Positions 1-64,000 of a DNA stretch of 64,000 nt are shown one piece after another; position 1 is the stretch's first letter; every line of letters starts with the position of its first letter. The DNA lies in the NCBI GenBank assembly GCA_002205965.3, contig NADL03000596.1, forward strand, positions 806,001 through 870,000, given 5' to 3'. A model generated the notes under the pieces. The model worked only from the letters and a program-made list of their open reading frames with translations, was not told the DNA's origin and did not search any database. A program made the translations under genes and the position numbers. The DNA comes from Kappaphycus alvarezii. Its lineage: Eukaryota > Rhodophyta > Florideophyceae > Gigartinales > Solieriaceae.

Positions 1-430
1 AGCCGTTTTGTCCAATGCGGCGTGCCTTACGGCTGGCCTTCGAAGCGCCCCATCGCTTGCGCCGTCACCGTCCTCTCACCGTTCAAGCCCGACATACGAT
101 CAAGGGCTACCCGAGAAGTGGGAGGTGCTGCTTGAGTTGCACGCCGCAACAAGGTCACTGACCTGGAACGCAAACGTCGCGTCGACTCCCGCCCCTTCCG
201 ACAACCCCACACAGGCCCCCAACTTTGATCTTCAACCGTTGGCTTTTGATTCCCTGGGTTCGCCTTCCCCCGCTACTATCCTCTTCATAGAGGATCCCCC
301 CGCGCATCGCGGAGAAGCTGCATACATGAGTTGGAGGTATCAGAACGAGAATCTATCGGTGCAGTAGTTACACGATCTGGTCGTCTCTGCCGAACGCTAC
401 CGTGTCCCGCACACCTGAGCACTTGGCCGA
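1..430 (+). pseudogene. C-terminal fragment of an RLE-type LINE reverse transcriptase
   Basis: An open frame at 8-367 carries the phrase PLAFDSLGSPS, which closely matches WKFVPLAFDLLGSPS near the C-terminus of the complete LINE-A ORF2 around 8980-9020. The segment lies after the endonuclease domain in that element. Reading continues weakly past the stop at 365-367, with residues such as QLHDLVVSAER. The 5' part of the element lies outside the window, so this is the tail of a copy of a different subfamily. There is no start codon of its own. Family membership is inferred from the shared motif only. Confidence 0.6.
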
Positions 431-1685
431 CGTGGACCACCCGGGTAGCACTTGACTAGCAAAGTAGTCAGTTTCCTGCACTGGACTCGATACAGTATTA
501 ATGCAGTGAATTAAAATAATAGAGAAACACAAACACTTTATCAAAGCAAATAGCTAACAGCAACAGGGGTAACTAAATAAGTACGCATTACAGCAATCAG
601 GGATAACTTATGCAGCTTACATGCTCCAGTAGTTGGGACTGATTTGAACCTTTGTGTTGGACGTTTGCTCGAGACAGAACTGTTAATGGCAGGGTTAAAA
701 ATGCTTGATCACTCGAATCCTCGGATGCTGCTGTACAGCGGCTATGGGCGCGGGGCGCTTCTTCCGGGGATGGTACCCCAAAGGGGTGTAGTGTGAGAGC
801 TTCCGTTTGGGACCAACCTTACTTGTCTTGAGTGGACGTACGCTGCCAGCAATGGCCAGCCTGGGAGTCACACGAAGGGGAGAGGATGTTCCAGCGAAAA
901 GGCGGGAGAGTTGCCAGGACCGTGATAAATGACCGGGAGTAATAGAATGGTGGAATTGGATGAGGTGATCGGCGTTTCTCCCCAGACGCTGAAATCCTTG
1001 TCCGGTTCCATTCGTTCCATCGTGCGTACGCTTGGGTAAACTCTTTTGATTTGGTGTGTTCGCGTCGCAAGAGTTGTAAGGAGAGTAGCGCGGTCATACG
1101 CCCGTGACCAATATGCGTGTTGATCCTCTGACCAGAACCAAATAAACACTTCTACCGGTTGCTGCGTTTGCGTGAGACTTGAATCATAATATCAATACTA
1201 CAAAAAATCATAACATAAAATATAACATAAATCAAGAAAAAAAGACGGCTTGTGATTGGGCCATGAAGGATGAATGGAGGGCGGGAGGCGGGGGAACAAG
1301 CGACGACTTGAGGGACCAGAAGTTGCGGCTAAGGTTTCCAAGTTGTCGGTTATATAGAACTGTTCGACGGGGTCTGATCGCACATCAAGTCCTTGAGCAA
1401 CGGTAAGCTGCCAACATGGTCATATCTCGAGTGTCTTGCAGTCCGGCAGATGCAAATGCAACCGAGATGCAGACGTGACAGCGTGACTTGCTTCCAGTTA
1501 TGGGTCACAGCCAAGTCGAAGCCTCCTTATCATATTCACCCATAATTTTCCAATCATTCCACCAAAGCTTCACGGACCTTGCTTCAGTGTTGTACAGAGA
1601 GACGATATTTACTCATTACTTACAATGTGTGATACTTTTATGGCATTAGTATAACAGGTGCCCGCTGCAATAGCGGGGCCGCTTC
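431..1685. other. Non-coding interval between LINE tail and Copia-1
   Basis: No open frame with recognisable protein similarity is seen on either strand. The stretch is moderately AT-rich (especially 480-640 and 1180-1240) and contains only short random-looking frames. It may be the 3' UTR of the upstream LINE plus older repeat debris. Confidence 0.5.
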
Positions 1686-2016
1686 AGTCAAATTACAGTA
1701 CAGTATTGTCATGCGTACTGTTATGAAAACTACGGAGCGCCCGTCGTGCTATATATATACTGGTCAGCGCTCGCGTCCATGCCCTCGCTGACGGGAGGTA
1801 CAATCGAGAAGTTTAGCAGCGTCGACATTCAGGTCCGTGGTCTAGCCGAGGTGTGCAGCCCCAGGTCCTTCTCCGCGAATAAAATAAAAGTGATCTCTTT
1901 ATTTCTCCCTAGACTACTCAAAATACCTATCCATATCCTACGATACCCCTGAGTTATCGATAAATACCCCTGGTTGTACAAAGTTACGATAGAGGGCGCA
2001 GTCATTGTAGTAAACA
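1686..2016 (+). repeat. Copia-1 5' LTR
   Basis: Homologous to 12757-13081, sharing long blocks such as CTCGCTGACGGGAGGTACAA and the terminal GTAGT(A/C)AACA. The left edge is approximate because the first about 15 bases are rearranged relative to the 3' LTR. The right edge is placed at the terminal CA of AACA. A TATATATA stretch at about 1751 could be a promoter TATA box. Confidence 0.8.
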
Positions 2017-2123
2017 CGACAATCCGGACTCGTTCGCTACTTTGCTGCGCCGACTAACCTGCTCTCCTACACCTTTGTCTCTCATCACCATCATTGTAAC
2101 TTCGATCCGAACCGTCGAGTATC

Positions 2124-3710
2124 TTGGAATATTGTATCACATTCAAACCGATCAAAATGACTCCAATCTCCCGCCCTCGTTTCAAGTTTACGTGCGATAA
2201 GATAATGAAGAAGATAAGTACGTGTTCGTTATGCGACGAGCTGGCATCATGGATCCTGAATGTCGCTAAGTCGACCATGGAATTCTTTTCCCCCTCGGGT
2301 GGAACGAGCGGCTCCGCTACCGACGTACCGTTTACACCCCCGAACCCTGGAGATGTTACCGAGTATCTCGTCGATTTGTCTCCACCACCGAATCAAGTCC
2401 TCATGGATGCATTCTTCAATATGCCGATGTTTTCCGTATTAGTTTTGTATAATATCGCGAACCTGTTTGATTTTGATGAAATTTCGATGCCGTTTACAAT
2501 GCTTGTATCCATTGAGGACCCAGGGAAAAACAAAAGGCGCTTTTCTAAGTTTTTTGGCTCTGTTATTTCTTGGAAATTGACCCAGACTATGCCAGGAGTG
2601 TTGTAGACAAGTTCAAAATAAGGCGTGCGTCTGCCAACCCTTTACTGAATTCGGATTCCTCTGACCGTTTGGAGGAAGATTTACAGCGCGCGGTCCAGCC
2701 ATTAGCAAGGCAGACTGTCTAGAACTGTCAATTAGGTAACATTCAAGTCCCGGTGGTAGATGGAAATCCTACTCATCCTACCAGTGAATTAGAACAAGTT
2801 ACTCATTCTAACACTGGAAATCAAGCATTCTGACGACAAATTACGAATGGAGATTCAGAGAATAGGATGGAACCCCCGTCATCATCGCAATCGTGACTAT
2901 AACAGCCATGATTACACCAGGAAGGCAAATTATGTCCAGCAAATGTTTAAGGACTGAAAATTACGTGAATATTTAATGCATGATACTGCCGAGACCCTAA
3001 AGTCGTATGGAATTTGTTGTCGCCGGTACCGATTTTCGCAAGAACAGAAAGCAAACTACTTCGTTCATATTCTAGATGGTTCTGCTCGTAATTTCTACTT
3101 TGAAAACTGCCGCGACGGTATGAACTACGCTGAAATCGTGACAATTATAGCGAGTGTGTACATTTCAGATGCCCGGCAACTAAAAGTCAAAGGGACTTTG
3201 GAAACGCTAAGACTGAGGTTTGTTATGCGAGACAGAAACATATCTGATGTATCGGAAGGTCTGACAAAGATGGTGGCTCAAATTAACGAGCTTTAACCGC
3301 AATGACCGCCCGACTTCCGCACCGACGCCCATAAGATCGACTATCTAAGGAAAGCAGTCACTGAATTTCAAAATTAGTCGGGTATCCCAATTCAAAAAAT
3401 CGTTTTGCAAGGACGTTCATTTAATAAGTTCGTGACGACACTTCTCGAATCGATCCAAAACCTTCGGCAAGCCCGCCGACTTACCAGTCCGACAGAAGAT
3501 ACATATGGAACTTATGAAATCGAAGGGAATAATGAGATCTTGACTAATATGACCCGCTATAGCCGCTATCCTAGAACCATCACGAGTCCTATTAAAAATC
3601 ATGTAACACAGAAGGGAAATAGGAGATGTGGAAAAAATGCACCTTTGAAGATTCCCTTCGACGTAATGAGTGCCAAATGTGGGGTTCTGAACTGGAAACC
3701 GAGCCATTGA
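2124..3710 (+). pseudogene. gag: Copia-1 gag remnant
   Basis: Three open pieces (2124-2606, 2976-3296, 3405-3710) in changing frames form a gag-like protein. The middle piece contains ARNFYFENCRDGMNYAEIV and SDARQLKVKGTLETLRLR, a region typical of the capsid of this copia clade, followed by PP-DFRTDAHKIDYLRKAV after a frame break. The N-terminal part (2124-2606) starts with an ATG and is less conserved. No intact zinc knuckle was found downstream. In-frame stops at 2604 and 3294 and several shifts make it non-functional. Confidence 0.7.
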
Positions 3711-4164
3711 TGCGCTTCTGGAGCTGTGGAAGCGCATAATCGCCGCAGGATCAAGAATGGAGAATATTCGACCAATGTTCTTGCAAAATTCATCAAAGGG
3801 GAAGAATTTTCATCTCGGAATATCAACGAAAGGGTCGACAGCGATACAGAATCTCCAGATAAAAGCGAGTAAATCGCAGAATTTGATTCTCACTTCGCCT
3901 ACCCTGCCGATCCTTCAAGCAACCAATGTGAAGAATACCAAAATTGCCCGATTGAGACAGCCGAATATGACATTTTACTTAGCCATATTACTTCCATGAT
4001 TGGAATTTATGATCAGACGCCCTCGGATTTTCGTCTAGGCGACAGAATTTACATGTAAGTTCTTGTCGCCCAAGAGTACAGATTCTGAGTGTGAAATACT
4101 CATGAGGTATATTTATGTCGCATAGATGGAAAATGAATCTCTCAACGTCGGCCTATGGGTTTCT

Positions 4165-4882
4165 TATGCGATATTGAAGCACCTAAATCTGTGGCCGGTC
4201 GCAAGTAATAAGTCGTATGCAGCACTATCTTGGCATGCGAGTGAAAAGGGTACTCCCATCCGTCAAAAGATTCAGGTTCGCCGATGAATCCTATCTCAGT
4301 CTTGGTCGAATGTCAGTCCCACTCGACACGCCTCCTGGTATCCCAACTATTTACATCAACTTCGACATCGTGAATGCGGAAATAACCGCGCTACTTGGAA
4401 TGGAAATTTTGGACAAGGAGTCGCTCACCCCTTGTACAGTCTCGAACAGACTGATAAAACGAGTTCCCCACACTACTCCGAATGACGGAGTGGTCTACAT
4501 CGATGATTGGTATATAAAAATGTTCAGGTCTCAGAGTAATCACTTGTACGCACCTGTACGAACCTGCTCTGATATACATCTTACGAGGGCGCAACTTTCG
4601 AAGTTACACTGTAACTTCTTCCACCCATCTGCCATGAAGCTGTTTCACATGATTAAACTCTCGCGCCCGAGGGATGCTACTCCGGAAACGGTGAAAATCC
4701 TCAATGAAATTTCGCGGATGTGTGGTCCGAGCCAAAGAACTCAAAACGCACCAAAGAGGTTTCGAGTAACTCTAGGAGCCGAAAATGTTCGCTTCAACGA
4801 ACGAATACTTCTAGAAATCATGTATATCGACGAGGCCCCTGTCCTACACATCGTCGATGAAGGTACAAATTCAGCGCGGCAC
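4165..4882 (+). pseudogene. pol: Copia-1 protease and 5' half of integrase
   Basis: A retropepsin-like start CDIEAPKSVAGRK near 4165 has the catalytic Asp, but DxGA has become DIEA. Two stops follow, then an open frame from 4217 with the protease flap and C-terminus (LGMEILDKESL). Next comes the pre-integrase domain LHCNFFHPSAMKLFHM with the His pair and a CxxC partner degraded to CGPS. The integrase core begins with LLEIMYIDEAPVLHIVDEGT, containing the first catalytic Asp of the DDE triad. The frame is interrupted at 4883 by LINE-A; one base is missing just before, at GGTACAAATTC. The other half resumes at 9288. Confidence 0.85.
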
Positions 4883-4894
4883 GATTCCTTGAAG
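4883..4894 (+). repeat. Left target-site duplication of LINE-A (GATTCCTTGAAG)
   Basis: These 12 bases are repeated exactly at 9288-9299; the flanking base differs on both sides, so the duplication is exactly 12 bp. It sits inside the Copia-1 integrase codons for R-F-L-E. Confidence 0.95.
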
Positions 4895-5005
4895 CGACAA
4901 CGATCGTTTTCATACTCTACTGCGGGACATTGCCATCCTCTCTCCGCTCGTCTTCCCTTCCTCTTCCTCCAACGCTCCCCGCAAATCCCCGATCCAGCCA
5001 TCAGA

Positions 5006-6176
5006 ATGGAAAGAGCTGCCAAGGACAAGGCCATGGCGCGCCCCCCTTCGTGGGCACAGATCGTGAAGGCCCACACGAGCCCTCGAGTTGCTACTGTCCT
5101 GTCCACCGTACGCGATTTCTGTCGACTGCAGACAGGATCGCTTGATTTGGCCACCCCACCGCAGGACGAGACTCCAACGCGCCGGAGTCGCGCCCCCACA
5201 CCGAAAGCACCTGTCCCCCTGAATGGTAAGTCAGCCTTACCTTCGACGCTGGCCCCGATGATGTCCACACTGGCTTTCCCGCAGGTCCTCCAGGCAGCGG
5301 AGCCCTACCGGCCTATGAGGAGGCACAAGCTAGCTTGCTAATCGCAGCTGAGGATGCTGGAGTACCCCTGCCCAAGCACGCACTCCTTACATCGGGAGAT
5401 TGGACAATTGTTGTGCACTACGCCGCGGACTCCCAAGATCTCCTCAAAATACTCCGGGAGATTCCCAACATTTACAATGGCGCTCGCCTTTCCCCAAACT
5501 CGCTTTCTGAGCTCATCGCCGAGCTCCCCACAACCGAGTGGAAAGTTGGCACTTGCGTCGCCGCTGCGCGCGAAGTCGCAAAGCTCAAGACTGTGACCTC
5601 CAAAATAACAATGGAAAACCGCAAAGCCCTGGCGGGAGCAATCACCCGCCTCGTCGACGCAGCAACAACCCTCCCAAGACGGGATGCCTTCGTAGAAAAC
5701 TTCATCACGAAGTTCTACGCGGGATGCGACAACCTCGCTCCCCAAAGATTGACTCAGATGCTGAAGCATCCAAGAACAACACTTCCGGACCTGAAAGTCG
5801 CACTGCGACCAAAACTGATACGGCCCCACACACCCAAATCGACCAACAAGAAAATGATGCGCCCTTAGAAGAACCCGAGGATGAAATGCCTCCCGTGACA
5901 GGCAAACCCTCCAATCCCGAGACAACTGCAGACCCAACGCGTGCCAAGACAGCCACTAGGGTCGCATCACAACAGAAGGGATCTGTCGCCCCGCGGCCAA
6001 AGGACATCCACTCTAATCGTCCCGGGAACCCCTCTACCTCGGCGACGACGACGGAACTGCGTGCAAACCGCACCCACGCCCCTTCCCAACGCATGCTGGA
6101 CATGCAAAAGAAGAAGGCGAAGCTCTCCCGTGGTCCTACTGCAGGAGACAAGGGAACTAAAGCATCTCGCAATTAG
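5006..6176 (+). pseudogene. LINE-A ORF1 protein (one intron, one frameshift)
   Basis: ATG at 5006 begins MERAAKDKAMARPPSWAQIV; SWAQIV-type starts are common in LINE ORF1 proteins. The frame runs to 5225, where a GT-AG intron (5226-5284) joins it in phase 1 to the frame continuing GPPGSGALPAYEEAQASLL. The second part (5285 to about 5735) looks folded and helical (LITRLVDAATTLPRRDAF region). A one-base loss near 5745, in CCCC, shifts into the frame ending ASRN at 6176; this tail is Pro/Thr/Lys-rich and ends with MLDMQKKKAKLSRGP, plausibly nucleic-acid binding. No zinc knuckle is seen. If the intron is retained, translation stops at 5341. Confidence 0.65.
5226..5284 (+). other. Spliceosomal intron in LINE-A ORF1
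   Basis: The donor is GTAAGT (5226-5231) and the acceptor TTTCCCGCAG (ending 5284), length 59 nt. Splicing joins AAT-G to GT-CCT and links the two coding frames exactly (frame of 5006 to frame of 5335). Without splicing the protein terminates after about 112 codons. This is seen in sequence; splicing itself is inferred. Confidence 0.7.
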
Positions 6177-6179
6177 TCC

Positions 6180-9100
6180 CTCCCCCAGCTTTGCTTTTCC
6201 CCCACACCCCTGTACATATGCCCACCCACAACCTAGAGAGCTCCCGTTGAATGTTCTCCTCCCGTCAGTACATGATGCGCTGCACAGCCCGCTGCGGCCT
6301 TCTGACATCTTTGACCGCATCCCCGGGACCTGCTTGCATAGCCTCGCGATCTTACTGATCTCACTTTTTCGCGCCGCAGCCAATGCTCGGAATCCATATG
6401 TCGTCCACCCTGCCTTCCTCCGGATTCACTTACTTCCCACTGCAGTCTTACGACGGTTAATGCGGGGGAAAGCCGGGTGGCAATCCAAGACAAGACAAAG
6501 CCAAGCACTCCGCGAGCGAATACGCCGCGCTTCTGCAGGTGAATGGGCCGATTTGGGACAGAGGAGATTCAAGCACACCAAAGCAAAGAAGAACGAGTGG
6601 TCCGAACACGTCCTCAACAGAACGTCACAATGGCGAAGCAAAATTCCGCAGGGCAGCCCATCTTGCTGCAGATGCGCAATATGGGCGTGCAATGCGCACC
6701 CTGCACCAGTCACACATTGCCGACGTGCGTGACCCGCAAGTCATCGAAAGCCTGCGAAAACTGCACCCAGCACTGCAGTCTCCGGTGAGACCCATAGAAG
6801 GGAGAGACTTGCCGCTCCCGGTGGACATTTCGGAGGAAACGGTTCTACGCGCGGTCCGACGCCTGAACTCTAACTCCGCACCTGGCCCTGACAGAATGTC
6901 ACCGCGACTCCTGCACCTGCTGGCCAACATACGGGTGAGCCCTGAAGCTGGGGTGACGGGTATCTCGGTACTAACAGCTGTTGTGTCAAGACTAGCTCAT
7001 GGAGACCTCCCAAATGAGACAATCCCCCTTATCTCCTCTGCGACACTGTTGCCGATCCAACCCCGGCCAGACAAGATCCGCCCGATTGCAATGGGGACGG
7101 CCTTGCGGCGACTGGTGACAAAAGTGCTCTTACCCCAGGCATTGGAAGACACGAGAGAATACCTCGCTCCACTACAGGTGGCCAACGGAGTGCACTGCGG
7201 ATTGGATTCTATCGTACACGAAGCCCGAAGACTGGGCGCCACCAAAGGTGAAGATGAGGACTACGCGCTGGTTTCAGTGGATGCACATAATGCGTTCAAC
7301 CGCTTCTCGAGACAGAAAATGATCGACCTCCTACCGACCAAAGTGCCGTCGTTATGCCGCTTTCTGAACATGGTGTATGCCCGTCAAATGCCGTCCCTAA
7401 TCTTACCTGCGGCATCGACACAAGACATCCCTAGCCAAGAAGGGATGCAACAAGGGGACCCAGCAAGTATGTTGATGTTCTCCCTTGTCATACACCCACT
7501 GGCAAGAGAAATTTCCGATCAGACCCAACTCCATTTACACAGATGGTATGCGGATGACTGCACCCTTGTAGGCAATCACACTGAGCTCGACAAGGCTGTC
7601 GAGATCCTGAGGTCTAAGGGACCTGATCATGGCCTGTATCTAAACCCGGCGAAGACACGCCTATTCTGGCCGCGCCACCCCGCCACTGAGACACCCCTAC
7701 TGCACCGCTTTCCGAATGAGAACTTCTCAAGTCACGGCATTGACTTCCTCGGTGCCCCGATCGGTTCGCCTCAATTCATGGAGAACTTTCTCAATGAAAA
7801 AATTGCAAGATGCAAAAACACGTTATCGCTGATCGATGAGATTGGGGATGTTCGCATCCGGTTCCACCTCCACCGTGTTTGTGCCTCGGCATGCAAGCTA
7901 CATCATGTGATGAAGCTAACACCGCCGAGTGCAACAAGCGTGCTGGCAACGAGATTTGACCAAGAACAGATGGAATATTACTCGCGGTCAAACAACGTGC
8001 CGACGACAAGTGCGGTCCGACTGCAAGTGGCTCTTCCGTTACGCCTCGGAGGCCACGGATTCACACCCGTGGCAAAGCTGAATCTAGCGTCGTATGCGGC
8101 CAGCGTCATCGACTCCGAACAAGTGACATGCCCCAATGATCCTAGCATAGCCCACCACCGTGCACAAAGCTATGCACATGCTGATACCCACCTTCTCGAG
8201 TTTGTCCGACGACTCCACCCAAGCTTCTCTGACGGACATGGTGGTCTCCCAGAAATGCTGACAGCCGCCAATCTTGCAAACAAGCCCGATAATACACGCA
8301 GTATTTTATATCGAGCCTGGTGCAAGTCGGCAGCAAAGGTATTCTGGAAAGAAGACGAATGGGAGAGGTTCCCAAGCACTGCCCTGCATACGGAAGCTGA
8401 GATTCGGCGAATGATCCGCCGCCAGGCATACTTAGAGACGCCTGCTTCAGCCTTTCTCACCGCACATCCGCCTGCGGTCAGCCGGACCTACAATAAGATG
8501 TGATCAGTGATGCTACGCCGCCACCTGGGAGTTCACGTGTTTGACGATACTGTGCCGCTGCAATGCGCGGAGTGCAACAGGCCCATAAACAACCGAGGTG
8601 ATCATGCAGCGGATTTTTGCAAAAAAGGCCTGGACTGGACTAACCGGCACAATGCCGTAGTGAAGGTATTTGGCCCACAAGTGTTCAAAGCAGCAGGAGT
8701 CGGCGTCCAATATGAGGTGAAATACTTACTTCCCTGACTGAATGCGCGGCCTGCCGACATTCTAGTGTACCCGAGGTCGGAAGAGATCAACACCTTGCCG
8801 CCCCTCCCGGTGGCGTACGACGTCAAAGTAACATCGCCATTCCAAGAGGGGTTCATATCCATTGGAGCGTGTGGGCCTTCGCCGTTGCCAATACAGTGGA
8901 AAGACGGAAAAATAGGGAGCTTACCAGCAAAGTAGCAGCCATCCCCGGTGAAGCCATCCCAGGACGATCAAAACTGGGATGGAAGTTTGTGCCGCTAGCC
9001 TTCGACTTACTTGGATCGCCGTCTGCGACGGCGTCGAAGGTAATCGACGAATACGCGGTCGCTGTCGCAACCCGCAGCGGATGCTCGACGAGAGGAGTGA

Positions 9101-9207
9101 AGACTCGGCTTTATCAGCAGCTAAGTTATGCGATTTGGTCCATGTGTGCCGCGTCTGTAATATGTCGCGCCCCACAACATGCAGAGTTTAGCCACCCTAT
9201 TCAAACA
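6180..9207 (+). pseudogene. LINE-A ORF2: reverse transcriptase with C-terminal RLE nuclease
   Basis: The N-terminal part (to about 6640) lies in one frame, then shifts by one base into the main frame, open from 6640 to 8503. RT motifs are clear: APGPDRMSPRLLHLL, LLPIQPRPDKIRPIAMG, motif A DAHNAFN, motif B QQGDPAS, motif C YADD, then LPLRLGGHGFTP in the thumb region. Two TGA stops (8501-8503, 8735-8737) interrupt the same frame before the endonuclease. The nuclease has Cys-x2-Cys, His, Cys and RHN (CAECNRPINNRGDHAADFCK, NRHNAVVK), then PADILVYP and YDVKVTSP, the PD-(D/E)xK signature. A last shift near 8930 leads to the C-terminus ending at 9207. Frames are nearly intact, so the copy is fairly young. 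Confidence 0.9.
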
Positions 9208-9287
9208 TAATTTTGTTAGGTTTGTTACAGTGGGGTATTCAAGTCTTTGCATGTTGCACCTGCATATGTCTGGGGTAAAGTAATCGA

Positions 9288-9299
9288 GATTCCTTGAAG
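9288..9299 (+). repeat. Right target-site duplication of LINE-A (GATTCCTTGAAG)
   Basis: Exact repeat of 4883-4894. The Copia-1 integrase coding sequence resumes immediately after it. Confidence 0.95.
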
Positions 9300-9960
9300 G
9301 AGTTTCAACTGAAGATACATGGAAAGCAATAATTCATTCATGAGCCTCAATATACACTGGGCTTCCGAACCGTATCTAAACTGATCAAGGGTCACAGCTT
9401 GGAGATAAATTCATCCACCTCGCTCGTCTCTCCGATATCAAGGTCGAGAAAGCTGGTATTGAGTCACACGCCAGTCTGGGACTATGCGAGCGATGTCATG
9501 AGCCCTTGAGACGAATGTATCGGAAAATCATGATAAATCAACCCGATCTTGCATTAGCCTGTTCTATGAAGGTAATGAACGATACTCTCGGCCCAGAGGG
9601 ACTTGTCCCATCAGCACTCGTATTTGGAGAGTTCCCTCAGCTTTCTGCACCACTGGAACCTCGCACAGACCGTCCTACCTTGTTTGAAAGCGGAAAGGTC
9701 GTCGAAACTGCAAGACAGGAGATACAAGTCCAAATGTCAAAACTGAAACTACAACGTGCTTTAAAACGCGCAGTCCCATCTTCGACCGACCGTCCCTATC
9801 AGGCAGGGGATAAAATTCTGGTCTGGCGTGAGAAAGTCGTCAGCGGTCGAATGGGAGAATGGAAGGGACCCTTTCGAGTGTCTAACGTTGACCTGGACAG
9901 AAAGTTGTTCTAAGTACAAGAATGCGATAATGGACCCCCAAAACCATTCAACATAGCTCA
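9300..9960 (+). pseudogene. pol: Copia-1 integrase, 3' half
   Basis: Directly after the LINE the frame reads GVSTEDTWKAIIHS, stop (TGA for an expected Trp), ASIYTGLPNRI, stop, TDQGS. This holds the second catalytic Asp of integrase, followed by GIESHASLGL with the catalytic Glu. The open part 9506-9913 carries MYRKIMINQPDLALACSMK, GPEGLVPSALVFGEFP and a C-terminal GDKILVWREKVVSGRMGEWKGPF segment typical of copia integrase tails. Three in-frame stops make it inactive. Confidence 0.85.
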
Positions 9961-10060
9961 AGTTAATCCTTATCTCACTCCCGAAACCCTCTCCTCCACG
10001 TTATATGCAGATCTTGGAGAAGCCCTGGCCCAATTTAAGTCACGTGGGGATGGCTTAATA

Positions 10061-11596
10061 TTGGCAACAGAGGTATTGGACGAAAGCGACGACCAGACCA
10101 AAACTTCAGAAATGGACAATGCAAAGAAGCAAGAAATAAGAGCCATACTGAAACCTGGAACATTCAAAGTAATTCTCAAGGACGATGTTACACCTGATGG
10201 TAACATTATATCCGGACGCTTCGTCCTGTCAATTAAGTCATCCATAGACGGAAAAACAAAACATAAAGCACGTTATGTTATCGGAGGTCATCGTGATAAG
10301 ATAAAAACATCCTGGTACACACATCCTCTAACTTGCAACCGCAATCCGTGAGACTGCTCCTAGTGCTGGCAGCGATATTTGAGTTCGACGTATGGACAGC
10401 AGATATAATATAAGCTTATCTTCAATCATCAGAACCGCTCGCAAGGGATATATACATAAAAGAACCCCTACTCGAATTCGAACTCGAACCGGATCAGTGT
10501 CTTAAGTTGATTCGACCTCTTTACGGCCTATGCAACGCAGGAGATTTATGACATAAGACGCTTGGTAAACATAATCCCCAGGAAATGAAGATGGTGCCAC
10601 TCCGCATGGACCCTGCGCTATACTTCTTACAGGATAGATGGACGCTAAAGGGCCTGAGTGGTAGTTTCGCGGACGACCTCCTTTGCTGCGGAGACAAAGA
10701 CTTTCGAAAGCTCTCAAAGCTTACCAAAAACAGGTTTGATATGAAAGAATAGTCTCCCTTACCGTCGGAAATCACCAGCTTCATACTCGAAAAAGAACAA
10801 CGGTGACTTCTACATAGACCAAATCTCTTATTTGCGGAAACTCGAATTTCTACTCAAGGAAGCATAATTCAAGAACTTTAGATCGATGCGCATGAAATTG
10901 GCCCGGCTGGAAAACTCAAGACCCAACTGCCGCTTCGAAACAGCGCAGCTTGCGCAGATCATGGAGAAGATGCTCGAACAAGATCGCCCTAAAGCAGTGG
11001 GAAGGATAAAAAAGGCGATCAAATACGCAATTAATAATCGCGTTTGCATAAAAATTCCCAAATTTAAACTGGAAATTATACAGATTGTCGGTTTTTCAGA
11101 TTCTCTCTTCGCAAATAACCAGAATCTCTCCTCGCAACTCGGCCACGTCATATTTATTGCCGATGTAGACGAAAATGTAGCCCCAATATCGATTTAGTCC
11201 TATAAGTCTCGACGGGTTACGCGTTCTGCGATGTAAAGAGAAGTTATTGGCTTAAGCGACATGTTTGATATATCAATTGCGCTTTCAAATGAACTGGAAG
11301 TGATACTAAACAAGCCTGTTCCCGTGCAACTGTTCAGGGATAGCAAAAGTCTGTTCGATAGGATATCAAAGGGCTCAAGGATTTCCGAGAAACGCACAAT
11401 GCTCGATATTGCAGCTGTCCGAGAATCCTTTCGCGACAGAGTAATTTCTGACATCGGCTTCGTTAGAAGCGCAAGTAATATCGCTGACGGACTTACAAAG
11501 TCCATGAGCCAAGCACTTCTTCGGAAGATTAACACGACGGGACACCTCAACATTCAACCGGATCAATGGATCATTAGATCAAAGGAGGTAACATGA
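10061..11596 (+). pseudogene. pol: Copia-1 reverse transcriptase and RNase H remnants
   Basis: Starts with KKQEIRAILKPGTFKVILKD and GRFVLSIKSSIDGKTKHKAR, the conserved start of copia RT. Then LLLVLAAIFEFDVWTADI (motif A), [11 protein letters not shown], and SFADDLLCCGD (motif C, YVDD changed to FADD), all separated by stops or shifts. The RNase H part contains DSLFANNQNLSSQLGHVIF, QLFRDSKSLFDRI and NIADGLTKSMSQALL, ending with QWIIRSKEV at 11596, close to the equivalent end of Copia-2 (EQWIIRP). At least six interruptions are visible. Confidence 0.85.
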
Positions 11597-11843
11597 GGAC
11601 GCTTTATTGAATGAGAAGTTCATATACTTCAGCCACGCTCAAATGCTCAGAGCAAGGACCGGCACACAACCTCAAGGAATTGGGCGTAATTGCAAACGGT
11701 TCTTCTGAATCCAAAATAACCTTGCGATCAGAGTTGATTACAAAGCAGTGGTCTACACGAGACCCGCGCTCCTTCACGAAGCGAACAATCCAAATGCCGC
11801 TGGTGAACATAGAAATTAAACTGAAGGCCCCATCATAACGTAA

Positions 11844-12757
11844 CTACCGAAGAACGGAGCGGGATATAGTCTTAATGAAGCTTAGCCGCATGCACAATTT
11901 GCGCACCATCTGGCTAGCCTGCTTGAGATTGTAGAAATGGATCGTACACGCACTCAACTCCCGCAAGGCAGACCTGGCTTCATGTTTCTCCAAAATTTCG
12001 TTGATCAACGACACAGGAACACTGTCCAGCGCCTTGCTGGACACAAACGGTCCCATCGCACCATGGATCCTATACTCGAGTAACTGACGGCCAATATCCC
12101 GGGCCCTGTACCTACTGTGACCACAGCTATCTCAGGGTACTTACGGCAGAAGCACTTAACTCCGGCTAATGTACGGGCACCTCTTTCGTTTCCATCGGAG
12201 TTTCGGAACTTTGAACTTACCTTTGAACTTACCTCGGAATAGGCGGGAATTCCCCGGACGCGCTCCTTGTCTATGGTGACAGTGCGGAACTCACGAACCT
12301 TTCTTGCACGACTGGGCATTTTTATAGACGATTCTATAGCCCGGTTATACCCGGAAGGATCATTGCAATTACCGGAGCTCCCGTATCAGCAACCTGCGAC
12401 GAAGCTAAAGTCCTCCGCTTCGAAGCAGTCGCTAAATATCATGGCGTCAATCACCCAATCGTCCTCAGCCTCCCTTATTGTATCCTCATCCACACCTGCA
12501 TCCTCACCCTCTCCTACATCCGCATCTGTGTTACTGTCACTTTCACCCACATGCCCTGAGCCACTGGCAAAACCATCTCCCCCACTCTTCCTGCCCTACT
12601 CCACGCTCCCCTCTCCCACCGCTATAGCGCTTTCCCCAGTCAGCTCGTTGCTGTTCCTTTCCATACTCTGTTCATTGCTGCTGTCTTCCCCACTCTGTTC
12701 ACTGATGCTGCTTCCTCGGTCGCTTCCAAACACCTGGCGCTCGATTTCTGGGGGAAT
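11844..12757 (-). pseudogene. Copia-1 antisense accessory ORF (acidic protein), broken
   Basis: Reading the minus strand from the inner edge of the 3' LTR gives IPPEIERQVFGSDRGSS, then a Ser/Glu/Asp-rich stretch (SGEDSSNEQSMERNSN; VGESDSNTDADVGEGEDAG; EAEDDWVIDAMIFSDCF), then MPSRARKVREFRTVTIDKER and an Ile/Leu/Lys-rich C-terminal part near 11844-12056 (LINEILEKHEARSALREL). Two stops and a shift interrupt it and no upstream ATG is preserved. The composition is much more protein-like than the Ser/Pro/Leu-rich frame on the opposite strand, so I take the minus strand as the coding one. The function is not recognised. It occupies the same position, between RNase H/integrase and the 3' LTR, as the antisense ORFs of Gypsy-1. 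Confidence 0.5.
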
Positions 12758-13081
12758 GTCTAATTAAATTACAGTATTGTCATGCGTACTGTAATGAAAA
12801 CTACAGTGCGCTCTTCGTGCTACATATATACCGGTCAGCGCCCGCGCCCACGCCCTCGCTGACGGGAGGTACAATCGAGAAGTTTAGAAGCGTCTACATT
12901 CAGGTTCGTTGTCCAGCCGAGGCGTGCAGCCCCAGGCCCTTCTCCGTAAAAAAAGTTATTCCTTTATTTCTCCCTAGCCTACTCAAACTATCTATCCCTA
13001 TGCCACGATACCCCTGCGCTATCGATTTACACCCCTGATTGTACAAAGGTACGATAGCGAGCGCATTCATTGTAGTCAACA
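12757..13081 (+). repeat. Copia-1 3' LTR
   Basis: Begins TGTCTAATTAAATTACAG directly after a purine run (GGGGGAA at 12750-12756, a likely polypurine tract) and ends AACA at 13081. Homologous along its length to 1686-2016, with numerous substitutions and small indels. Confidence 0.8.
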
Positions 13082-13145
13082 CGAAACCTACTGGTTTTTT
13101 CAGCACAGGAATGCCCGCCCCTCTGTAGAAACAGCCGTCAGGTCA

Positions 13146-13330
13146 TGATGAAGTTTGAAGGGACACGTGTTTGAGGGGACGCGTGTCCCTTCTTGCTGCC
13201 AGTCGTTTCGGGAGCTCACTGTAATATAGAATGTGTGATGAGGAGGGTAACCTAGTGAGCGAAAGAGAAAGGGAAGAGGAAGATAGGAAAAGAACGTAAA
13301 CGTTCCGCTCTACCCAGTAAGGAAAAAAGC
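13146..13330 (+). repeat. Gypsy-2 5' LTR (degenerate)
   Basis: Shares with 19969-20138 the ordered blocks CGTGTCnCCTTCT, GCTGTAATnTATAG-like, GCGAGAGAAAGAAAGGGA-like, TAGGAAAAG and CCCAGTnAGGAAAA. Edges are approximate. It also contains a short inverted repeat, GGGACACG...CGTGTCCC, at about 13160-13189. Confidence 0.55.
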
Positions 13331-13899
13331 CAAAGGTGGTACCGCATCAAGGCTCGAATAAAATGACCGACTTCAACCACCCGAAATCTCTTTCGAAGAA
13401 TACTATCCCTCTGAAAAAGCCTTTTATTGGTTCGAAAACGACGTCATAATTAATCAACGTTCGAGAGCAACGTGAAATTACGTGTGAGGCATGTAGTCAT
13501 CCATATGAATTATATGACGTCACATAAGTTTATGATCTTTTTCTCGTAAAACTGTAATGATCTTTCGTAATTCACTGATTGATCTTTTGATCGGACATCA
13601 CTTTTTCGGGTCCAAACTTCTTTTTGTAATCTATGCGATCTTCCTTGTATCCCTACTATGGGGTCCTGAATGCCGGCCTGGTTTTGATTTAATGGTACTG
13701 TGTGGTAAGTGATTGTCTGTGGTGACTGGATGGCTTCAATTGTATCCTACGAATTCCCAGCAAACTCACAAAGTTGAGCAGTAGTCTAAGTTCAGGTAGG
13801 TTTGTCAGACTATTCTACAGTGTACTTAAACTGCGAAAAGAAGACAACTAAAGTAAATGAGTTATCAATTAATTCGGAAGGAGCGTATCTACATAGTCG

Positions 13900-15430
13900 A
13901 AGACCTTTCATCTATTGAAGTTCGTGCCAGTATCGGCAGACGCTGAGAATGCCGCCAATATCCTTAGCCATTTGAAGGATAGGCGTTCGATTTCTACTGC
14001 GAAACTTTTGAGCATGACGGATCGCTGATTGAGCGTACTGAGAAGTACGAAATCGTCAAACAAAAGCTTGTAAATGAGTTTTCGAAGAAGAAGCCAAAGG
14101 AGTAGATACATGAAGCGGTTTCCTCCGGATTTTTGAGAGCAAAAGCATTAATGGATCTCCGCAAAGGATGGACTCCCTGCAAAAAAGGGTGGAGTTCAGC
14201 AAATTCCTCTGTTCGAATTGATCCGTAAAACAGTGGGAAAACATTCGCAACTGGAAAATTTAGTCATGTTATGGGTAATAAAGGACCACGAAAGACTTGA
14301 GAAGGCGATTGAAGACTATTAAATCGGTCAAAAGACTTGTTTTGCATCGAACAGACGGATAATAATAAGCTTTCAATGCTTCAAAGAGAATTATGCTTAG
14401 ATTTGACGCTCAGAGTAGGGTACCTGAGCAGCTAGAAAAGAGGTGGGTCACCTAGGGATCAGTTTGCAGAACTATTCTTATTTATCAAGCAGAAATTCGA
14501 GAAACTAGGTCCTGTTGAACAATAAGAAAACACCAAAAACCGCAGTTACTGCGGGCAGAAGGGTCCCAGCGTGACTAAGTGCCTACAAAAATCGCATCAG
14601 AACAATCATACTATTTTAAGAAGGAGAGATAACTCAGAAGATACATGTTAGTAGAAGTAAAAACCTGGTGGAGTTCGTCAAGTCGGTCTCTCCGGGGCGA
14701 GATACTAAATAGAATGATCAACTGAGTTTGAAATCAAGAGAAAGCGATGAACCTGTAGCTGTTGCCCAGGAGTCTCGAAAATGCTATACAGTGGCTGCTC
14801 AGAGGAATGCTAAGAACCAAGAACTACTGAAAAGGAGGAAAAAATAATGGATATCATCGCCCTGATGAATAAGACTCATTTTGCCTACCTTTTGCGGTTT
14901 CAGAGCCCAGTAAGAAGAAAAATAAGGGCTAAAGTACTAAAATGGTGTCAGTAAGTCTGCAGGATCACACCAGGAAGGACAATGTGGTCACAAAGACAGT
15001 ATAGGCCTCGTTAGGAACGAAATTCGGGAAGGTTAGTCTTGAGGACGTGGATGAGGCTAGGTGGCAAATAGTGGGCCCTAGTCTGGCGAAAGTATTTGAC
15101 GTGAAGGCGCACAGGACGGAGGATACTATTGCTTTTTTGGATATAAGTGCCGTTACGAATCTTGTGTCATAGGGATTTTGAGAAAAATGGGACAAGAACT
15201 GAACTTTACGGATCTTTATGTGACCGTCGCCAAATTGAAGGTTGAGCAAGTCGTTGGTTGCGTAGAAAAGATTGCAATATCCTGCGGATCGTTGGGCGCA
15301 CCATTGGTCGTTTTGGTGGTACGAAAGGCCTTAATCGATACCATTATTGGCAGCTCAACTTCGAAAACTCTTCAGGAAAACCTGGACTACGGTCACCGAA
15401 AGGTAACCATGCTGGTTGGGAAGAAGTAAG
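13900..15430 (+). pseudogene. gag-pol: Gypsy-2 gag and protease remnants
   Basis: Fragments of gag can be followed from about 13900 to 14640, ending near a degraded zinc knuckle (SYCGQKGPSVTKC). At 15128-15429 a retropepsin-like stretch is visible: FLDISAVTNLVS (catalytic Asp retained, DTGA changed to DISA), TDLYVTVAKLKVEQVVGCVEK, then ALIDTIIGSSTSKTLQENLD and a C-terminal beta-rich end. Many stops and shifts occur. Confidence 0.6.
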
Positions 15431-15889
15431 TTCTTTTAGCGACCCTCAGTGAGCCTTCCGTGATTGACGAGGATGGCAAAGATACTAAGGATTTAATGTC
15501 CTCTGGAGAGTCCGAGACGGAGAGTGAGCAGTTTACGCTTCATCCTCATCGGAGTCGGATGGCAGTGATGGTTGGTCATATACCGAGCAGAGATTACTGC
15601 TGCATATTCTAAACAAGCAGCTGAATGAGACGGATTTAATTGAAATTTAGAAGGAGCTAGAATATGGCGGGGAAGATGAGGAGACAAACGAGCCGCACTT
15701 GTCGCAGGGAAGGTCAAGCGTTTAAAAGAGGAGGGCCAAAGGACGCTGGTGAAGGCAATAAAGGGCACGGACGTGATAGCTGGCATATTCATGATCTAGA
15801 GCCATCTTAAGTATCGATGGCCTATTTAGTTACGTTGATGGACAATACTGCGGTACCTTGAGAGGATTTCTGTATGACTCCCAAGCATA

Positions 15890-17000
15890 ACAGTATTGTG
15901 AAGAAGGAGGTCAAATATTTTTTGAAAGTGGGGATCATCACGCAGTAGAGTTCAGTCTGGTCGTTTATGTTGATGATAGCGACGAAGAATGTTACGCTTC
16001 TTTTTTGAAACTGGTGAGCTCAATAAGGAAATGAAGCCTGAATGCTGGCCGTTACCGAAGATCGAAGAGCTTCTCGACGAGCTGTCGTGCGGGACGGTAT
16101 TCAATACTGTGGATATTTACACAGGGCACTGGCGGGTAAGGATGGCCGAAAACTGCAAGGTAAAGACGAATCCAAATTCATCTCTATGTACGGGATGTAT
16201 AAATGGAAGTTATGCATTTGTTGTTAGTGAACACACCCGTGACGTTCCGAAGGATGATATACGTAATTTTTCGCGATCTACCATTCGCTGTAGTGTATAT
16301 GATTCACATCTTGAAATAGTGCAAGACAATAGATGAGCACCTAGGCCATTGTGGAAAGAAATTTATGAGGATTGAGGAGGCATGATTTAATCGAAGGTAA
16401 CAAAGTGGAGCTTCGCCCAATCGGGAGTCGAGCTGCTTGTTCAAGACCGTAAAGGACACGAGACAAAGCTTTACACAGCTCAGATCAAGGATATAATGGA
16501 AGCTCTCGCTCAAAAGAGGGTGAAAGAATGAAGAAGTTTCCTTAGTTTTTCTCGCTACTCCGTGAGGTTCATAAGGAATTTCTCCGAGCGCCACGCAGTG
16601 CGCTGCAAGGATTCTTAAGTTAAAAAGGACTTATAATGAACGTTAGAATGCAGAAGCATTTGAGAAACTGAAGGAAAGGCTTATAACGCCTCTAGGGCTC
16701 GCATTCTCATAGTTTGGCTTTCCGTTCGTGGCAGATAATGAATTTTTCTCGGTCTTTACATGAATTATGCTCTCGCAGAAGGAAACGGATGTCACGGAGC
16801 GTCATTAATTTACCGGCGGAATCGAGTCTCTCGTCATTTTATTCGAATTGAAGAAATTTAGAGTTTATTTCCTGTCGAAAATGTCGTTCACCGTTTAGCT
16901 GGGCCACCAAGACCTCTAAAAGGCTTTTAAGAAGAAGTATTTTCACAGAGTACTGGCGTATTGGATGGAATTAATGGAAGAATAAAAGTTAGAAGCGAAG
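15890..17000 (+). pseudogene. pol: Gypsy-2 reverse transcriptase / RNase H remnants
   Basis: RT phrases in shifting frames: KYFLKVGIITQ and VWSFMLMIATKN, then LNKEMKPECWPLPKIEELLDE, TVFNTVDIYTGHWRVRMAENC (motif A region) and a degraded fingers/palm segment to 16336. From 16380 to 17000 only weak RNase H-like traces remain. Confidence 0.65.
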
Positions 17001-17339
17001 TACCGCCAGGGATTGGAGAACTTCGCGGCCGACTCTATTTATCCAGGAAGACTTATGGCTGATTGGAGGAAGAAGAAAATGTTTCTGAGGGGTTGATGGC
17101 CATTGTTTACTGGTTCGACTCAAAAATTTCCGGATAAGGGCCGCAGTTTCTAAACTTGGCTAGGTTTGTAGTCGGTGAGAAGGTAAAAGAGACGGATTGT
17201 GCGAAGAATGTCGCAATTAGGCACAAACTCAGGAAGTTATTTTTTTTGAATTCCACCTTATTCCGCTGAGAGAAGAAAGTGTTAAGAGATTTACGGTCTC
17301 TTAGACACTAACAGAGATTATTGTCACATTCCATGAGGA

Positions 17340-17880
17340 TAAAGGTCACTGAGATGCGAGCTAAACTAGAAAGTTCGTGAAGAATAGGTTTTCGCGCCAA
17401 ATGGTTTATGTTGTGGTGACAGAATACGTTCAGATGTGCAGAGGTTTCCAGCACACTCGAAGGCTTCCTACGTATCACAAGAGTCTTTTGGAGCCCGTCA
17501 TGATTTTTTTCGAAACGTTCTCGATCTACTTCGCAGGTCCCTTTAAGCTGTCTAAGAGAGGAAAGAGGTAAGGGCTGACTACGGTGGAGCATATGACCTG
17601 ACGGCTGATATAGTGGAGAACTATGGACGCTGTGTCGGATTCAGTCCTCAAGTTTGTGTAACAGGAGGTTATTAATCCTTTCGGGCCGCCGAGAATGATT
17701 TTTGTCTCACATGGCCACGGCTTTCGCTGCAGATTACCGTTCAGGAGCTCATAAGAAGGCATAAATTTGATTATAAGAACGTACCTGCGAACGATCCGAT
17801 TGAAAACAAGAGGCCGGGAGGATAGTATTGACTGTAAAACACGTGCAGCGTTACCAAGAGTTCCATGGCGTGGAATGGTG
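17340..17880 (+). pseudogene. pol: Gypsy-2 integrase remnant
   Basis: The open piece 17377-17571 reads RFSRQMVYVVVTEYVQMCRG, FQHTRRLPTYHKSLLEP and FFETFSIYFAGPFKLSKRGKR, matching the gypsy integrase zinc-binding end and the first DDE strand (SIDFAGPL in Gypsy-1 at about 41650; the Asp is Tyr here). Following frames keep QEVINPFGPP and a shifted ELIRRHKFDYKNV, equivalents of the second half of the core. Broken by stops. Confidence 0.7.
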
Positions 17881-18018
17881 AAAACTGTTAGTGTAATTTC
17901 ACTTCTTTTCCTTTTTCTGACAGCTGACAATTCGCAAAGAGGCTTACAGGTACTACTGTACTTTACCGTTCAACCTAGAACTTGACCGTTATGTTTATGC
18001 ACTGTACAGTGCTGTAAT

Positions 18019-18049
18019 CTTGAGCTGATCTAAAGCAGATCAGCTCAAG
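18019..18049. repeat. Perfect 13-bp hairpin inside Gypsy-2
   Basis: CTTGAGCTGATCT, loop AAAGC, AGATCAGCTCAAG. It lies about 150 bp upstream of the truncated LINE, between the integrase and C-terminal pol remnants. It could be a small inserted element end or a chance hairpin. Confidence 0.6.
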
Positions 18050-18200
18050 CAAGTTTAGGGTTAGACACTCACCGTCGTCTACATATCTTCTGGAAACTTT
18101 CTTCGATCAAGAGAAAGCATCAGTCGACTCGCCTTGAAGTCTACATAAGCCCCGGTCTCTCTCCATCTTCCACCTGAGTAAAGTTCCTCACCACCTTCTC

Positions 18201-18210
18201 CTCTCTCATC
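18201..18210 (+). repeat. Left target-site duplication of truncated LINE (CTCTCTCATC)
   Basis: Repeated exactly at 18496-18505. The surrounding sequence is pyrimidine-rich, so the exact length could be a few bases shorter. Confidence 0.8.
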
Positions 18211-18495
18211 GACTCACTTGGATCGCCGTCTGCGACGACGTCGAAGGTAATCGACGAATACGCGGCCGCTGTCGCGACCCGCAGCGCATGCTCGGCGGGA
18301 GGAGTGAAGACTCGGCTTTATCAGCAGCTTAGTTATGAAATTTGGTCCACGTGTGCGGCGTCTGTATTATGTCGCGCCCCACAACATGCAGAGTTTAGCC
18401 ACCCTATTCAAACCTAATTATTTTAGGTTTGTTGCAGTGGGGTATTCAAGACTATGCATGTTGCACCTGCATATGTCTGTGGTAAAGTAATCTAG
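18211..18495 (+). mobile_element. 5'-truncated copy of the LINE-A family
   Basis: Aligned by eye with 9003-9285 at well over 90% identity, including the C-terminal codons and the 3' UTR through GGTAAAGTAATC. It is flanked by the 10-bp direct repeat CTCTCTCATC (18201-18210 and 18496-18505), a target-site duplication typical of 5'-truncated target-primed insertion. It is inserted into a CT-rich stretch of Gypsy-2. Confidence 0.9.
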
Positions 18496-18505
18496 CTCTC
18501 TCATC
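18496..18505 (+). repeat. Right target-site duplication of truncated LINE (CTCTCTCATC)
   Basis: Exact repeat of 18201-18210, starting three bases after the conserved GTAATC element end. Confidence 0.8.
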
Positions 18506-18683
18506 TCTCCATCTCGGCCCCTCACTCTTACTGCCCTTCTCTCTCTCTCTTTCCTGCTCTCCTGCTCTCTCCCTCACTCCTGTCTGGCTCCCTCGCTCCC
18601 GCTCTCGCTTTCTGTCCATCAAAAACTAAGCAGAGAATCTGCCTTAAGTGATATGTAGCCACCTCTGACTGGACCGCGGAGCC

Positions 18684-19622
18684 GTGCCACCCACCTTTCG
18701 GATATGTATTGGATCAACCCTAGGATGTTGGTTAGCCGTGCTGTGGCTCTTTTGTGTGAGACAAAACCGGAACACAGTATTACTGAGCTACTTGGAGAGT
18801 ATGTCGCTCAAGCCGCCGTATTCGTTTATTCAAGGATCCCCGGCAATACGAGAGGTCAGAAAAGCAGTTTGCGGTCGTGGACGAAGATCTGGTAGCATCT
18901 GGGCCGGTGATTAATAAAAAGCAGAAGTGGCCACACTTCGAGTCATTCTTTAACGGCCCAAACAATATCAAGAAGGGGAGAAATAAACATTACGAACTCA
19001 TCTCATCGACCGGTGGCGTCATCCGTAAGGCCGCCGACACTCGTATGCTTTTGAAGTCCAGGAGCCTAAATAGGAAGTTTCAGGAGGGCGGGACCCAGAA
19101 AAACTAAGGGTGAATAGGAAAAACTGGTTGCTGGGCGTTAGAGAAAAGGTTCAGGCAACGGAAATCGGAAAAGCAGATAAAAAGACAGAATATATCGTAA
19201 CTGAGGAAGAAATTGAAGAGGAATGTTCCTATGAGCTAGGACAAAAGCTAGAAGATCGAATCGAGCTCAATAATCATGAGAAAAGAACAAAAAGCAGAGA
19301 TCTAACGGTAGCTTGTTCTAAGAGGGTCTAAAAGACGAAAATTGAGTCCAGAGTAGACTATTCTGGGCCAGGAAGACGGCTGTTGAACTTTTATTTGTTC
19401 GCCTGTAATGCGCTGTTCCCGGTCTTTGTGTATATATTGAAGGTAATTTGGAAATTAGGGCTCACATACATGATCTTGGATATGTCGGAGCAGTTTGAAA
19501 TCGTTCATAACCTTGGAGGTATTACGTGCAGCATTCGAGTCCAGCTCCTGCCTCGGCGCACGAACACTGGTGCTAAGCTGTATGAGTTGTTTCGTCCGCG
19601 GTATGTCGTCTCTCTCGGATAA
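18684..19622 (+). pseudogene. Gypsy-2 pol C-terminal remnants
   Basis: Open pieces 18877-19107, 19110-19331 and 19383-19622 are Lys/Glu-rich or pol-tail-like. The last one contains MSEQFEIVHNLGGITCSIRV and RRTNTGAKLYELFRPRYVV, resembling the C-terminal GPF-V-R-L-G-N-Y-V-R end of gypsy pol (compare GPCEVVRAAHPRYVLR of Gypsy-1 near 42345). The Lys/Glu-rich middle part is not recognised. Confidence is moderate for the last piece and low for the rest. Confidence 0.45.
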
Positions 19623-19968
19623 ACAGTTGAAGCCAAGAGTATGCCTGCTGTCGGGAAGCACCTCTGTATTTCGCTACAATTTTTGTTGAAAGGTGAACAG
19701 TTGCTTGGGAAGAGATGTGATGTGGACAAACTCGCACTTCACGGGGGACAATAGGGGGACCTAGGGGCCGTGAAAGGAGTTTAAGGGCGCAAATAGGACG
19801 AGGAACTCGGAATGAAGTACGAAGGAGTAAGGGAACTAGAAAAGGGCTTGAAGAATTTAAGAGAGATAGTCGAGCTGAAGTCAGGAGGTTATGAGCACAG
19901 TTACGTGGAGAACAGTTGTGTGTCAATAGATCAACAGTACAATAACTCTCGTTAGGGCGTGGGGAGTA

Positions 19969-20138
19969 TGAAGATGCGCGTGTCACCTTCTGCTGCAATT
20001 CTTGCCGGAAGTTCGCTGTAATCTATAGTGCTTGATAAGTAATGTAGCGGAGCGAGAGAAAGAAAGGGAGAGGTAGAAAATAGGAAAAGTGAATAAAGGA
20101 TCCGCTTGACCCAGTCAGGAAAACGAACGAGCACAACA
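19969..20138 (+). repeat. Gypsy-2 3' LTR (degenerate)
   Basis: Begins TGAAGATGCGCGTGTC after the purine-rich GGCGTGGGGAGTA and ends GCACAACA. Collinear with 13146-13330. Confidence 0.55.
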
Positions 20139-22339
20139 TGCAGCAAAGAAATCAAAGGTTTCATTTTTTAATTAAAGAACCCGATTCAGTGCGAAAATTC
20201 CTTGCGAAAATTATGCAGGAATAATAACGCGCCATTTTGAACGATTACTATGTTTTATGGCTTAAATTGTATGGTTTCCTCATGTTCGAGGAGAATTCTA
20301 GGAAAAAATCTCCCCCTTAGTGGCAGGTTTGGGCCCTGAACAGCAGAAGAACAATTTATAAGTTCTACATTCTTGCATCGAAGTGTTCGATTTCTTGTAA
20401 TCGGAATATGAATTTATTCAGATGACTTTTGCCTGCTTCATATACGAAAATTCGTTCATGTACCGTATGGCAGCGTTATTTTCCGGCTGTCGATAAGCAC
20501 ATTTGCAAAATTAATTGCAAAATTATACGTAAAGTTGAGAAAAGGCGCTTACACGACGATCTGGTGGATAACCCACTTTGGAGTCAAATATTAAAACAGC
20601 CTCATGAGACCACAACCAGGCAGAAAAGAAATACTGGGAATAAAATGAAAATAACTCGTAATTACGTTATTATTTGGATGCAAGTCCCGCACCAGAAGTA
20701 TTTCGAGAATTTTTTCATTTTTGTCCCGATAAAAAAGCGAACCAATGATAAGAAGTTTATTTTTCAAAAAGTGCTGTACTGACAACATTTTTGATACCCG
20801 ACGGGTTTGGCGCCAAATTTTGATCCCCGATTGATCAAAGGGCAAGAGTTATATACAAGCTCTGAATTCAAGTAACCAAGGCAATTTCCTGAAGTCGTCG
20901 TTTGTATCTTTTCATATTTCCTGCCTCCTGCCCTCCCGTAAAGAGCTCATTTATCAAGTTGAACCTTGTAAGCGATGATTCTCAAGCATTTTATACTTGT
21001 TTGATGTTTTTAGTACAAGAATTGTCAAGAAGTATTTGCATCAGTATATAATTAGCAATATTAATGGAGGGTGATAAATCCAGCTATTCATTGCTATAAC
21101 GGGTCCACTCGAAGGTTTCTTCCTGGACCAGGTAAAACCTTAATTTTTTGATTTAAATCCTTAGATTAAATCCTTAGTTTTTCATGAAATTTGATCCGAT
21201 CATCGCAGGTATCAGAAGCTACGAAGTAGGGAGACGGCTGCAGGTTTGCTCAACAGGACAGTAGAGACCGGGGCAGAGAAAGGGTCAGAAGAATCTGAAT
21301 CTGAACGCAGCTCTGTCCGCCTCGGGCCTTCTTTGCAGGCTTCTAGTCACTCAAGGCCGGATCACCGTTCTTTATAGACCGCCTCTCACAACCGCCCTTT
21401 GGTCTTCTTCCACCGCTACTTCTTCCCGGGTCCAGGCCAGGATCTACCTCTTCTACACTACCGCGTTCACAGTTACGACTGACCGTGGAAGGAAGGAGAG
21501 GAATAAGAAAGGGAAGAAGCCCAAATTATATTGTCGCACCTGCGACATCGAGTTTGTCAGTGCCGGGCAGCAGGCTGCTGAAGAGGCTGATAAGAGGCAC
21601 CAGAGGTCAGTAATGAGGCTAAGAAAGATAAAGGGGCCCCCGCGGTGTACCCATTGCGATATTACTTTCGCCCAGAAGATCGACCTAGAGACCCACCTAC
21701 TCGGTAACAATTATGGTAGGAGACTTTCCTTCTACACCGAGGGGAGATGTATTTCGAATTCTATATTGAGTTTCTATTGCTAGGAAAAAATGAAAGAATG
21801 AAAAAAGCAAATAAACTGAGAAGATCTCAAATAGAGGTGGGACAAAATAAACCAGAACCCTTTCCAGTGCCAGAAACCAGCGCTCATACTAGAATTGCCG
21901 CAGTATACAACATTAATGGGAAAATTAGGGTGTTTTAATGATTGAAAAATAGGTCGGCCTGTGTTACAAATCGCATCAAGTAATTGATACAGAATGTCTG
22001 CGGTCCTGTAGTTTAACGAAAAATTTACGTATGTCTTTTATTTACAGTAGACCTTACATACAGGTGCTATGGGAATACGAAAATAAAAGATTTTTTATCA
22101 AACCTGTGTTAGTCCTTCGGTTACATAGAAGTAAATGAAAAAACATCGAAGAATTACAGAGCAACCAAGCAAGTCAGTTAAAAATATATTGGATAAGGAT
22201 AATTGAAAAAAAACTCCAATGAATGTGTAAATTCAGAAGACCTGGATCTCATTCAAAATTAAGCAGTCTTTTCGGATTTTCAGCACTCACTACGCAATAT
22301 GTTGATCTCCGAAAGGTTTTTTTCCCGCAAAAACACAGC
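20139..22339. other. AT-rich repeat-free interval, mostly unassigned
   Basis: One Lys/Arg-rich open frame at 20429-20782 (118 codons) shows no recognisable family and sits in AT-rich DNA; I do not call it a gene. A zinc-finger-like frame at 21265-21780 is listed separately. At 21918-21960 about 40 bases match the Gypsy-1 LTR (GTTTTAATGATTGAAAAATA core), a likely solo-LTR scrap. Confidence 0.4.
21265..21780 (+). pseudogene. Frame with two zinc-finger-like motifs
   Basis: An open frame without an early ATG (172 codons after a TAG at 21262) contains a basic linker RGRKERNKKGKKPK. Then LYCRTCDIEFVS with a His about 18 residues later, and RCTHCDITFAQKIDLETHL, a C-x2-C-x12-H half of a C2H2/U1-type finger lacking the second His. 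It may be the exon of a host zinc-finger gene or a captured fragment. No neighbouring coding sequence supports a full gene. The upstream part (CRLLVTQGRITVLYRPP) is not recognised. Confidence 0.35.
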
Positions 22340-22459
22340 ATTCAATGCGATTAGCATTGATAAAGACCCAAAACTTCCTCGCCTGCAATTCTACTCCCTC
22401 AAACAACGAAAAACACCACAAAGTCCGAGCAACTTTCCTATTTTTCCAACTCGCAAGCT

Positions 22460-23600
22460 GTGCGCGGACTAGGCCTCCTCGCCGAGGCAGAACAGGAGCG
22501 TATATTGGAGCTTTAATCATACAATGCAACACGGGACAATACAGACTCTGACGATGAACTCGACAGTGACGCCCCATATTTTGACTCTTTTTATAATGCC
22601 GGTAGGTCAAAAAAATTATGGAAATGACCAATTTCACAGCTAAGGAATTTCAGTCGATTTGGGAGACGTTTCGGAGCTTCATCACAGAGAAATACAACAT
22701 GGGGAGATGTCGTCGCTCGCAGTTTACAGGAAAGGATGTACTCTTCATTTGTCTAACACTGATGAAACATGGGGGGCTGGGACTTCGTGGGCAAGGCGTT
22801 CGGTATCAGCGGCCCAACTTTTGAGAGAACAGTCTCGCAATTCATATACAAGCTTTCCGACGAAGTCTTCCGATTTTGCGCAAGCGGATTCTACGAGCAT
22901 TGGACCTCTGAAAAAATTCTTCGAGAAAAGAAGCAGTTCAGTAACTTCCCATACGTGCAGTATGAAACGGACGTAACCTTCGAATATCGTAACAGGCCTG
23001 GAGTAATTCTACAAAAGGATAAAAACTATTTTTCTGGAAAGCACAAGTTGCAAGGGATGAGGTTTCGGTTTTACCAACTGGAGTGGCAATTGGATGTTCA
23101 TCTGCTTTTCCAGGTTCCGTTTCAAATATCGATATTTTTCATCAGAATATGGAATGGAATTATGCGCAGCTTGCAAAAGACGACGCGCAAGTGATGGGGG
23201 TTGACGAGGGAATTGGTGCGACATCTTTCGAGAATCATTGGGCAGTACTCGTAGATAAGGGTATCAAGGTGCTATGGAATTTATTCGGGTAGTTCGTCCA
23301 AGGAAGAAGCCACGGAATCGCGAGATATCTAGAGAGGATATTGCCTTTAATAGGTCTGAACCATCTGATAGGATCATTGTCGAGAACTACTTTGGTCGTA
23401 TTTGTGGGCTTTGGGGGGTACTGTCCCAAAAGTACCGCTGGAACGGAAGGCTATGTAGACATATTTTTCGTTTTTGTTTAGGTCTTACGAACATGCACGT
23501 GGGTTGGTACCCGTTGAGTTCTAGTAACCAGGTTTTTTGTCAAAGTGCGAAACAGGTTAGACAAAATCTGGGAGGAAACCGCTTTGAAGAGGTCTAGAGC
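22460..23600 (+). pseudogene. PIF/Harbinger-like (DDE_Tnp_4) transposase, frameshifted
   Basis: Pieces in three frames assemble into one transposase-like reading. An acidic N-terminal end is followed by FTAKEFQSIWETFRSFI and GKDVLFICLTLMKHGG (22618-22824), then WDFVGKAFGISGPTFERTV and FYEHWTSEKILREKKQF. The core has YETDVTFEYRNRPG (first catalytic Asp) and NYFSGKHKLQGMRF. Later come LVDKGIKVL with the second Asp (23250) and RIIVENYFGRICGLWGVL (23372-23420) with the catalytic Glu. At least four shifts make it inactive. Terminal inverted repeats were not identified. Confidence 0.75.
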
Positions 23601-24199
23601 GCAGGAAAAGTACCGTAATAAGCGTTAAAAGAGGATGGAAGTCCAGCTGCGTGCCCGACCTTCTTCATGCCACCCCTCAGATGAAGAGACTCAGTCAGAT
23701 CGAGACTGTTAGTAGTTTATTCCCTTCTGAGTGAAAGTATTGTTTTCCAAAAAAACAAGAATATTAGAATATCCATAAATCATTTCCAAGTACTGTATTC
23801 ACTTTCTTAACCCCAATAAAAATATACTCGATGTCCGTTTTTGCGTATTGCATTGATAATTCGGCAATTACTCAATATCTTCTGTGGAGATCTAGTAAGC
23901 AATTAAGTAATGTTGAAGGTAAAGGACTAGAGTACAGGTAAAAACTATATGATTTGCGAGATTTATCTCCTCTTGTTTTAGAAAAAAAAGCAAGGAAAGT
24001 CTAATTAAAGTGTATCTTCAGTAAAGAAACAACGTAATGATGAACTCAGAGAAAGTTCTAATGATCTTCTGTTCCTGAGAGGGATGCCAGACGAAATAGC
24101 ATTTCAAAACGGCGACGACGCTTCGCCCTGGACTTCTTTTGAATCTGTCGATGTTTTTCAATTTGACTATTGCCGATGTGGTACCACCGATTCTTAAAT

Positions 24200-25320
24200 T
24201 TTCTTGAAAAGTTTGCTGTGTTCTGCACGTAGCGGGTTGTTGAAGATACGAAAGTTTTTCAGAACAACACAGAGCCTAAATATCTTCTCGTACGAAGGTT
24301 CTGCCCACTTCCACTTCGACGAAGGCACAGTCTACAAAGCGCTCATCCATCCAAAGAAATTCTCGACGATAATTTGGTCGCTTGAAATGTGACGATTGAA
24401 AACCATTTCTGGGTGTGTTCGGACTCCATTTATCGGCTTCTTCTTGGGATGAACGACTCTACAGAATTCGCGGGCGCCACAGTACCCCTCTTATGTTAAC
24501 ACTACCCATGCACCGGGGTAATCTTTATGCAAAGGACCGTCATCTTCAATGGCCTCCTGCTCTCCATCTTGTTTCTTCAACCGCTCTTGATGATACAAGT
24601 TCATAGATTGGAAAAGGGTGAGATCTGAAACCGACCTCGGCTCAAATGCACTGCATCCAATTACAAAGCCAGAGCGCAAGACGAATACTTCTGTCTTGTA
24701 ACTATAGAGCTTGTGCTTTCCACTGAAATAAATTTTGCCTTCTTCCGTACCCTCATTCGGACGAAAGCTTGGCTGGGCCGTCTCATCGGTTGCGTAGCGA
24801 GCCATCAGATAGTTCTGAATCATAGAATTCTTCCTTACCATTTCAGTCATTGTCTACTTCATTTCCTGGTCCTTGACAAAGTGTTCATGCATGGGATCAT
24901 ACATTATATCAATGAAACGCATGATCATGCGCTCGAAGGAGGTTCCCTCATGCCAAAAATCTTTGCAAGGAAGTCCCACTGCCCAAAGTGCTTTAGAATA
25001 GCCAAAGTCATGAATAAAACATCTTTATGTGTTTCAGCACACTTGCGACCCCGACCGCTATTGTACCATTCCTTGATGAATTTCTCGAAAGTCTGCCAAA
25101 TAGTCGTATATTGAGCGGGATCGAATTTGATCATTTGAACAATCAACTGAGAGGCACTATTATTGCATAATTGATCCAAGACAGGGGTTTCACTATCTGA
25201 GCCTTCATAATAAAAATAGGTATCGTCAGAGGAGGAAGCATATTCCTCAAGTTCGGCTTGTCTTTCAACTGCAACATTGAAAGTAGAAGAAGAGCTCTTG
25301 CAGCTTGACTGGAGGTGACA
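24200..25320 (-). pseudogene. Second PIF/Harbinger-like transposase, opposite strand
   Basis: On the minus strand from about 25310: an acidic start with SSSDDTYFYYEGSDSETPV, then FDPAQYTTIWQTFEKFIKEW, KDVLFMTLAILKHFGQWDFL (24925-25179), then MARYATDETAQPSFRPN (first Asp), IYFSGKHKLYSYKTEVF and FEPRSVSDLTLF (24491-24850). Next are LTDKGYHGATRILRAIHPKK (second Asp) and QIIVENFFGWMSAL (Glu). It is a different subfamily from the copy at 22.5 kb, though the domain order is the same. Interrupted by several stops. Confidence 0.75.
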
Positions 25321-25584
25321 GTTACCATAATTAGGGCTGAATAATGCGGGAAGTGAAATGGAAATGTCTGAAGGGTATTGAGGTACAGGTAGGTCTGTTC
25401 AAGGCAACTGTATAGGTATGAAGATCAAAGTATTGCACAATTATCGAGTAGTTTCCAATAAGACCGCTATAACTTGAAATTCACCAACAGTTTTCAGATT
25501 TACTGAGAACTCTGCATTTTAATCAGTCATTGAAATAGTTACTATCAAATTTGATAAAGATGAAATCTATTCCGAATTATTTAG

Positions 25585-25728
25585 CGTTTTTTCAATTAAT
25601 TTATGTAATAGCATTGCAGGGAGCCATTTCTGTAAACGACTGGGTAACTTAGCATGCGTTTTTTCAATGAATTTATGTAATAGCATTGCAGGAAGCCATT
25701 TCTGTAAACGACTGGGTAACTTAGCATG
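25585..25728 (+). repeat. 72-bp tandem duplication
   Basis: Two adjacent 72-bp units (25585-25656 and 25657-25728) differ at only two positions. Each contains TAATAGCATTGCAGG and ACGACTGGGTAACTTAGCAT. No coding content. Confidence 0.9.
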
Positions 25729-25796
25729 CATATTATGTTTGCGCTAAAGTACTGCTGCACGTGATCGACGTGAACCATCTAGAGCTAAATACTGTA

Positions 25797-25843
25797 GTTG
25801 TAGTTACAGTACAGTACGTACAGTACTGTACTGTAACTACAAC
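25797..25843. repeat. Perfect inverted repeat, 21-bp arms, ACAGTAC-rich
   Basis: The arm at 25797-25817 (GTTGTAGTT then ACAGTACAGTAC) is exactly complementary to 25823-25843, with the spacer GTACA. It lies just outside the 3' side of the minus-strand LINE fragment. Similar ACAGTAC/GTACTGT words recur elsewhere in the window. Confidence 0.9.
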
Positions 25844-25936
25844 TAACTGTACACTTCAGAGAAATAATGAGTAAAAAATGAATTACGAGCCACGTGTTAA
25901 GGTCAGGTGATGGGGTACGTGCGCAGTTTCGGTGAT

Positions 25937-27528
25937 TTAGCATGACTGCGGTGTGCTGAGAAGAAACTTTAATGAGTATCTATCATGTACACTGCAGGTC
26001 TGACTACACGGCAAAGAACTAACCGGAGATTCCACGTCAGGCACGTGCAGTAGGGCTCGCGATAGAATCGCCATTGCAACAGAAGACCACATTGTGCAAC
26101 TTGTGCGCTGACAAATACGTTTGCGGATCACTCCTGTGGTTGTGTAAAACTTCTCTGCGATGCGCGGGATGAAGTCTTCTAGGACTTCAGTCTTCCTGTA
26201 GAGCAAACGCCGGGACATGTGACTTAAAATTGTTGAATTCAGAGAGGAGCCGCTTCCCTCGACGATCAGCTGCAAAGTTGCTACGGTCATGAAGAGCCCA
26301 AAGTGAGGTTGATCCGATTTGTCCGAAGATGTCGATGGCGATAGGTAGAGGGTCAATACCTTCGGCACGACACGGCATCGCATAGTGTTCCTTTTTCCGT
26401 CGTTCGGCCCGTTTCAGTGCTGAGAGACATTCATCTGCCTGGTTGCGATATGGCGCAGATTGAGGGCTGACAATGTTCCCATCTAGTCGCTGTGCGGTGG
26501 GCGCGGATAAAGGGCCGTCGATGACGTGGTCCAGTGCGCGGTGCTCAGCGGGGCTCTTTGGGAGGTCAACGGCAAAGACCTGCTCCCGAAATATGGTGAG
26601 GGAAATGACCCTGCTTATAAATTCGCGGTACAGAATATCCCGAAGACGACTGTGGCGGTGCGCTGCGCCCACAACACCTTTGCAGGTTGATGCGTGATAG
26701 CCCATGCTTTCAAGGAGAGGGGGAACAGTATAGTTGCTTTGAAGGCAGGTAGAGCAGCGCTGGAGGCCGCAGAATATTGGGTTTCGAAAGGGAAGGTCGA
26801 CCATCGTGAGCCATATCCCCCGGAGGTGTATAGGTCCTTAGAAGGCAGTGAGAGTGTTGCGAATGGGGCTGAAGCCGTGGAGGAAGCAGTAGAGTTCAGA
26901 CGAGTGAAAAAGTGCGAAGAGGAGGCGGTAGGGACCGATGGGTGTAGCAGGGAGAGGTGGGTGAGGTGAATGTGATGGGTGATCTCTTCCTGGAGGGAAC
27001 GGGCGGTGATGTGGTCGAGGTGGTGGGGCCGTGATAAGAGTGCCTCTAGTCGCAGTTCTGCGGCGAGGTCCAAACTCATGACCAGGGTGTCGTAGGATGG
27101 GGCCTGAAGCCTGGCGACACGCGCAATGGGGGGGGTTGTGCGCAGAAGTCGACGAATGAGGGGCATGTTTGTAAAGTTTGAGACTGTGTAGGAGATGACG
27201 TTGGTGGGAGCTCATGGGGTGAGGCCGAGTCCCCCCTGGCGGAAAGGCAGCGTGGCCTGAAGTCATGCAATGTCGGACATTTTCCGGTGAACTTGCTCGA
27301 AATCCCTTCGCAAACCCTTGTCAAGAGCTTTGACAAGTGATGAGGTAATGTGCGACGCGGTTGACACGAGGGGGCACAGAACCGGAGAATATGGTAAGAG
27401 ATCTGAGTCTCGCTCATGGAGGAGAGGGATATCCAGAGTGACTCCGCATTCTGCAGGGCTTTGAGGGTCAAGGAAGTGAATGCAACCAGGGTGCCGATCG
27501 TGCTACCAATAACCGTGGTAGCATCCAA
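25937..27528 (-). pseudogene. RLE-type LINE, 5'-truncated (C-terminal half of RT plus endonuclease)
   Basis: Minus-strand frames read ALQNAESLWISLSS, then the thumb phrase LPFRQGGLGLTP at about 27240, a long helical region with MSLDLAAELRLEALLSRP, then VDLPFRNPIFCGLQRCSTCL with Cys-x2-Cys. GYHASTCKGVVGAAHRHSRL (His, Cys and RH) follows, then IDPLPIAIDIFGQ (PD-D/E-xK-like Asp), the RLE order seen in LINE-A. The end continues to about 25937 (IRKRICQRTSCTMWSSVAMA). RT motifs A-C are missing, so only the 3' half was copied or survives. Three frames are used. A different subfamily from LINE-A. Confidence 0.75.
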
Positions 27529-27958
27529 AGAGAGGCCTTACCAAAATGCGCTTGGACGGTAAGGGTCCAAACAAACTCAGATGCTGATAACTAAATCCTT
27601 TCGAGATACAGAACTAGCTCAGAAGGTAACGTCTTCTGATCAACTGTCCTTCAATTCGCGCCTTGCGACACGTTTTGAAGGGACCCAGGGAACTAAGTCG
27701 CAACCACTGTTGATGTTCTACGGTTAACGAATCATTTTCCAACTCGATGTCTCCTCTTTCGATAACGGCCTTGACATAGCAAGGCGCCCCGTTATGTCGA
27801 TGATGTACATTTTCTTTAAAGTGCTTGCTTCTCGCTGCCTAAATCTAGCTACAGGAAAACTCTGTTCAGCCGTATCGTCATTTACAAGTAGTGCTCTTCA
27901 ACACTTACACACGAATCCACTCGCAGTAGTCACAACAAGGAGGATATGCGCTTTGTAT
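27529..27958. other. Interval downstream of the Doa10-like gene
   Basis: About 430 bp between the LINE fragment and the stop codon of the ligase gene. No coding signal is seen. It presumably contains the ligase 3' UTR and polyadenylation region. Confidence 0.5.
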
Positions 27959-30900
27959 CTATTCGTTCACTGCTTGGACATCGGGCGTCTCTATGAAATT
28001 GTACAATTGCTTTCCCATTAGATACTTCTCGTCTCGTATTGAATCGTGCAAATCCCTTAGGACAGAGACTGAATACCTCATTGTTTTGAACCCGCAGTAG
28101 GCACAGGTGATTACCAAGTATGAATATCTACAGACAAGGTTTGCCATCCTTCGTGTCACGCCGAGCAGTGGTAGCACTCCCTTCGCAAACGAATAGGGAA
28201 CAGACAGAGCTGTAACCACGGAAAACAATACGGGCAACACCACTTCCCTCATCGTCCGCGAAAAGTTTTGATTCAACCCGATAATATCTCCTTCCCTTGC
28301 TCGCAACACTCTTTCTCTCCATATGCTTCCCAATCCACCTGTCACAGCAATGCACGTCCAAACCTTGAGCAGCAGCAAGCCTATCGCCCAATCTTGGTGT
28401 AGGTAGAAATATGGTGTCTCGTTATGTGCAACTCTGATGGGTACTAGAACTAGTTCAAATAATATCCCCGCCGCCAAAGGAATAGCACCGAGCCAGATAA
28501 ATATTATCACTAGCCCCTTTCCAGCCATGTACAGGTAGGGAAGTCCAAGCGACAGTGCAGTCAGAGTGTCAACGGTCTTGATGTATTTGACCAGCCGCGC
28601 GATACCCCGAAGTGTGACAAGCATCACGTTCAACCCCAACAAAAATGGGTGCAAGTCATGGCGCACAGGTAGCCCAAACCAACCCATCATCCACCTTCCA
28701 AGCATTGTCGGAATAGCAACCAGAGCGCTCTCGGCGAGAATAAGAGTTATCCAAGCTGACACGATCATAGCAATCGCTCTTGCCCTAATTTCTCTCCTCC
28801 CAAGCGTGGGATGTTCGGAGTTTTCCGCTGCCCCATCAAAGTCTTCCTCGATGTCACTGAACGCGCCTTGAAGTGGTTCTCCATCTACCAAGTCATCTGC
28901 ATACCCGCCGAACATCCTCTGAAGTGGTCCGACGTCTCCTACCTCCAAGCCTTCTATATGTGGTATTTCTGCAACAACTCTGTGAGCTCCAGGTTGATTT
29001 TCATTCACGTTACCCTCATCGTCTTTTACAACAAGGTGAGCAATCCCGAGAAGTGTGGACATCCACCGAATCCATGAACCGATCAGCTTTTGAAGTGGGA
29101 CCCCGGGTCTCCCAAAGTAGAGCAAGCGGATCAGAGGCCCAATCACCAAATTTCCGAACGGTACATCAATGAGAAAGTGAGAGATGTCTTCTGACCGAAA
29201 TGGGAAAACGTGGGGGAGAAGTTTCAGGCACAGCTTGGCAGGCGCGTAGACCAAAGCAATAATTAATGGAACGTAGATTATCACGCTAATGCACATCCTC
29301 CTCGCATGCCTGGAAAGTGGTTTCTCAACGAGTTCTCGGAATGGATGGAACTCAGGGTCATCCGGATTCCGCAAGAACCATAGAAGCTCCGGTCGAAGTA
29401 TTTCCCTTAGCAATGATATGAAAAGTGAGATATGCACCATGTAAATGATTCCCATCAGCCAGTGACCACCAGTGCATGTCCACGGTGAGCCGTGACAAAA
29501 CGCGAGCCTGGATTGTAGGCTGCCACCAAAAATCTCGAGGGTGCAAATATCGAGCCACCAGCCACAACCAAGGGGAAACACTCCAAACTCGAACAAGATA
29601 AGCACGACTATCTTCACAAATGTTGCCACATATCTCAATAGCCTTGCCACCTGGCGAGTAATTGGCGAGTCTAACCTTGGTAACGTCTTCTCAGCATCGA
29701 TATAACACCAATGTACCCAACAGCCACAAAGGCAATCATTCCATAACCAAGAAGGACAATCAGGAATTTGTCGTAAGAGACTGGGTGGTTCAAAAGGGCC
29801 TGTATCTCTCGAATTGCATCTAGTTCCTGATTGGCGACGTCGGATACCATCATGTTATTGTTGAGCTGGGCGCTCAAATTAAGCCCTTGTTCCCAGATAA
29901 CCTAGCTCTATCTTCATCTATACCAGGCCAAAGAACAGACAACATTGAACGAGAAAGTGAATCATTTGGTCCAAGGCCTATTTTTGTTGGGATGCTTCTG
30001 ATATGAAATAGACGAAGTGTTAGTCGCCCTATAAGAAGAGGAATCAATGTGAACACGCCCAGGAATATCGCGTTCGTGACCAACACCGTTCCGGCATTGT
30101 CAAAGAGGTTTCGAATATGCCCTCGTAGCCCAACAACTTCTTCAAGGGGAACCTCATCTGGATCAAGCTCAAAAAGGCCGAACAAAGGGGCACCGTCCCC
30201 AGCGCCGTCGTTATCGGCAACCTCTTCCTCGTCTGCATTTTCGTTGAGATGAAACATGTGCTGCTGCAAGTCCAAATCTAGGGGAGCATTCCCAGCTTCA
30301 TCAGCCGGCCGACCTTGTTCATCCATCACGTCACTGCCGCTGTCATCGTACACTTGCTCCTCAATTTCATTCGCGTTCAAATGGAAAAGGTGATTCGGTT
30401 CTGCATTTTGGTTTTCGTTTTCGTACAGTTGGTCAGCCTCATCTTCGCTATCCTCCGTCAAGAGATCGCCCGCTAAGGCAATTTCATCATCGCTCTCAGT
30501 GCCACCAGCGAGGACATCGTAAGTGTCGCGAACGAGTTCGTCAACTTGGTCAAAAACTTCATCAATATCGTCTTCCCTGTCCTGATCACCGTCTATCGGA
30601 TCACAAACGGATTTGCATTTCCAGCTGCAGCGAGGTGATCATCGTGGGAGCGGGATCAAAGTCGGCAGGGAAAGGGAGACCCTCATCGAAACGCTGCAGT
30701 GGGTCCTGATGCAGATTCGCGTCGGGATGGTGATCATCTCCGTCTTCGGAATTGTAGTCATCTAGGTTGTCGAAATCTAGACCGTCATCGTTGACAAAGA
30801 GATCAAATGGATTATCGGCATCGGCGAGATCTTCGTTAGGAAAATGACGGACATAATCACGCAGTGACGACACGCCTAAAAAGACGAAGACAATTCCCGC

Positions 30901-31347
30901 AGACAACAAGCAGCCATAGAAGGCATCTGCAAAAACGCCCGCAGGTTCCTCAATGCAATCAGGGCGTGAAGCTGATAGGGAGAGCTCATAAACAGGCATA
31001 CCATATCCAGCAAGTCCAAGAGGTAAGAAAAATAGCCAAACCGTAAAAACGAGAACAATCCGTGCGGCTGTCTTAATGGTCTTGGTAGTCAGGGCCAGGA
31101 TACCCGAGAGGAATTCCTTTGTGGGGAGGGCAGACGGAGTGTTGGGCTGGTACAGTGGTTCAAAGCGGAAAGGATGGTTGCACAATTCGCAGCGAGTGGA
31201 ACCGGACTGAGAAAGCCAATTGACGAGGCAGTCCTCATGTGTGTACTTGATTGAGCCGGAACATCGACACGGATGAAACAGGGGTCTGCCTGGCTCATCG
31301 TCGCCTCGGCAGATTCGACATTCACGCTCTGTTTCGACCTCAGCCAT
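27959..31347 (-). CDS. Doa10/MARCH6/SUD1-type RING-CH E3 ubiquitin ligase (three apparent frameshifts)
   Basis: This family of ER-membrane E3 ligases ubiquitinates misfolded and short-lived ER and sterol-pathway proteins (ERAD-C). The ATG at 31347 starts MAEVETERECRICRGDD; the RING-CH has C10, C13, C27, C29, H37, C40, C53 and C56. An acidic linker and about 13 hydrophobic spans follow. LFEFGVFPLGCGWWLDICTL and LLREILRPELLWFLRNPDDP are hallmark Doa10 segments, and the C-terminus RDEKYLMGKQLYNFIE matches the family's conserved end. Total length of about 1,100 codons is normal. The reading changes frame near 30605 (extra base, TTT), 29885 (missing base, GGG) and 29690 (missing base, TT), all in homopolymers. 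No introns are needed. I judge the gene intact and the shifts probable sequence errors. Confidence 0.9.
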
Positions 31348-33001
31348 GCGGTCAGGCCTGCCAGGGGTTCATGGACAAGCCACGGCCCCAAACTGTGGAG
31401 AAGGAAGCTAGTTTTGATGAGAAAGAAGGTTGCGGAAAATGAAGAGGGCGAATGAAAGATACGGTAGAGGCGAGCGGGGGGGGGCAAGCTAATGATGTGA
31501 AGAGGTCACTGAGAGTTGTGGGCAAGGTTTTTCGTAGCACTTACGGTAAGAAAAGGTGAGGAATTATGTTGTGGGTGAGGACGGGGGCGTGGCAGCGGTG
31601 GTACACAATATGAAAGCAGGGGTTTCGTGACAAACGACGGGTATTGCTGGAGTTTGCAGCGAAAATACAAAAGTGAGTTATGCCAGCAAATCTGAGTTTT
31701 CAGTAAAAGCTTCCTTTTGTGCTTGAAATTGTTTTGAGCAAAACCCTGAGGCTGACGCGTCCTGGTGAAGAATCTGACCAAAAAACATAATCACCGGGGC
31801 ACATACGGGCGGCCACGGCCCGTATTATATGTTGCCAAGGTCCGCAAGTTAACCAATGGTCCTTGTCTACAAATAGATGAATTTTCGTACAAAAAAATAT
31901 CCTACTTCCACCATGCTCGTTCTCATCCGGACATTTCAAGGGGACCGGGTCCTGGCTGAAATCTGCGTTGGTCTCTGATTTTACAGTTTCCCAAAGTAAT
32001 TACAGTGTCAATTACTTTTGCATTACAGGTTAATTCAAACTTCTGTATATTTGCGAAATTTTATTTCAAATTAAGATATTCTCAAATACGAGTAGACACC
32101 GCCGTCGTCCTCGACGCTCAATCTCTCGTGTAACGTGTTGCACCGACAGGCCATGTCCATCACAAAATCCTATATAAACCGCATCCGACACCACATGCCA
32201 TCTCGCGCCTTTCCTGGCAAGTCTTTTTTCTAACCTTGAAAATTGTAATGACTTGTGATACACTTTCCAGTGCTGTGACGACCCGTCCATCTACTGACGT
32301 TCATGCCCTAGTCATCGGGACTAAGCTCGTATGTGTTTGCTGTGAGTCCCCAGAGATGGGTTTTGACTCCGGTGAGCGCTGCGGTGCTTAAGATCGTGAA
32401 GCACTTTGTGCTGGCGTTTGCGTCAAAAATTCGGATAGATATCTGAGCCTGGCAACTTTAACCTACTGTTCGGACATTGCCCTTTTTCTTCGCCACACTG
32501 CTTCATGGAATCGAGTGTCGACCAGCCCTGCATTTACTACCTCCATTCGATTATTCCAGCCCCGTTCTCATCTCAGGCTCATTCAGCATTGGGGTCGCAG
32601 GTACCCACCAGAGCCTGCGGGACAAACTCCCTCCATAAACAGAGACTTGGCCGCTGTGACACTTGAACCATTCCAGTCAGTTGAACTCTGATCTTTTTTC
32701 GAAACAGCCCATCCCTCATTCTTACAGTACAAACATCCTCGGTTTCCGTAGGCGCGCTCGCGAATGCGTTGTTTCGCTGCTCACGAAACTATTCCTTGCC
32801 TGCTACCAGTTGAGATCAGCCTTCCTATGTTGCACCAGCTGGTTTTCTTCCCGCCGAACATGAAAAATATCCGCAAGTAACGCGTCGAGTGCGGCTCCTC
32901 TGGCAAAGTCCCTCTGCTTGATCCCACTCCCACGACTTTCGTTGCGTGCGTTCTGCGCAAAATAACTGTTTCCCCCCACCGCCTGTTGTCTGCGACGCCG
33001 C
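31348..33001. other. Upstream interval of the Doa10-like gene
   Basis: Separates the ligase start from the 3' end of the deubiquitinase gene. A minus-strand ATG frame at 32066-32290 (74 codons, stop TAG directly before the ATG) and a plus-strand frame around 32463-32690 are protein-like in composition but unrecognised. Otherwise I see nothing definite. The ligase promoter should lie within about 31350-31700. Confidence 0.4.
32066..32290 (-). CDS. Possible small basic protein, unrecognised
   Basis: ATG at 32290, preceded in frame by TAG, begins MDGSSQHWKVYHKSLQFSRL and continues with SRLEKRLARKGARWHVVSD and LSVQHVTREIERRGRRR. The codon pattern is not obviously biased and no family is recognised. 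It could be a real short gene on the same strand as its neighbours, an upstream exon, or a chance frame. Confidence 0.25.
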   Translation of the reverse strand: MDGSSQHWKVYHKSLQFSRLEKRLARKGARWHVVSDAVYIGFCDGHGLSVQHVTREIERRGRRRCLLVFENILI

Positions 33002-34104
33002 TCACCTTCCTTTTCTCTTTGCAGCCCTCGAGCCCTTGTCACTATTGGCCACTCTCCTCTTGGCATCGTAAATCACAAGGTAAGCAAGTTTGCCATCCAA
33101 TGCCTTCTCCACGCTGCAGTCTCTCACTGTCCCATCATCTACATGCCACCATCTTCTACCGCCAATGCCAACCAAACCGTACCGACATTCGTCCCCACCT
33201 CCCACGACCGCATCGAAATGGCTTTGGCTTCCTACCCCTCCACGGTGCCTCACTACACACCTCAAACGATATCGCACTCCTCCCGGAAATTCGATCCACT
33301 CTTTCACTCCAACACCTCCTCTGCCCATCCCCGGGCCCCCTGCCCAATATACTGCCCTCTGCACATGAATCAGCAATACCTCTGCAAACCGTTTTACAGC
33401 TCTTACCCACACATGGCCTGTTATTCTGCCACAGTGTCCCTCACACCTCATCTGCACCCTCTCTCTGCCCATATATTGCCTTCTCACAAGCTCTCCTAAC
33501 CCCCATTCGCCATCCACCACCGGTAAAGTCATCATTACAGTTGTTTGCAATCTCTCCTCTCCAACAATACCACAGCGCTCGCACCTCTTCCACCCTGACA
33601 GCACACTCACAAACAAACTATCCCCCAAGTCAATCCCATCCTCCCCCCATTCCCGTCATCAACGCAAATGCCAGAACGCTTGGTCCCCTCCGTCCCCCAT
33701 TCCCCAGCCTCCAGTATATCCAACAGTCGTCCCATGGTCTCATGTGCATCCTGTGCATGTCTCGATTTCCATCCCATGCCCTCCAACACTTTCAAGAGCG
33801 GTCTCGGGTCCATAGAGCTTGCATTACCAGCAGACGACCTCGCGTGAATCAAATACGACCTCAAAACCGCAAACGCAGATCCCTCTACGCCTCTGCCATA
33901 CCGTTCCAGCCTGACACGTAAGGCCGGAATGGAGGCGAGAGCAGTAAGTGAGGCGCCAAGATGGCATGACTGTCCGCAGTTCCACAGGCCGCGCGGGCGG
34001 GGCTCTACCCAACGAGAGCGACTGGAATTGGACGGATAGGGTTTGAGGAGGGTGGTAATGGGGGTAGCTGCGGTGCAGACGCGGGGCAAAGAGAGATTGA
34101 TTTA
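33002..34104 (-). CDS. USP30/UBP27-like ubiquitin-specific protease (one frameshift, N-terminus unresolved)
   Basis: Ubiquitin C-terminal hydrolase (peptidase C19) that removes ubiquitin from proteins. The Cys box is RGLWNCGQSCHLGASLTALA (33940-34000; catalytic Cys in QSC, preceding Asn kept). QDAHETMGRLLDILE follows. After a one-base loss in a G run near 33625 the frame continues SLFVSVLSGWKRCERCG, AEVLLIHVQRA, IEFPGGVRYRLRCVVRHRGG, the His box SQSHFDAVV and WWHVDDGTV with the acidic residue, ending in a basic tail at 33002. The length is short, like USP30/UBP27. The main frame has a TAA at 34102-34104 and no ATG before the Cys box, so the true start lies upstream in another frame (ATG at 34174 or 34250) via an intron or another miscalled base. 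Earlier fungal or algal annotation of this gene could easily be missed. Confidence 0.8.
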
Positions 34105-34250
34105 GAGGACAGGGGGAGAAGTGGGGGGTAGGTATGGAAGTGCTCCGGATGGGGGCCGGCATATAGGCGAGCACGCGGAAATAGCTGTCGGGTGGGATTG
34201 GTGCGGATGGCGACGGGCCGCGTGGAGGGAGAGGGGGATGGATAGATCAA

Positions 34251-34458
34251 ATTGGCCTAGAAGCGAGGAACATATCCAGCTGGGCCATTCTGCCGTGCAG
34301 CACAATACTGTACCATAGAATTGGGCATTACAGGAAGCAGTTGTGCGGTGGGTTGTTTTATTACTTCGAAAAAAAGACAAAAGAAAGCATCAAAACGACG
34401 ATGATTGCCCAGCACCGCTTATTCCTTCGACTTTTCATCGATCAGACTTGTCGACTGC
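34251..34458. other. Short spacer between USP and TPI genes
   Basis: About 200 bp between the most upstream candidate USP start and the TPI stop, on the same strand. This tight tandem spacing is typical of a compact gene island. It must hold the TPI terminator and USP promoter; no motif stands out. Confidence 0.5.
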
Positions 34459-35219
<761 letters not shown>

Positions 35220-36166
35220 TTTGGGTTGTGTGGAGATTCGGGTGAGTGGGGGATCGCGGGGACGAGGTTGAGTGGAGGGGTAGAGAGAGGGTGGATGGAT
35301 TAGCGAGGCTGGAATTGTTGATTCGGTTGTTATTGTTTATCGGCGGATTGCTGTAACCTGGGAATGGAACGTTGTTGAGATGATCGTTGTTGGCAAAACC
35401 CGTGGTAACGTGGCAAAATAGGACAGAAAAAAAATTGGAGATATTCAACAAGGATGCACTTTGAATAGCCTGAAAAGTAACGAAAATTATCCCAATGTTG
35501 CACAGGTGCGGATTTGTTTTGGATCAGCGATGGGTTTAATTGAAAGCTGCCAATGTCGCCAAATGAGCAGTCTGTTCATTGGCCGATGTGTTGAAAGTAA
35601 ATGGTCTGTCTGGCTTTCACTTGTCCATATTTGATTCGATGATATGTTAATCGATGTCAGCATGCGAGCCAACCAGATCACAGTAACCTCTTGAATTGAT
35701 TCACTGTATAGAAACGGTATGATACAGCACAATGCTGTGTAGCGAGCGCAGATTTGAATCAATACCCTCAAAATTAGAAAGTGGGGTCGCCACTCTACGC
35801 CCTGCAATTGAGTTACAAAGTGGGTTGAATCTTGCGCTGTATTTTCATGCAAAGTACAGTACAGTACAGTACAGCTATGCTATGAGGAGAACAAGTCTCT
35901 TCAATAGTCTGCGATAGGCGAGATCTTGCGCGATCTGTTCGTATCATTCAGAAAGCTCAACGCTCTTCAAGTCGGCGTCATTTTAATGTCCTCGGGTTAG
36001 GCTCAACCCGTCAAAGCTCTGAAAAGATTCTGTGCCAACTTCGCTGTGAGAGGGTACTGGAACCAGCAGGACTTTTGACAAAATTGCATACGATAGTGTA
36101 GCTCAGGCCCTGTACAATGAGCGTCTTCCCATATCAATACTCCGCATCAACCTGCCTTTGTGACCC
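35220..36166. other. Intergenic region upstream of TPI
   Basis: No supported coding sequence. Contains a short (CAGTA)n tract at about 35853-35873 and a degenerate tRNA-like patch near 35745-35835 (discussed under rejected items). The TPI promoter is presumably within the first 300 bp. Confidence 0.5.
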
Positions 36167-36537
36167 TCATTTCCTCCGCTTGCGTTTAAAACCCTGAGCC
36201 GTCGCTGTAGTAATCCTCGCCTCGTCACTAGGCAAAATTGTCACCGCAACTGCATTCTCGCCTTTCTTAATCGCCCCGTACTCCTCTCCTAAATGCCAAT
36301 GCCACGCCTCCGTACCAAACTAAGTACTGTACTAATTGATCAGGGGCTGCAGGCCGAATCAAAATCCCGCAGAAAGCCGCAGCGGATGCCCTTTTTGACC
36401 ACCCCCTCATAAGAAACATCCTCTTGACACTGCATTCTCGCTCCTCACAGCCACAACGGCGACCTGCCTCACTCCGACACTTCCCATGTCATCCTATGCA
36501 CACAGTGCAGTGCATCCTCGTGAAAATCCGACGCCAT
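36167..36537 (-). CDS. Small unrecognised gene with one probable intron and a 44-nt interruption
   Basis: The minus-strand ATG at 36537 begins MASDFHEDALHCVHRMTWE. A GT-AG intron of 51 nt (36430-36480) leads in phase 0 to CQEDVSYEGVVKKGIRCGF and LRDF. After a 44-nt interruption (36316-36359), bounded by TTTG on each side, the frame resumes GTEAWHWHLGEEYGAIK and ends in the nuclear-localisation-like KRKRRK before TGA at 36167-36169. The predicted protein is about 95 residues. A TATTTTATAAG motif lies about 10-20 bp upstream of the ATG. The consistent, evenly mixed composition and basic C-terminus suggest a genuine host gene. I do not recognise the family; the splice model is inference. Confidence 0.45.
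36430..36480 (-). other. Probable 51-nt intron of the small host gene
   Basis: On the minus strand the donor is GTGTCG and the acceptor AATGCAG. Splicing joins TGG-GAA to TGT-CAA in phase 0 and removes an in-frame stop. Confidence 0.4.
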
Positions 36538-37211
36538 TCGCCATGCTTATAAAATAAGTTAAATCTCAATCCGAGTTGTTTTAATCAAACGAGAGAAACA
36601 ACGCTGTCAAACCCTTGCTTACAATCCCTACGCGTGATTGGGATGGCACGCACTGAAAAAATGCTTGAATAGTTGACGGTCGAGTGAGAGGACGCCTGTA
36701 CATACCGAAAATGCGAAAAGAGATTACACTGAAATCGGCAAGATTGTTCTTCACCGAACTCCCCTATTATCGGTAACCAGGATGACTTGGAAAGAAACGC
36801 CAGGCGTTTCTTTCAAGGAACATTCCAGCCTTCGTAGGAAGAGGATCAGTCGTTCTTTCATAAACGTTCATCGCTGTGGCCATTCATTATGTCTCTGTAC
36901 GCTGTAGGCTGGATGCACGTGCTTGTCGGAACCGAGTTTTGCGCAGCAAGTATTGAAATTGTCGCCGTGGTGTCTTTGATCCCCTGTTCTCGCGGCAAAC
37001 ACTGCATCTTCAAAAGAATAAATTCACCTCCACCTGTTATTACGCTCCCTGTGCGTCGCGACCCTACTGGTCTAGAATTCATGACATCGTCTTCGCGGCT
37101 GAATTGATCTGTCTGCCGCTCCTTCCTGGCCATGTCACTGTATTTTGCTGCAGAAGGAAGCTGAAGGCTCGCTTGGATTTTTACTGTGGACATTGCTGTA
37201 GCGGGAGAGGG
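36538..37211. other. Interval upstream of the small gene, left flank of Gypsy-1
   Basis: No coding sequence supported. It includes the 9-bp inverted pair AAGAAACGCCAGGCGTTTCTTTC around 36794 (arms AAGAAACGCC/GGCGTTTCTT), a small hairpin. Confidence 0.4.
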
Positions 37212-37712
37212 TGGTGCTGTATTAGCGATGCAGTATCGAGTGGTCGGCTGACGGTGGGAAAAATCGTACGCGAGTCGTGAAGTTCGTGAGGGAAAAATTG
37301 GGGTCTTTTAATGATTGAAAAATAAGTTCGCCTTGGTTCGTGAGTGCAAGCGGGGGTGGCAAAGGTAAGGGGGAAGTGAATGTACACGTACTGTGCTCGG
37401 ATGCACCTCGCGCTGTACTGTGTCCCCCATTGCCACTCTCCAGTCGTACACAGCCGACGTGGCTTCTAGAAGTTTCTGAGGACCAGAAGTGGTGCACTGT
37501 ACTGCAAGGGATTTGAGAATATTTACAGTATTACCTACGGGGGGCGACTATCTAGTATCGAAGAGGAGGTACGGTACCCTAGGAACCAAAAAAAGAATCA
37601 CGTCCCTCTCCAACTACCCATCTTCCTTCTCCATCCGCATTTCCCCTTACTGGCTCTCCACCCCTATCAAACTCGCGCACGACAGGCCACCCTACCCCTC
37701 GCGTCCTGAACA
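37212..37712 (+). repeat. Gypsy-1 5' LTR
   Basis: Nearly identical to 44224-44726. Starts TGGTGCTGTATTAGCG and ends CTGAACA; the first base of the gag ATG is the last A of the LTR. The left boundary is uncertain by about 15 bp because the purine-rich GGGAGAGGG upstream resembles the sequence preceding the 3' LTR. Confidence 0.85.
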
Positions 37713-38860
37713 TGGTACTTCTGTCGAATGGTAGAGACGCGTCTGCGGCCGCATCGACCCGTCTATTCCGTGGGAACTCCGACGCGAAGAGATTCGTTTT
37801 CTTCTTCGGACACTTCGCGATGCACAGTAAGCCCGAAGAAGGGAAGTCACTTGAACTTCTGTCTTACCTTAACGGCGAAGCGTTCGACTTCTTCTTCCAG
37901 ACGTTCACGGATGTTATCGTTAATCTCTTGCCGGATGGAAAGAACTATTCCATTGTCAAAGAGGCACTATGGGATAAGTTTCGAGACAATGATGAGCCGT
38001 ACGAAGTTATTCGTCGTCATATGGACGCTAAGCTCGATCCTAACCGTGTAATGGAATCGATTCTTAAAATGGATTCTCTCTTCGCTAAGGCGAAGTTCAA
38101 CGAGGAAGCCAAGTTTGGGCTTCACCGCAAGGCCGCGATGGTCCATTTGGATCTGGTTCCTATACTATTTATCGCAGTCCTAAGGATTTTCAGGTGATGA
38201 AGTCGATTATAGCTGATTTTGACGAAGTAGAAGGCGTTTCAGTCGGCGCAGAAGTACGTTGAATCTTCATCGATAGCCAGTCCCGCCGCGGGTATCGGAT
38301 CAGGTTTCATTCATGAAAAGAAGGAGACGGGGCCAGACAGCCCGGTCGTCTCTGACGAAAAAAAGGTACCAAGGTTTCTTGTTCGCACTAAACCTCGTGA
38401 ACCGGAAGTTGGAAGCAAGGTGGCCAGTCTCGTCACCGCCTTCGAAGATCTCTCCCTAATGATCAAGAAGCAGCAAAGGCAGCTGGAAACGATGAGAGGA
38501 ACCTCCTTTGGGGTCGGAAGGGCCTCCCAGGCTGGCCGTGATTGAGTCTGTTCATTTTGTCACAAGCAGGGCCATGCAGCTAACAGTTGCCCGACAATCC
38601 CCATCGCGACACCAGATGCTCCAAGTGCGGTAAGAAGGGGGACTCGGAAGCTACTTGCTGGAATCGCGCTAAAAAGGAACCGACCGGAGGTAAGGTTCCT
38701 GTGGCAATAGAGGGATCCAGTGAGGAGGAGTCTAACTATGAAGAAGACAAGGAGATCGTCTCCGTTGTTATTGGTTCGGACTCAGAAGAGTTCCTCCCAG
38801 TCGAACGTAACTCTGATGGGGAACCCTTCCGTAAATTGACAAGGAGCCCCGATTGAGGCG
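37712..38860 (+). pseudogene. gag: Gypsy-1 gag with zinc knuckles
   Basis: ATG at 37712 overlaps the LTR end and gives MVLLSNGRDASAAASTRLF. The capsid-like part is FFGHFAMHSKPEEGKSLELL, YLNGEAFDFFFQTF and YSIVKEALWDKF. A frameshift pair occupies about 38150-38265. The frame returns with KKETGPDSPVVSDEKKVPRF, KVASLVTAFEDLSLMIKKQQ and, after a TGA, the CCHC knuckle CSFCHKQGHAANSC (CX2CX4HX4C). A second knuckle, CSKCGKKGDSEATC, in a shifted frame has Asp in place of His. The protein ends acidic (SSEEESNYEEDKE). Structural protein for virus-like particles and RNA packaging. Confidence 0.8.
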
Positions 38861-41800
38861 ATTTTGAACCCTCGATCGGCCGGACCGCCTAACCACCGAG
38901 GATCTGTAGCTCCTCGGCAACCTGTGATATCTCGGAAGAAGAAGGTTGCCCCCGGAGGCAAAAAGTCAACGAGAAAGAAGACCAAGTAGAGATGGGCCAG
39001 GAAAGGGGACAGAAAAGGTGTCGAAGTTCGAGACATCTCCGAGTTCGTCCCTAAGTACGATGTCATAAATGATCTGGCGAATGCTTCTGCCGGCCTTTCA
39101 TTTGGCCAGCTCCTACGTGGTGGAGCTATACCGGCGCAAGGTGTCCTTAAGGAACTATTCAGTGGAGGAATCATAGGCGCCGTTAATGGGAAGGCGCAGG
39201 CCAGAAAGCGCTGTCTAAAGGTTGTGGAGGTGAACGTGTACGGAACTAAGGCGCATGCATTATGCGATACGACACCAGGCATTATCCACGCTGAATTCGC
39301 GGCGAAACTATCGGTAGAGACCGAGGTCGTCAACCATACGATCACTGTCGCTACGGGCGTGAAGTGCAAGGTGAATTCAATCTTGCGAAGTGCCCCTATT
39401 TCCTTCGGATGTCTCCTTATTTGCTTGGACTTCATCGTGGTCGAAGGATCTCCCTTCGAAGTTCTCATTAGCGACCCGACGATGGAAGCCTTGATGACCA
39501 CTCTAGACTATGGTACCAAAACAGTTACCCTCAAGCATGAGTCCAAAATCTCTGTGCTCGAATGGCTTCCCGAGTTCGCCCGTTTAACTGCTGAGTATCT
39601 TGTGAAAGAAGGGGAGGGAACGGATAGTGAAGACTTCACCTCCTCGACCTCAGCCGCGCCCTCCGAAGATGAAGGCTCCGATGAATCGAAAGATGAGGGA
39701 AACGAAGATCTACAGATCGTATTTGCGATTCAAGGCAGTTTAGAAGAATCAATGGCTGAGTTGAAACCCCTCTCTGTGGCAGAGGTGCTCTAGAAGAAGC
39801 TAGGGCTCCTACCCATCGCCACGAAGGAGGAGTTCAAAAAGCTTCTTTCTGAAGGCGACGTGATCGCCGAATCCTTGTTCGACCTTCGTCTTTCTAGCGT
39901 TCCTATAGAACATTCGTTCGGACTCGCTGACGACAAGCCTATAAACCATAGAGGGCGTCGCCTAGCGCCTAAGCAGAACCAGCTCGTCTGCGAGGAGTTG
40001 GATAAGATGTTGGAAGCCGGGATAATTCGGCCCGCATCATCTGCCTGGTCCTTTCCGGTTGTTATCGCTACTAAGAAGGACGGGAACCCCCGCTTCTGCG
40101 TCGACTACCAGACCCTCAACCAAAAAATGAAGGGCGGTCGTTGGGCCTTGCCGAAAATAGAGGGGATTTTTAACTCCCTCCAAGGCGCGACAGTGTTTAC
40201 CTCTTTGGATCTGTTCAGCAGATATTGGCAGGTCCGCCTCGAGGAGACCTGTAAAGAGAAGACGAAGTTCGTGTGTCGGTTTGAGACTTACCAATTCAAC
40301 GTTATGTCGTTTGGACTTATGAACGCTCTCTCGACGTTTCAGCGGATGATGGACCATCTCCTAGCAGATATGGACTTCGCTCGCGTCTACTTGGACGACG
40401 ACGTGGTCTTCCCTACAAACTTGGAAAAGCACTTGGAGCCCGTTTCAGCTGTCATAAGTGGCGTCGCAAAATACGGATTGAAGCTCAAGCTGGCTAAATG
40501 CCACCTCGCGCAAGGACGGATATGCCTTCTGGGCCATGTAGTTGACGAGCACGGGGTACGAGTGGATCAGGGCAAGGTCGAGGTACTTCAAGCAATCCCA
40601 AGCCCCGTCAGCGTTACGCAGGTCCGCAGTTTCCTCGGGCTCGCAGGATACTATAGGAGGTTTATTAAGGACTTTGCGAGTAAGGCTGCCACTTTGCACG
40701 CAGTGACTTCGACAAAAAGGAGATTCGCGTGGGGGGAAGCGGAAGAAGAATATTTTCGCACATTGAAGGAAGCGTTGACCTCCCCACCTGTTCTAGCGTT
40801 TGCTGACTTTGAAAATTCTTGCATCGTCGAAACGTGTGCATCTTCTTCGGCAATTGGCGCCTTTTTATCACAAAAACAACTGCATGGGAAAATACATTTA
40901 GTCCAATACGCAAGCCGGACAATGAGCACGGCAGAGAAAAGCTACTCTGTCTGCGAGAGGGAGGCGTTGGCAGTGGTTTTTGGTTTACGGAAGTTTCGTG
41001 TTTAACTTTTGTCGAGCCACCTTTTTGGTTTCATTACCGACCACCGGTCGCTAAAGGAAGCCTTTGTGCGCATGGACATACATTGGCGGCTAGCTCGTTG
41101 GCCTGACTTCCTCGAAGAATATGACTACGTTAATCGTTACCGACCAGGGAAGATGAATGGGTCAGCAGGTGTACTGTCGCGATTAGCGATAGAAAAAGAG
41201 GTTCAATCTGACCAGGATGAGGGGGATCTCCTATTTTCAGTAGATCCCACTGAGGTGGCGGTCGACGATGGTCTGGAACTGTATCTCACTTTGGTCCGCC
41301 AGTACCTTTCCATGGAAGACACCTCCTATGCCCCGTCGAAAGAGAGATTGAAAGCAAGGCGTGCAGCCAAGAACTTCATGGTCTGGAACGGAAATTTGTT
41401 CCGTCATACGAAAAGTGGCCCGAGGATAATTCCGGGAAAGGCAGTGCGTGCCGAAATACTGCGTTTTCTCCATGACAGTGTGGGCCACTGGGATGCGCGT
41501 ACTACCCTTAAGTTTACGCAGGATCGATTCTGGTGGCCAAGAATGGTCGGAGCTGTCTACTAATACGTGCGTTCCTGCGACGCGTGTCAGCGAATGCAAA
41601 AGCTCCCGCAGTACGTGCCGATCTTGGTTGTGCCGGTGGGAGGACTGTTCTCATCCTTCTCGATTGATTTTGCAGGCCCATTGCAGCGATCCAGAGAAGG
41701 CTTCCGTTACATATTGGCCTGTGTCGAACATCTAACCGGATGTCCAATCGCCATGCCTACATGCGATGCGAAGGCGGCTACAGTTAAAAGGTTTGTGGAA

Positions 41801-42480
41801 GAAGATATAATAATCCTATCTGTTCCTTCTAAGGAGATCGAGAGCGATAACAGAACATGTTTCGCCGCTGCTTCCCTCGTTCTTTTCACGAAGGACCATG
41901 GGATCAAGTGGCGCACAGTCATGGCGAATGCCCCCATGTCCAACGGAAGAGCGGAAAGGATGGTTCGCACCTTGAAGTCTGGAATTGGAAGGATTATCCG
42001 TGATGGATAAGATTGGGCTGAAGACCTCCATAGGTGTGTGTTCGGATATCGTTGTAGGCCTGGGCCGGGCAGAGTAGCCCCCTTTGAGCTGCTGTACGGG
42101 GTCAAACCTCGCGTGATGGGTACTGACCGTACTAATCCGCAGCAAGCCCAGGAGTCCGGGGATCGACCGATAGAGACCCTATCCATAGTCATTCTCCAGC
42201 CAATAAGGGCGCTGGGTACAGAAAGGGCCAGAGAAAACGAACCGGAAGTCGTCCCTTACGCAGATGGGGACCTGGTGTTGGTTGCTTACGGCATGGCCTT
42301 CCATGGCCCAAAATGGCCGCCGCTTCAATCGCGTTACTTCGGCCCCTGTGAAGTCGTACGGGCAGCGCACCCGCGCTATGTACTACGTTCGCCGCACTGG
42401 AGGTTCTCATGACAGGCCATTTACGCTCGTCGCCTTCGCAACTACTACTTGCTCCCCAAGCATCTAAAACGACCGGAGAA
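38860..42480 (+). pseudogene. pol: Gypsy-1 pol: protease, RT, RNase H, integrase
   Basis: All domains lie in one frame. The protease has ALCDTTPGIIHAEF (DTGA altered to DTTP) and EVLISDPTMEALM. RT: SAWSFPVVIATKKDGNPRFC, WALPKIEGIFNSLQ, VFTSLDLFSRYWQVRL (motif A), SFGLMNALSTFQRMM, RVYLDDDVVF (motif C), FLGLAGYYRRFIKDFA. RNase H: EREALAVVFGLRKFRV and, past a stop, FGFITDHRSLKEAF. Integrase: HH-CC region (FLHDSVGHWDARTTL; SCDACQR), SIDFAGPL, ESDNRTCF, NGRAERM with the D, D and E residues, then GPCEVVRAAHPRYVL. Stops at 39791 (TAG), 41003, 41561 and 42008 (TAA) are mostly explained by Gln codons changed by one C-to-T step. Not functional as written, but close to intact. Confidence 0.9.
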
Positions 42481-42744
42481 CTATCCTTCGGGTGCCAGCG
42501 GTCTCTAATGAACCCTTTATTCATGAAGAAACCACTGTCATAGGGACAGGAAAATATTGCTAGGGGGTGAAATGACTGCAATGAATTACCTTAATGAACA
42601 GATTCTATCTCAACCTGGGAGGACCTCAAACACTACTGGAAGGTCCGGGCTCGCCTCTCACGCGCCTCTCCGAAACCTTTGGCTCCCTTCGATGGGCCCT
42701 TTTCGCACCTTCCGGGCTTCTATAGCGGCTTCGTCCAAGGCCCC

Positions 42745-43359
42745 CTACGTTATACGGCGGACATCATCGATACACCTGAAATCCGGGGGGGTACCGATGC
42801 CCGCCCATATTCTTAGAGACTCCGGGAACAGATGCATCTCGAACCGTTCGGGGCTGTCCAGCAGGGTTGGGTGTAGCGTACGCAAGTCAACGCAGATTGC
42901 GTGCTTCAACCCTCCAAGAGAGTGTATGCGGAGAACGTAGACGCCGGCAGTACTTGGATGAAGGTGGAGACGAGAGAGCCACGCGAAGTTGAAATCATGG
43001 ACGCGCCTTGTACCCGTTTCACTGCTGCCAGCTTCCCTCAGGTGATCCAGAGAGACTGGTATAGACGGAAGCTTGCGGATCAACTTCCACACCTCCGGAA
43101 GTGCGAATGGACGTCGGGTATCCTTTCTCGACTCGACGATGCAAGAATTCTTGGTTAGCTGTCTTCCACAAAGAGAGACCCGCTGGACAACCGCAAAGAA
43201 TGGAGACTCCATTAGCGAGAGCGACGCGCATGCACTGGTCCGTCCAATCATTAATGGGCACAATGGCTGGCTGAGGTAGTACTGGCGGGCGTATGGGAAG
43301 GCGGTCGAGCCATAGCGACGTTCACCTCCTTTCGGCGACCCGGGTGCTACCGACACCAA
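42745..43359 (-). pseudogene. Gypsy-1 antisense ORF 2 (possible continuation of ORF 1)
   Basis: A minus-strand frame of 204 codons ending at 42745, with no ATG near its start. It includes SPFFAVVQRVSLCGRQLTKN, RRPFALPEVWKLIRKLPSIP, FNFAWLSRLHLHPSTAGVYV and RTLHPTLLDSPERFEMHLFP, a regular, globular-looking composition. Between the end of antisense ORF 1 (43432) and this frame a third frame carries VHWWYVEGLHEESVPSISDF, so one or two single-base shifts would link all three into a protein of about 430 residues. No family is recognised. The sense strand here has only short, low-quality frames. Confidence 0.5.
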
Positions 43360-43431
43360 GCGTCAATCTCCAGGACCCTCCGAGGGCGTGGAAAATCACT
43401 AATCGACGGGACTGATTCTTCATGGAGACCC

Positions 43432-44043
43432 TCAACGTACCACCAATGGACGCCACTCCATGGTGGACGGAAGTATAGAGTGAGAAGTCTCGTCTTCTTC
43501 GGATCTTGCGTCACATAACCCGGCCTCTTCGTTACCATTGCCGGTAGAAAGCCAAATACGCGAGATTACCCAATCTGGATCTGCATCCAGGGGTCCGTAG
43601 TCTGTGTTGTCGTTCACAGACTTGGATCTCCCGATTCGTGCGATGAGCTTCTTGTCAATAGGCTTTCCGCCCTCTAAAACGAATTGCACGATGTGTTTTC
43701 CCAAGACCCGTTCCAGCTCTCCGCTCGACCTTTCCACTGAAATTCCCTCCGAGATACTTACTCGTATGTTCCCGTCTCCTAAACTCACCAACCTGTCCAC
43801 ATCGGTGCGACTGAAGAGGTCCAACAGTCTCGACGTCCAGTGCCGATTCTGTGGAGCGCAAATATCGATTTCGCCTTCAGCAAAAAGAGCCTTTTCCGAT
43901 GAATCATGAGACGTCAATACACCTTCGTTGCGGCGGAAGATGCGCGAGCTGTCCGCCGCCCTCCGCGCTGCGAGCCTCGCCAGTTGGTCCGGGGGTGCTT
44001 TACCCGCACTCGATTTGTTCGCGGTCTGCTTTGTCCCAGCCAT
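43432..44043 (-). CDS. Gypsy-1 antisense ORF 1: protein with histone H3 tail-like N-terminus
   Basis: ATG at 44043 is preceded directly by an in-frame TAG, so the start is fixed. The first residues MAGTKQTANKSSAGKAP align without gaps to the H3 tail, and QLARLAARRAA continues the match; 19 of the first 29 tail positions are identical. Equivalents of T3, K4, Q5, T6, A7, K9, S10, G13, K14, A15 and P16 are kept, while R2, R8, R17, K18, K23 and K27 are replaced. After about residue 32 there is no resemblance to the histone fold; the remaining 170 residues (for example RHWTSRLLDLFSRTDVDRLV, GELERVLGKHIVQFVLEGGK, DADPDWVISRIWLSTGNG) are unrecognised. It lies 180 bp inside the 3' LTR on the antisense strand. 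A role in mimicking H3 for chromatin readers or writers is inference. Confidence 0.7.
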   Translation of the reverse strand: MAGTKQTANKSSAGKAPPDQLARLAARRAADSSRIFRRNEGVLTSHDSSEKALFAEGEIDICAPQNRHWTSRLLDLFSRTDVDRLVSLGDGNIRVSISEGISVERSSGELERVLGKHIVQFVLEGGKPIDKKLIARIGRSKSVNDNTDYGPLDADPDWVISRIWLSTGNGNEEAGLCDARSEEDETSHSILPSTMEWRPLVVR

Positions 44044-44223
44044 CTAGGGTCATCAACCAGCCGAGACCGAACCGACACAATGGGGGAATCGCTACCGATG
44101 AAACCAGGGAAAAGCAGACAGGACAGCGCGAAGAAGGTTAGGCAAGCAAGAGAAAGAAGAGTTCAGAACGGATGACCGAATCGGCGGAGATGGACGCCCC
44201 GATGTTCGTTGTAGAGAGAGGGT

Positions 44224-44726
44224 TGTTCTGTATTATTAGCGATGCAGTATCGAGTGGTCGGCTGACGGTGGGAAAAATCGTATGCGAGTCGTGAAGTTCG
44301 TGAGGGAAAAATTGGGGTCTTTTAATGATTGAAAAATAAGTTCGCCTTGGTTCGTGAGTGCAAGCGGGGGTGGCAAAGGTAAGGGGGAAGTGAATGTACA
44401 CGTACTGTGCTCGGATGCACCTCGCGCTGTACTGTGTCCCCCATTGCCACTCTCCAGCCGTACACAGCCGACGTGGCTTCTAGAAGTTTCTGAGGACCAG
44501 AAGTGGTGCACTGTACTGCAAGGGATTTGAGAATATTTACAGTATTACCTACGGGGGGCGACTATCTAGTATCGAAGAGGAGGTACGGTACCCTAGGAAC
44601 CAAAAAAAGAATCACGTCCCTCTCCAACTACCCATCTTCCTTCTCCATCCGCATTTCCCCTTACTGGCCCTCCACCCCTATCAAACTCGCGCACGACAGG
44701 CCAACATACCCCTCGCGCCCTCAACA
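44224..44726 (+). repeat. Gypsy-1 3' LTR
   Basis: Preceded by the purine-rich GTAGAGAGAGGGT (likely polypurine tract); starts TGTTCTGTATTATTAGCG and ends CTCAACA. About 2% different from the 5' LTR, including a 3-bp TTA difference near the start. Confidence 0.88.
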
Positions 44727-45405
44727 GATATCAAACTTTGACGGAACTTCTTGTGTGTTTCTCAAATAGATTTTGGTATCTTTGGATGTTTGTATATTAT
44801 CTTACATCCAAACATGTCATATTTGAGCAACACATTTGTTTATTATTCACTTTTACGTGAGATCGTAGCCTACATTCATAATTGTGCACTGGGAGAGCTC
44901 TTTGATGAAGCTGAAATTTGACAAATTCTCAATCGATCACGAAATGCTTTATTTTCCTTTCACTTTAATCACCTTCTACCTCCTATCGACTTAACATACG
45001 ATTTAGCCCTAGCATTTATGACTGTTGTGAACCTTCAAGTTTTTTCAATAAATATATACTTTTACCTACAGCATTTTCCTTCCACATTATCAGATACTGT
45101 CGTAGTTCGGAATACCCTACGGTAACATACTGTCCCCCCCATACTAATTCAAGTGTCTGTCCGTTTGTGTGTTTTTGTGCGTGTGCGTGTGTGTGCGCAC
45201 GCGCCGTGTGTGTGGCCCTCGCCCCGCTGATTCGCTTAGACGTGCCAAGTGTTGTCAATTCCCGTTGGTGCCAAGTGTGCGCCAAGTTTTTAATTCAAAG
45301 GCAAATCCCAAGTGTGCAAAAATTTAGACATAAAACTACATTACAAATGAAAAAAACAGCCCAGTCAGGAGGGGGGTGTGAAAGCACGGGAGAACTGTTT
45401 GGGCC
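44727..45405. other. AT-rich segment, probably the Helitron 5' region
   Basis: No coding signal until the Helitron N-terminal ORF. Contains a GT-alternating microsatellite at about 45160-45205 (TGTGTGTTTTTGTGCGTGTG-like). The exact Helitron 5' end (expected as A followed by TC) could not be fixed. Confidence 0.4.
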
Positions 45406-46615
45406 ATGGATGGTCTTGGATCTGATGGAAAAATCGCCTCGGGAGCTACTGCCCCTGAATCCGCTGCTGACCGTCGCAGAAGGCTCAACAGAGAGAGCAC
45501 TGCAGCTTGCAGGAGGCAAGAAACGCCAGATCAGAGAGCTGCGAGGCTACAAGCCAATCGGGAGTGGGCACGGAGGTGCAGACAGAGACATAGATCGGAA
45601 AGGGGCACGGAAGCCCAGAGAGAGACAAAGGTTGGAAAGGGGCGACCCAAGCGTTTCTGTTGTGCCGGTACAAATTCCCATTGTGGTTCCAGCCGCAGTG
45701 CCGGTTGTCACGGAGCAGGTGGATCCAACTGCTGTTCCAGTACCGGCCGCAGTTCCAGTAGCAGTGACTCTCGCAGTGCCTGGAGATTCCGGTCCAGGTT
45801 CTGTTTCTCATGACTTGTAACGTCAACAGAGCCAGGTGTGTGAGGCTAGACGTCAAAGGAACGAGACAGAACAGCAAGCTGCTGAGAGAAGGGAACTCAA
45901 TAGGGTTCGGATGGCTGAGAGGAGAAGAGAGGAGATGGAGGAGCAGCGCGCTTCCCGGCTCGCCGCCAAAAGGATAAGAGGAAGGCGAAGGAGGGAACAG
46001 CATGCGGAAATAATCACGCCCGCTAACCGCCAACGTATGCAAGAAGCTCGCGATGTGCAGGGCGCAGCTGATTGGGAGGCAAGAAACGAGTACAATGGAC
46101 TTACAATATAGCACCGCAGGGCACATAAAGACACCCATACTCGGGAATCACGGAACGAATCCAATCGCCTAGCAATGTTGCTGAAGAGGCTGTATGAAGA
46201 TACGACTGCTCGGGAAGCACGGAACGAATCCAATCGCATTTCAATGGAGCAGAGGAGGGCGGATAAAGATAATCTTACGGCACAGGAGCGCAGAGAGTGG
46301 TACAGGATGGCCATCAGGACAAGGAGGGCAACACAGGACTCTGCTCAGCGGCGACAAAGCCAAGAGACAGACCTTATTGCAAGGAAAGTGGCGAGGTCTC
46401 TGCTTCCCGCCTTGCAGGCAGCCATAGAACGCGATGAACTGCGGTTCATTCCCTACTTTCACCATGGACAGATGAATGTACCATGTGGTAACTGCGGTGC
46501 ACTCAGGTTTTTGAAGGAAAGAGTTACCGGTCGAGGTAGCGATTCAGAGCCACACTTCCTCAACTGTTTTCAAGGTGGAAAATTCAGCCTTCCTCCTACG
46601 CCCGAACCTCCGTAG
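45406..46615 (+). pseudogene. Helitron N-terminal Arg/Glu-rich repeats and Cys motif
   Basis: ATG at 45406 opens MDGLGSDGKIASGATAPESA, then ADRRRRLNRESTAACRRQ and ETPDQRAARLQANREWARR, the basic repeat region commonly found at the N-terminus of fungal and animal Helitron proteins. A frameshift near 45660 and another frame at 45836-46111 (EQQAAERRELNRVRMAERRR) and 46175-46615 continue the series. Two units sharing CACGGAACGAATCCAATCGC lie 69 bp apart at 46150-46235. The end CGNCGALRFLKE with SEPHFLNCFQGGK is the start of the Helitron_like_N domain. Confidence 0.75.
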
Positions 46616-46762
46616 CTGCCACGGGACTTGCTCACTCAGGCAGACACCCGATCAGGACGCTTCCGCGATCACATTAGTAGCTACAACATAGCACTATGCA
46701 TGGCGCCCATGAGTGCCAATTGGGTGCGTCAAGGTTAAGTCCCCTCCAATTTCAACCCCACC

Positions 46763-48968
46763 ATGACCCTCCAAGATCGCATCTACCACCAAATCGGTGG
46801 GTTTCGCCAACCGCAATGTGCGCAGCCCGCCTTTCTGTCCGTATACAAAGATTGTACGGACTACAAGCGGCAGTATAATGCTCGATTTTCTTTCTCAGCA
46901 GGCTTGGACGGTGACATTCTAACGTCTAACGTCTCTGACGGTCATTTTCCATCAGGTGAACCCGTACGAGCATTCGTTTGTGAGTCTTCGCAACTGTATA
47001 TTTCAGAACGAAGGAGCAAGTAACTGTCGGTTGGTGATAAATGCGGACAAACAAACGTGCAGCGGAAGAGCACGTACGTCGTCATAATGGTTCATCATGC
47101 TCCGAGGTAGCTGCGATTATCCCTTGGAATGTCGATGGCCCCATAGCGAAAAGAGATGTAGTCGTTCAACACCGGCTTGATACTAAGACGTCAGGGAATG
47201 GACAGGGGGCCAGGGTGCGAACGATTGATGTGAGCCACAGGTCTAACGACCCATTGTTTTATGTCCTCCTGTTCCCTACTGGTCCAGACGGGTGGCATAT
47301 GGAAACGAATCAGCCTTCATCTGCTGCGGGTGCCTCACCCGAGAATGACCGCCGAACAAAGGTATCACCAGCGGCTTTCCACTCCTGGCACCTTTTTCCG
47401 AGACAAGATGAGTTCAGTACCAGTTTTCACGGCAAGAGACTCTTTCAGAAGTACCTGGTGGATCAGTTGTGCAAGTTTGAGTCGGAACGGCTGCTGTACC
47501 TGCGTCTCAATCAAGATAAACTCCGAGCCCCGGATCATACTGATCTCAATGATCAGCTGGGTGACCCGACTGTGTACATGACGGGGCTGCAGAGTTAAGA
47601 GCCTGTCACCTCATCGTTCTACACTCCACCTACATTGGCGTCGACCGCTATATGAGGCAGCAGCTTCAAGACTTGATTGCCATTTCGAACAAGTTGGGTC
47701 ACCGGGATATCTTTCTCACGGTCACGTGTAATCCCAACTGGCCGGAGATCACCGAGTCGCGTCTTCCACATCAAATCTCCCAAGACAGGCCTGATATCAC
47801 CGCCCGGGTGTTCAAGATAAAGTTGAAGACTACATGGAATTAGTGTTGGAGCAGGAGCTCTGCGGGAAAGTGATGGCGCACGTTCGCGTGATTGAGTTTC
47901 AGAAGAGGGGCCTGCCTCACGCACACATCATCCTTTTCCCGGACAGAGTCTCCAAACAACATCCCAGGAATCCGTAGAACGTTGAAAAGCTTATTTCTGC
48001 GCAGCTACCGTCAGAGTCACAACGACGTATACGCGATTTGGTCTTGAAGCAAATGATCCATGGGCCGTGCGAGACACAGAATCCCTCTTTTCCTTGCATG
48101 GGGGGGCAATTCCGGTTCCAAGCATCTTTCCAAAAGACTTTAGGATGAGCACCGGTATCCAAGAGGAGCAATATTATGTCCTCTACAGTCTAACATCACC
48201 GTAATATGGCGGTGACACAACCACTAAGCGATGCCGAGTCGGGTCCCGGTGCTTAGACCTCGAGGTCAACAGCTCCTGGGTAGTACCATACAAATCGAAG
48301 ATATCGGCTCTGTTTGAGTGCCACGTAAACATAGAGCTGTTCATATCGCGTCATGATAGTATCAAGTATCTCTTCAAGTATGTTTGCAATGGGCAGGACC
48401 GCATTACAATGGAACTGATTGAGGAAGGAGAAACAGTGGATGAAATAGGATACTTTCAGGATGCAGGATACGCTGAAGCTTCCGAGGCAGCATTGCGTCT
48501 GTTCATGTTCGAAATCGTACACAAGAAACCTTCAGTAGTAAGGCTTTCAGTGCATCTCCCGGGCCACCATGCAGTGTACTCTCGAGATGTTCAGAAGCAT
48601 GCAGCTGCGAATCGCCAACGGCCTGGGACAACACTCACCGAATGATTTTCTGCCAAGCCCTCTACGAGGATGCAAGGCACCTTCCGTATGATGATTATCC
48701 CAAGTATTTCATTTGGGATAAGTCATCCAATCCCAGGCGTCGAAGGAGAGACCCCGGTCCTAGCAGTACTGAGACTGAGCCAAAGCTATACTGGAAACCG
48801 CGAAAAAGATTATCCAAGCGTTTCGTCCAAGTACAAGGCCCGGCAGGCGTACAGGAGATACTACCCACGACTTCTCCGGTACAGGTGAACATGTCGTCGG
48901 TCGCATGTATACCGTCAGCCCAAGGCAGGGCTAAAAGTATTACCTTCGCGTCCTACTCACCCAGGTAG
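46763..48968 (+). pseudogene. Helitron_like_N and Rep (HUH) domain
   Basis: MTLQDRIYHQIGGFRQPQCA and PAFLSVYKDCTDYKRQYNAR continue Helitron_like_N. Antisense-free reading continues with SNDPLFYVLLFPTGPDGWHM, RLFQKYLVDQLCKFESERLL and GHRDIFLTVTCNPNWPEI (47690-47750). The Rep motif MAHVRVIEFQKRGLPHAHII contains the metal-binding HAH (47870-47930). KYLFKYVCNGQDRITMELIE and GYFQDAGYAEASEAALRLF (48350-48510) form the tyrosine region of Rep. A frame near 48642-48760 reads ARHLPYDDYPKYFIWDKSS. Rep nicks and joins single strands for rolling-circle transposition. At least six interruptions. Confidence 0.82.
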
Positions 48969-50904
48969 CAGGAGCAACACCATTCGAAGACCTTCGCCTT
49001 GCCCACGGCACAACTCATTCATCCTTCAGAGAAGCAGGCCTGGCTCTGAGCGTTCTCTTAGACGACAAAGAGTGGAGCAGAGCACTTCTGGAATCCTTCC
49101 GCTCCAGCTTCGTCCCACTTACCAACGTCTTTGCCACTATCTTGGCATTCTGTCAACTTTCCTCGCCCTTACAACTTCTGCAACAGCATCGCTATGAATT
49201 CATCACGGAATTCAAGGCAAGACATAGGGGTAGATGGTCAGGGCTCAGCGACGATTATTTGGTGGGCCATGTCCTCATGGGGATCTCCGAAAACCTAGCT
49301 GCCATGAATGGAAGGACCTTGCAACACCAAGATCTTTCTTCCCCGCCACAAAAACTTCCTCCTTTGGCGGCCCCTGCCACTAATCCTGCCATTCAAAACG
49401 CGACAGACCTCAAAGCTTGTCCAAGCATCACTCTCGCTCCTCAATGAAGGTCAGAATGAGGTCTTTAGGCAAGTGGCATACGCTGTCATCCCCAACGCAT
49501 CCCTTCCAGGCAATCTCGATGGAGGAGCTGTGGCTACTGCTACTTCAAATTCCGCCCAGTCAAAAACGTTCTTCCTCGACGCTCCAGGTGGCACTGGAAA
49601 GACATTCGTCATCAATGCGTTATAGGCCTTTCTGTAGTTGAAAATAAAGAAGATAACTGCAGTCACAACCTCAGCTGTCGCAGCTCTACTCCTCCGCAAT
49701 GGCCGAACCGCTCACTTCACCTTCTGTATTCCTACCCCTGTCATTGCATACTCTACTTGCAATATCGAAGTCAACTCTGATACAGCGTGCTTCGAAAAAC
49801 TGATCTCATTATTTGTGATGAGGTATTCATGTTCCATCGCTTCTGTATTGAGGCCGTCGACCAAACTCTACGCGATCTCAACGACGTCAACATTCTCTTT
49901 GGCGGCAAGTGCGTCCTTTTCTCTGGATGCTTTCGCCAGATCCTTCCCGTCGTACCCGGAAGCTCTAGAGCACAGATAATCAACGCCTGCTTTAAGTGTT
50001 GTGAACTCTTTGCCGCCTGCAAGACCCTCGACTTACTGAGAAGATGAGGCTGGCTGCACTTCAAACAGACCCTCATGCAGACCAGCAAGCCCTTCAGTTT
50101 CCCCATTTTCTTCTCCAAGTCAGCGAGGGGACAACAGACGGTTGACAACACGGTAAGATGCCGCTTACGCTTCCAGAGGGCATCAATGTCGTCAGAAACA
50201 TCCACGTACTCGCATTGACAGTATTCGAAGGCATCTCTTCTTCCAACTACAGACAAGATTACAGGCTTATTTCTCGCGCCATACTCACCTCCAGGAACGC
50301 TCAACTTCCTGACATCAACCGTTTCGTAGGGAGCATGATCCCCGGTCAGAATAGGGTCTTCCTGAGTGCTGATAGTGTGGAAAACGAAGAAGAAAACGGC
50401 CTCCGTTACCCGGTAGAGCTCCTCAACTCTCTCGAAGAATGAGGCTCCCTACCATATCACAAGATTGTCGTGAAGAAGGGCTAAATCGCCATGCTCCTTC
50501 GGAATCTAGAATTCGAGCAATGTCATTGCAATGGTGCCCGATATATCGTATGCCGAATGTCACAAAACATGCTCTACCTCCGCGATGCCGTCGGAACCAA
50601 CAAAAGTAACCCACTCACCCTTCCACGGATTCCATGCAGCCCTGAAGATGACAGATATCCTGTTCCAGGATTCATTCGCCATCAATTTTTTCCTATTCGA
50701 GTCTGCTTTGCAATGACGACCAACAGGGCTCAAAGCCAATCATTTAAGGGTAAGCTTGGAGTCGATTTCACAAGCCCTTGCTTCTATCAAGGCCAGCTCT
50801 ATGTTGTACTATCCAGGACAACCCATCCCAAGAAGCTCACCGTTTGTGGCGTCAATGCGAACAACCAGACCACAAATGTAGTATATCCAGAGGTTCTACA
50901 ATAG
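48969..50904 (+). pseudogene. Helitron PIF1-family helicase domain
   Basis: EAGLALSVLLDDKEWSRALL and ATILAFCQLSSPLQLLQQHR link Rep to the helicase. Walker A is TFFLDAPGGTGKTFVINAL (49560-49620). AALLLRNGRTAHFTFCIP follows, then Walker B DLIICDEVFMFH (49800), GGKCVLFSGCFRQILPVVPG (49905-49960), LTSRNAQLPDINRF (50290) and the C-terminal block VCFAMTTNRAQSQSFKGKLG with QGQLYVVLSRTTHPKKLTV (50710-50840). A TAA ends the protein at about 50904. Several frameshifts and stops (49622, 50045, 50440) are present. The helicase unwinds donor DNA during transposition. Confidence 0.88.
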
Positions 50905-50983
50905 CTTCACATAAAGTTTTCAACATTTCCATTCTCTATTAATTCGCACACCTCCGAAACTTCCCAAAATCCCCCGAAATGGC

Positions 50984-51000
50984 TGCGCGCGTAGCGCGCA
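50984..51000 (+). terminator. Helitron 3' terminal hairpin
   Basis: TGCGCGC, loop GTA, GCGCGCA, a perfect 7-bp stem 14 bp upstream of CTAG (51015-51018). This is the transposition terminator structure expected for a Helitron, although the spacing is slightly longer than the usual 10-12 bp. Confidence 0.75.
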
Positions 51001-51124
51001 CGGAGCCCCTATCCCTAGTACTGTCAGTACTATAGCCATAACTCGATACCTGCCAATTTGCAAAACATACTTCTATAAACTAGTTCATTTGCAGCAAATA
51101 GTTTCTACGGTGTCCATTGCAGTC

Positions 51125-51129
51125 TGACT
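51125..51129 (+). repeat. Copia-2 left target-site duplication (TGACT)
   Basis: Matches 58282-58286 exactly, directly outside the two LTRs. Confidence 0.9.
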
Positions 51130-51424
51130 TGTGAAAGTCAAATGTCCACTGAAGCAATGCCATTGACGGATCACGTTAGTTGGTAGCTTGATTCCGATGT
51201 TAGTTTTACTGATACGTTAAGGCCGCTATCATTTTCAAATGTGCAGCGTCGTCAGAATAAGAGCGTGTTGCTCCGGGTGGAGTTCTCATGTTCCACCTGG
51301 TAAGCTTCTTGTTTTGTCTCGTACATCGACACTTCTCTCCCGCACTTTTCGCCGACGCAACGAGCGAACAAGCGAGAGCAACAGGCCGGTCGAAGACCTG
51401 TGATCGCCAGACAGAGCGACAACA
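51130..51424 (+). repeat. Copia-2 5' LTR
   Basis: 295 bp, TG...CA. Shares with the 3' LTR all but about 11 bases. No convincing tRNA primer-binding site follows directly. Confidence 0.95.
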
Positions 51425-53142
51425 CTAATTAGTAACGTTGCTGTTTACGTTGCTTTCTTGCAGAACAAGCTCGTCAAAGACTCACCCCCACTCCGCCCCC
51501 GATCCCTTGCCCCATTCTCTCCCTTCACTACCTCCTCTCACCTCCCCACCCTTGCCCTTTCTTCACTCTAATCCCTTTCCTCCCTCCCCCGATCTCTCAT
51601 CCAAATCCCTTTACCCCGACCCCTTGCCTTATTCCATTCCCCCCTGATCCCTTGCCCCACTCCCCCATTCCCTACCTTCCTATTCCCTACCCCCCAGATC
51701 CCTTTCCCCGATCCACCCCAACAGCAACAGATTGTCGTTGTGAAGATTGTGACTGTGCGCCCCGCCCCGCTGTCGGTGTGATTGTGCACCCCCCGTTGGT
51801 TTGAATGTGACTGTGAATGCCCCTCGTTGGTTTGAGTGCGCACCCCCCCGTTGCTGTGAGTGTGCAACCACCCCCCGTCCGGGCTGCAGTAGTGGTGTCT
51901 TTTTCCCGTCTCTGTTCGAGAAGTGTTGTCGGGATTGAAGATTTTCTCTCTTTTTTTTATACAACGTCTCTGAAGTGGTCTGCACTCGGTCTTGTGCCCG
52001 CTCACCGTCAAAGGAATTTTAGTGCATTTCGTTTAAACACACTTTGGCAAGCTAAGCGAGTGTTCGGCGTTGTCCTGCTTTTGTTCCGTGCGTGGTTAGT
52101 GGTTCTGCTGTCGCGAGAAGATTTTTTATTCACTTTTATTGTTTCCCTTCCACTTTCGTGAACAAGTGTCGAGACGAGCGGCATTGACCACACTAAATAC
52201 GGGCTACGAACAGGGACATTGGGCGCACACGGAAGGGGAGTATTACAGATCGTTGGTGCTCGTTTTTATTGGTTCGTGATGATATTGAGGGGTCTCGAGC
52301 AGCTTTTAGCTGACGAGATTGTCCGATGCTCGCCGAAATCCTGGTCTTGCGTGGGGTTGTTTGGTTTTGGAAGTAACGCAATGGTCGAAGACTGCGCGCG
52401 ACCCGGTGTATCGCGGTAGGCTGGAGCTGTTAATGCCCTTCGCACCAAAGGGTGCAGTTATTCAGGGACTACCTCTCGGCGCCACATCCTGTGAGCTGCC
52501 CGCCTGCGGTTCGAATTGCCCGGGCAAGAGGGACATCCCAGGGAAAGTGAACCTTACGTCTAAACACCCACTCATCCGCGTACTCCCATTTAGGTCCTGG
52601 GAGGGGATCGCACCTTCTCAAGACTGAAACGCCCCCACTAAACGCCGTACTGCTTCGCATATTGCTTGGGTTCCAGGGCGGTTTACCGCTTTACCGGTAC
52701 ATTCAACTGTCAGTGTGACTTCTGCGTGCGTAACCTTCAAGGTCTGTGGTGTTTATTGATTGGGTAACTAATAGGTTGTTATTACTTTCGGCCTAGTCGT
52801 TGCAGTTGTTGGCGAAAGTCCCGGTAGATCTCCTATACGGTAGGGACCGGGTACGGCTATCTTTGATAGCTCCGGGGATAACCGAACGGAGTGAAAACCC
52901 CTTCGCACTGGGCCTGTGCGAAGTTAGACTGCAGGAAAGGGCTCCCTCTCCGGAGTGGGGCGACTCCGTGCTGAGTGTCAATACCCGAACCCTCCACAAG
53001 TAGGGGACTGGTCGCCAAGGATCTGAGTACCCTGAACCCTCCGCCAGTAGGGGACTGGCCGCCCAGGGTCGGAGTACTCTTCTAACTTTTCAGACTCAAG
53101 ATCAAGATTGAGTAAAGTTTGGACACACAGGGATAAGCAGTT
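51425..53142 (+). other. Copia-2 long non-coding leader
   Basis: 1.7 kb between LTR and gag without recognisable coding sequence. It starts with a very pyrimidine-rich tract (51480-51720, CCCC/TCCC runs). Next are two to three imperfect units of about 32 bp with GTGANTGTG and CCCCNCGTTGGTTTGA (51765-51880). It ends with a 47-bp tandem pair (52987-53080). It could hold packaging or internal-initiation signals, or a decayed secondary insertion. Confidence 0.5.
52987..53080 (+). repeat. 47-bp tandem repeat pair in the Copia-2 leader
   Basis: Units 52987-53033 and 53034-53080 share GAACCCTCC and AGTAGGGGACTGG and differ at several positions. They lie about 65 bp upstream of the gag frame. Confidence 0.85.
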
Positions 53143-53955
53143 TTGGGGCGTCAATTCACGGAAAAGGGTCTCCCCCATACGCAGCCTTCGTCGTCCACGG
53201 ACGCGAGTGCCGACATTATGTCAAACGGGGGAGAGGATGGGAATGGAGGAGGGGATGAGTCGCCCTCATTCATGCGACTGATCAGCGATAGAGAACTTGG
53301 CTCCCTAACGAGTTCGCAAAAGGGGTTCATTATCTATATTCGGACACTCGATCCTTCTCTTAATGGTCAGCAGCTAAAGGCAATAGTCGCCGATTTGTTC
53401 CCTCCTGCAAGCCTGTTTGCGAAAGAGATTTGTGACCTTCCGTCAGTTTGGGTCAAGTTGCGCAGTTTCCTCAATGCTCGTGGCGCAAGTCTGCAGCAAC
53501 AATCGTCTCGAAGGGTAATCATGACTCTTGCTAAGGAGTTATACGACGACATTAGTGAACGAGATGCCGCAGTTCAAATGGCTCAGCTGATTTTCGAAGG
53601 TGGAAGACGCGTTAGGAGTGACCTGCAGAGTGCTGCGTCAATTTCATCACCGACCACCGAATCTCAAGGGAACGCGAGCAATTCCGAATACAATAGCGGT
53701 AGCAGGCTTGTCCACGGCATTGCCATGTGGCTTACAGACGCAGACAAGAAATTCTCGGGTGATCTGGGCGAGTGCTGGATGGATTACGTTGACGAATACT
53801 CTCAAGTGGCAAAGGACCACGGGCTCAACCCACAACAGAAGCTGCAGTACTTGCACATTCTGTTTTCAAAGGATGCGAAGCGGTTACATCTTGCACAAGT
53901 CGAGACGTACGCGCAGCCGTTCCAACAGGCAGTAGAGATGATTGACCAGGAGTAA
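53143..53955 (+). CDS. gag: Copia-2 Gag N-terminal part
   Basis: An open frame of 270 codons; the first ATG in a plausible context is at 53218 (MSNGGEDGNGGGDESPSFM). It contains RELGSLTSSQKGFIIYIRTL, QQLKAIVADLFPPASLFAKE, a helical central part (RVIMTLAKELYDDISERDAA) and FSGDLGECWMDYVDEYSQVA with KLQYLHILFSKDAKRLHLAQ, resembling copia capsid sequences that follow the W-D/E-Y pattern. It ends at a TAA (53953). The next part of gag continues in another frame (LRQTRVKNYLKNLRVSKFV-like) toward 54210. Capsid function is inferred from position and pattern. Confidence 0.7.
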   Translation: MGRQFTEKGLPHTQPSSSTDASADIMSNGGEDGNGGGDESPSFMRLISDRELGSLTSSQKGFIIYIRTLDPSLNGQQLKAIVADLFPPASLFAKEICDLPSVWVKLRSFLNARGASLQQQSSRRVIMTLAKELYDDISERDAAVQMAQLIFEGGRRVRSDLQSAASISSPTTESQGNASNSEYNSGSRLVHGIAMWLTDADKKFSGDLGECWMDYVDEYSQVAKDHGLNPQQKLQYLHILFSKDAKRLHLAQVETYAQPFQQAVEMIDQE

Positions 53956-54209
53956 AACTACCCCGTTAGGCAGACCCGAGTCAAGAACTACCTCAAAAAC
54001 CTGAGAGTGTCTAAATTCGTTAAAGGTGGCCTCGATGTATCACCTGCTTTGGCTAAAGTGTACAAAATGATTAGTAAACTCTCACGACAAGTGCCGCACT
54101 CTCATCGGGGTGACCAACAAAAGATCAAGTTCCGGAGGAATGCGGCAATCGGTACACTTGGTCTCGCGAGCCCCTGAGTCGAGTCTGTACCCAGAACCTG
54201 TCCTTTCAG

Positions 54210-55133
54210 ATGCCGTACGGCGGGCTCGAAGCCGCACTTCAGTTGTACAAGGAGGCAAAGCTGGCCATCGCCCGGGACAATGCACTTGGCCGTAAAACAC
54301 CGCAAGCTGATGAGCACATTGGTATCAACTTCGCTGGGCAAGGCCGGTATAGGTTTGACCCCAAGCACATGCGCCAACGGCGAAAAGGAAGGACACGCTT
54401 TAAAGTACAGCCCCTCGATAAGGCCGATTTCTTTAATTGCGGAGATCCTAATCACATGCTCAAGGATTATCGTAAGCCCTTAAATGCTGCAAAGGCTGCA
54501 GCTAAGAAGCTCGAGTATTATAAAAAGAAGGATTCTATGAAGCATGCTGTGCACTTCGTCCTCGCCGAGGTCTGCGAACAACTCGACTACGCGTCCGAAT
54601 CCGGGGATGAGCAAGACGTTGCCGACGATGTAGGAATCTTCCAAGCAATACTGCAGGGCGAACTGAAATCGCAAAGCTCTGACGCATCAGAGACGCCTGC
54701 TGCAGGACCCATAGACGTACATCCAGAGATCGATTCCGATCCAAACGAGATCTTCGTCATGAAAACTACATGGGATTGCCATACATCTGAATATTTCGAA
54801 GGAGGATGTGTGGACTCTGGTGCTCAGAAGACGGTAATCGGTATTTCACAAGCAAAGGCTTACTTCGCGCTACTGAACACGACGCTATATGATGTCGTCA
54901 AAGGAAAGAAGTTGATATTTACGTTTGGAGACACGATCAACATCAGAATCCCGGTCTCTGAAAACTTCTCCCTTTCATCTACTGAGCACGTTGTTGATGT
55001 GGGTGTACCGCTGCTTCTCGGCCTCGACTTGTTAAGGCAAGCTCGTCTTGTTCTTGATTTCGCCGACGACTTCGTGCGATCAAAAACTGATGGATGGACG
55101 CTTCCCTTAGTGCGCAATCGGGGACACGTCTAA
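54210..55133 (+). pseudogene. pol: Copia-2 Gag end and aspartic protease
   Basis: Begins in gag (GLEAALQLYKEAKLAIARD, NFAGQGRYRFDPKHM) with a degraded zinc knuckle, FNCGDPNHMLKDY, in which the first and last Cys are lost. The protease follows: GGCVDSGAQKTVIGISQAKA with the catalytic DSGA (54805-54860), LIFTFGDTINIRIPVSENF (flap) and VDVGVPLLLGLDLLRQARLV, the typical retropepsin end. Cleaves the Gag-Pol polyprotein. The stop at 55131-55133 precedes the integrase frame. Confidence 0.82.
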
Positions 55134-56384
55134 ATCGAGTGGGCTGTGAACGTGTTCTTTACCTCTGCGGAATTGAGAAAGGGGCACAGGCATTTTCATC
55201 ACCCCATCCAGGTAAGCTGTACGCTGTTATGCGAAGAGCAGATCCCGAATCTATCTCTCTGGATTTTTTGGCAGACCTCGAAAATATCTCTGCCACTTGT
55301 GAGGTTTGCCAGCGTGAAGCAGAAGGTCCGCATAGTTTCAGGGTTTCGCTGCCCCATGGAGAGTGTGTGTTCAACCGAACTGTGTCCCTGGACTTGATGA
55401 AGCTAGAGAAGAATACCGTGCTGCACATTGTAGACAAAGACAATAAGTTCGGCGCCGCGTGTTTCCTTAATGGTGAGTCGATGATGGACACATGGAATGC
55501 TTTTATGAGAATCTTGGTTTCCACGTACATAGGTTTTCCCGACAGCGTCGCTGTTGACCAGGGGCCACAGTTCGATTCACTAGAGTGGAAGAATTTGTTA
55601 CAGGCCGCTGTTATATCAGAGCAACCCTCTGGCGTGGAGAGTCACAACGCGCTGGGCGTAGGCGAACGTTATCATTCATATCTTAGTCGAGTGTATAACA
55701 AGGTCGTTGCTTATGACCCGCGTATCGAGCATAGTCTCGAGTTGCAACTGGCAACTAAAGAGACGAACGAAAGTGCCGGACCGTCAGGACTTGTGCCAAC
55801 ACTACTCGTATTTGTAGTACTTCCTCGAATCCCGCTCACGCTAAAGGACCTTCCTGATTACAACAAGCGTATGAAAAGCTATGTCAGATGCACGAAAGGA
55901 GATGACAAAAATCTCTCACAATGCCAGGCTTCGAACTGCGTTGCACGGCAACGTACCCGCTGCGGCCGAATCTTCATATGTTGTTGGTGATGAAGTAATC
56001 ATGTACAGGGAGAAACCCGTCGGCAAGTGGGTTGGCCCATACTTCATCCGAAACACCGAGGGTAAAATGATGACTTTGGATACCGGTGATCGGCACATTC
56101 GAGGGTCCATAGATAAGTTTAAATTGTACAAAGAGCGATCACGGAACGATGAAGTTGAACAGGGGGATATTCATCCCATGCCTGCTCCGGCGAATGCGGA
56201 AGATATTGTTGGTGACCAGCCGACAAACGGCGGTGGTGACTACCTCTTGGATGAACCCAACAGTGTGACGGCTAACGCTCGCTCCCAGGAACCTAAGCGA
56301 TACGAGGATAAGAATGAGGACACCAACAATGAGTACCCTGATATTCTAGCGGGTATCCAGCAGGCAGAGAGAGATCGCAAATGA
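55094..56384 (+). pseudogene. pol: Copia-2 integrase
   Basis: The frame 55094-55990 has the pre-integrase segment (HPGKLYAVMRRADPES; CEVCQREAEGPHSFRVSLP, one CxxC). The core then has SLDLMKLEKNTVLHIVDKD (first Asp), VAVDQGPQFDSLEWKNLL (second Asp) and SGVESHNALGVGERYHSYL (Glu), followed by TNESAGPSGLVPTLLVF. After a shift the frame 55881-56384 gives the C-terminal VVGDEVIMYREKPVGKWVGP and GKMMTLDTGDRHIRGSIDKF, then an acidic linker DEPNSVTANARSQEPKRYED. Inserts the cDNA into host DNA. One shift is the main damage. Confidence 0.88.
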
Positions 56385-56389
56385 ATATC

Positions 56390-57958
56390 CGACGCCCTCG
56401 ACGATACGCCATTCAACATTGCGTACATCGGTGTACACATCACAGAGGTACTTGACGCGAATGATGCGAGGAAGAATAACAGTAAGTTCAGAGCGGCAAA
56501 GCTACGAGAGATCACAGGGCTAAAGGAGCGTAAGGTATGGAAGGTTATCCCGAAGTCGGAAGTTCCAAAAAACGTCAACGTACTCGGCGGACGTTTTGTT
56601 CTTACAATCAAGAACATTGGAACTCAGGACGAGATGGAGAAGGCGCTCTACATCGCATAAGGGTACAGTGATAAGGATAAACCCTACATGGTTCATGATA
56701 TTGCAAACTTGCGGTCTTCCTCAATCCATCTCATACTTTCTTGCAGCGATTAAGGCTTTCCGCATATTTTCACATGACGTTAACCACGCTTATTTTCAGA
56801 ACAAAGACAACATGAGCAGGAGTATTTTTATCCTACCAAAGCGCGAGGACTTAGAAATTATTGGTATAACTGATGAGGAGATATTAGAACTCCTACGTCC
56901 GCTCTATGTTACATGCGATGTCGGTGACTACTGGGGTGTGACCGCACACTTTCATGTTGAAGAGGATCTTGGTATGAAACAGACAGTCGGGGATCCCGCG
57001 CTGTACCTCAAGATATCGGATGGAGAACTCGAAGGAGTGGTAGGCATCTATGTTGATGACAACATCCATGTAGGGAACCGCAACTTCGAGGAGACTAATG
57101 AGGAAAGCCTCAAGCGATTTGACTCTAAGCCACGTGTCTACGATAACTTTGATTTTTTCGGAACTGTTAACAAAAAAACCAAGCGGGGAGAGTTTGCCGT
57201 AACGCAAGAGCGACATGACCGTCGTATTTCAAAGGCAGCGAGAGACTGCACGTTCCAGGAATTTCGGAAGTTGAGAGCAAGCCTTTCATGGCTCGCAAAC
57301 ACGCCTCCGGAACTGTGCTGCCTCATTAACAGGGCTGCACAAGTAACAAGGGAGACATTCTCGAAGGAGAAAATCAAGGAATTTAATAAGGCAGTGAAGA
57401 TAGCGAATAGAAGGGCAGTTAGTGGGTTGACCTCCAGCGCTCTTGAATCCTCCTCCCTACGTTTCAATATGTATGCAGATGCTGCTTTTGCGTCGAATGA
57501 CGATCTATTATCTCAACTCGGGCACATTGCTATCTGACGAAACAGGGAAGTGCCACATCCTACACTACTCGAGTAGGAAGTCGAAACGGGTTGTTCGATT
57601 GATCATGGGTGGCGAGGTACATGCGTTTGCGGACGGATTTGATAGGTCTTTCACCATGAAGAAGGATCTTGAGATGCTATTGGGTATGCCTATCCCGCTT
57701 TATTGCTTTACCGACTCTAAAGAGCTTTTCGACTCCGTCACCAAAGGTCAGCAAACGACTGAGAAGAGACTAATGATCGATATCATTGCTGCTCGTGAAT
57801 CATACAAGAGCAAGGGAATCACTCAGATCGGTTTAATTGGTTCTGCTACCAACCCAGCTGATGGTCTGTCTAAGGTTAATGACAATGGATCACTGCTAGA
57901 TCTCATGGATTCAGGTGTAGACAAATGCCCAGTAGAGCAGTGGATTATTCGACCGTAA
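56390..57958 (+). pseudogene. pol: Copia-2 reverse transcriptase and RNase H
   Basis: The start KFRAAKLREITGLKERKVWK and NVLGGRFVLTIKNIGTQD is interrupted by a TAA at 56657 and a shift. The main frame 56596-57537 contains AIKAFRIFSHDVNHAYFQ (motif A), FILPKREDLEIIGITDEEIL, RPLYVTCDVGDYW, GVVGIYVDDNIHVGN (YVDD), FDFFGTVNKKTKRGEF and RKLRASLSWLANTPPELCC, then MYADAAFASNDDLLSQLGHI. RNase H finishes in frame 57443-57958 with PLYCFTDSKELFDSVTKG, IDIIAARESYKSKGI and TNPADGLSKVNDNGSLLDLM. The stop lies 28 bp before the 3' LTR. Nearly intact. Confidence 0.88.
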
Positions 57959-57986
57959 CATGCTCCCAACTTGAAAAATGCCGGAG

Positions 57987-58281
57987 TGTGAAAGTCAAAT
58001 GTCCACTGAAGCAATGCCATTGACGGATCATGGTAGTTGGTAGCTTGATGCCGATGTTAGTTTTACTGATACGTTAAGGCCGCTATCATTTTCAAATGTG
58101 CAGCGTCGTCAGAATAAGAGCGTGTTGCTCCGGGTGGAGTTCTCATGTTCCACCTGGTAAGCTTCTTGTTTTGTCTCGTACATCGACACTTCTCGCCCGC
58201 CCTTTTCGCCGACGGTACGAGCGGACAAGCGAGAGCAACAGGCCGGTCGAAGACCTGCGATCGCGAGACAGAGCAACAACA
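57987..58281 (+). repeat. Copia-2 3' LTR
   Basis: 295 bp, starts TGTGAAAGTC after TTGAAAAATGCCGGAG and ends CAACAACA. Confidence 0.95.
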
Positions 58282-58286
58282 TGACT
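58282..58286 (+). repeat. Copia-2 right target-site duplication (TGACT)
   Basis: Exact match to 51125-51129. Confidence 0.9.
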
Positions 58287-58680
58287 GTAGGGCTAGGAAC
58301 TAACCAGATGGTCCACGTCGGTCACTACCATAAAAGTTGGCGGGGTATCAGCCAGCTTATCTGTTTCAGCCTGAACCCTTCGTGCTCCCCATTTAAAAAC
58401 CTACTGCAGACAGCCATTTTCAATTACACCATTATGAAGTTTAGTGCATTCAGTATCGATTAGGTTTTTTATTCATTAGCTGTCGCTTGATCACGCTGCT
58501 GTCAGGAGAATTGTAACTTTGTCGGTAGGCATGCTCGGCAGATGTACAGTACGTACTGTACTGCAATTGCACCATATGCGGGCAACTAATGGATCTCAAC
58601 CCCTTTATACATTGATTTTAATAAGTAGAAAGAGTAGAAAGACGCTTTTACTGTGGGTTCCATGAGTCGAGCTGGGGCTC
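58287..58680. other. Short interval with an 18-bp palindrome
   Basis: No coding signal. Contains the perfect palindrome GTACAGTACGTACTGTAC at 58544-58561, the same word family as the inverted repeat at 25.8 kb. Confidence 0.7.
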
Positions 58681-59441
58681 TCAGGCATCAGGAGATGCGA
58701 GAGAAAGGACACGGCGGGCGACAGCGTGGGCTGTCAGTTGGAGGACCAGGGAGGAGAGGGTAGTGACCATGCGGTCACTATTCGACAGCAGCGGTAGTGC
58801 CGCGTCTTGTGGAGAAGAAGGCCGCGATCTTCCCAAGCGCGTGTGGAGCAGAGGAGCCCAGTGCCCCGTGTGTGTCAAACACGAGGGGGAAGAAGTCAGC
58901 GTGTATTGTTGCGCAAAGGTCTGCGTAGCGTGCCCTCTTCTGGTATCCACAGGGGAAGTGGCGCCGCCTGGGGTCTTGCGGTCGTTGGGGATGGCGGCAG
59001 CTGTGTACGGACTTGCGACAAAGACATCTATTGCGCAGGGACGAGGAGAGCATTCGTAGTTGTTGATTAAGATGTCCATCCTGCGACGCTCTTGGGGCGG
59101 GAGGTGGTTTTCCGCGGGGAAAGTGTACTCGAGGGTGGGGTTGAGCATTGCGGATGGGTGCCGAAGCAAGGAGAACAGCTTGTTCCGTAGGTGATTGCGC
59201 CTTCGGTGAAATCCTTCTATGGTTGGGCAGAGAGTCGCATGTCTGCAAAGCGGGTCGAGGAGGGGCGGGGAGCGAAAGTGGGACAGCAGACATCGAGGGC
59301 ACCGGTCGAGGCCACTGAAGACCGGGTTGCCGAGGCGCAGTAGGACCATGTACGTCCAGATCTCGGGGGAGACTCGAATGGAGCTGCGTGAGTCTGGGAG
59401 CGTGGGGAAAGGGGAGTTGGCAGAGCGGTTCGGCAGCTAGG
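58640..59441 (-). pseudogene. RLE-type LINE, C-terminal endonuclease part
   Basis: The minus-strand frame 58681-59349 has VLLRLGNPVFSGLDRCPRCL (Cys-x2-Cys), PLCRHATLCPTIEGF (His, Cys) and HRRRNHLRNKLFSLL (RN/H-like), then RRRMDILINNYECSPRPCAI and IDVFVASPY, the PD-D/E-xK-like pair seen in the LINE at 26.5 kb. It matches that subfamily in layout, and is joined at 59442 to the left arm of an 800-bp inverted repeat holding the RT thumb region. Confidence 0.7.
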
Positions 59442-60241
59442 ATTCCTCGCTAGGCGTTGGGCTGCAGTTTCATGTTGCGGGGGGGAGGTTAGGTATGCTT
59501 GGAGGCGTTGCTCGTGAATGGCAGTGGTGATTGTTGACTGGACGCCTTGCGGGGGGCCGACCGTTTGAAGGCGGGCGAGCGGGGGCTAGAGTTGGAGGTG
59601 GGCGGGGAGGAGGGACTTGTCGAGGGAGCTGTGCGTTCTGCGGACGGCAGAGGTTAGGAGGTGGCGTCCGTCTTCCGGGAGTAGGTCGAGGATGGTGTTG
59701 TAGGTACTGAGCATTGAGCAGAGATGTGCCGCGGCGTAAATGGAGGATGTAAGTGTGAGTCCCAGGCCGCCCATTGTGAATGGAAGTGTTGCGCAGTACC
59801 AAGAAGCCTGATGAAGGTCGCGATGAATCCTTTGGAAAGCCCCTCGCAGTTCCGCCTTCAAGACGCCCCCCGACCGACACCGCCGACGATCCCGACCACC
59901 CAACGCCTCTCACCCGTCGCGCCCGCTCCACCATCGCTTCCACCGCCCGCAGGCTCTGTGCACCCGAACCGTGCCGACTTATCCACGTGCAAGTTGCTGA
60001 AAGCACTGGACGAATTCGAAGCCCGTCTCACATCCGTCACGCCCTGCGGGAGGGAGGACTGCGTGCACCTCTTGCTGTGCTCCAGTCTGCCACTCCTTCG
60101 ATCTTCTTCCTGATCGCACCCGAGCGTGCTGTCCCGCTCATCCCCACGCATACAGGAGGTTCCGCCACAAGCCACCACTGAGGACCTCATTGTACCCAAG
60201 CTGCAGTTCACGGAAATACAGAATCCCCGCGAAGCCTGCCG
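59442..60241 (-). repeat. Left arm of 800-bp inverted repeat (LINE RT middle part)
   Basis: Complementary to 61731-62530 over its whole length. Minus-strand reading contains the thumb phrase CATLPFTMGGLGLTLTSSIY and LKAELRGAFQRIHRDLHQAS. Differences from the other arm that I checked are only in run length (for example 7 versus 6 and 6 versus 5 G/C). Confidence 0.9.
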
Positions 60242-61730
60242 CTCTGACGCCGACCTCGGCGCATTCTGTCAAATCATCACTGCTGAAATCGACCGCCTCT
60301 CCTCTGACGAGTGCAAATGGCGCTTGCGCCACGACTTCCTCGCTACCCTTCGCCCAATCGCCGACTCACTCCTACCTAACCAAGCCTCCACCGGGACCCC
60401 ACCCGCCCGTGTGCAAGGGCCCCGCCCCCCGACCCCCCAACTCCCGAACCTGTGCCCTTCCCAGCCATCGACATCCCCCAGCCCCCCCCGGCTCCCCCTC
60501 AAAGCGTTCTTGACGACTTCGAAATTGACGGCCCCCTCCCACGAACCCGCTACGCACACCGCTTCCACTTGATGCTGCCATGGTCACATCCCATTGAGTG
60601 CATCACCCACATCCCAACCACCCAGCCATGCCCGACACCCGACATTATCTATCAACTGCGGATCCCAACGTTGAACTACCTACCCAACAGCTTCCGCGCA
60701 GACTTTCATCGCCTATTCCACGATCTCTACACCCGATACAACTCAGCCCGCACACAAGACACCCAAGCTGAAGCACTCTCTTGCATCCTGGCAACGCCAA
60801 AACTAGTTCTTAGAAGGAATGGCCGGCACGAGACACGAACTCGCTCTTCACTGACGTTCATCTCAACCCTTCGCAATCGCATCCACCTCGCTAGACAAGG
60901 ACAGTGGCAACAGCTTTACACGCGTTGCACTGACGCCTTTCCACCACTGCAACACCCCACTCCGCCGCAGAGGGCGACCCAGTCACCAATACAACGATGT
61001 CAACGATACGTCCGGGACGGATGTATCTCCAAAGCAACGGCTGCCCTGCCACAGAATACGCCACCGGCGACGCCCTCCCCAGCCACACTTCCCATCCTCC
61101 AAAACCTTCACCCCTCGCCCTCCACGAAGCCACGCCAACCCCTCAGCCCGAACTCCCCACCATCACCCCCTTCGCCGAGTCCACAGTTCGACGAGCCTTA
61201 CAAGCCCTGAATAGGACGAGCCTTACAAGCTCTGAATAGGCACTTGGCGCCCGGACCGGATGGCATGCGCCCCTCCATCCTTCGCGTCCTCTCCACGGCT
61301 CCAGCGGACGCGAACCACAAGCAAACGCACTGTCAGCCCTAACGGACTTCGTCAACAAGTTAGCAAACGGCACTGTACCCACCTCACTCAAACCTGCCTC
61401 TCCGCCGCATCACTGATCGCAATCCCGAAAAGCTCACCTGACTCCCTAGGTCTACGGCCCATAGCAATCGGCATCCTATACAGACGTTTTGTGGCACGGC
61501 TCCTCGCAGCTAGACTCAGCAACGACGGCGTCTTTCTCTCGCACCTACGACCGCTGCAACACGCAGTTGGCCCTAAACACGGCATTGAAGCTGTCATACG
61601 CCCTCCGCCTCACGGCTTCTGCCCTCAAAGATCAAGACTACGTCCTATTGAAAATCGACCTCTCCAACGCCTTCAACAGCGTGGAGCGCTCCTGTTTTTT
61701 CCGCTCGGTCATCCACTACGCCCCACAGAT
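60242..61730 (+). pseudogene. RLE-type LINE, N-terminal part of RT ORF
   Basis: The unique spacer of the inverted repeat. It contains SFRADFHRLFHDLYTRYNSA (after about 60680), RNRIHLARQGQWQQLY, LAPGPDGMRPSILRVLS (RT motif 0), LTDFVNKLANGTVPTSL, GLRPIAIGILYRRFVARLLA and DYVLLKIDLSNAFNSVERS (motif A, 61640-61690), in several frames. A 25-bp tandem duplication occurs at 61192-61241. Coding orientation is plus, opposite to the endonuclease part at 58.6-59.4 kb. Confidence 0.75.
61192..61241 (+). repeat. 25-bp tandem duplication in LINE RT
   Basis: Two units of ACGAGCCTTACAAGC(C/T)C plus TGAATAGG, adjacent, with one base difference. The duplication adds 25 bp and so shifts the frame next to motif 0. 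Confidence 0.85.
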
Positions 61731-62530
61731 CGGCAGGCTTCGCGGGGATTCTGTATTTCCGTGAACTGCAGCTTGGGTACAATGAGGTCCTCAGTGGTGG
61801 CTTGTGGCGGAACCTCCTGTATGCGTGGGGGATGAGCGGGACAGCACGCTCGGGTGCGATCAGGAAGAAGATCGAAGGAGTGGCAGACTGGAGCACAGCA
61901 AGAGGTGCACGCAGTCCTCCCTCCCGCAGGGCGTGACGGATGTGAGACGGGCTTCGAATTCGTCCAGTGCTTTCAGCAACTTGCACGTGGATAAGTCGGG
62001 CACGGTTCGGGTGCACAGAGCCTGCGGGCGGTGGAAGCGATGGTGGAGCGGGCGCGACGGGTGAGAGGCGTTGGGTGGTCGGGATCGTCGGCGGTGTCGG
62101 TCGGGGGGGCGTCTTGAAGGCGGAACTGCGAGGGGCTTTCCAAAGGATTCATCGCGACCTTCATCAGGCTTCTTGGTACTGCGCAACACTTCCATTCACA
62201 ATGGGCGGCCTGGGACTCACACTTACATCCTCCATTTACGCCGCGGCACATCTCTGCTCAATGCTCAGTACCTACAACACCATCCTCGACCTACTCCCGG
62301 AAGACGGACGCCACCTCCTAACCTCTGCCGTCCGCAGAACGCACAGCTCCCTCGACAAGTCCCTCCTCCCCGCCCACCTCCAACTCTAGCCCCGCTCGCC
62401 CGCCTTCAAACGGTCGGCCCCCGCAAGGCGTCCAGTCAACAATCACCACTGCCATTCACGAGCAACGCCTCCAAGCATACCTAACCTCCCCCCGCAACAT
62501 GAAACTGCAGCCCAACGCCTAGCGAGGAAT
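61731..62530 (+). repeat. Right arm of 800-bp inverted repeat (LINE RT middle part)
   Basis: Reverse complement of 59442-60241. Joined on its left to RT motif A; on its right the similarity ends abruptly at AGCGAGGAAT. RT motifs B (QGDP) and C (YADD) are not found in either arm, so the original element had already lost them or they were removed in the rearrangement. Confidence 0.9.
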
Positions 62531-62870
62531 TAGTAATAGTGAGAATGATATTATTTGTACCTAATTATGAGCTCATCCTCAATCGCTGCCAGAGGCGGCA
62601 TCGCCCGTCTATCGTAGATAACTTTTGTCTGCTCCAACGTGCTTTGAATCAGCATCTGGCGATGGATTATCCAATCACATTCCAGTTCATGTTTCAAGTG
62701 CATTTAAAGCTGAATCGTTTCCTGCTATACCGACTGAAAACCTCCTTGCCAATGGGCTTCTAGAGCTCCGGATGGCAAAGACACTCTCAGCAGAGACAAA
62801 TTGAGCCAGTGTTCTTACTCTAGATTGAACCAAGCCTGACTGCCTCGAATAATCTTCAAAAAATTTTCGC
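62531..62870. other. Spacer between LINE copies
   Basis: About 340 bp without coding signal, moderately AT-rich. No repeat was recognised. Confidence 0.5.
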
Positions 62871-62875
62871 GCCCC

Positions 62876-64000
62876 ACTTTTGATGACACACAACTCTGCG
62901 ATCCGCCAACTCCAGAGAACGTCCCAGTGCTCGCCTCCGACGAGCCAGCCCCGCCGGCACCTGTGGAGACCACACCAATTCGCTATTCGAGGAATGGGGC
63001 AGAGTCGGCAAATCAGCCGCACCAGAAGCTACCCACCATGGAGCAAATTTGTGTCACGCACACACCCGTCATGGCACACATTCCCACCAGGTTCCGGGGC
63101 ATTCTGGCAGAAACATATGCCAGAGCCATGAATGACGCCGCAGACGCCTGCCTAGCCCATCACTCGCATGCAACCGAAACGTTTGCAAAACTGTTCCTTT
63201 TTCCGGCCGTTATGCTTACAAACCTGTCTCACCCGGACTCCGGCACAACTCAAACCCGTCTGCAATCTATTGCGGACCAAATGCGAGACAGAATCGAGCT
63301 GTGGAACGCAGGACAGTTCGAGACCCTGTGGGAGCAAGCTACCCAACAATCTACATCCCGGCGCCCAGAGACAGTCTCGTCCTCCGAACAAGCACAACTC
63401 AATATTCGACGAGCAACTAAACTGGCCAAAGAGGGTGCGTACGGCAAAGCTGCACAGGCGCTAGGCTCCTTGGGCGTCCTCCCTCCGACGCCTAATGTGG
63501 TACAAGCACTTCTCGCCAAGCACCGCAACAGGCTCTCCACAGTGACAGCGGCCCTTCCACCCCACCTCAGACTACTGCTGTGTTCCGTGATTTCACTGCG
63601 GAGGAGGTTCTCGTCGCTGTAAGGGGCTTCAAACCGGGATCTTCTGCCGGCGGCTCAGGACTGAGGCCTAATCACCTGGCGGAACTGCTACGAGCCCCTA
63701 CTTCATCCAGACAGTCGGGATTTTTAGCTGCACTTGTCAGAACAGTGAACATTTTGGCAGCAGGGAAAGCTCCAGCCTCACTGGCCCCATGGATCGCGGG
63801 CGCCCCGCTTACACCGCTCGCAAAGAAGGACGGTACACCTCGCCCAATCGCCGTGGGCGAAACACTGCGTCGATTAGTTGGCAGTTGCCTCATGAAAAGG
63901 GCTACACCAAGAGCAGCACAGCACCTTCAACCGCTCCAAGTTGGAATCGCAACCCGTTCCGGAGCCGACACAGTCGTGCACGGCGTCCGAAGGGTCGTTC
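62876..64000 (+). pseudogene. RLE-type LINE ORF2, N-terminal half, runs off the window
   Basis: The open frame up to 63622 includes FDDTQLCDPPTPENVPVLAS, MEQICVTHTPVMAHIPTRFR, ETFAKLFLFPAVMLTNLSHP and IRRATKLAKEGAYGKAAQAL, equivalent to FRRAAHLAADAQYGRAMRTL of LINE-A at 6650. After a one-base shift near 63545 the RT continues: FRDFTAEEVLVAVRGFKPGS, SAGGSGLRPNHLAELLRAP, GAPLTPLAKKDGTPRPIAVG and LQVGIATRSGADTVVHGVRR. Motifs A-C and the nuclease lie beyond position 64000. The copy is well preserved. Confidence 0.85.

Follow-up and report, generated by a model that had tools for sequence, protein, structure and literature searches.

An antisense open reading frame with a histone H3-like N-terminus in a Ty3/Gypsy element of Kappaphycus alvarezii

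The window analyzed here, a stretch of 64,000 nucleotides of Kappaphycus alvarezii DNA, contains a Ty3/Gypsy element (E1) in which an antisense open reading frame (P0001), located between pol and the 3' LTR, opens with a segment closely resembling the N-terminal tail of histone H3. The best explanation, to which we assign a probability of about 0.52, is that a Ty3/Gypsy lineage carries an antisense accessory gene whose N-terminus derives from H3 and would most probably act as a mimic of the tail. The features of E1 on which the argument rests are the following.

37218-37712, plus strand: 5' LTR of E1 (TG...CA), aligned to the 3' LTR
37712-42409, plus strand: gag-pol frame of E1, with 12 in-frame stops in 1566 codons
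42745-43359, minus strand: second open stretch, 204 codons, open in the same antisense frame as P0001
43432-44043, minus strand: P0001, antisense accessory open reading frame with the H3-like N-terminus (203 aa, 612 bp including the stop codon)
43951-44043, minus strand: H3-tail-like segment of E1, codons 1-31 of P0001 (20/31 identical to H3, BLOSUM62 score 89)
44229-44726, plus strand: 3' LTR of E1, aligned to the 5' LTR

The preliminary description of this DNA had counted 19 identities to the first 29 residues of H3 in ungapped register, including T3, K4, T6, K9, S10, and K14, and our recount gave the same figure (20/30 at positions 0-29 when Met is numbered 0). The H3 residues kept are A1, T3, K4, Q5, T6, A7, K9, S10, G13, K14, A15, P16, Q19, L20, A21, A24, A25, R26, and A29, while R2, R8, T11, G12, R17, K18, T22, K23, K27 (replaced by R), S28, and P30 are altered. 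The match is anchored at the ATG start codon and an in-frame TAG lies immediately 5' of it, both as originally reported. P0001 thus has what defines a histone-tail mimic at the sequence level, an H3-tail sequence in a non-histone protein, here with 20/31 identities in register from the start codon. The R, K, S, and T positions of H3 are kept at 7 of 16 sites in E1 vs 12 of 14 for the remaining positions, so the modifiable positions are not favored. Beyond the tail the protein is not histone, as had been claimed: there are 0/50 identities to H3 over positions 30-79, a histone fold is absent downstream of the tail, and a Pfam search with P0001 found no family at E up to 1. We rejected the possibility of a spliced H3 gene of the host, given the lack of a fold downstream and the LTRs on both sides. 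Single-sequence AlphaFold2 modeling of P0001 gave a mean pLDDT of 32.3 and the model is unusable.

As a coding frame, P0001 has the top total codon score among the six frames over 43435-44043, and its GC pattern by codon position resembles that of pol; it does not come first when only synonymous usage is considered (-0.044 vs 0.000 in the other two antisense frames). The length of the ORF is weak evidence, since shuffling the region 2000 times produced an antisense ATG ORF of at least 203 codons in 12 cases. We also rejected the idea that the region was originally sense-coding, the longest sense ATG ORF having 122 codons vs 203 antisense. The second open stretch (42745-43359, minus strand) is separated from P0001 by 72 bases holding four further stops. 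It shows a small advantage in codon score (-0.094 vs -0.101), and sliding frames hint weakly at frameshifts between the two stretches, which are possibly the remains of a single gene of some 430 codons that has decayed or been frameshifted. As with P0001, Pfam gave nothing for it at E up to 1, including TRP28 (PF04195), and neither NCBIfam nor PDB gave a match at E up to 5; for the body of the antisense gene the best NCBIfam E-value was 0.087 (12.2 bits, cut-off 286). It contains a G-G-x-x-H-A-x-x-V-D...L-D-S motif, which we take to be reminiscent of papain-like cysteine peptidase domains, with no profile or structure in support.

The assignment of the host element, also part of the preliminary description, is borne out by a reverse transcriptase domain, RNase H, the zinc-binding domain of integrase, and an LTR pair. 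E1 is a Ty3/Gypsy element by its domain order (RT, RNase H, integrase) together with the LTRs. Pfam RVT_1, RT_RNaseH_2, and RT_RNaseH lie within 39860-41005 (plus strand) and Integrase_H2C2 within 41009-41563; RVT_1, RT_RNaseH_2, and Integrase_H2C2 exceed the cut-off and rve (41567-42010) is slightly under it at 31.9 bits (cut-off 32.6). P0001 runs antisense between the end of the pol frame (42409) and the beginning of the 3' LTR (44229), from which its start codon is separated by 185 bases. The two LTRs are identical in 499 of 511 alignment columns (~98%, 3 gap columns), the alignment taking in 13 bases that precede the LTR and the ends being placed by eye from TG/CA; no target-site duplication was evident in the inspected flanks. 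Similar LTRs with a broken interior would fit a non-autonomous lineage mobilized in trans, or alternatively gene conversion of the LTRs may account for ~98% identity despite the 12 stops.

The surroundings of E1 hold further repeats and genes. A Helitron_like_N domain is found at 47041-47598, about 2.3 kb past the end of E1, and 51130-58281 is probably a further LTR element, with direct repeats at 51130-51424 and 57987-58281 that are 96% identical. An inverted repeat of ~808 bases (99%) pairs 59442-60246 with 61726-62530. On the other side, 27959-35025 (minus strand) contains what are probably genes of the host, one for a MARCHF6-like ubiquitin ligase (RINGv, MARCHF6_C) and one for triosephosphate isomerase, and a 72-base unit is present as a tandem pair, 97% identical, at 25584-25729. 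The ligase gene, the Helitron domain, and the reverse-transcriptase elements mark the host as a eukaryote. Rfam families and tRNAs were absent from the 64-kb window.

The likeness of the P0001 start to H3 is, as judged from the sequence, very probably real. It had been called hard to explain by chance, and the simulations agree: in 1,000,000 shuffles of P0001's own 30 post-Met residues the best score was 14/30 compared to the 19 observed, and 500 shuffled H3 tails reached at most 47 in the window, against 89 at P0001 and 61 at a second site. When H3 residues 1-31 were scored at 127,814 31-codon positions on both strands, the BLOSUM62 score was 89 for P0001, 61 for the second site (minus strand, 19604), and 28 for the next position; of the 733 frames of 31 codons that begin with ATG in the window, the runner-up to P0001 had 6/30 H3 matches. 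Control queries with H4, H2A, H2B, and reversed H3 scored 28-34. In a tblastn search of the window, H3 matched the P0001 site at 39.7 bits (E 4.6e-7) when composition was left uncorrected; correction lowered this to 30.0 bits (E 0.001) and confined the match to residues 1-20. The best match in 100 dinucleotide-shuffled windows had 26.2 bits. A phmmer comparison of P0001 to PDB H3 chains was weaker (22.4 bits at best, E 0.0009), and the PDB matches listed (60 of 126) are all confined to residues 1-35.

The second site, which is absent from the preliminary description, belongs to E2, an old, decayed Gypsy element with the following features.

13167-13326, plus strand: 5' LTR-like repeat of E2, matching 19964-20123
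15787-17673, plus strand: decayed pol remnant of E2, RT to integrase (tblastx to E1 pol, linked-group E 7.6e-41)
19512-19604, minus strand: H3-tail-like segment of E2 (13/31 identical to H3, start codon no longer ATG)
19964-20123, plus strand: 3' LTR-like repeat of E2, matching 13167-13326

That an old, diverged relative in the same window bears a tail trace at the same place is what makes the H3 likeness of P0001 very probably real. The layout is as in E1: the tail is antisense, 359 bases from the 3' LTR-like repeat, and the repeats are spaced 6.8 kb apart vs 7.0 kb in E1. By tblastn the E2 tail has 28.9 bits (26.2 bits in the best of the 100 shuffled windows) and E 0.002 in the window both with and without composition correction, the match running to residue 37 while the count of identities covers 31 codons. 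A frameshift-aware alignment of the H3 tail to the E2 antisense region scored 63, the highest score among 100 block shuffles being 44. K9 is lost in this decayed copy. The limits of E2 rest on ~160 bp of alignable LTR-like sequence, 114 of 161 columns being identical (71%; 73.5% over 151 columns, E 2.7e-14), and its pol is 37% identical to that of E1 at the amino-acid level over 382 codons, a comparison that takes in five of six plus-strand stretches and leaves out one of 21 codons. Copies of the family lacking the ORF had been put forward as the evidence that would count against the preliminary claim; in E2, the single relative detectable in the window, a trace of the tail is present at the expected place and the ORF is not intact.

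Several other repeats lie in or near E2. One copy of a 287-base direct repeat (93%; 9002-9288 and 18209-18495) is probably a later insertion, since it sits inside E2 between the integrase and the tail site. A direct repeat of ~330 bases (86%; 1687-2019 and 12758-13084) ends just before E2 and is possibly another LTR pair. Part of the E1 LTR is matched at 86% by an isolated 43-base piece at 21918-21960, about 1.8 kb beyond E2; this piece was considered as the 3' LTR of E2 and dropped for the 13167/19964 repeat pair.

Comparison of the two tails gives some insight into their history. Codon positions 1, 2, and 3 match at 14, 18, and 6 of 31 sites in the tail (45/58/19%) and at 53, 63, and 30% in pol (382 codons); the tail alignment covers 31 codons only and was built via H3, a procedure that raises the match at positions 1 and 2. 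Amino-acid identity is 32% in the tail vs 37% in pol, and the same codon is used for 1 of 10 shared tail residues vs 54 of 140 in pol. With third codon positions at the random level and first and second positions conserved, as in pol, the sequences suggest past protein-level constraint on the tail before the copies died. The 10 residues common to E1 and E2 are all those of H3 (T3, K4, Q5, S10, A15, P16, L20, A24, A25, and R26); 23 of 31 H3 residues persist in one or the other element, and no non-H3 residue is common to both. As E1 keeps 20 H3 residues and E2 13, the overlap of 10 is near the 8.4 expected if they were independent. This overlap and the absence of common non-H3 residues mean that a common ancestral tail is not directly demonstrated: either the common ancestor was near H3, or the tails were separately taken from or pulled to H3. 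The direct E1 vs E2 tail score is marginal (39 vs a shuffle maximum of 38).

Outside the tail the two antisense regions show no detectable similarity, which makes the tail the best-kept part of the antisense gene. Against the E2 antisense region the whole P0001 was not significant (its score was reached by 11/100 block shuffles), and in frameshift-aware alignments the P0001 body (residues 34-203) and the second antisense stretch were at chance level, with 54/100 and 28/100 block shuffles reaching the score, respectively. In E1 the match to H3 stops near residue 30, and in E2 it has ended by about residue 37.

Searches for homologues outside the window were negative. P0001 was compared to 5.8 billion proteins (sources including nr), yielding 881 candidates and none at E up to 1; a 432-residue antisense frame with X at the stops was compared to the same collection, and of 7996 candidates scored none was found at E up to 10. 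With a query of the canonical H3 tail plus the E1 frame, scored on residues 1-40, 1687 of 1739 candidates were at E up to 10, and because the matches listed (the best 120 of 1687) carry PF00125, this query is uninformative on non-histone proteins. In viral contigs, searches with P0001, the RT, and the RT alignment gave no relative, and neither did the RT query in phage records. Two H3-tail DNA patterns found 0 and 2 stretches in viral contigs, the latter attributed to chance (one lies inside a larger unrelated protein and the frame of the other is stop-rich).

Antisense ORFs in this position have precedents. Plant Ty3/Gypsy elements carry antisense ORFs that lie between pol and the 3' LTR (aORF-3R) and are described as being of unknown function; examples are Grande gene23, RIRE2, Retand (TRP28), and PvRetro13, found in diverged families, with ORFs of >600 bp in all Retand clusters and a regulatory role proposed for aORFs (PMC7264820, PMC11963269). 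The product of the Grande antisense gene is a nuclear protein (PMC7264820). P0001 resembles aORF-3R in orientation, in its place between pol and the 3' LTR, and in size (>600 bp). It differs in its H3 tail, as none is described for the plant aORFs and the word "histone" does not occur in the accessible text of PMC7264820, and unlike Retand, neither antisense stretch of E1 contains TRP28 (Pfam PF04195, E up to 1). Capture of H3 by transposable elements is also known: hAT DNA transposons of fungi carry and multiply H3-derived coding sequence, an H3-like gene with a globular domain in Pyrenophora (H3L; PMC3538342) and an H3 gene in Pseudocercospora fijiensis and relatives (PMC6710886). E1 likewise carries H3-derived coding sequence, but it has the tail only, fused to a non-histone body and antisense in an LTR retrotransposon; lacking a histone fold and having LTRs and pol, it is not a case of hAT-type H3 transduplication.

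Two further comparisons concern mimicry and accessory genes in general. The viral H3-tail mimics influenza A NS1 (ARSK) and SARS-CoV-2 ORF8 (ARKS), which act on host chromatin factors, have four-residue motifs, compared to a stretch of about 30 in P0001 that is in register with H3 from the start codon on, and the words "transposon" and "retrotransposon" do not occur in the part available of the histone-mimicry review that covers them (PMC10208167). LTR retrotransposons of bdelloid rotifers have accessory ORF3s beyond gag and pol (DEDDy, GDSL) that are like P0001 in being extra acquired ORFs; these encode enzyme domains, and "histone" does not occur in the source as far as it was accessible (PMC5408684). 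The novelty is therefore narrower than first claimed, since antisense genes located between pol and the 3' LTR (PMC7264820, PMC11963269) and hAT-borne H3 (PMC3538342, PMC6710886) were already known; what stands is that an H3 tail by itself forms the N-terminus of an antisense gene in a Gypsy element. The components are each known, and the combination, an H3 tail in a retrotransposon accessory gene, had no report among the literature matches listed, which cover open-licence PMC papers.

The mechanism that we favor would start from an accessory gene lying antisense between pol and the 3' LTR, with a protein that begins with a segment derived from H3 residues 1 to ~30 and continues into a non-histone body, which would evolve faster than the tail. 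In the simplest view, which presumes a shared origin, the tail would be older than the split of the two families, whose pol identity is now about 37%. Antisense transcription and then translation would produce the accessory protein. Removal of the initiator Met, which we predict from Ala at position 2, would leave a free H3-like N-terminus (in E1 with A1, T3-K4-Q5-T6, K9-S10, and K14), and this end of the protein could be presented to the host's binders and modifiers of the H3 tail. As a result, silencing factors might be diverted, or the accessory protein might be tethered to chromatin-modifying complexes that favor expression or integration. This explanation is supported by the fact that both score outliers are antisense and just inside a Gypsy 3' LTR, and by the antisense genes known in this position, one of which encodes a nuclear protein (PMC7264820). 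It is weakened by the broken state of both E1 and E2, the restriction to one window, the lack of a homologue in the protein collection searched, and synonymous usage that does not favor the ORF frame. A stricter version, in which the lineage has long kept under selection a near-complete H3 tail that engages H3K4/K9/S10 readers and writers and thereby blunts silencing or steers integration, can be put forward only tentatively, at somewhat less than even odds; strict mimicry is disfavored by the alteration of R2, R8, R17, K18, K23, and K27 in E1 and by the loss of K9 and the ATG in E2.

The main rival to mimicry, which we consider somewhat unlikely, is that an ancestor captured the 5' end of a host H3 gene as a leader or passenger: the fragment would have supplied a start codon and a basic nuclear-targeting leader and been retained for this use or for none, H3 readers being irrelevant to it. 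Such a history agrees with the poor retention of modifiable positions in E1 (7/16 vs 12/14), with the documented capture of host genes by transposable elements, H3 by hAT among them (PMC3538342, PMC6710886), and with the number of base changes from an H3 coding sequence, at least 16 in E1 and at least 25 in E2 over 31 codons. Against it speaks the codon pattern shared with pol, in which third positions are random between E1 and E2 and first and second positions conserved, the shared residues being those of H3 only; a neutral copy of such age would hardly be expected to stay recognizable.

Two independent captures of H3 5' ends or H3 pseudogene fragments by two Gypsy elements, with no ancestral accessory gene, are improbable. 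The star pattern around H3, in which no non-H3 residue is common to E1 and E2 and the overlap is near independence, would be accounted for in this way, as would a remainder of the antisense gene that cannot be aligned between them, but the two tails share the same strand, the same place inside the 3' LTR, and a similar end of the match, and the E2 tail is old, as its LTR-like repeats differ by about 26-29%. Still less probable is a role of the tail within the element's own protein instead of with host readers, where it might form an arm that binds nucleic acid or a pro-peptide cleaved from a downstream domain. The peptidase-like motif of the second stretch, for which no profile hit was obtained, and proteolytic clipping of the H3 tail, reported in PMC13198579, point in this direction; neither open stretch has a family match, the second has no PDB match, the listed PDB matches of P0001 stay within the tail region, and the AlphaFold2 model is of no use here. 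Coincidence, a basic, Ala-rich N-terminus resembling H3 by composition, would draw on a peptide rich in Ala, Lys, and Arg, the low phmmer score, and composition-corrected tblastn E-values of only 0.001 (E1) and 0.002 (E2), and it is already very unlikely given the shuffling results and the corresponding positions of the two sites.

Silencing of LTR retrotransposons works largely via H3-tail marks. Antisense accessory genes of Gypsy elements have been recognized for years, and we know of no agreed function for them. If the H3-tail N-terminus is indeed conserved, it would provide a concrete, testable function for one Gypsy antisense accessory gene. Histone mimicry would then reach beyond viruses and pathogen effectors and include resident retrotransposons, with a counterpart to viral histone mimicry that is far longer than the viral motifs cited above.
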